Notes under the pieces: generated by a model
What the model was told of the DNA's origin: nothing
Databases searched by the model: none
The model's input: only the letters and a program-made list of their open reading frames with translations
Position numbers and translations under genes: made by a program
Source: a virus
DNA: 23,807 nt
Reading direction: 5' to 3' (one strand)
Virus record (IMG/VR): IMGVR_UViG_3300037042_004253
Span: 1 to 23,807 of that record
Part shown: positions 1-23,807 of the stretch, piece after piece
How positions within the stretch are numbered: the first letter of the stretch is position 1
How the letters are laid out: every line of letters begins with the position of its first letter

Positions 1-2
1 TT

Positions 3-512
3 AAATCATTGGCGACTGCTGAATTTATAGAAACAAATTTAGGAAATGCTGGTTCTTTCTGCAAGGCATTGGATATAGCGATGGATTATGCAGATGAAGA
101 GATATTTTATATTTTGGAAGATGATTATATTCATAAAAATGGTTGTTGTAATTTTTTAGAAGAAGGGTTGCAATTTGGCGATTATGCAACCTTATTTGAT
201 TATATTGATAAATATTATAATCCAGAAATAACTAAAGTTTTTAGGGGTAGAAACATACATTGGCGATGGTCTATTTCTACAACTATGACTTTTGCCACAA
301 AAGTAAAGACACTAAAACAAGATATAGAAATTTGGAAGTTTCATTGTAAAGGACAACATCCAAATGACCATTTTTCTTTTTGCGAATTAAAAGAGAGAGG
401 AAGAAATTTGTGTGTCGCTATTCCTGGATATGCTACACATGTTGATATGACACCATATCGTGATATCAGTTTTCCAGATATGTGGGCAATTGATATGCTA
501 AATAATCTCTAG
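3..512 (+). CDS. Glycosyltransferase family 2-like protein, 5' end outside window
   Basis: The frame is open to the left edge of the window (AAA TCA before the TTG at 9), so the gene almost certainly starts upstream and only its C-terminal ~169 residues are seen. The visible part begins close to a nucleotide-sugar binding region: LGNAGSF, a helix rich in acidic residues, then IFYILEDDYIH, where EDD fits the metal-binding DXD motif of GT-A glycosyltransferases. Near the end, GYATHVDMTPYRD resembles the acceptor-side region of phage and cyanobacterial family 2-like enzymes. The likely role is glycosylation of phage DNA, of a virion protein or of a host surface glycan; the sequence does not say which. 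A second glycosyltransferase lies at 5343-6242 on the other strand. The 3' end overlaps the convergent gene at 498-1190 by 15 bp. Fold assignment is fairly sure; substrate is unknown. Confidence 0.68.
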   Translation, partial: KSLATAEFIETNLGNAGSFCKALDIAMDYADEEIFYILEDDYIHKNGCCNFLEEGLQFGDYATLFDYIDKYYNPEITKVFRGRNIHWRWSISTTMTFATKVKTLKQDIEIWKFHCKGQHPNDHFSFCELKERGRNLCVAIPGYATHVDMTPYRDISFPDMWAIDMLNNL

Positions 513-1190
513 AATATCGAAATGTTCAGGAGTAAAGTATCTAGTTTCTTCCAAAGTGAAACTTTTATGAACTGTAATATAATCTAAACAACCAGCCAAT
601 GTGGGAACACATTGCGGTCTATTATCTGGTCTATATCTAGAATGATAAAACTTCTCTATAGATTCCTCCAATTTGAAATAAAAAGAACTTATTTTTATAT
701 TATAAAAATAGTGTCTTAAATTAAAACAAGCCAACATATTGGATATAGTTTTAAACACCTCTTCTAGCTTTACTTTCTTCTTATCTTTTCCTATTCTAGA
801 GAAATCTATAAACCACAAATAGGTTGTGGGATCGTAGTAAAAAACTGGATTTTTTAATCCTACTTCAGCATGAGAATCAGCATAATCTTGAATTTCACAC
901 AAATACATCCTTTTATCAGGGGTGACAGGATGCAAGTAAAATGCATTATAATAATAGCCAAGAATAGATCTAAAACTAAGAATTAATACATTTTTATTAT
1001 TTTTTGTGTTAAAACCGTGCCTTAAACAAAAACAGCAATAAAATTCATCGCCAGACAATTTTTCATATAAATGACGGGAATCTGCGTAAAGTGCTTCTTT
1101 TTTGCCACAAAAAGCGCACTCATAGTAGATTTTTTTTGCTAATTCTCCACCTAAATCATGTTTTACGGGACAAAGTTCAACTGAATTCAT
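498..1190 (-). CDS. Cysteine-rich (putative zinc-binding) phage protein of unknown function
   Basis: 230 residues. The N-terminal 60 residues hold C7, a CAFC pair (C25, C28) and a YCCFC cluster (C52, C53, C55), consistent with a treble-clef or zinc-ribbon fold. The rest is rich in aromatic residues (YYYNAFYLHP, FYYDPTTYLWFIDF) and shows no motif I recognise. The C-terminal tail TRYFTPEHFDILEII overlaps the convergent glycosyltransferase gene. The start is supported by TTTTTGGAAC about 10 nt upstream of ATG, a weak Shine-Dalgarno site. The 114 bp to the divergent gene at 1305 must hold both promoters; TTTACA and TATATAT patterns are present but not distinctive. A DNA- or RNA-binding role is a guess from the cysteines only. 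Confidence 0.7.
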   Translation of the reverse strand: MNSVELCPVKHDLGGELAKKIYYECAFCGKKEALYADSRHLYEKLSGDEFYCCFCLRHGFNTKNNKNVLILSFRSILGYYYNAFYLHPVTPDKRMYLCEIQDYADSHAEVGLKNPVFYYDPTTYLWFIDFSRIGKDKKKVKLEEVFKTISNMLACFNLRHYFYNIKISSFYFKLEESIEKFYHSRYRPDNRPQCVPTLAGCLDYITVHKSFTLEETRYFTPEHFDILEII

Positions 1191-1304
1191 TTTTTTGTTC
1201 CAAAAACTAATTAGTTAATCATATATACAAAGTGTAAAGAAATCAAGCAAAATTGTTGGCTTGATGCTTATATATTTAAGGTCTTAAAGTTAAGAGGAAA
1301 ACAT

Positions 1305-1550
1305 ATGAAAACATTTTTAAAATGGGCCGAGGAAAATGAGTTTGATCTTCCAATGATAACAGATGCTCCTGAAGGCGAGAAAGCCACTAAGGAAAATACT
1401 AAACGAACTGGTATGACAGACAATTATCCTGATGCCTACAGCAAAGGTCAATATTGCCCTGCATATATGCCACCAATTAAAGGTACGGCATTTTTAGATC
1501 TGAAACAAAAAGCCTCCAAGAGTTATGGTGGTCAAAAGGCTGCTAACTAG
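1305..1550 (+). CDS. Small unknown protein with capsid-targeting-like N-terminus
   Basis: 81 residues, hydrophilic, with no recognised domain. It has a clear Shine-Dalgarno site (AGAGGAAA, about 7 nt before ATG) and is followed at once by a strong terminator, so it looks like a single-gene transcription unit. The first residues, MKTFLKWAEENEF, resemble the start of T4 internal head proteins (MKTYQEFIAEA), but there is no L-x-E or I-x-E cleavage site here, so a head-packaging role is only suggested. The middle is rich in Tyr, Pro and Gly (NYPDAYSKGQYCPAYMPP). It may be a small virion or internal head protein. Confidence 0.62.
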   Translation: MKTFLKWAEENEFDLPMITDAPEGEKATKENTKRTGMTDNYPDAYSKGQYCPAYMPPIKGTAFLDLKQKASKSYGGQKAAN

Positions 1551-1558
1551 TTTTATTG

Positions 1559-1602
1559 AAACAAAAACACAGTACAAACTAATTCGTGCTGTGTTTTTGT
1601 TT
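1559..1602. terminator. Bidirectional intrinsic terminator
   Basis: A 17-bp stem (AAACAAAAACACAGTAC with GTGCTGTGTTTTTGTTT, one G-T pair) around a 10-nt loop. One side ends in a T-rich run, and the opposite strand reads the same way because the other arm is A-rich. It lies between convergent genes ending at 1550 (+) and 1605 (-), so it probably ends transcription from both sides. Confidence 0.85.
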
Positions 1603-1604
1603 AA

Positions 1605-2003
1605 TTATGGGCAACTATTGCATGGTCCACCATTGCATGGTTGAGGGCAATCTTTCTCTTCTTCCTCTTCTTCTTTTATAGTTTTGCCAATTCTTTTATC
1701 TTGTTCTTTTTGAACAATGGTAGAATCATCGCCTTTAAGCATGTTGGGAACTCTTTCCCAATAAGCCCATTGTTCATCGTTTTTGGGATTTTGAAAAACC
1801 ATGCCTTTTTTATAATATTTCTGAATTATTTCTTCTACACGTTTTTTACTTAATCCAGATTCCGAAGCGACAGCCGCTACAGATCGCCAATCATATTTAG
1901 GATTTCGGGCCAGAGCAATGAAAAATCGTTGTTCTTCATCCCCCTCTTTTGTGCCCTGGGGATATATGTTGACCCATTTGGAAGGATTTTTAGATTTAGA
2001 CAT
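1605..2003 (-). CDS. Winged-helix-like phage protein with acidic, cysteine-rich tail
   Basis: 132 residues from the ATG at 2003. I prefer this start because AAAAGGGG lies about 8 nt upstream; the frame opens 12 codons earlier (ATG at 2039) without such a site. The core WVNIYPQGTKEGDEEQRFFIALARN, then SVAAVASESGLSKKRVEEIIQKYYKKGMVFQNP, reads as a helix-turn-helix or winged-helix fold with a strand after the recognition helix. The C-terminus changes to a run of six glutamates followed by CPQPCNGGPCNSCP, four cysteines in 14 residues. That tail is unlike the core and could bind metal or form disulfides in a virion. I infer a small DNA-binding or structural protein; the target is unknown. Confidence 0.7.
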   Translation of the reverse strand: MSKSKNPSKWVNIYPQGTKEGDEEQRFFIALARNPKYDWRSVAAVASESGLSKKRVEEIIQKYYKKGMVFQNPKNDEQWAYWERVPNMLKGDDSTIVQKEQDKRIGKTIKEEEEEEKDCPQPCNGGPCNSCP

Positions 2004-2089
2004 TTTTATTCCCCTTTTTAAAATTTCACTTACTCTCATACATATTATAGCGATGGTATCGCAAAAAACAACCGAAAAGGAAGGTAAGA

Positions 2090-2536
2090 ATGAGAACTAT
2101 TAGTGGCAATCGTATTCAGAGAGGCGAAGATCGAAGACAAAGGACTGCCAATGTGCAAAAGGGTGAAGGTCTTTATGTTTTCAGAAACAGTACAAAAGGT
2201 GATTTGCAACTTTTAAAAACTAGCGCAGATGGTAAAAAAAATGTCCGTCCACTGGAAGAATTTCGTGGAGACAGTTATTTGATGCAACATGTTAAAAATC
2301 ACGAAGCTATTATAGTTGAGTGTATTATATCCCCAGACCAAGAAAGGACAAATAATATGAACAAATTGATTTTAGATCAGCCTGATCGTGTAACAACCCA
2401 AGGAAAAACAGAAGTCGTTGTTTCCGATATACCAACTCCAGTTAAACTGAATGAGGTTCCGGTAGAAGGAAAAAATCCACAAGACGTTTTGATTAACGAA
2501 AATCCCATTGATGGTGTCCAGATAATTCTAGAGTGA
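2090..2536 (+). CDS. Unknown phage protein
   Basis: 148 residues, preceded by a good Shine-Dalgarno site (AAGGAAGG about 6 nt before ATG). The N-terminus is basic (NRIQRGEDRRQRTANVQKGEGLYVFRN) and the middle looks beta-rich. The C-terminal third is acidic and rich in Pro and Val (VVVSDIPTPVKLNEVPVEGKNPQD), like a linker or exposed arm of a structural protein. I recognise no family. Its stop lies 8 bp from the stop of the IS607-type tnpB at 2545, so the mobile element sits directly behind this gene; whether the element removed part of it cannot be told from this window. Confidence 0.6.
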   Translation: MRTISGNRIQRGEDRRQRTANVQKGEGLYVFRNSTKGDLQLLKTSADGKKNVRPLEEFRGDSYLMQHVKNHEAIIVECIISPDQERTNNMNKLILDQPDRVTTQGKTEVVVSDIPTPVKLNEVPVEGKNPQDVLINENPIDGVQIILE

Positions 2537-2544
2537 GTAAAACT

Positions 2545-3801
2545 TTACGTGGCATTCGGGACTCTAAACTCCGTACCATCAAACAAAAATAAGCCATTGG
2601 GTTTCCAATAGAAACCTGTGCCTAGATTCATTCTCAGCTTACGCAAGTCTTTAGGTAATGACGGTAAATTTTGTTCATGATTAATCGCCGCATTCAAGTC
2701 AGCGTCACAAACAAAACCACAAGATTTACATTTGTAAACCTTGCCCTTCCTATTTGCTTTACGTACTAAACCACAATTGGAACATCTTTGACTACGATAC
2801 ATGCAACATTGTTCAACCACTTGGACCCCAAGTAGTTCACAACGGCTAATAATCTTGTCTCGTATTTCTGGGTTATTCCAATGACTCATCTCCCTCGATT
2901 GTCTATTTTTATAACCAATGTTCCATATCTTCTCTAAATTAATTCTTTTCACACCGACTAAGTTTAATTTATTGATTGACCAATGAACGAAATTACTTCG
3001 ATGATCTTGTGCTTTCCTAAAACTCTTGCTTCCTTTTATTTTCCTTGATAGTTTCTTGATAATCTTGGTTAGTGTCCAACCATCATTGTTAGTTTGTGGA
3101 GTCTTGGTATTATTGCTCAATGTAAGCACATCAGTTTTACCTTGGTCTGCCCCAACAACGATTCCTTCAGTTATAGGTTCTACTTCATTTTCCCAGCGTA
3201 AATCAATGGATTTGTTCTTGAATAAGAAACTTGATTTCAACCTTCCATTCAATTTATTTGAGTGTTTTGTATAATTAATCGGTAATCTTATTCTACCAAA
3301 GTTTTCACCAATACTCTTTAGTTGAATGAAGGCATCGAAGTGGTTATCAGTAAATTCAACATCACAACATTTACTTGATAGTTCGGCATTTATATTGCTT
3401 ACATTGGGTTTTTTAGGTGTGCCCCTTCTCAACGCTCGGGCAAAAACTTTACTTATTTTACCTTTTAGCTCATTATAAACATGTAAGCGTTTTCGTTGTT
3501 TTTCTACACTTGCTCCTAGGACTGCACATAATTGCATGGTAAGACTACTCAATGCCCTAGCACTCAATGTAGTGTTTAAGTTGAACTGATTATAATCAAT
3601 AAAATTTGGGTGATTTAGAAGGTTCTTATGTGGAGCGAAAATTACCTTATTGCCTTTTTTATCTAACCATTCATAACCATTGTCCCAAATTTTGTCCAAG
3701 ATGATCTTAAAGACTCTATGATATTCCTTCAGGAAAGAACGATAGATTGCTTTCTTTGTTGTATTTGAGTAATTTATAGTATGGACTGATGTTCTAATCA
3801 T
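2545..3801 (-). CDS. tnpB: TnpB RNA-guided nuclease of an IS607-type element
   Basis: 418 residues, full length for TnpB. TnpB proteins are RuvC-type DNA endonucleases guided by an RNA (omega-RNA) from the element's end, and they favour element retention. All three expected RuvC residues are visible: D219 in VGADQG, E290 in INLEKIW and D368 in CDADLNAA. A zinc-ribbon sits between the last two, with C340-x2-C343 and C358-x2-C361. The N-terminal part (1-200) is the basic, helical region that binds RNA and the target-adjacent motif. The gene overlaps the upstream recombinase gene by 8 bp, so the two are probably co-translated. The last codons cover a DNA motif shared with the second TnpB at 23279. 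The family call is sure; activity is inferred from the intact residues. Confidence 0.93.
   Translation of the reverse strand: MIRTSVHTINYSNTTKKAIYRSFLKEYHRVFKIILDKIWDNGYEWLDKKGNKVIFAPHKNLLNHPNFIDYNQFNLNTTLSARALSSLTMQLCAVLGASVEKQRKRLHVYNELKGKISKVFARALRRGTPKKPNVSNINAELSSKCCDVEFTDNHFDAFIQLKSIGENFGRIRLPINYTKHSNKLNGRLKSSFLFKNKSIDLRWENEVEPITEGIVVGADQGKTDVLTLSNNTKTPQTNNDGWTLTKIIKKLSRKIKGSKSFRKAQDHRSNFVHWSINKLNLVGVKRINLEKIWNIGYKNRQSREMSHWNNPEIRDKIISRCELLGVQVVEQCCMYRSQRCSNCGLVRKANRKGKVYKCKSCGFVCDADLNAAINHEQNLPSLPKDLRKLRMNLGTGFYWKPNGLFLFDGTEFRVPNAT
2551..2572 (-). other. Conserved tnpB 3'-end motif, candidate omega-RNA scaffold end
   Basis: Read on the plus strand this is GGCATTCGGGACTCTAAACTCC with its first base at 2551. 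The same block with five changes occurs at the same place in the second tnpB (23291-23312). The omega-RNA of TnpB elements is known to cover the tnpB 3' end, so a conserved DNA block here may be part of its scaffold. Since it also encodes protein (TEFRVPNA compared with QESIVPGA), protein constraint is an alternative explanation. Confidence 0.4.
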
Positions 3802-4369
3802 TGGTTTCAGAGATTACTTCTTTTATTTTATTTGTTTTTTTATGCCCTCTTCTAACTCCATATAACCTACAACAGAAAGAAGTGGTAATAGCAATCATGT
3901 CTTTAATAATATCGGTTTCTTCTTCATAATCTTTATTCATAACAATAATTTGACAACCCAATTTGAGCAATAATTTTTCCAAATAATTAAATCCAAATCT
4001 TGTCAACCTATCTTTGTGTTCAACAATGATTATGGTCGGCTTTGAGTCAATCATTTTCCACAATCGTTTACGATCATCATTCATTCCGCTAGCAATTTCT
4101 TTATAAATTTTGGTAATTGACAAACCTTTTGTTCCACAAAATTCAATACATCTTTCAATTTGCCTTTGTAGGTCATCTTTTTTATCATGAGAAGAAACTC
4201 TTGAATAAATAACAACATTTTCTTTGTTGACAATTTCTTTGTTTTCTGATACCATAATAGTACCAGTAGGTGTTTTGTAAGCATGAACAGGCATCTTGTT
4301 TTGGTTAAACCAATTATATGCCGTGTTGTAATGCAAACCTTGTTGTCTAGCCCAATCTGATAGTTTCAT
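3794..4369 (-). CDS. tnpA: IS607-type serine recombinase (TnpA)
   Basis: 191 residues. Residues 1-40 form a MerR-like helix-turn-helix (LSDWARQQGLHYNTAYNWF) for DNA binding. A small serine-recombinase catalytic domain follows, with nucleophile S59 in YSRVSS, the DLQRQ helix, and the R121/R124 pair in EHKDRLTRFGF. This order, DNA-binding domain before the catalytic domain, is typical of IS607 transposases and the reverse of resolvases. It would move the element by cut-and-join without target duplication. There is no Shine-Dalgarno site; instead CATATGTA ends 5 nt before the ATG, the same arrangement as at several phage genes here. The 67-residue frame inside it (4081-4284) is a shadow. Confidence 0.92.
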   Translation of the reverse strand: MKLSDWARQQGLHYNTAYNWFNQNKMPVHAYKTPTGTIMVSENKEIVNKENVVIYSRVSSHDKKDDLQRQIERCIEFCGTKGLSITKIYKEIASGMNDDRKRLWKMIDSKPTIIIVEHKDRLTRFGFNYLEKLLLKLGCQIIVMNKDYEEETDIIKDMIAITTSFCCRLYGVRRGHKKTNKIKEVISETND

Positions 4370-4374
4370 ATAAT

Positions 4375-4382
4375 TACATATG
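4375..4382 (-). promoter_or_regulatory. Late-promoter-like octamer before tnpA
   Basis: CATATGTA, then ATTAT, then ATG. It lies in the same place relative to the start as the octamers before the genes at 5338, 12659 and 12707. It is one base different from CATATATA and weaker than the others. Confidence 0.35.
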
Positions 4383-4418
4383 CATTAGAATGTAATATTT
4401 TGTTAAAAAATGTGAATT

Positions 4419-4835
4419 TTAATTAAAATGTTTAGACACTATTAAAATGTATTTTTTTATCACTTTTTTTAATTCTGGGTGTAGTTTATAGTTTTTAATA
4501 TTTTTAAAATTGACCCACGCCCATCTGGTATGCTCATTACTTAATTTAATTGCTGATGGCTTATTTGTTTTATAGAAAAAACAAGTCCAATTATATTCAT
4601 TTGTTGCATCTATTTTTTTGCCCATTATTTTACCTATTTCTTCTTCAGATTCTCTGATAGCTGTTTTCAATGGTGTTTCTCCCTTTTCTGAGTGGCCACC
4701 GACCAAACCCCAAGTGTTTGGATTTTTTGTGCCCTCTGCTCTTTTTAATAAAAGAACACTTTTGCCATCCGTAAAGAATATGCCAGCCGCATCAGAATGC
4801 TTGGCTTCAGATAATAGCCATTCCTTGAATGTCAC
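4419..4835 (-). CDS. NUDIX hydrolase with capsid-targeting-like N-terminus
   Basis: 138 residues. The Nudix box is complete: G47-x5-E53-x7-R61-E62-x2-E65-E66-x-G68, the Mg2+-binding catalytic loop that hydrolyses nucleoside diphosphates linked to another group. The flanking sequence (WGLVGGHSEKGET before, a WAWVNF strand after) suits a small nucleotide-pool-cleaning or (d)NTP pyrophosphatase type; the substrate cannot be told. The first 11 residues, MTFKEWLLSEA, look like a T4 capsid-targeting sequence with an L-S-E/A cleavage site, followed directly by the Nudix fold. Translation starts at GTG in a GTGA overlap with the upstream gene, so the two are translationally coupled. The head-packaging idea is inference; the enzyme family is sure. 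Confidence 0.92.
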   Translation of the reverse strand: MTFKEWLLSEAKHSDAAGIFFTDGKSVLLLKRAEGTKNPNTWGLVGGHSEKGETPLKTAIRESEEEIGKIMGKKIDATNEYNWTCFFYKTNKPSAIKLSNEHTRWAWVNFKNIKNYKLHPELKKVIKKYILIVSKHFN

Positions 4836-5338
4836 TTTGGACCTCGTTTGAGAGGTATTTTTTTCAAGGTTTGTCTTTCTTGCGTCTTATCAGGTTCTTG
4901 TCGCAATTTGTGCATGGCGTTTCTCAACTCTTTAACTATCTCGGCAGCCGAATCACCATCACATTTTTTAGTAGATTGAATGGAAACTGTTGGCGGAACT
5001 CTATTTTTATTATAAAATCCTTTGGAAATTATAAAACACCCACCATCATGCTCAGGATGAAAATGAACCATCCCAACCCACTCCCCATCATCCCAATTCC
5101 TTGTAGAAATTATTAATCTAATAGGCTCTTCTTCATAAACTTGTTTCACATGATAGCCACTTTGCTTCATGGCAGCACTAACATAACCTAAACAAATCTT
5201 GCTAAATGCCTTTAAAATCTCTGGTTTTTCACTCCTGAAATTTACCTCGATACTATACCTTGTAGCTGTAGAAGCCTCTGCCAAAGTTGTTTGGTCTGTA
5301 ATTGTATCGGCAAAATCTATGTATTCTCTAAAATCCAT
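4832..5338 (-). CDS. Unknown phage protein, coupled to the NUDIX gene
   Basis: 168 residues, no recognised domain. The N-terminus, MDFREYIDFADTI, again resembles the short leader seen in several proteins here, and TLAEA at residues 17-21 offers an L-A-E/A site of the prohead-protease type. The middle (YSIEVNFRSEKPEILKAFSKI, then IRLIISTRNWDDGEWVGMVHFHPEHDGGCFIIS) reads as a mixed alpha/beta domain. The C-terminus is basic (QERQTLKKIPLKRGPK). There is no Shine-Dalgarno site; the octamer CATATATA ends 5 nt before the ATG. The stop overlaps the NUDIX start as GTGA, which makes a two-gene unit. It may be an internal head protein. Confidence 0.65.
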   Translation of the reverse strand: MDFREYIDFADTITDQTTLAEASTATRYSIEVNFRSEKPEILKAFSKICLGYVSAAMKQSGYHVKQVYEEEPIRLIISTRNWDDGEWVGMVHFHPEHDGGCFIISKGFYNKNRVPPTVSIQSTKKCDGDSAAEIVKELRNAMHKLRQEPDKTQERQTLKKIPLKRGPK

Positions 5339-5342
5339 AAGA

Positions 5343-6242
5343 TTATATATGCGTCAAGGAGGTTATGTTTATGTACTCCTCTATAGTTTTAACTGAAAAA
5401 TTCCAAATATTTGTGTTTAAAAAGATATTGTCCCCAGCATCAATACTGCCTAAAGGATAATACTTTCCACTATATTTAGTTTTAAAAACAATTGTTGGTA
5501 TGCCAGCATAATGTCCATATGTTTTTGCCCATGTGTCAACAGATAACATTAATTTCGCACCATTAATGATTTTTAAGCAATCTGTTAGTTCATGTTTATG
5601 AAAATTATTTTCATGGTCCAAAATTCCTTCAAAACACAATTTTTTAACATTTGGATGTTTACTAATGTCGTAATTTAACTGCTCTAACTTTCCAACAATA
5701 AAGATATTTCCTTCTATTGTGTTTATCATTCTAAGCATTTCGTTAGCTTCTATTTTTCTAACCTTTTTTAAAGAACCAAGCTTAGTAATAGGAGAAGAAC
5801 CACATGGAGCAATTATGGTGGCACCATTTTCTTTTTTCCCAATGCTTTGTACATCTAAAGTAGTTGTAATGCGATTTTCGTATTTTTTATCAAACCAATA
5901 TGAATGATTGCAATTATCTGGTAAGTAAGTAGTTGATACACAATTTAATTTATTTTTATAAAAGTTATAGAAACTTTTATAAATTTTTATATCACCTTGA
6001 AAAACTACGGCTTTAATTCCTAATGTTTTAGCTAAATTTTCTATGATTTTTTTATAATTTTTGATAGTAGCCAAAAAAACAATTGTTACATTTTTGGCTT
6101 TAGCTTCTGCAAATCCTATTAAAGCGTCTCCTATTCCTCCCATACACATAATGAATTCATCTTCGATTTCTTTTTTAAAATTATAAAACCTCTTTATAAA
6201 CTCATCTTCAATTTGGTTTAGGTGAACAAATCTTTTAAACAT
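5343..6242 (-). CDS. Glycosyltransferase family 9-like (GT-B fold) protein
   Basis: 299 residues. GGIGDAL at 35-41 matches the N-terminal phosphate/sugar loop of heptosyltransferase-like GT9 enzymes. The second half holds the nucleotide-sugar half: IIAPCGSSPITKLGS near 142-156 and SVDTWAKTYGHYAGIPTIVF near 234-253, the latter like the D-x-x-x-x-H-x-A-x-x-G-x-P signature of the family. The likely role is sugar transfer to a host or phage glycan, or to modified DNA; the acceptor is unknown. It ends 4 bp before the start of the gene at 5338 and so covers that gene's promoter-like octamer (5344-5351). The region before its own ATG has no Shine-Dalgarno site but has GATGTATA 10 nt upstream. Confidence 0.75.
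   Translation of the reverse strand: MFKRFVHLNQIEDEFIKRFYNFKKEIEDEFIMCMGGIGDALIGFAEAKAKNVTIVFLATIKNYKKIIENLAKTLGIKAVVFQGDIKIYKSFYNFYKNKLNCVSTTYLPDNCNHSYWFDKKYENRITTTLDVQSIGKKENGATIIAPCGSSPITKLGSLKKVRKIEANEMLRMINTIEGNIFIVGKLEQLNYDISKHPNVKKLCFEGILDHENNFHKHELTDCLKIINGAKLMLSVDTWAKTYGHYAGIPTIVFKTKYSGKYYPLGSIDAGDNIFLNTNIWNFSVKTIEEYINITSLTHI
5344..5351 (-). promoter_or_regulatory. Late-promoter-like octamer before the gene at 5338
   Basis: CATATATA, then ATCTT, then ATG at 5338. The octamer is identical to the one before gp13 (12665-12672), with the same 5-nt gap. It lies inside the 3' end of the upstream glycosyltransferase gene, so the downstream pair could be transcribed independently. Confidence 0.55.
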
Positions 6243-6251
6243 AAGATAAAA

Positions 6252-8186
6252 TTATACATCCATTTGAGGGCAATATGGGAATGAATGTTTTTGAGAATAA
6301 CCCTTACCAGTTTTAATGGCGTCTATTACATAGTTAAACGCCTCTATAGTTTGTTCTTTCCTACGCTCATAGTGAGCCGACCATCCTAGCACGCTAGCAT
6401 CTCCGTGTACGTTGTGGTGGAGGAGTTGCTTATCTTTAATCTTCTCTTTAAATTCATTTAATTTATCTTCAAGAAATGGTAAAAAATCCTTACCATTTTC
6501 TCCCAATTTTGCTAAACAATGCCCAAAATCACCAATTCCGCCCATTTCACTCCACAAAGGAAGCAACTTCTTATAAAATGCTTGAACAGCGGGTGTATCT
6601 GTGCCAGTATTGGCAAGCGTAGATGCTATCTCTTTTAATATCCCTGCCTTAAATTTTCCAGCATCCTTTTCTGACTCTTTTTCTAAATCAAAAGAATCAA
6701 CATCAAAATTAACAAGTATTTTGACAAGCCTTTCTGGAATTGGTTTAAATATTGTTAATTTTCTGATATAATCTGAAATTTTACCACCTACTGCCCACAC
6801 AGAACTTTGCCAGTCAATGCTAAATTCTGGATTATCTGGCCTAAATCCTTGTTCAAATAAATTGCTTACTGCCCTTCTAATTGTTGTTACCAACTCTGGA
6901 CTTTCTTTGGTTAGCCTCTCTAAATCCCAACCAGATATGCTTTTCAAAGCGCCTTCGTCAGTAAATTGTGGAAATTTACTAATCAAAAGCGATTTTAAAG
7001 CTCCGTTGGTGTTTTGTTTCATTAAGTTATCAAAAATATCTTTGGTAACAAATTCTGGGTAATTTATATAAAATCTGGTCTTGTTAGCTGGTACAGTCAT
7101 ATTGAACATACGCCAGTGCGAGGGAATTAAACCGCCGGTATCTAAATCATCTGTTAGTAAATTTTTTATCTTTAAAACAAATTCTTTTGGCCAATCTTTA
7201 GACTTTAAAAATCCATCAAAAGCTAATTGAAAATATTGAAAATATTTGTTTTTGTCTGTGCCAGGTTTGGACCAACGATTAATCCAAGATATAATTTTTT
7301 TCCTATCTTCAGGATGTGATGGATCTGGTGCTATTAATTCTTTGTTTGAAAAACTATCTGACCACTGTCCCCCCATCTTTTTGTAACGACCAGGAACTAT
7401 TCTTCCTTGTTTTGAATTCAACCATTCTTTTACTTTTTCCAAAAATCCAGGAACCTCTGTTCCATAAACGGTTTCTTCAGGTATTGCTACAGATCCCTTC
7501 TTCCCATCAAATCGCCTAATATGAATCCTGGCAAGAGGTCTCTTTATCTCTTTGTCGTCAGAACGGATCAAATAAGCTACGAATCCACCATTCTTTACTT
7601 CTCGATATATGTCACTAGAATGCGCACCTCCTGCTAAATTCATGCAACTAGTCCATCCTCTACCAGTTGACATTGATGCCACATCATGTGGGTCCATACT
7701 AATCATGACATAAAAAGAAGTTTGTTGAACACGATTAGGGTCGTTCTGGAAACTGTTAGTTAAATTATTAAAATAATTGGCAGTAGCAGCAAGTATTTCT
7801 TGATACTTATAATCAGATAACTTTTTGTGTACATAATAATCATTTTCAATATTAGATTTGTCTTCTAATTCGGCAATAGGCAATATCTTGCTTATTCTAA
7901 ATATTTTCTTGGGCATACCAACAGGACAAGCATGTCCTAATCGGTAATCAACTAATTGATAGCCGTTAGCTGAAAGGGGAAATCCTTGAGAACCACCATG
8001 AAAATCAGATAACATGTCTTTAATTTCTGCCTCTGTTTCCGAAGATATAGTGGTTGAAAAAGGTAAATAAACTCTGGAACCATCTGGAAACCAATGCTTA
8101 AACGGAAAAGACCTGGCTAATGGTTCAATCTTGCCCCTAAAGGGTTCGTATTCTTCTATTCCTTCTAACCAGAGCTTGAATTGCAT
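6252..8186 (-). CDS. Large conserved-looking phage protein of unknown function, candidate head-packaged protein
   Basis: 644 residues from the ATG at 8186. The frame is open for 15 codons further up, but those codons lie in the end of the upstream nuclease gene. Starting at 8186 gives the leader MQFKLWLEGIEEYEPF, like those of other proteins here, with CCTAAATA ending 4 nt before the ATG. Residues ~165-280 look like a compact domain: YVMISMDPHDVASMSTGRGWTSCM and then GGFVAYLIRSDD, RPLARIHIRRF and AIPEETVYGTEVPGF. I have the impression of similar blocks in other large phages but know of no assigned function. The C-terminal half is helical and repeat-free, ending in a basic, histidine-rich tail. 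No catalytic motif could be assigned with honesty. Confidence 0.72.
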   Translation of the reverse strand: MQFKLWLEGIEEYEPFRGKIEPLARSFPFKHWFPDGSRVYLPFSTTISSETEAEIKDMLSDFHGGSQGFPLSANGYQLVDYRLGHACPVGMPKKIFRISKILPIAELEDKSNIENDYYVHKKLSDYKYQEILAATANYFNNLTNSFQNDPNRVQQTSFYVMISMDPHDVASMSTGRGWTSCMNLAGGAHSSDIYREVKNGGFVAYLIRSDDKEIKRPLARIHIRRFDGKKGSVAIPEETVYGTEVPGFLEKVKEWLNSKQGRIVPGRYKKMGGQWSDSFSNKELIAPDPSHPEDRKKIISWINRWSKPGTDKNKYFQYFQLAFDGFLKSKDWPKEFVLKIKNLLTDDLDTGGLIPSHWRMFNMTVPANKTRFYINYPEFVTKDIFDNLMKQNTNGALKSLLISKFPQFTDEGALKSISGWDLERLTKESPELVTTIRRAVSNLFEQGFRPDNPEFSIDWQSSVWAVGGKISDYIRKLTIFKPIPERLVKILVNFDVDSFDLEKESEKDAGKFKAGILKEIASTLANTGTDTPAVQAFYKKLLPLWSEMGGIGDFGHCLAKLGENGKDFLPFLEDKLNEFKEKIKDKQLLHHNVHGDASVLGWSAHYERRKEQTIEAFNYVIDAIKTGKGYSQKHSFPYCPQMDV

Positions 8187-9832
8187 AAAGTATTTAGGGA
8201 GAACAACCATCTTTTCTTGCCACAATCCCAAATTCTTGCCAATCCTCTCTCATGCGACCATTTTGCTTCAGTTATATCTTTAGGGCAGCCTGTGAGAGAC
8301 TTCTTTTGAGATTGTTTGCTCAATCGCTCATAAGGACGCTTTGCATTCACATATGAATAATCAGGAGAAAGTTCCTCTCCTAAAACAAATCCCAATTGCT
8401 TGTAAACATTTCCTTGACTCCATCTATTGTCACTCCAAGTAATAATTTCTTTATACTTGTTTTGAATAGCCCACTCTTTGCACTTCTTGAAAAGCTTACT
8501 TGCACCACCAATCACTTGCACATCAGACCTGAAACAAAGACGATCTAATGTAAGTTTTTCTGAATTCCTGTGATGCCTTCCTAAAGACATGGCGGCAACA
8601 ATTTCGTTATCATGTTCCAAAACATAGAAGACCAACCCCAAATTGTTGCTGGCTTGAAGATGATGTTTATTACAAAATTGGTTAAATTTATGTCGATCAC
8701 ATTCATTGATTTTACACTTTCTAGCATATACTTTGTTCTTTTGTTTTCCCAAAATAGAACATAAAATACCTTTGCACTGTTCCTGCTTTGTTTTCCACTC
8801 ATCCTCAAAAATTGTAATAAGTTGGACGCCTTGTTTTAAACAAGAGATATACTTATCATAATGATAAAACTTCAACCTGGGGCTTGGAGATAATTCATTG
8901 TGCCAAAATAAACCACAATATTCTATTCCAATATTGGTATTTTTGTCATACAAATCAATTTCTTGAGTCCCTAGCAAAGAATAATCTTTCTCAAAAGAAA
9001 ACCCCATTGAATTCAACCAAGTCTGAATATCTTTTTGAGTTTTGCCATAAATCTGATTGCCTTGTAAACATAAAGGATTTGGCACACCAAATTTATACAT
9101 ACATGTTTTAATAAATCTTTCTCTATATTCCTTTGTTTGGGAATAATTTTGAACACCATATCTTTCTAAATTGGTCTTCTTGGCTTTATTTCGATTTTCT
9201 TCCAGTTGGGATGGGTGTTCAACACCATAACGCTTTAAACAGGTTTGTTTTCTTTGTTTCCAGTATGCCTCGGTTTGAACATAGCTTTCCTCACCAAACT
9301 TTTCTTTACAAGTTTTGTTTCGCTTTTTTAGACACTCTGGATTTTGCATCACATGTTCTGCGCCATATTTTTCTAAATTGGTTGCACTTCTTTTTTCTGC
9401 AAATCCTTCAGTATTGGCGTAATTTTTGTGTCCATATTTTTTCAAATTTGTCTCTTGTTGTTTATTTCGGATATCTTCTGATTGAAGTGGACTTTCAACT
9501 CCGTATTTGTCTAATAAACTTTGTTTTCTTTTCTCTTTAAAATCATCACTTTCAAAATACTCTTTTGTACCATATTTTTCTAGATTTGTTTTTTGTTGTT
9601 TTTGTTTAAATGTTTCTGTGTCAAATATTGTGGGGACACCATGTTTGATTATACATATTTCTTTTTGTTTGGCTGCTCTACAAGCCTTTTCGCCACAACT
9701 ATCTTTATTGATAATTTTATTATGCCGTTCTCTGCTCTTTTTAATTCGTTGAAACTCTTTGCCACAATAATCGCATTTTAATTGGATTAGTGAACGAATT
9801 GTTTGGGTGTCGTAGTTGGATTGGAGGATCAT
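8165..9832 (-). CDS. Repeat-array homing-endonuclease-like protein with Vsr-like nuclease and GNAT-like domain (copy 1)
   Basis: 555 residues. Order of parts: (1) a zinc finger, C20-x2-C23 with C46 and C51; (2) eight consecutive 23-residue units from residue 63 to 246, each starting K/R-Y/F/H-G-V and ending near K-T-N-L-E, plus a partial ninth; (3) a nuclease domain of PD-(D/E)XK/Vsr type with D293 in EIDLY, E304 in GIEYCG and H311 in FWHNE, then FEDEW at 342-346; (4) an acetyltransferase-like domain around 370-500 (GLVFYVLEHDNEIVAAMSLGRHHRN, then QVIGGASKLFKKC); (5) the end motif ARIWDCGKKRW. This resembles free-standing Hef-like homing endonucleases. It starts in an ATGA overlap with its paralogue. 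Compared with that copy, it has nine extra C-terminal residues that run 22 bp into the next gene. Confidence 0.85.
   Translation of the reverse strand: MILQSNYDTQTIRSLIQLKCDYCGKEFQRIKKSRERHNKIINKDSCGEKACRAAKQKEICIIKHGVPTIFDTETFKQKQQKTNLEKYGTKEYFESDDFKEKRKQSLLDKYGVESPLQSEDIRNKQQETNLKKYGHKNYANTEGFAEKRSATNLEKYGAEHVMQNPECLKKRNKTCKEKFGEESYVQTEAYWKQRKQTCLKRYGVEHPSQLEENRNKAKKTNLERYGVQNYSQTKEYRERFIKTCMYKFGVPNPLCLQGNQIYGKTQKDIQTWLNSMGFSFEKDYSLLGTQEIDLYDKNTNIGIEYCGLFWHNELSPSPRLKFYHYDKYISCLKQGVQLITIFEDEWKTKQEQCKGILCSILGKQKNKVYARKCKINECDRHKFNQFCNKHHLQASNNLGLVFYVLEHDNEIVAAMSLGRHHRNSEKLTLDRLCFRSDVQVIGGASKLFKKCKEWAIQNKYKEIITWSDNRWSQGNVYKQLGFVLGEELSPDYSYVNAKRPYERLSKQSQKKSLTGCPKDITEAKWSHERGLARIWDCGKKRWLFSLNTLCNSSSG
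8191..8198 (-). promoter_or_regulatory. Late-promoter-like octamer before the gene at 8186
   Basis: CCTAAATA, then CTTT, then ATG. It lies inside the last codons of the upstream nuclease gene and helps to decide the start of the 644-residue protein. Confidence 0.5.
9095..9646 (-). repeat. Eight 69-bp coding repeats in nuclease copy 1
   Basis: The units translate to 23-residue repeats of the pattern K-Y-G-V-x5-Q-x3-x4-K-x2-T-N-L-E. The spacing is exact across all eight units, while the residues after K-Y-G vary from unit to unit. Confidence 0.85.
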
Positions 9833-11532
9833 ATGTTAAATATCCATCTTTTCTTGCCACAATCCCAAATACGAGCAAAACCATTGTTTAACATCCATTG
9901 CTTTTCTGTTTTTGTGGTTGGACAACCTATGTTTTTCTTTTTACAAGATTGTTTATTAATCCGTATGTGACCACGGCAATCAACATAGCTATAATCTGGA
10001 GGCAGTTCTCCATCTAATTTAAATTGCATATTTTTATAAATGTTTCCATCACTCCAACGATTATCGCTCCAACTAATTATTTCTTTGTAATTATTATCTT
10101 TAGCCCATGTAATACATTGTGCAAATAACTTACTTGCACCACCAATTATTTGTGTATCTTTTTTGAAGCAAAGTCTATTTAATGTGATTTGTTCTTTATT
10201 TACCTTACGATGATGACAAGATAGTCCTATAATTCCTAATAATTCATTGTTGTCAAATAATCCAAAAGCAGCTTTAAATTTTGTGCCACCCATAATATGA
10301 TTGTCTTCACAAAAACTGTTGCATACAGAATTATCAATTTTTTCTATTTTACATTTTCTTGCCATTATTCTTTGAGAAAATTTTCTCAATATTGATTTAA
10401 TAAAATCTTTACAATGTTCTTGTTTGTGTCGCCACTCATCCTCAAAAATAGTAATCAAACGAATTCCTTGTTGATTACATTTATTAAATTTCTCATAATG
10501 ATAAGATCTTGTTCTGGGTTCTGGAGAAAATTCATTGTGCCAATAAAGTCCACAATATTCTATGGCTAATTTTAAATTTTCATTATATAAGTCTAGTTCT
10601 TTTCCGCCTAATACTGAATAATTTTTTACAAAGGGAAATCCAAGAGAACTCAGCCAATCTTTAATTTCATTTTCTGTTTTTCCAAATTTACATAAAGGAT
10701 AGGCTGTCCCATATCTTTTAATATTTGTATTTATTGCTTTTAAAAGTATATCTTTATTTTGTAATGGGTTGGGGACGCCATATCTCTTTAAGCACGTTGC
10801 TTTTTTCCTTTCTTTACATTCGTCTGTTTGACTGTATGATTCAACACCATAACGATCTAAACAAGTTGCTTTAAATCTGTCCATTATTTTCTTATCTTGT
10901 AAAGCATGATCGACTCCGTATTTTTTTCTAAACGCTTTTTTTAGGTTTTCTTTGGCGATCTCGGTTTGCATAACACTATCTACACCATATCTTTCTTGGC
11001 AAGTATTCTTTACACCATCCTTCCATTCTTGCGTTTGAGATGGATGGTTTGTTCCATATCTAGAAATATTTGTTTTTCTAGTTTTTGTTTTTACTGATTC
11101 ACTTTGGGTAGCGTATTCTGTCCCATATTTTTCAAGACATGATTTCTTTTTTATTTCTTTCATTTCTTGAGACGACAAATAACTTGTTGTGCCATATTTT
11201 TTTAGACAGGTTTTTTTAATTTTTTCTTTTATTTCTGGTAGTTTTGTAGGATTGCAGCCATATTTTTCTATAAGTTTATTTTTAGCTTTATCTTTATTTA
11301 ATTCTTTATAATTATCCCCATATAATAATCTTTGTGATTCTTCTCTTTTTTTGGGGGTGCATTTAGAACAACTATCTTTTTGCAATATTTTTTTTCCTAC
11401 CAAGATATTGCGTTTAGTTCTTGTAAATTCAATTCCACAATAATCACAAACACAAAAAATATCACTATAAACTTTTACTGTTTCAAAATCATATCCAAAT
11501 TGTTCTTTAGTTTTTTCAAATAATATCATCAT
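9829..11532 (-). CDS. Repeat-array homing-endonuclease-like protein with Vsr-like nuclease and GNAT-like domain (copy 2)
   Basis: 567 residues, the same architecture as the gene directly downstream: zinc finger (CDYC at 29-32, with C55 and C58), eight 22-23-residue repeats at residues 90-272, a nuclease domain with KELDLYNENLKLAIEYCGLYW (split here: ELDLY, IEYCG, WHNE), FEDEW, a GNAT-like domain containing GLSCHHRK and QIIGGASKLFAQC, and the end ARIWDCGKKRWIF. The two proteins are clearly paralogues but have drifted far apart in the repeats. The gene overlaps the 55-residue ribbon-helix-helix gene upstream by 17 bp and the downstream copy by 4 bp (ATGA), so all three form one translationally coupled unit. 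Homing endonucleases spread by cutting copies of the locus that lack them. Family call is good; cutting activity is inferred. Confidence 0.85.
   Translation of the reverse strand: MMILFEKTKEQFGYDFETVKVYSDIFCVCDYCGIEFTRTKRNILVGKKILQKDSCSKCTPKKREESQRLLYGDNYKELNKDKAKNKLIEKYGCNPTKLPEIKEKIKKTCLKKYGTTSYLSSQEMKEIKKKSCLEKYGTEYATQSESVKTKTRKTNISRYGTNHPSQTQEWKDGVKNTCQERYGVDSVMQTEIAKENLKKAFRKKYGVDHALQDKKIMDRFKATCLDRYGVESYSQTDECKERKKATCLKRYGVPNPLQNKDILLKAINTNIKRYGTAYPLCKFGKTENEIKDWLSSLGFPFVKNYSVLGGKELDLYNENLKLAIEYCGLYWHNEFSPEPRTRSYHYEKFNKCNQQGIRLITIFEDEWRHKQEHCKDFIKSILRKFSQRIMARKCKIEKIDNSVCNSFCEDNHIMGGTKFKAAFGLFDNNELLGIIGLSCHHRKVNKEQITLNRLCFKKDTQIIGGASKLFAQCITWAKDNNYKEIISWSDNRWSDGNIYKNMQFKLDGELPPDYSYVDCRGHIRINKQSCKKKNIGCPTTKTEKQWMLNNGFARIWDCGKKRWIFNI
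10717..11265 (-). repeat. Eight coding repeats (one 66 bp, seven 69 bp) in nuclease copy 2
   Basis: Protein units of 22-23 residues with the same pattern as in copy 1 (R/K-Y-G-V-x5-Q ... K-x-T-C-L-x). The number of units equals that of copy 1 even though their sequences have diverged. Confidence 0.85.
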
Positions 11533-11683
11533 GCTCCTTGTTTTTAGGATATGCTAATTCCAAAGCCTCTCTAACAAGATCGGATATTGTTAAGTGCTGG
11601 TCTCTTTTTAACGATAGGTAATGAGACATCTTTTGTAAGTGCTTAGCTTGCTCATCGCTTACTTTTATGCTTAGTGTTGTCAT
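11516..11683 (-). CDS. 55-residue ribbon-helix-helix (CopG/Arc-like) DNA-binding protein
   Basis: The translation starts MTTLSIKVSDEQAKHL and continues with SLKRDQHLTISDLVREALELAYPKN. A short beta strand with alternating residues (TTLSIKV), a first helix, a turn, and a second helix (TISDLVREALELA) make a typical ribbon-helix-helix fold, which dimerises to bind a palindromic operator. The stop lies 17 bp inside the start of nuclease copy 2, so it leads the two-nuclease unit. A 17-bp palindrome overlaps its start codon, the usual place for an autoregulatory operator. I infer that it represses its own unit and keeps nuclease expression low. It is too short for many gene finders. Confidence 0.8.
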   Translation of the reverse strand: MTTLSIKVSDEQAKHLQKMSHYLSLKRDQHLTISDLVREALELAYPKNKEHDDII

Positions 11684-11698
11684 ACTATATTATAGTAT
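11682..11698. promoter_or_regulatory. 17-bp palindrome at the ribbon-helix-helix gene start, candidate operator
   Basis: ATACTATATTATAGTAT, two perfect 8-nt arms around one base. It covers the start codon region and a possible -10 box. The 13-mer ATACTATATTATA recurs upstream of the gene at 22377. Confidence 0.55.
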
Positions 11699-11739
11699 AT
11701 CTAGATGTAAAAATTAGAAGATTTTTTACAAATTTTAGA

Positions 11740-11763
11740 AATTTATTCCAGTAAGAATAAATT
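11740..11763 (-). terminator. Candidate terminator behind gp13
   Basis: A perfect 9-bp stem (AATTTATTC with GAATAAATT) around a 6-nt loop, 15 nt beyond the gp13 stop. The stem is AT-only apart from one pair and the T-run is poor, so this is a weak call. Confidence 0.35.
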
Positions 11764-11777
11764 ATAATGTAAGATTT

Positions 11778-12659
11778 CTAATCAAGTGTTATAATTAAAG
11801 GCTCTCCAAAGCGCCAAATAAGGTCATTTCTCCACTCCTTCATATCTTCTCTAGCCTCTTGAAGAAGGGTGTCGCCATCTAATTGAATGCCCGAATTTGG
11901 ACCCGGTGGATTTTTGTACTTACCTCTAATTCTGCCGAGTATCATTTTTGCGTAAATCAATGCTCCTTCCTGCATCGACTGTGTAACCTCATCCCAATCT
12001 TTCATTCTTTGAAGATATTGTACCATCACTTTCTGCCCACCACCTGGCGTTGGATAAATTTTAATATGGTGGGTGTCATTTACGAATTCCCAACCACCAA
12101 TATTAGAGCTAACTCGACTATACATCTGCTCGTAATTTTTATATAATACCCATTCGCCTGCTCGACCCCATATTGGTTGGATTGGATCAATTAAACCACC
12201 TTGGATGGATGCGTAGCTTCCACCGGGGTAAAAGTATTCTACAGGAATAGCTCCATCTAAATCGGATGCTTGAAATGCGAATTGACCTGCTTTTTTCCAA
12301 TGAACATTTCTAACCAATCCCACTTCAGGTGGTAATTCATAAACACTTTTACCAGGGGTTGTAATAAAAACATAATAATTGAAATATTCTCTAGGAGCAT
12401 AATCTTCAACAATTTTTAATGCTTGGTCTATACAGAAGTCTATATTTTGTTCATCTAGTTCTATTTGTAGAACAGGGGCTCCTAACATATGCAAAATATA
12501 ATCTCTAATTTGCATTCTGACTTTTTCTCTATTTTTTCTGGGGCCTAATTGACTTTTATTGAGTGGATCAACGTGTCCCAAATCACTACAGGAGCTTTGG
12601 CAACATGCCGATGCCAAGGCATCTTGAGTAGGTCGTCCGATAACTAATGTGTTTGCCAT
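11778..12659 (-). CDS. 13: Neck protein, T4 gp13-like
   Basis: 293 residues, close to T4 gp13 (309). T4 gp13 forms a ring at the head-tail joint with gp14. Residues 51-70 (IRDYILHMLGAPVLQIELDE) match the T4 N-terminal block, in which LKDVILRRLGAP is followed by VELT, and are continued by a helix like T4's DCIQRALELY (FCIDQALKIVEDY). The C-terminal part also follows T4: GALIYAKMILGRIRGKY, then a Gly/Pro loop, IQLDGDTLLQEAREDMKEWRNDL and a final GEPLII, where T4 has [20 protein letters not shown] and PPFGILVG. The gene lies on the minus strand, opposite to gp14 and gp15. It has no Shine-Dalgarno site; CATATATA ends 5 nt before the ATG. Confidence 0.85.
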   Translation of the reverse strand: MANTLVIGRPTQDALASACCQSSCSDLGHVDPLNKSQLGPRKNREKVRMQIRDYILHMLGAPVLQIELDEQNIDFCIDQALKIVEDYAPREYFNYYVFITTPGKSVYELPPEVGLVRNVHWKKAGQFAFQASDLDGAIPVEYFYPGGSYASIQGGLIDPIQPIWGRAGEWVLYKNYEQMYSRVSSNIGGWEFVNDTHHIKIYPTPGGGQKVMVQYLQRMKDWDEVTQSMQEGALIYAKMILGRIRGKYKNPPGPNSGIQLDGDTLLQEAREDMKEWRNDLIWRFGEPLIITLD

Positions 12660-12664
12660 GAAAT

Positions 12665-12672
12665 TATATATG
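12665..12672 (-). promoter_or_regulatory. Late-promoter-like octamer before gp13
   Basis: CATATATA, then ATTTC, then ATG. If the octamer works like the T4 late element TATAAATA (positions -13 to -6), transcription starts at the A of the ATG. Confidence 0.6.
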
Positions 12673-12693
12673 GATATTTTTTATGTTCTGACT

Positions 12694-12701
12694 ACTAAAT
12701 A
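12694..12701 (+). promoter_or_regulatory. Late-promoter-like octamer before the gene at 12707
   Basis: ACTAAATA, then ATTTC, then ATG. The spacer is identical to that of the divergent gp13 promoter 21 bp away. Confidence 0.6.
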
Positions 12702-12706
12702 ATTTC

Positions 12707-13390
12707 ATGAAAACTTTAAAAGAATACACATTGTTAAAAGAAGGGCCATTACCTCCAAATTGGACTCCAAATAAAAGACCAGAACCAAAACCAATAGCAC
12801 CAACTGGACCAGATCCTAGTAGTGCTTGGGTACAGTGGTTGGGAAAATTGCAAAAAGCATTGATAAACAACTTAAACAGCGTGGTTGATCGCTATGAACA
12901 AAAAATGACACAAGCGGTACAAGCCGTGCATACAACTGTGACCAATCCAACCAATCCAACCAATCCAACCAATCCAACCAATCCAACTGCTAATCCAGCC
13001 AATCCAAATTGGTTTAAAGGAAATCAATCTACTTGGAATAGACAAGGTATTTCAGGAATAGCAAAACGATTTTTAGGTGGTGGTAATTGGACTGGAGAGG
13101 CTTGTGAAGTAGCTTATGAATTTGGTCCAACATTGACTGAATACAATAAAATAAAGGACGAAGTATTATTAGAAGTAGAAAAACTTTCTGATACAATATT
13201 TTTTGAGGCTACTGGCGTTCCACAATTTGATGCCATTTTGTCGCAGTTTAAAGATGAAGTTAAGAAATTAATTATTTCTAATATTGCTTGGGCGCAACAA
13301 GGTATGTGGGCTTTTGTGCAAAAAAGAAGAGCGGCTGAACAACAGGCAAAACAACCAATACAGCCTGAAGATAAAACTTTGACTAAATAA
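12707..13390 (+). CDS. Unknown protein with capsid-targeting-like leader and Thr-Asn-Pro linker
   Basis: 227 residues. The leader MKTLKEYTLLKEG closely resembles the T4 head-targeting sequence MKTYQEFIAEA and ends in L-K-E/G, a fitting prohead-protease site. Then comes a proline-rich stretch, a helical part (60-78), a linker of five T-N-P units plus variants, and a C-terminal domain from about 100 with predicted long helices (LTEYNKIKDEVLLEVEKLSD, then LSQFKDEVKKLIISNIAWAQ). A Trp- and Gly-rich patch precedes it. I recognise no enzyme. It has no Shine-Dalgarno site and carries the octamer ACTAAATA before the ATG. It is divergent from gp13 with a 47-bp gap. A head-internal, possibly ejected, protein is my best inference. 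Confidence 0.72.
   Translation: MKTLKEYTLLKEGPLPPNWTPNKRPEPKPIAPTGPDPSSAWVQWLGKLQKALINNLNSVVDRYEQKMTQAVQAVHTTVTNPTNPTNPTNPTNPTANPANPNWFKGNQSTWNRQGISGIAKRFLGGGNWTGEACEVAYEFGPTLTEYNKIKDEVLLEVEKLSDTIFFEATGVPQFDAILSQFKDEVKKLIISNIAWAQQGMWAFVQKRRAAEQQAKQPIQPEDKTLTK
12941..12985 (+). repeat. Five perfect copies of a 9-bp repeat coding for a T-N-P linker
   Basis: Unit ACCAATCCA, five times without a mismatch, then decayed copies to about 13006. It stays in frame and probably varies in copy number by slippage. Confidence 0.95.
13382..13389 (+). promoter_or_regulatory. Late-promoter-like octamer before the gene at 13396
   Basis: ACTAAATA, then ATAAAT, then ATG. The octamer is identical to the one at 12694 and overlaps the last codons of the preceding gene. 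Confidence 0.45.
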
Positions 13391-13395
13391 TAAAT

Positions 13396-13560
13396 ATGAA
13401 TTTTAAAAAATGGTTAGAAACATATGCTGTATATGATGGCACCCAAGGAACCTATAATTGGTGGGGAAGTGTAAACAATTCTACTGGACGCTCTATTGAA
13501 GGATATCCAATAGGCACCAAAGAAGACAAAAAACCTAAAAAGAAGAAGAAGAAAAAATGA
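13396..13560 (+). CDS. 54-residue protein with capsid-targeting-like N-terminus and lysine tail
   Basis: The product starts MNFKKWLETYAVYDG, contains a Tyr/Trp/Gly-rich centre (GTQGTYNWWGSVNN) and ends in KKPKKKKKK, a strongly basic tail fit for binding DNA. There is no L-x-E site, so processing as in T4 is not supported. It begins 5 bp after the stop of the gene at 12707, has an octamer ACTAAATA before the ATG and no Shine-Dalgarno site. Its stop overlaps the next start as ATGA, which speaks for a real gene. The purine run of the lysine codons may serve as ribosome site for the next gene. A small DNA-condensing virion protein is a guess. Confidence 0.62.
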   Translation: MNFKKWLETYAVYDGTQGTYNWWGSVNNSTGRSIEGYPIGTKEDKKPKKKKKKK

Positions 13561-13865
13561 ACTGGATGTCTGCTCTAGCCAATCCTCAAGCAAAAGTGCT
13601 TAAGGATTTTATGTTTCAACTATCTCCCATGCATTGGCATGAACATCAAGAAATTCTTGAAAGAATAGCACCACAACTAATCACTCAAACAGATTTAGAA
13701 GCTATTGCCAAACTATTTACCACAATTTATCAAGAAGGATATAATAAATCTACTGAACAGAATGCAGAACAACTGTCTAAACTTGGTATTAAACATGAAG
13801 TAATGGTCCAGAAAACAGAAATAGTTGATATTCCTAAACAGAGTATTTTCAATCGTCAAAATTAG
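13557..13865 (+). CDS. Small unknown phage protein
   Basis: 102 residues, predicted mostly helical: LANPQAKVLKDFMFQL, HWHEHQEILERIAPQL, DLEAIAKLFTTIYQEGYNKS. It starts in an ATGA overlap with the 54-residue gene and uses the preceding AG-rich run as ribosome site. The 3' end overlaps the convergent gene at 13849 by 17 bp. It has no motif I know. Its size and place between neck genes would suit a small assembly chaperone or structural protein, but that is position only. Confidence 0.62.
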   Translation: MNWMSALANPQAKVLKDFMFQLSPMHWHEHQEILERIAPQLITQTDLEAIAKLFTTIYQEGYNKSTEQNAEQLSKLGIKHEVMVQKTEIVDIPKQSIFNRQN

Positions 13866-14406
13866 GACAAATTTCTGATATTACCATTCTCATCAGATAA
13901 CCATTAGCTTTTGGTAATATATCTGATATACGCCACCAACGATATTCACTAAATTTAGCAACGCCGTCAGCATATCGGCTTGGATATATGATTGATCCCT
14001 TGTTTATTTTTATATTAGTCCAAATAATTGTTTCCAAGTCACTTTTTTTAACAAATACCCCTTCAAAATCAAATTTGGTATTATATTGGTCAGAATTATC
14101 ACTTATTGTTGGTAAGCAATGAAATATAATAACATTTTTAATTGTTCTTTGTTTTTCTTGTTCTCGATTAACAATTGTTAGTTCTGGTGGAGGTGGTACT
14201 ACTGGCTCTGGTATGGGTTCTGAGGCTCTAGGAGGCTCCAGGATCGTTTCTTTTACTATTATTGGCTTTTGGATAGCTTCTTCAATTACGATGTTATCCC
14301 AATTAAAATTATGAAGAATATAGTCTTTTTCCCAAATTTGGTCTTTTGTCAATGGATTTGGACTAGAGAGTTGATATACGGTGCCATCTTGTTTTTTTAT
14401 TGCCAT
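13849..14406 (-). CDS. Unknown phage protein with proline-rich hinge
   Basis: 185 residues in two parts joined by a hinge. Residues 1-50 start MAIKKQDGTVYQLSSPNPL and include DQIWEKDYILHNFNW. A hinge of Pro/Glu at about 57-76 (EPPRASEPIPEPVVPPPPEL) leads to a beta-rich C-terminal domain with FDFEGVFVKKSDLETIIW and FSEYRWWRISDI. I have the impression that similar two-part proteins occur near tail or baseplate genes in other large phages, but I cannot name one. It overlaps the upstream helix-turn-helix gene by 10 bp, so they are co-translated, and its end overlaps the convergent gene. Confidence 0.65.
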   Translation of the reverse strand: MAIKKQDGTVYQLSSPNPLTKDQIWEKDYILHNFNWDNIVIEEAIQKPIIVKETILEPPRASEPIPEPVVPPPPELTIVNREQEKQRTIKNVIIFHCLPTISDNSDQYNTKFDFEGVFVKKSDLETIIWTNIKINKGSIIYPSRYADGVAKFSEYRWWRISDILPKANGYLMRMVISEICPNFDD

Positions 14407-14714
14407 TTGACTATTGCGCTACCTTTTAGATGAATATGTGTTTTATAATAGATATTATTAATAATTCGTCCTATGTTGGCTTGACTGACATTAAACATTT
14501 TAGCCAATTCCTTTTGAGTATATCCTTGTATATCTAAATCTCTGATTATATTAGCCTTGGCTTTGTTTAATTTATTTGGTTGAGAATTTTTGGGTTCATA
14601 TAGCTTATAAAAAGTTAACCATCGTTTGATTGTCCTTTCGCTGACTTCAAACTTCTTTGCTGCCATTTTAGGATCGTTTGTGTAAGGCTTTAATTCATCT
14701 AACTTTGGAATCAT
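14397..14714 (-). CDS. Small DNA-binding protein with two helix-turn-helix motifs
   Basis: 105 residues. The first helix-turn-helix is around 17-33 (MAAKKFEVSERTIKRWL) and the second around 66-84 (TQKELAKMFNVSQANIGRII). The second is very like the helix-turn-helix found next to the nuclease domain in many phage HNH homing endonucleases, and also like those at the end of the LAGLIDADG protein at 15182. It could therefore be a regulator, or a DNA-binding remnant of a homing endonuclease without its nuclease. There is no good Shine-Dalgarno site. TAATATAGTA upstream at 14739-14748 is shared with the palindrome before the gene at 22377. Confidence 0.72.
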   Translation of the reverse strand: MIPKLDELKPYTNDPKMAAKKFEVSERTIKRWLTFYKLYEPKNSQPNKLNKAKANIIRDLDIQGYTQKELAKMFNVSQANIGRIINNIYYKTHIHLKGSAIVKWQ

Positions 14715-14791
14715 TTTGTCAACGTATTATTTTCTATTTAATATAGTAGTATGGTGCTTAAATAAGTTATATCTAATAAAGGAGATTTAAA

Positions 14792-15190
14792 ATGGCTCTT
14801 GTTGTCCCAAATGAAGCGGAAATTACCCTTTTACAGTATTTGGTAAATATGGTTGCTCCAGACGATCCTGTTCTTAGGTTGTACACAAATAATTTAGTTC
14901 CCGATGAGACCACGACGTTGGGGATGTTTACAGAAGCTACTGGCGCTACTGGTTACACAGCCATTACTTTAACTGGTTCTAGTTGGACTACTACATCAGT
15001 TGGAGGCACTACAACTGCTCTTTATAGCGAACAAACCTTCACATTTAGCACAAACGCAAATATATATGGTTATTATGTCACTTCTAGTAGTGGGGCGTTA
15101 TTATGGTGTGAGACGTTCTCCGGTTCTCCCTTCGTTCTACCTGATGGTGGTGGAACGATTGCAATTAGTGCCAGGATACAACTATCGTAA
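14792..15190 (+). CDS. Small beta-rich phage structural protein
   Basis: 132 residues, preceded by a strong Shine-Dalgarno site (AAAGGAGA, 7 nt before ATG) and by CTTAAATA at 14758-14765, a late-promoter-like octamer with a true leader. The composition (Thr, Ser, Gly, Tyr) and alternating strands suggest a beta sandwich: ITLTGSSWTTTSVGG, SEQTFTFS, YGYYVTSSSGALLW, GGGTIAISARIQLS. The opening MALVVPNEAEITLLQYLV and the centre are like a small virion protein I believe is common in phages, but its exact role is not known to me. The 3' end overlaps the convergent homing endonuclease gene by 9 bp. Confidence 0.7.
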   Translation: MALVVPNEAEITLLQYLVNMVAPDDPVLRLYTNNLVPDETTTLGMFTEATGATGYTAITLTGSSWTTTSVGGTTTALYSEQTFTFSTNANIYGYYVTSSSGALLWCETFSGSPFVLPDGGGTIAISARIQLS

Positions 15191-16063
15191 CCATCTGCAT
15201 ACAGTTTTTCTATGTACTCCGATAATGGCTGCTATGGCAGCTTTACTATATTTTTTAGTTTGCCAAAGTTGTATTGCTTTTTTATTTTTTTCTACTAACA
15301 CTATAGAAGATTTATTTTTATTGCCTAGCCACCTTTGTATAGTTTTTCTATCTGTCTTTAATTTTTTGGCTATTTCAATATTGGTTAAACCATTATCTCT
15401 TAACAATTTTGCTTTTTCTTTGGTAGCGTCGTCAAATACCACTTCATGTTTAAGCAAATGTGTTTTGGCAATTGATGTGTCAATTTTATAATCAAAACAC
15501 TTTTGAGGAAGGAATGGAGAAACACCAGCAATGAATTGATAATATGATGCTGTTGGAATTCTAATCATAAATTGATGTTCTCCTCTTTTGGTTATACTAC
15601 TTTCTATTCCAAGATCACTTTTAAGTCGGGTCATTAAAAATAATACATCATTTTTAGTAAAACTCTGTGTAGCCAATATTATCCATTTTCCACTTTGCCA
15701 ATTACATCCATCGTCGGCATACCATGTAGCAACTAGTTCCCAATTTAGAATCAATTCTTTTGGCACTATTTTTTGAGCAAAAGGAAGATTACTTTCATAC
15801 CAATGCAATCTTTCTTTTTCAAAAAAGGGATCTAAACACGTTCTAAACCGATAGCTACAATAGACTTTCTTTTTAAATTGTTTACCGTTTTTAAAATCCT
15901 TAACAAAAGATATCTTTTTACCTTCTGTATATGGGTGCAAAGCTTCATAAGCATGTTCTACCCATTCTTTATTGGCTTCTTTTTGTCCTAAACTGAATCT
16001 ATTTTTACCGCTCTCAATACTCCCATCTCCCAGCATATGTCCGTAAAATACATTTATATTCAT
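15182..16063 (-). CDS. LAGLIDADG homing endonuclease with C-terminal helix-turn-helix pair
   Basis: 293 residues from the ATG at 16063. I chose this over the ATG seven codons earlier because TAGGAGA lies 7 nt upstream of it. It has two LAGLIDADG motifs, VFYGHMLGDGSI near residues 5-16 and VATWYADDGCN near 111-121, each with the catalytic acidic residue (GDG, DDG), so the protein is a single-chain two-motif enzyme. The C-terminus carries two helix-turn-helix motifs (TNIEIAKKLKTDRKTIQRWL and SKAAIAAIIGVHRKTVCRWL). Such enzymes cut long sites and copy themselves into alleles that lack them. It is free-standing, not inside an intron or intein, in the gap between two small phage genes. Confidence 0.9.
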   Translation of the reverse strand: MNINVFYGHMLGDGSIESGKNRFSLGQKEANKEWVEHAYEALHPYTEGKKISFVKDFKNGKQFKKKVYCSYRFRTCLDPFFEKERLHWYESNLPFAQKIVPKELILNWELVATWYADDGCNWQSGKWIILATQSFTKNDVLFLMTRLKSDLGIESSITKRGEHQFMIRIPTASYYQFIAGVSPFLPQKCFDYKIDTSIAKTHLLKHEVVFDDATKEKAKLLRDNGLTNIEIAKKLKTDRKTIQRWLGNKNKSSIVLVEKNKKAIQLWQTKKYSKAAIAAIIGVHRKTVCRWLR

Positions 16064-16170
16064 AATGGCTCTCCTATAAATCAATTCTATACATTATGTA
16101 GTAAAAACACAACAAAAAAAATAAATTCCAACACTATAATATTTGAAAGCCACTAACCAAAGGAAAAAAC

Positions 16171-16443
16171 ATGGCAACAGTTACATTTAAAGAAGGGTTT
16201 TTGAACGCAATGAATCAGACGAAGTGGAAGGGGAGAAATCTTCTTATTGTCAACCGCATTCGTAAATTTAAGACCCAGCCCAAGTGGGCGAATTTAGAAG
16301 AACTCGTTACAGCTAAATATTTGGCAGAAACGGGTAGTGAAAAAGTTGGAGACTGGCAAGATTTTATGCAATGGATAATTGACAATCGTGAGCAGATTAT
16401 TGCTTTCATTAAAGCGATTATTGCGCTCTTTACTGGACTGTGA
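16171..16443 (+). CDS. Small phage protein with hydrophobic C-terminus
   Basis: 90 residues, with Shine-Dalgarno AAAGGAA 7 nt before the ATG. The front part is basic (MNQTKWKGRNLLIVNRIRKF) and the last 25 residues (WIIDNREQIIAFIKAIIALF) alternate between hydrophobic and charged, forming an amphipathic or single membrane helix. It lies just upstream of gp14. It may be a small virion or membrane-associated protein; I recognise no family. Confidence 0.62.
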   Translation: MATVTFKEGFLNAMNQTKWKGRNLLIVNRIRKFKTQPKWANLEELVTAKYLAETGSEKVGDWQDFMQWIIDNREQIIAFIKAIIALFTGL

Positions 16444-16459
16444 AATAAATTTCTTGAAA

Positions 16460-16467
16460 CATACATA
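16460..16467 (+). promoter_or_regulatory. Late-promoter-like octamer before gp14
   Basis: CATACATA, then ATGT, then ATG at 16472. gp14 has no Shine-Dalgarno site. One base differs from CATATATA. Confidence 0.42.
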
Positions 16468-16471
16468 ATGT

Positions 16472-17005
16472 ATGTTAAGGAATTTAAGTGGAACGCCCTA
16501 TAAAGCGATAGGCAGTTTGCAGCAATTTGACCCAGAAAATCCAGCCCATGATTTATTTAATTCATGGGATGAGGAGATAATAAAAATAGGCGGCAGTCCT
16601 ATTTATTATTATGAAGTATTTATACAAAGAGCCACGATTGACCCTCTCTATTGGGAAGATCGTGGCAAATTGTTTAGTCAAGTCCCTGTTCAACTTTGGT
16701 CATTCTATGAACCAGTTTCTCAACAAAACTTCCAAAGCACTTTTGGATTAGATTCTCCAGATGAGTTGATGTTCGAATTAAATTATCGAGCAGTATTGAA
16801 GGCTGTTGGACATCCTCCCAAAGTTGGTTCTAGAATTTTTACTCCACACAAACGAGAGAACTGGCTAATTGTCCAAAGAAAACTTGGTGAATATAGGTTG
16901 TGGGGAGAACTCAGATTGCAATTAGTTTGTGAACGATTCCAAGAAGACATCATTACTGGAGAAGGCAACGTAACAAATCGTGCGCCAGACTTCACTATAA
17001 ATTAA
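16472..17005 (+). CDS. 14: Neck/head-tail connector protein, T4 gp14-like
   Basis: 177 residues. T4 gp14 sits with gp13 in the neck and is needed for joining head to tail. Similar order of blocks: HDLFNSWDEEIIKIGGSPIY (T4 ILADTLVAESIQMRGVECYY), then PLYWEDRGKLFSQVPVQLWSF (T4 [23 protein letters not shown]), FQSTFGLDSPDELMFELN (T4 FFSKFGMQVQDEVTLSIN) and PKVGSRIFTPHKRENWLIV (T4 PKEGDLIYFPMDNSLFEI). The protein ends sooner than in T4. It is followed by a 52-residue gene and then gp15, keeping the T4 order. Confidence 0.85.
   Translation: MLRNLSGTPYKAIGSLQQFDPENPAHDLFNSWDEEIIKIGGSPIYYYEVFIQRATIDPLYWEDRGKLFSQVPVQLWSFYEPVSQQNFQSTFGLDSPDELMFELNYRAVLKAVGHPPKVGSRIFTPHKRENWLIVQRKLGEYRLWGELRLQLVCERFQEDIITGEGNVTNRAPDFTIN
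16995..17002 (+). promoter_or_regulatory. Late-promoter-like sequence before the gene at 17009
   Basis: CTATAAAT; shifted by one it reads TATAAATT, seven of eight bases of the T4 late octamer, ending 5 nt before the ATG. It overlaps the end of gp14. Confidence 0.42.
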
Positions 17006-17008
17006 ATT

Positions 17009-17167
17009 ATGAAAGAAGAAATAGAATATGGTTGGCGGCAGCGTAATGATGATAGAGAGAAAAAATATGGAAAAATTCGAGATATGGCTAAGGATGTCAA
17101 AAAAATTGTTAAACAAAATCAACTAAAGGCTAGCAAAGGTTTCAAGGAATGGTTTCTTGGATTATGA
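17009..17167 (+). CDS. 52-residue highly charged protein
   Basis: Starts MKEEIEYGWRQRNDD, continues with a lysine-rich helix (KIRDMAKDVKKIVKQNQLK) and ends KGFKEWFLGL. It starts 3 bp after the gp14 stop and has a TATAAATT element before the ATG instead of a Shine-Dalgarno site. Nothing in it matches a family I know. Position between gp14 and gp15 would suit a small neck assembly factor. It is too short for usual gene-calling limits. Confidence 0.55.
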   Translation: MKEEIEYGWRQRNDDREKKYGKIRDMAKDVKKIVKQNQLKASKGFKEWFLGL

Positions 17168-17324
17168 GGCAAGTAGTTTCTGCTTGTTTCCCCAATTTAT
17201 GAATTTTTCTAAAGAATTTTAGTGGGATTTTTGGATGTGGCAGAAGATTAACACATTCTACCACTATAGGTGGTACTTGCCAGTAAAATCTATTTGTTCT
17301 TCTTTTTATTCTATAAGATAACAT
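17142..17324 (-). CDS. Possible 60-residue basic protein (uncertain gene)
   Basis: The frame gives a plausible small protein: IKRRTNRFYWQVPPIVVECV, then LLPHPKIPLKFFRKIHKLG. Amino-acid use is not that of a random frame, and CTATTATA ends 5 nt before the ATG as in other genes here. It fills a gap that otherwise holds nothing before gp15, and overlaps the 52-residue gene's end by 26 bp. No Shine-Dalgarno site and no known family, so it is kept as possible. Confidence 0.4.
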   Translation of the reverse strand: MLSYRIKRRTNRFYWQVPPIVVECVNLLPHPKIPLKFFRKIHKLGKQAETTCLIIQETIP

Positions 17325-17345
17325 AACTATATAATAGAGGTAAGT

Positions 17346-18362
17346 ATGTCAAAAATATTTTCTAATAATCCTGGTAATAACGATCAACAATCTTTAAATC
17401 CTTGTAATGATGTTCCTCCTTTGCAGAATCCTTTAAACAGTGATCCACCAGTTCCTTTTTGCGATAGTGATGGTAGTCCTAATTTGAATAATTTATCACA
17501 AAAACCAGATGTAGGATTTTTAGATGATATTTGTGATGAAATAAATGGATTGGGGCATCAACAAAATTGTGACCCAATGATGTCTGGTTCTTTAAGAAAT
17601 GATCCAGACAATCCAAATCGTTTAGTAATTAATCGTTACTCAAAAGCTTTGAGGGCTTGTGATGAGGCAATGCTTGATCTTTTTACTGGGTTAGAGGTCT
17701 TGGATATAAATGGACAAGCAAAAAGGGTGCCTATAATTTATGCAGCATATGAACGAGCAGTTGCCAATCTTTTACAAGGCAATGTAAGAAAAGATAATAG
17801 TTTAGTGACAGATAGCATAAAACTTCCAACACTAGCTATAAACCGTGTTAATTTTGATGCTGATGAAGCTCGATATGTTTATCATTGGGCTTTGGATTAC
17901 ATGCGGGATAGAAGAGTAGATTTGAAGCCTGGATTTACTATGCAGGAGGCAAGGCATCCAAGAGACACAGTTTTTGGAGTTGCCAGAGGTTTGCCAATTA
18001 ATGTTAATTATGAATTAAATGGTTGGTGTTGGTATATGGAAGAACTAGATCAATTAGAGGAGCAGGTAATATTAAAATTTAGTCCAGTGGCGTATATAGA
18101 TGTAAGAGGAGTTCCTTGGGAAACAATTGTTAAAAAAACAGGACAAACAGATAACGTTGATACAGAATCAGGAGAAAAGCAAAGAGTAGTGAAGTTTAAA
18201 TTTAATTTCACTGTAGAAACATATATACCACAGCCTATTGTAAGAAAAAAAGCTGTGCTGACACAAAAAATAGATATTCTAAATACAGTTAATGAAATAG
18301 AGGTAACTGAGGTTTTAGATAGATTAGAAATAGCGATTAAGGATTTAGAAAGTGAATTATGA
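17346..18362 (+). CDS. 15: Tail sheath stabiliser / tail terminator, T4 gp15-like
   Basis: 338 residues (T4: 272). T4 gp15 forms a hexamer that caps the finished tail and holds the sheath. From residue 94 the blocks follow T4: YSKALRACDEAMLDLFTGLEV, then RVPIIYAAYERAVANLL (T4 RVPITYASKEHFMMKL), LPTLAINRVNFD (T4 LPRINLHLVDFS), GLPINVNYELNGWCWYMEEL (T4 SPIKMIYELSIFTRYEDDM), DQLEEQVILKFSPVAYIDV, and FKFNFTVETYIPQPIV. The first ~90 residues are an extra low-complexity stretch rich in Asn, Pro and Asp, absent from T4. Upstream is ACTATATAATAG followed by the Shine-Dalgarno AGAGG, 5 nt before ATG. The stop overlaps the next gene as ATGA. Confidence 0.83.
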   Translation: MSKIFSNNPGNNDQQSLNPCNDVPPLQNPLNSDPPVPFCDSDGSPNLNNLSQKPDVGFLDDICDEINGLGHQQNCDPMMSGSLRNDPDNPNRLVINRYSKALRACDEAMLDLFTGLEVLDINGQAKRVPIIYAAYERAVANLLQGNVRKDNSLVTDSIKLPTLAINRVNFDADEARYVYHWALDYMRDRRVDLKPGFTMQEARHPRDTVFGVARGLPINVNYELNGWCWYMEELDQLEEQVILKFSPVAYIDVRGVPWETIVKKTGQTDNVDTESGEKQRVVKFKFNFTVETYIPQPIVRKKAVLTQKIDILNTVNEIEVTEVLDRLEIAIKDLESEL

Positions 18363-18589
18363 TAGAAATAACTAATAGACTCAAAAGTCCAACACAGGTG
18401 GTCATTAAATCGAAGACTAAACCTCGTTCAATGACGGTGCTTAATATTCCAGGTATTGGTTCTGGCAAAAATGTAGTTTATTTAGCTGACGAACTAACAA
18501 CAGAATATGTTACAAGATCCGAGAAAATTTTTGGATTTATTAAGACTAAATACATATCGGATAACGAATTTAAAATCAAGGGAGATTAA
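18359..18589 (+). CDS. Small unknown protein between gp15 and sheath
   Basis: 76 residues, beginning in an ATGA overlap with gp15 and ending 2 bp before the sheath start, so it is part of the tail operon and translationally coupled. The sequence is basic at first (RLKSPTQVVIKSKTKPRSMT) and then reads as strands (LNIPGIGSGKNVVYLADEL, YVTRSEKIFGFIKTKYISDN), suggesting a small beta barrel. There is no counterpart in the T4 order, where genes 16 and 17 lie here. Confidence 0.7.
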   Translation: MIEITNRLKSPTQVVIKSKTKPRSMTVLNIPGIGSGKNVVYLADELTTEYVTRSEKIFGFIKTKYISDNEFKIKGD

Positions 18590-18591
18590 TT

Positions 18592-20928
18592 ATGCCAATT
18601 ATCAGGGGATTTCCGCCAAGCAATACAATTTCTCCAAGTGTGAGAATTACGGAAAAGGATTTGAGCTTTTATACAACGGATTCTAGTGTTCATAGACTAG
18701 GACTTGTTGGTTTTTGTAGCAAGGGTCCAATTAATATGCCTACGCTGATACAGACCAAAAGAGATTTAAATATCACTTTTGGTTATCCACATCCAGACGT
18801 AAGTGATCCATATTTGATTTATGCAGCAGAACAATATTTGTTAGTGGCTAACGAACTTTATGTGGTTCGAGTTGCTGATGACCAAAATGTAAGTGACGAA
18901 AAAGCTGCCACTGCTGCCGTAGATGCTGAAGCTGCTGGTGGACAGGTTGTCATTAAATCAGACTCCGCTGGAGATTACACATTTGCAGATGACTCATTCT
19001 TCCGTTGGAGATTAAATGGTGTTATTGCTTCTAAAACATTAGTTGTTTTAGCTGGTGTTTATACTTGTGAAGAATTAGTAACTGCTTTAAATGCTCAATT
19101 AACTCCTTATTTTGATGGAATTGTATTTGATTGTTCTGTGAATGATAAGTTAAATGTATCTACGGTTTGGGCTTATGGTCCTGATGCTTCTTTGGAACTA
19201 GTATCTGTGCAGGACGCAATGTATGACGAGGTTGGAATAGGTACTGCAATGATAGCTGCTAATATGGTATCTAGTGCTGATCGTTATCCAGACGATTCTT
19301 ATACTGTTGCTGGAACATGGGATTTTACTGGGTTGACCAATCTGAATCTTCAGATTGTTGTTGATGGGACAGACAATGTTCTTATTGACAATGTTATCCA
19401 AACTGTTGACCTAGGCAGTTTAGAAGGGCTTGTTAATACTACTGCCGATGTTGTAAACGCAATTAATGATGCTGTTACTAATGGTGATGTTCCTGGTGGC
19501 TTTATAGCATTGGTTGCTGGAGATAATTTTAGAGTCGTAGCATTACATGTTGGTAGAGACTCAAAGCTTTTAATAAAGAGTTCTAGTACCGCTGGTGATA
19601 TTTTATCTTTGGATCATGTTACTCATGTTGGCACCAGTCCAGAAGGCTCCACTGATGATGCTGCTGTTTATACTTATGGTATTGTTTATGGTAGCACAAA
19701 TACTTTAGGCACAATTAGTCTTGAAATTACAGCCGATAGTGCTGGTATTGAAGGCAACAATACGCAAGTAGATGTGATTAATGATCCTAGTGAAGGTACT
19801 TTCTCTATGATTATTTACAATAATGGAGTAGAAGTTGAATCTTGGGGTTATTTGACTATGGATTCTACAAGTCGTTATTATGTAGAAACATACATATCAT
19901 TGGTTTCTGATTACATTAGAGTAACTAATCCTGGTTACACAAATTCGCCACCAAGAGATGGAACATATACCCTTATTGGAGGTAGTGATGGTATTCCTTC
20001 TGATCCAGACGATCAGGACACATTGCTTATTGGAAGTAATATTGGATATACAGGAATGTATGCCTTAAGTGATCCAGAACAGATTGAAATTGATATCTTA
20101 GCTGTTCCTGGACATAGTTCTACATCAGTCATTGATGCAATGATTGATATGTGCGGAAATGTCCGCATGGATTGCATGTGCATTGTTGACCCTCCATTTG
20201 GATTGACAGTTAGTGAAATCGTACAGTGGCAGAATGGAACACATCCATTAAATGATACTAGATTTGATTCTGACTTTGCGGCACTTTACTGGCCGTGGGT
20301 TAAAATTAGAGATACTTATAATAAAGTAGATGTTTGGGTTCCGCCATCTGGTTCAATTTGTGCGGTTTATGCCAGAAATGATGCCCTTGGACAACCTTGG
20401 TTTGCTCCTGCTGGCGCTAGCCGTGGTATTGTTCCTGGTATCGCAGATGTATTTAATCGTCCAACTTTGGAAGAGCGAGATTCAATGTATGGAAATCGCA
20501 ATTGTGTTAATCCAATTGTTCAGTTTGTTGACTTGCAAGACTTCACAGTTTGGGGTCAAAAAACTATGCAACGTAGACCAACGGCTTTGGATCGTGTAAA
20601 TGTTAGAAGACTGATGTTTACAATTGAAAAGAGAATAAAGAAAGCTTGTAGAGGCTTGTTGTTCGAACCACATGATGATGTATTCCACCAACAATTTACC
20701 CAAATTTCAGGAGCCATTCTTGAGGAAATTAAAATTGGTAGAGGTTTATATGATTATATTATCAAGGCTGATTGGGAACTAAATACCCCTGATGTTGTAG
20801 ATCGTAATGAATTTAGAGCAAGAATTGGTGTACAACCTGTTAAAGCGGTAGAATTCATATTTATTGAATTCAGCATTCACAGAACTGGTAGTTGGACAGA
20901 AGATACCGAACAACCTTACACTTCGTAA
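18592..20928 (+). CDS. 18: Tail sheath protein, T4 gp18-like
   Basis: 778 residues (T4: 659). It forms the contractile outer tube that drives the inner tube through the host envelope. The N-terminus is typical (ISPSVRITEKDLSFY, then HRLGLVGFCSKGPINMPTLI and LNITFGYP). The C-terminal half carries the conserved core: TLLIGSNIGYTGMYALSDPE, then IDILAVPGH, WPWVKIRDTYNKVDVWVPPSG, APAGASRGIV, RRLMFTIEKRIKKACRGLLFE and VVDRNEFRARIGVQPVKAVEF, the last like T4 VIDRNEFRGDMWIKPARSI. Between about residues 100 and 470 lies a long, beta-rich, acidic insertion that should sit on the outer surface and explains the extra length. Shine-Dalgarno GGGAG is 6 nt before the ATG. Very sure. Confidence 0.95.
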   Translation: MPIIRGFPPSNTISPSVRITEKDLSFYTTDSSVHRLGLVGFCSKGPINMPTLIQTKRDLNITFGYPHPDVSDPYLIYAAEQYLLVANELYVVRVADDQNVSDEKAATAAVDAEAAGGQVVIKSDSAGDYTFADDSFFRWRLNGVIASKTLVVLAGVYTCEELVTALNAQLTPYFDGIVFDCSVNDKLNVSTVWAYGPDASLELVSVQDAMYDEVGIGTAMIAANMVSSADRYPDDSYTVAGTWDFTGLTNLNLQIVVDGTDNVLIDNVIQTVDLGSLEGLVNTTADVVNAINDAVTNGDVPGGFIALVAGDNFRVVALHVGRDSKLLIKSSSTAGDILSLDHVTHVGTSPEGSTDDAAVYTYGIVYGSTNTLGTISLEITADSAGIEGNNTQVDVINDPSEGTFSMIIYNNGVEVESWGYLTMDSTSRYYVETYISLVSDYIRVTNPGYTNSPPRDGTYTLIGGSDGIPSDPDDQDTLLIGSNIGYTGMYALSDPEQIEIDILAVPGHSSTSVIDAMIDMCGNVRMDCMCIVDPPFGLTVSEIVQWQNGTHPLNDTRFDSDFAALYWPWVKIRDTYNKVDVWVPPSGSICAVYARNDALGQPWFAPAGASRGIVPGIADVFNRPTLEERDSMYGNRNCVNPIVQFVDLQDFTVWGQKTMQRRPTALDRVNVRRLMFTIEKRIKKACRGLLFEPHDDVFHQQFTQISGAILEEIKIGRGLYDYIIKADWELNTPDVVDRNEFRARIGVQPVKAVEFIFIEFSIHRTGSWTEDTEQPYTS

Positions 20929-20949
20929 TAATTAGATAAGGAGAAAAAT

Positions 20950-21525
20950 ATGGCTGGTAATTTGAATAATATGGGACTTTGGGAACTTGGAAATTCTAAA
21001 ACAATTTTTAAGAGAAAGTTCCGTTGGACTTTTGCGGTTAACCAAATACCGTGTGGTGGCGGGTCTATTCCTGAAAGTTTTGTAAAAACTGCTAATCGTC
21101 CGTCTTATAATTTTGAAGAAACACAAATTGATTTCTTACATGGAAGAACTTGGATTCCTGGAAAAATAACGTGGGAAGATATGGAAGTAGTTTACTATGA
21201 TGTGGCAACAACAGTTATACAACCGTTATGGGCTTGGCTAATTTCTGTTTATGATGTTGGTGGAAGTTTTAAAATGAATAGTACCACTGGCATAGGTGAA
21301 GCTGGAAACGCCAAAGCTACTCTTACTATGTATGATGGTTGTGGCACAGTATTAGAACTATGGGTAATGTCCCGCATTTGGCCAAAAAGTGTTAATTTTG
21401 GAGAATTGGATTATAGTAATTCAGAACCATGTACTATAACACTTGGACTCAAATATAGTAATGCTCAATATATTCCAATTTGCCCAAGCTTTAATGTAAG
21501 CTGTGGTTGCGTAGGTTGTGGATAA
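20950..21525 (+). CDS. 19: Tail tube protein, T4 gp19-like (first copy)
   Basis: 191 residues (T4: 163). Its family forms the hexameric rings of the inner tail tube. The start FKRKFRWTFAVNQIPCGGG is the first strand pair, and the C-terminal signature is clear: LELWVMSRIWPKSVNFGELDYSNSE and CTITLGLKYSNAQY, where T4 has KEIEIKGLWPTNVGELQLDWDSNNEIQTFEVTLALDYWE in the same order (given here only by its parts). Shine-Dalgarno AAGGAG lies 6 nt before the ATG, 21 bp after the sheath stop. A cysteine-rich C-terminal tail (CPSFNVSCGCVGCG) is absent from T4 and from the second copy. A strong terminator follows. Confidence 0.88.
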   Translation: MAGNLNNMGLWELGNSKTIFKRKFRWTFAVNQIPCGGGSIPESFVKTANRPSYNFEETQIDFLHGRTWIPGKITWEDMEVVYYDVATTVIQPLWAWLISVYDVGGSFKMNSTTGIGEAGNAKATLTMYDGCGTVLELWVMSRIWPKSVNFGELDYSNSEPCTITLGLKYSNAQYIPICPSFNVSCGCVGCG

Positions 21526-21532
21526 TATATCA

Positions 21533-21560
21533 AATAATGCCCCTAATTAGGGGCATTATT
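21533..21560 (+). terminator. Intrinsic terminator between the two tube genes
   Basis: A 28-bp perfect palindrome: arms AATAATGCCCC and GGGGCATTATT around TAATTA. It forms a 12-13-bp stem with a G/C core and is followed by TTGTTTTG. It lies 8 nt after the gp19 stop, so it ends the 17346-21525 unit and allows separate control of the second tube gene. Confidence 0.9.
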
Positions 21561-21622
21561 GTTTTGCCTTTCAGACATTTAACCTTCCTTAGTCATAAAT
21601 CAATTAAAGAATAGGAAACACT

Positions 21623-22147
21623 ATGGCACAAAGTATGTCTTTGGATTTTGGATTTAATGGTAATGTCTGCATAAAAAGAAAATTTCGTTGGTTATTGAAA
21701 ATACCATATGTATGTGGTGGTGATGTAGGAATGAATTGTTTGCCACCAGCGAAAGGTGCTAGACCTACTCTATCTTTTAAAGAGGCAGAAGCTCAACACT
21801 TGACAGAAACAGTTTACTTTCCAATGAAACCTGATTGGAAACCAATGCCCATTACTTTATATGATCTTAAAAAAAATGAAAATCCTGTTTATGCTTGGTT
21901 TAAAAACTTATATGATCCGTCTAAAGGTTCTTGGACAATACCAGGGTCTCAATCTTTTGGCTCACAAGCGTTTAAACAAGAAGTTAAATTAGAATTGTAT
22001 AGTGGTTGTGGAGAAATTATAGAAAAATGGATTATTGAAGGCTGTTGGCCACAAGAAATTAACTTTGGTGATTTGGATATGAGCAGTGGTGAGTATTGCA
22101 CAATAGATATGATGTTGCGTTATGATCGAGCTTATTTAGTAGTTTAA
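21623..22147 (+). CDS. Second tail-tube-like protein, gp19 paralogue
   Basis: 174 residues, in the same family as the preceding gene: IKRKFRWLLKIPYVCGGD at the start, ITLYDLKKNENPVYAWFKNLYDP (here split: ITLYDL, YAWFKNLYDP) in the middle, and EIIEKWIIEGCWPQEINFGDLD followed by YCTIDMMLRYDRAYL at the end, in line with T4 gp19. It lacks the cysteine tail of the first copy. Shine-Dalgarno AGGAAA is 7 nt before the ATG, and a terminator separates it from the first copy, so its level is set independently. It may be a tube-initiator or terminator ring, or a tube variant used in part of the tail. The stop overlaps the convergent gene by 4 bp. Confidence 0.83.
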   Translation: MAQSMSLDFGFNGNVCIKRKFRWLLKIPYVCGGDVGMNCLPPAKGARPTLSFKEAEAQHLTETVYFPMKPDWKPMPITLYDLKKNENPVYAWFKNLYDPSKGSWTIPGSQSFGSQAFKQEVKLELYSGCGEIIEKWIIEGCWPQEINFGDLDMSSGEYCTIDMMLRYDRAYLVV

Positions 22148-22377
22148 ACTTCAGCAAAATCTTTTTCTAAAATTTCTTTTGCTTTTAATAACATATCTTC
22201 AAGTTGTTTAGTTTTCCATCCTAATACCCTACAGGCACCACTCTTATTAAGTCGGAACCTTTTTGTAAAAGATTCTCCTTCATTATTCATGAGTGCTTCT
22301 ACTAATTCCTTACAACCATTTTTCTTCAATTTTTCAATAAGCTCATTAAGTTCAATGTGTTCTAAACTACTTTTCAA
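22144..22377 (-). CDS. Small putative DNA-binding protein
   Basis: 77 residues, starting at TTG with GGAG 8 nt upstream. The first half is a helix with heptad-like spacing (LEHIELNELIEKLKKNGCKEL). The second half (FRLNKSGACRVLGWKTKQLEDMLLKAKEIL) reads as a helix-turn-helix, with KSGACRVLGWKTKQLEDML as the turn and recognition helix. A palindrome with a -10-like core lies 22-38 bp upstream. A phage transcription regulator is likely; its target is unknown. Confidence 0.66.
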   Translation of the reverse strand: MKSSLEHIELNELIEKLKKNGCKELVEALMNNEGESFTKRFRLNKSGACRVLGWKTKQLEDMLLKAKEILEKDFAEV

Positions 22378-22398
22378 TTTTTGGTCTCCAAAATATAA

Positions 22399-22415
22399 TA
22401 TAATATAGTATTATA
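22399..22415. promoter_or_regulatory. Palindrome upstream of the gene at 22377, candidate operator
   Basis: TATAATATAGTATTATA: 7-nt arms around TAG. On the minus strand it contains ATACTATATTATA, the same 13-mer as in the palindrome at 11682-11698. It covers a likely -10 region. Confidence 0.45.
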
Positions 22416-22438
22416 AAGGAAACCAAAATTATAAATTA

Positions 22439-23254
22439 TTAAATTATTTTGATAAATTCTTTTAACTTGTCCTGAATTACTGCCAAATTCCAGAAGGGAA
22501 TTGATAAAAATGGGATTTTGTTCTCCTGGCAATAATTAAATTTAATTATATCTGTTTTTTTAGTTAGTTCATGCCCTGTGTTGCCGCCAAAATATGAAAC
22601 TGGCTCATAATGCTGCCGTCCCTGGAATTCAATAGCGCCTATCACAATATCTTCCTTTAACAAAACAAAATCAAATGGCAATGGTCGTTTATTCACACAA
22701 TCTATAAATTTATATTGTTGTTTATAAGATATTTTCATTAAATCCAATATTTCTTTAATTTTGTTTTCGCCTTTGGATAAATTGCAAAAAGGGCAACCAG
22801 AACCATTAGTTCTATGACTAACCATAGTAATCCACTCATGTTTTGGATTATTGAGACATTGCCACCAGTAAGATGTATTGCAAGCATATGTTATATCATT
22901 TGGTGTCATTGTTCCGTTTTTTGTAAGATGCCACTCATTGGCAATATTGGGATGCGTTGTTGTTAAACAATTAGATTTAACCACTTTTCTTCCACAACAA
23001 CATGGACAACCACTTCCGCTCGTTCTGCCACAAACACTTACCTCCCATTCATGATCTTCTGTTTTATCGCATTGCCACCAAACCTTTTGACGACTTTTTG
23101 CCACCACATGATTTGGAAGAAGTGTGCCATTTTTAGTAGGATGCCATTCTTTAGCTATTTCTGGATATCTGGCTAATAAACAGTTTTTTTCATCAACCTT
23201 CTGTCCACAACAATAAGGACAATTCGACCCATTGGTGCGGTGAATAATAGTTCT
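22439..23254 (-). pseudogene. 5'-truncated zinc-ribbon nuclease (PD-(D/E)XK/Vsr-like homing endonuclease)
   Basis: An open frame of 272 codons with no ATG, GTG or TTG in the first 49. The first usable start is GTG at 23107, with no ribosome site, which would give 222 residues. The frame starts in the middle of a zinc-ribbon unit (RTIIHRTNGSNCPYCCGQK) and holds two more such units (WWQC, HEW, then CGRTSGSGCPCC and SHRTNGSGCPFC). A nuclease domain follows: a GENKIKEIL helix, D146 in PLPFDF and E160-x-Q in IEFQGRQHY (numbering from GTG 23107). The missing front and the directly adjoining tnpB end suggest that the TnpB element inserted into this gene. The nuclease part is intact, so a shortened product remains possible. 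Confidence 0.72.
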
Positions 23255-23278
23255 TTAATTTATGTAAAAATATGAAAA

Positions 23279-23807
23279 TCAAAGTTTTTGGGCACCAGGG
23301 ACTATAGACTCCTGACCTACAACCTGCCAATAGAAACCTTTTCTATTATTGTGTTGTAATCGTTGTTGCTTACTAATTGCAGGCAACTCAAGAACAATAT
23401 TCTTGGAAGCATTCAAGTCCGAATCACAAATGAATTTACATTGTGAACACCTAAATTGCTTACCACGACGATTGCTCTTGCGAACCCAACCACATTGACT
23501 ACACCGCTGACTTGTGTAAGTTGGATTTACTTTGCTAATTTGGACACCAAATTTAGAACAAAGTGAACCCAACTTGTCATAAAGTATAGTATAAGTCCAA
23601 TGTGATAACCACCGTGGTGACTTATTACCTTTTCTCAAATTCTTGATATCTTCTAATTTCAATTGCTTTACATCGGTTAAATTTAATTGGTTCAATGACC
23701 AATGAATATAATTTTTTCTATGACTTTGTGCTTTCTCAAACTCATGACTACCTTTCTTTTTTCTTGATAATCTTTGTTGTATTTTTTGTAAATCCCAACC
23801 ATGTTTA
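23279..23807 (-). CDS. tnpB: Second TnpB, 5' part outside window
   Basis: The frame stays open to the right edge (KHGWDLQKIQQRLSRKKKGS), so only the C-terminal ~175 residues are seen. It holds the second RuvC acid (E in QLKLEDIKNL), the zinc ribbon (SQRCSQCG and FRCSQCKF, two Cys pairs) and the last RuvC acid (second D in CDSDLNAS). It matches the TnpB at 2545 block for block, for example HRKNYIHWSLNQLNL with HRSNFVHWSINKLNL and KGFYWQ with TGFYWK, but is clearly a different, diverged element. A TTG start at 23695 is not real since the frame continues upstream. Which transposase goes with it cannot be seen. Confidence 0.9.
   Translation of the reverse strand, partial: KHGWDLQKIQQRLSRKKKGSHEFEKAQSHRKNYIHWSLNQLNLTDVKQLKLEDIKNLRKGNKSPRWLSHWTYTILYDKLGSLCSKFGVQISKVNPTYTSQRCSQCGWVRKSNRRGKQFRCSQCKFICDSDLNASKNIVLELPAISKQQRLQHNNRKGFYWQVVGQESIVPGAQKL
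23291..23312 (-). other. Conserved tnpB 3'-end motif, second copy
   Basis: On the plus strand it starts GGCACCAGGGACTATAGACT and ends CC. It matches 17 of 22 bases of the block at 2551-2572, at the same distance from the tnpB stop codon within about 6 bp. Confidence 0.4.

Follow-up and report, generated by a model that had tools for sequence, protein, structure and literature searches.

Does the small Nudix hydrolase encoded at this locus carry a signal that sends it into the phage head, and is that signal a leader removed as in T4? The preliminary description had read the start of the protein as a head-targeting leader of the T4 capsid-targeting kind, cut after residue 10. The stretch of DNA analysed as a whole, here called the window, is a 23,807-base virus record from an uncultured, large T4-like phage, in which neck, sheath-stabiliser, sheath and tube genes of T4 type are present. 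The following features are needed first (a slash marks a cut site).

4419..4835, minus strand: Nudix hydrolase gene, 138 aa, GTG start, Pfam PF00293
4803..4835, minus strand: tag MTFKEWLLSEA at the N-terminus, with F3-x-x-W6-L7 as its core and a helix predicted over 3-10
4803..4814, minus strand: candidate prohead-protease site L8-S9-E10/A11, which fits [ILM]-x-E and has P1 where T4 IPII/IPIII have it
4629..4697, minus strand: Nudix box GHSEKGETPLKTAIRESEEEIGK, with residues invariant in relatives
4841..4845, minus strand: GAGGT Shine-Dalgarno of the Nudix gene, 5 nt upstream of GTG, within the KRGPK codons of the partner gene
4832..5338, minus strand: partner gene, 168 aa, alpha/beta domain; in relatives it usually adjoins the Nudix gene, upstream of it

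The ORF at 4419-4835 (minus strand) translates as V(M)TFKEWLLSEAKHSDAAGIFFTDG..., and the protein belongs to the Nudix hydrolases (PF00293), as judged by the Pfam score (residues 13-128, E=1e-17), the box residues and the structure matches. G47, E53, R61, E62, E65, E66 and G68 of the Nudix box were invariant in 31 relatives, and the AlphaFold model (mean pLDDT 92) matched many PDB Nudix structures. Sequence matches singled out no substrate; those of a NudE-type enzyme would be ADP-ribose, FAD or Ap3A. The GTG start overlaps the stop of the upstream gene by 4 nt (GTGA); this partner/Nudix junction was kept across the 16 loci compared, and at many loci the next gene takes its Shine-Dalgarno from the codons for the KRGPK that ends the partner. 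Beyond the 3' end of the Nudix gene, at a distance of 49 bp, lies an IS607-like pair (TnpB-like and serine-recombinase-like, 2545-4369, assigned by eye).

Single-sequence scans with the Nudix protein or the 659-aa gene discussed below returned no viral relatives. Three-sequence alignments used as queries recovered them where single sequences failed, and the alignment-based scans gave 80 Nudix loci and 80 partner loci. No cellular relative was confirmed in one genome scan with a single peptide pattern.

The 11 residues MTFKEWLLSEA were located at the expected start of the enzyme, and the Nudix fold follows behind them: a lower-confidence helix at 3-10 (mean pLDDT 66 over residues 1-10) precedes a domain that Pfam recognises from residue 13 and that is modelled confidently from residue 16. 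T4 IPII and IPIII start with MKTYQEFIAE/A in the deposited genome, so that the Glu preceding the cut is residue 10 both in T4 and in the window protein. The proposed equality of distances thus holds for the P1 Glu, but not for the second aromatic residue, which is residue 6 in the window leader and residue 7 in T4. Tags of the same type were found at the homologous position in the Nudix proteins of L155/L248, L225, L206, L232/L166 and G007. As a control, the leader search in T4 returned only IPI, IPII, IPIII and gp61.1, and no C-terminal tag; the first three are known internal head proteins (PMC3012670), and IPI has the layout seen in the clade, i.e. tag, linker and ITE/A.

Similar leaders were found on further proteins, in the window and across the clade, in agreement with the preliminary description, which had suggested looking for them. 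The additional candidates in the window are as follows.

1305..1550, plus strand: 81-aa protein, N-tag MKTFLKWAEEN; W01 (487260) and G001 (191280) have similar proteins with an N-tag
6252..8186, minus strand: 644-aa protein, likely start MQFKLWLEGIEE; N-tag at an internal ATG, TAAATA box 4 nt ahead
12707..13390, plus strand: 227-aa protein, N-tag-like MKTLKEYTLLKE/G plus NPT repeats, by sequence inspection
13396..13560, plus strand: 54-aa protein, N-tag MNFKKWLETY; small N-tagged counterparts in relatives
17009..17167, plus strand: 52-aa ORF, C-terminal tag-like end KGFKEWFLGL, by its sequence

Tag-type starts in the window are thus those at 1305, 4835, 5338, 8186 and 13396, with a looser form at 12707. 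The 659-aa ORF listed for the 6252..8186 gene starts too early, and the coding status of the 17009..17167 ORF is unsure because no homologue was found. Elsewhere in the window, two adjacent similar proteins with KYG motif repeats and an endonuclease-like end overlap by 4 nt (8165-11532), two tail-tube-like genes, both matching phrog_4542, stand in tandem (20950-22147), and a TnpB-like C-terminal piece was assigned by eye (23279-23695).

For the clade, 54 related contigs from a tail-sheath search were pooled with the loci around the partner gene; tags were counted over 2,090 non-redundant proteins, with the expectation taken from protein interiors. In its strict form, x[FY].[EDQ]W, the motif stood 41 times at the first N-terminal positions, where 0.4 would be expected, N-terminal F..W tags were about 100-fold over background, and two control motifs showed no comparable N-terminal peak. 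The motif has few residues, and some of its matches in the genome lists are on unrelated proteins, e.g. at primase-like N-termini; amphipathic starts might simply be common and the resemblance to T4 accidental. Such an accident is very improbable given the position-specific enrichment and the flat controls, and leaders are also kept at a fixed locus while the bodies behind them differ. The resemblance of the Nudix leader is not due to chance: the window protein carries an N-terminal tag of the MKTYQEFI type that is common to unrelated proteins. The C-terminal form was observed 25 times against 1.8 expected. A genome-wide use of C-terminal tags was considered and toned down, as 15 of the 25 strict cases are Nudix proteins; C-terminal tags are scarce outside this family, and the HNH and GSDPEF families have look-alike ends that are part of the protein itself.

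The position of the tag was then compared among 43 non-redundant Nudix relatives (42 tabulated plus L206). Six were tagged only at the N-terminus, 32 only at the C-terminus, one at both (a weak case) and four at neither, so an N-terminal position is not the rule in this family. N and C tags exclude one another (Fisher p=2e-4). N-tagged proteins terminate where the C-tag starts in the others, and around the C-motif both linker and tail differ in length. The Nudix tag changed ends more than once: in the core-domain tree the N label required four changes, at least two of them forced by supported branches, with many deeper forks not resolved, and the N-tagged G007 protein is sister to the C-tagged L230 protein (support 99/98). 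A second, unrelated family appears to switch ends too, its member G007_77345 having the N-tag MKSYQEF and the homologue G001_63928 (E=2e-7) the C-tag ITFKEWYAAQELR. Its presence at the front of the enzyme in some relatives and at the back in others suggests a loading tag able to act from either end.

Three further arrangements were seen. L178 and L183 (about 3830-4369) hold more distant Nudix relatives in which the domain is preceded by MNIFDAYKIIKESNVNRF, a T4-like tag that includes IKE/S. Several C-tagged Nudix proteins, in L214, L230, L237 and L251, are extended at the N-terminus by a CxxC zinc-ribbon-like segment whose last residues, xxEQFHRIG, may be a former cut site. One family (W01 488200, G001 200665) has tag-like peptides at both ends of one protein.

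An explanation by a classical T4-type capsid-targeting sequence only, with the leader cut after LSE and the C-motifs being an unrelated part of the Nudix C-terminal helix, would account for LSE/A with P1 at residue 10 and for the conserved cut site of the partner. We consider it improbable, though the strongest of the alternatives, since it leaves aside the mutual exclusion of N and C motifs, the ending of N-tagged proteins where the C-tag of relatives begins, the variable linkers and tails at the C-motif, the repeated change of end on the tree and the apparent switch in a second family.

The slot behind the partner gene holds differing proteins with similar leaders, from which N-tags are inferred to arise by body replacement, i.e. 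a cargo body would be swapped behind a fixed leader. MSFKLWLES starts a Nudix protein in L232, and in L219 it starts an unrelated protein of 111 aa in the same slot. In the best homologue from the phage collection, LR756511.1 (a 595-kb record with the same arrangement), the Nudix protein starts with MRRAAGILYTDG, without a leader, and ends with NHSFKEWLSQRI, and a 135-aa gene starting MSFQQWLENK stands between the partner and Nudix genes. In the 98-kb relative G007 the partner directly adjoins the Nudix gene, which starts with MIEFSKWREKKLNEQ.

Cleavage after residue 10 did not hold up as the defining feature of the leader, although the tag and a compatible L-S-E/A are there: [ILM]-x-E is present in 3/6 N-tagged Nudix relatives (LSE/A in the window, IVE/D in L225, LNE/Q in G007, no canonical site in L206, L232 and L248), and most relatives are C-tagged. 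The partner is a stronger case for a cut leader than the Nudix enzyme.

5276..5338, minus strand: partner leader MDFREYIDFADTITDQTTLAE, ending at the putative cut; tag helix 3-13, then a disordered cut-site region

All 46 non-redundant partner homologues have [LIMFV]-x-E 2-6 residues ahead of the RYS(V/I)EV domain, and the P1 residue Glu21 is invariant among homologues; leaders are 8-60 aa long as called, with some starts possibly mis-called. In the AlphaFold model, helix 3-13 is followed by a stretch with pLDDT <50 at 14-23, which holds the cut site, and then by the folded domain. Comparison of the partner with the sequences of solved structures gave no hit; in Pfam the window protein had no match and single homologues had weak scattered matches only, and in PHROG there was one weak match and none clear. 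Foldseek gave nothing better than E 0.02, and the best VIA-align Z of 7.7 was within background. One phage-collection row was left out of the input of the structure runs. The partner homologues in the phage collection are confined to one metagenomic record.

Across the clade, [ILM]-x-E with P1 at 8-20 was found in 47/133 N-tagged proteins (35 percent) vs 321/1957 others (16 percent; p=4e-7). C-terminal tags show no obvious site for cleavage; docking, not leader removal, thus seems to be the conserved feature. The gp21-like protease for which the preliminary description had recommended a search was found in relatives, but not in the 23.8-kb window, a fragment without protease or capsid genes: an S77 (gp21-type) protease is encoded in 4/14 and 17/28 records. 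G001 and W01 have it in a T4-like head module, clustered with the genes for portal, capsid and a scaffold-like protein, and the capsid precursors have L-[MFI]-N-E/[AVI] ahead of the conserved region. In G001 the scaffold-like gene is at 124153-125076 and that of a candidate core protein of 610 aa at 121568-123400.

TAAATA is the heart of the T4-type late promoter. N-tagged genes had a TATAAATA-like late box in the 40 nt upstream 5.9 times as often as other genes (p=3e-8), an excess that fits late expression. TAAATA also peaks 4-5 nt before the ATG (28 cases in the clade genomes G001, G004, G007 and W01; in the window, TAAATACTTTATG at 8186), a distance that would give late mRNAs nearly without leader.

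Short terminal aromatic motifs can also recruit proteins to other shared phage partners, e.g. the sliding clamp or the late transcription machinery, as do the T4 gp43, gp33 and gp55 ends (SLDFLFG, NTLDFLL, SLDFLYEAND). These ends, however, have LDFL in common and not F-x-E-W, so the motif comparison lent no support to a sliding-clamp reading. The clade tag resembles the leaders of T4 internal head proteins instead, and the partner's conserved [LIMFV]-x-E site suits head assembly, as does the excess of late-promoter-like boxes. Recruitment to a target other than the head is accordingly unlikely.

The best explanation, to which we give a probability of about 70%, is a head-loading tag that is independent of the terminus, with optional trimming by a protease. 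It draws together what the computations found, i.e. the tag, its enrichment, its use at one end, the cut-like partner site, and the relatives' protease and head module; the four of 43 Nudix relatives without a recognisable tag are a counterpoint. We infer that the F-x-x-W-L peptide would act as a docking tag like the T4 capsid-targeting sequence and load late-made proteins into the head core, with one tag per protein at the N- or C-terminus of the cargo in a clade of large T4-like phages. Some N-tags would be cut by the gp21-type protease, clearly so in the partner and possibly at LSE/A in the Nudix enzyme, which would be packaged, pass into the host together with the DNA and probably hydrolyse a nucleotide there. 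The fuller version, a head-loading code F-x-[ED]-W-[LIV] at either end of dozens of cargoes including Nudix, with bodies swapped behind a fixed leader, has somewhat better than even odds.

To our knowledge, known head-loading signals are few. A tag working from either end, if true, would help to predict which proteins huge phages inject, and would provide a list of early-acting candidates as well as naturally occurring loading tags for either terminus. The Nudix enzyme and its partner would then be a concrete candidate pair for taking over the host or evading its defences.

Targeting of T4 IPI, IPII and IPIII by a capsid-targeting sequence goes back to Mullaney and Black 1996, as related in PMC5694885 and PMC3012670. 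As far as described in these texts and in PMC9024508, the head-loading signals of T4, SPN3US and P1 are all N-terminal, and we met no report of a tag switching protein ends in the open-licence literature searched. P1 DarB is similar to the clade tag in having an N-terminal capsid signal: its N-terminal residues send a reporter to the capsid, the cargo is anti-restriction, and the text reports no sequence consensus for the Dar N-termini (PMC9024508). Head packaging of phage Nudix enzymes, directed against nucleotide-derived signals, was already proposed by Iyer and colleagues (PMC9503650) on the basis of late gene clusters and of fusion with portal, MuF or protease; a targeting sequence is absent from the paper text, and the link found here is a small tag, not a fusion. 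T4 NudE, also a phage Nudix hydrolase and encoded near ipII and ipIII, has no N- or C-terminal tag and only distant sequence similarity to the window enzyme. Like the T4 internal proteins, the clade has a [TS]-[FY]-x-x-[FWY]-L-like N-tag on unrelated proteins, a putative hydrophobic-x-Glu cut site and, in the relatives of the window, a gp21-family protease. Unlike in T4, the tag is on many more proteins and, in the Nudix enzymes, more often C-terminal.

Follow-up and report, generated by a model that had tools for sequence, protein, structure and literature searches.

The analysed stretch of DNA, referred to below as the window, is a 23,807-base IMG/VR record, i.e. a 24-kb fragment. In the window, a 47-bp gap (positions 12660-12706) separates two divergent genes, one encoding a gp13-like neck protein and the other a 227-residue protein for which neither a PHROG nor a Pfam family was matched (Table 1). 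On either strand the gap reads an octamer, then ATTTC, then ATG, where the octamer is CATATATA on the minus strand and ACTAAATA on the plus strand, and each of the two octamers is identical to the T4 late octamer TATAAATA in 6 of 8 letters. Inspection of the sequence revealed no Shine-Dalgarno (SD) site before gp13 or before the gene at 12707. Each octamer also occupies positions -35 to -42 relative to the start of the opposite gene. The initial annotation of this DNA had described octamer-ATTTC-ATG on both strands, at exactly -13 to -6 and without SD sites, and the letters were found to be as described. Within the gene at 12707, a 9-bp unit, ACCAATCCA, is repeated seven times over positions 12941-13007 and encodes the NPT repeats of the protein.

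Table 1. Features of the divergent gap and comparable gene starts in the window
Feature	Position	Strand	Remarks
gp13-side octamer CATATATA	12672..12665	-	T4-late-type; -13 to -6 of the gp13 ATG at 12659
Octamer of the 12707 gene, ACTAAATA	12694..12701	+	T4-late-type; -13 to -6 of the ATG at 12707
Predicted transcription start, A of the gp13 ATG (5'-AUG mRNA)	12659	-	inferred from octamer spacing and -1 pyrimidine
Predicted transcription start, A of ATG	12707	+	inferred from octamer spacing and -1 pyrimidine
gp13-like neck protein / head-tail adaptor Ad2	11778..12659	-	phrog_211, E 2.6e-16; 52.6% identical to LR756511
227-aa protein of unknown function, NPT repeats	12707..13390	+	no family match
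Third octamer-ATG fusion, CATATATA-ATCTT-ATG	5344..5351	-	before gene 4832-5338(-)
Fourth octamer-ATG fusion, CATACATA-ATGT-ATG	16460..16467	+	-12 register; before gene 16472-17005(+)
SD site GGGAG of the tail sheath gene 18592-20928	18580..18584	+	contrasting start; kept in relatives

Gene starts in the window

Two more starts in the window have an octamer fused to ATG (Table 1). Among the orthologues of the gene at 4832-5338 the octamer lies within -16 to -12 in five out of seven, and among those of the gene at 16472-17005 the motif is at -13/-12 in six out of nine. In contrast, operon-internal structural genes of the window, e.g. the tail sheath gene, have strong SD sites that are conserved among relatives. 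The pattern MTANATAN5ATG has three matches in the window (5338-, 12659- and 12707+), all of which are ORF starts, compared with a shuffle mean of 1.04 and with at least three matches in 10 out of 100 shuffles. With the 4-nt spacing included, the motif precedes 4 of the 25 gene-start ATGs, compared with 1 among the 844 remaining ATGs (Fisher p 2.6e-6). Judged by the bare pattern count, the window by itself is insufficient to establish the motif, and it is the relatives that decide.

Other genes of the window include two neighbouring minus-strand genes at 2545-4369 that match transposase and recombinase families, a pair that we take to be IS607-like; the start of one of them, gene 3794-4369(-), reads CATATGTA-ATTAT-ATG, which is near the motif. 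An adjacent pair of homing-endonuclease genes (8165-11532, phrog_3339 in both) and a LAGLIDADG-type gene (15182-16084) are located near gp13, and two consecutive tail-tube genes (20950-21525 and 21623-22147) belong to one family, phrog_4542.

Source of the window and its relatives

The closest named record is LR756511, a 595-kb uncultured phage that presumably stems from the huge-phage study of Al-Shayeb et al. 2020. Besides gp13 (Table 1), the gene at 17346 shares 41.7% identity with it. Relatives of gp13 were found at 13 IMG/VR loci and those of the sheath at 54, and gp13 also gave weak matches to T4-like and jumbo phages. The contig is a member of an uncultivated huge-phage group. A search for the host by scanning genomes for the tail sheath found no relatives, and a scan for IF3 returned one 40% match, from a Sulfurovum MAG, which is too weak for naming a host.

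Two regions of LR756511 are recorded here as separate observations. The stretch 1-50000 has a GC content of 0.46, above the rest of the record, and an ORF density of 0.58, below the rest; stop codon reassignment or a non-coding stretch is possible. Directly after gp13, LR756511 has a second divergent pair, at 23239-23532(-) and 23554-24063(+) in the numbering of its piece L069, with 21 bp between the genes, in which octamers adjoin both ATGs in the -13 and -16 registers. The plus-strand gene of this pair is in the same orthologue group as the window gene 4832-5338.

Position of the octamer relative to gene starts

The position of the octamer was analysed in 16 records with a GC content of 28-58%, namely LR756511, 14 related IMG/VR records and the window. 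Starts were defined by a simple ORF caller as the first ATG of ORFs of at least 80 aa (100 aa in some of the LR756511 and gp13 analyses); GTG and TTG starts were not counted, and ORFs within 100 bases of a piece end (80 for the 6-mer count) were excluded. For the pooled statistics, starts with identical last 25 upstream bases were counted once, leaving 2,378 out of 2,479; all starts were used for the Fisher counts of starts versus other ATGs, for ATG specificity and for the orientation of neighbouring genes. Genes are truncated at piece ends, and the final stretches of four records (G005, G008, G010 and G011) are absent from the data. Since the records are akin to each other, the pooled p-values overstate independence.

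The motif N[AC]TANATA was found at -13/-12 in 122 of the 2,378 distinct starts, where approximately 6 are expected (background 3.2 per position). It was also in excess further upstream, with 56 occurrences at -16 to -14 (about 9.5 expected) and 233 at -45 to -17 (92 expected). Expressed as excess counts, these values correspond to about 116 putative promoters at the 0-nt geometry, a further 46 at 1-3 nt and another 141 at -17 to -45. No comparable peak over gene starts was given by the reverse complement of the motif. In LR756511 alone, the motif is present at 42 of 793 gene starts versus 22 of 21,101 other ATGs (p 4e-45), and in the record with 58% GC (G004) at 11 of 279 starts versus 3 of 5,601 other ATGs. 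The single-record Fisher p was below 0.05 in 14 out of 16 records, the exceptions being G012 (1/37) and G014 (0/19).

Unbiased position-specific 6-mer counts in LR756511 ranked TAAATA at -10 among the SD words. ZOOPS EM motif discovery (12 random starts) in LR756511 and G004 did not recover the motif, and the evidence for it rests on the position-specific word count and regex histograms. The group consensus is N[AC]TA[A/T]ATA. In an alignment of 78 starts, no conserved -35 element was visible at -45 to -31, and nothing beyond a mild bias towards AT from -30 to -27. An SD site is present in 2 of the 114 starts with NNTAWATA at -13/-12 versus 952 of the 2,264 others; part of this exclusion is geometric, because the octamer occupies most of the SD space. 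For starts with the octamer at -40 to -21, an SD site is present in 108 out of 198.

These counts bear on several expectations of the initial annotation. The octamer peak that it anticipated at -13 to -6 is sharp, and the limitation of this peak to genes without SD sites was borne out, with the geometric reservation given above. The prediction of leaderless late mRNA is likewise supported by the sequence in that the 0-nt geometry accounts for a large class, but "as a rule" is too strong, given the 141 excess octamers at -17 to -45. From the three excess counts, we regard the predicted leaderless mRNAs as a large class that stands beside ordinary SD leaders. The label "T4-like phage" should be replaced by that of a gp55-bearing huge phage, a distant relative of T4.

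Control phages

All eight named control phages carry gp55. T4, KVP40, RaK2, PA5oct, Syn9, P-SSM2 and the jumbo Vibrio phage 2.275 have only 0-2 occurrences of N[AC]TANATA at -13/-12, and their excess is at -17 to -45; RaK2 (32% GC) and PA5oct (33% GC) lack the -13/-12 peak even though they are AT-rich. The annotated starts of T4 that were examined are preceded by 14 perfect octamers at -22 to -37 and by none at -13/-12.

In HTVC008M, a T4-like pelagiphage, the motif is located at exactly -13 in 11 of 156 starts versus 5 of 5,400 other ATGs, and the excess is 10.3 at -13/-12 versus 3.6 at -45 to -17, so that this phage comes closer to leaderless mRNA as a rule than the huge-phage group. Its motif genes include those of the tape measure, DNA end protector, head closure and baseplate proteins. 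For the motif genes within 4,000-52,500, all eight starts agree with the GenBank annotation; HTVC008M was the only genome in which start calls were checked against annotation. It also contains a divergent octamer/ATG pair (NC_020484, 18392-19440), with 26 bp between the DNA end protector and head closure genes. Smaller peaks at -13 were observed in its relatives Mosig (5/156) and Melnitz (3/159).

Features of the motif starts and their conservation

A pyrimidine followed by a purine is the usual context of a bacterial transcription start. Among the 122 motif starts, 111 have a pyrimidine at -1, compared with 1,123 of the 2,256 remaining starts and 73 of the 117 non-start ATGs preceded by the motif; by register, the values for the -13 and -12 starts are 86% and 97%. 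In the -16 and -15 registers, A or G stands at -3 in 80% and 75% of the starts, respectively. The motif is specific for ATG: it precedes 125 of the 2,479 first ATGs, compared with 3 of 907 in-frame GTG/TTG codons further upstream and 18 of 1,921 internal ATGs. Divergent upstream neighbours are found for 64 of 119 motif genes versus 250 of 969 SD genes (p 1.5e-9).

Among orthologue pairs with less than 80% identity, the motif at -13/-12 is present in both members of 77 pairs, in one member of 124 and in neither of 1,141, whereas about 14 pairs with the motif in both are expected under independence. Of the 11 records with a gp13-family gene, 10 carry the octamer within -16 to -12 before it, and the eleventh (G004) has an SD site instead. 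A spacing of 5 nt between octamer and ATG is found for gp13 of the window, L003, L008, L009, L012, L013 and LR756511. The N-termini of these proteins are unequal in length, i.e. the distance from the ATG to the conserved N-terminal residues varies. Since the spacing is constant while the N-terminal stretch varies, what is held is the distance from the octamer to the ATG, not that from the octamer to the coding sequence. Counter-examples also exist, namely an SD-like site in L005 and spacers of 8 nt in L002, L007/L014 and L010, while the arrangement in L004/L006/L011 is ambiguous. A PHROG scan of 10 representatives of the motif genes returned gp13 and a few weak matches. Because 5 of the 10 have no family, a late structural role is demonstrated for only some of the motif genes.

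Transcription and translation genes of the relatives

The gp55 family (phrog_234) was detected in 11 of 15 records of the relatives, including LR756511, where it matches in two places; the 24-kb window was left out of this search. Two gp55-like proteins that were examined contain only sigma region 2 (Sigma70_r2). The family aligns with T4 gp55, sharing N-terminal (NNK) and central segments, and the clamp-binding C-terminus of T4 gp55 is not evident in the proteins of the relatives; the ORF chosen from L088 for this comparison proved not to be the sigma and is disregarded. For the LR756511 protein, the general sigma family phrog_351 scores about equal to phrog_234. The family of RNA polymerase beta subunits was found in none of the nine records searched; because of this absence, the enzyme acting at the predicted promoters is likely the host polymerase. 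The search for gp45 (phrog_223) gave 0 out of 12, but it matched in no genome whatever, so that this zero carries no information on the clamp.

Phage-coded genes for IF3 and bS21 were observed in three of nine records: LR756511 (325993-326250 and 332226-332384), G001 and G002. A tie between these genes and leaderless translation is speculation; G004 has the -13/-12 peak, and neither gene was detected in it.

Discussion

We interpret the 47-bp gap as two divergent T4-type late promoters that are fused to the start codons and give rise to leaderless late mRNAs. We hold this interpretation to be very likely. The observations that support it are the positions of the octamers, the genome-wide peak, the conservation, the initiator-like pyrimidine, the specificity for ATG and the gp55-like genes of the relatives; the transcription start site, the late timing and translation from a bare AUG are inferred, in the absence of RNA 5'-end data. 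In the proposed mechanism, a phage-coded gp55-like sigma factor, which has region 2 only and hence would make no -35 contact, would bring the host RNA polymerase to the TANATA octamer, and transcription would begin 5-6 nt past the octamer, on the A of ATG. Both mRNAs would thus begin with 5'-AUG, and a ribosome recognising the terminal AUG would translate them without a leader. Because the octamer of either gene falls at -35 to -42 relative to the start of the other, polymerase at one promoter of the gap would probably exclude polymerase at the other at any given moment. For the -13 register, the T4 geometry, with the octamer from -13 of the transcript, would place +1 on the A of ATG. The -12 register, which makes up half of the peak, is one base short of the T4 spacing and would place +1 one base further; the near-universal pyrimidine at -1 suggests that the A may still be used. 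Starts in the -16 and -15 registers would probably have leaders of up to 3 nt.

A closely related possibility is that the octamers are true late promoters from which transcription starts at the ATG or, by slippage, up to 3 nt upstream, so that the leaders are 0-3 nt long. The excess at -16 to -14, the 8-nt gp13 spacers and the purines at -3 in the -16 and -15 registers would fit such leaders, but we consider this reading unlikely, as the main peak is at -13/-12 and its -1 pyrimidines point to the A of ATG. The mRNAs might also be leaderless but transcribed with a host sigma factor reading a -10-like box, not with the phage gp55-like sigma. TANATA does resemble a -10 box, and leaderless mRNA from a -10 box adjacent to ATG is common in many bacteria. 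However, TANATA is one base shorter end to end than TATAAT and matches T4 TATAAATA, no -35 element accompanies it, there are gp55-like genes that encode sigma region 2 alone, and other gp55 phages have the same octamer at -17 to -45; we therefore give little weight to the involvement of a host sigma factor.

That the A/T-rich block is not a promoter but a translation signal on longer mRNAs, acting as an unstructured standby site or A/T-rich enhancer, appears very improbable. The block occupies the usual place of the SD site, and AT-rich genomes often have A/T-rich starts; yet it is specific in sequence and strand, is found at 58% GC, is associated with divergent neighbours and a -1 pyrimidine, and is missing from the AT-rich RaK2 and PA5oct. 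Chance in AT-rich DNA is compatible with the pattern count in the window alone, which is inside the shuffle range, but it is hardly credible in view of the position-specific enrichment in 16 records and the conservation among orthologues. For the group as a whole, the position-specific tests ruled out chance AT-richness, as did the record with 58% GC and the AT-rich controls. Three other candidates were rejected as well: miscalled starts whose genuine, SD-led ATG lies further inside the gene (an ATG of this kind is available in 1 of 119 motif genes), a hidden -35 element for host sigma-70 (none seen in the 78 aligned starts) and a phage RNA polymerase (no beta-subunit family in the nine records).

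The late transcription of T4 is the textbook system, in which the promoter is followed by a leader with an SD site. In the accessible part of the source, T4 late promoters are described as an 8-bp TATA box at -13 without a -35 element (PMC2988020). The huge-phage group resembles this system, which uses gp55, gp33 and gp45 with the host RNA polymerase, in having an octamer near TATAAATA, no -35 element and, in most records, a gp55-like sigma. Unlike in T4, where octamers at -22 to -37 leave room for an SD leader, the largest single peak of the group is fused to ATG. Phage repressor mRNAs such as that of lambda cI are leaderless. Leaderless mRNAs are also described in bacteria, e.g. mycobacteria, in the part of the source available to us (PMC4633059). 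With these and lambda cI, the motif starts share a -10 element adjoining the ATG, the lack of an SD site and the AUG start; here, however, a class of late genes and a phage sigma are involved, not host genes or single repressors.

HTVC008M, Mosig and Melnitz (Kyanoviridae) share the -13 peak, and HTVC008M the divergent pair, but they are T4-like phages of marine bacteria with ordinary size and a clear gp55 match. For pelagimyophages, late-promoter prediction was reported as failed, and the word "leaderless" has no occurrence in the accessible portion of that paper (PMC7029224). The study by Al-Shayeb et al. 2020 is connected with our group by LR756511, the nearest named relative and presumably one of its records, and by the IF3 and bS21 genes. 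As far as its available text goes, missing SD sites were noted there for huge phages with possible rpS1 genes, whereas leaderless late promoters were not described (PMC7162821). For AR9, long leaders are reported, and phage transcripts are said in passing to be often leaderless, in the excerpt of the source at hand (PMC5312081). Searches of the open-access literature brought up no account of leaderless late mRNA for T4-like, jumbo/huge or pelagic phages. What would be new is the proposed fusion of a T4-type late promoter to the start codon.

More tentatively, we suggest that in the huge-phage group and, independently, in pelagimyophages a large part of late virion-gene expression may proceed via leaderless mRNAs from promoter-ATG fusions, and that in the huge phages IF3 and bS21 may tune host ribosomes to 5'-AUG, so that these mRNAs would be translated by a route apart from that of SD-led host mRNAs. 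This joint proposal is possible but remains doubtful. The prediction of leaderless mRNA is testable in the cultured phage HTVC008M. The promoter-ATG fusion also offers a reason for the failed searches for late promoters in pelagimyophages, and the motif would allow better calling of start codons in uncultivated huge phages. A promoter located on the start codon in gp55 phages would change the expected translation route of virion genes.
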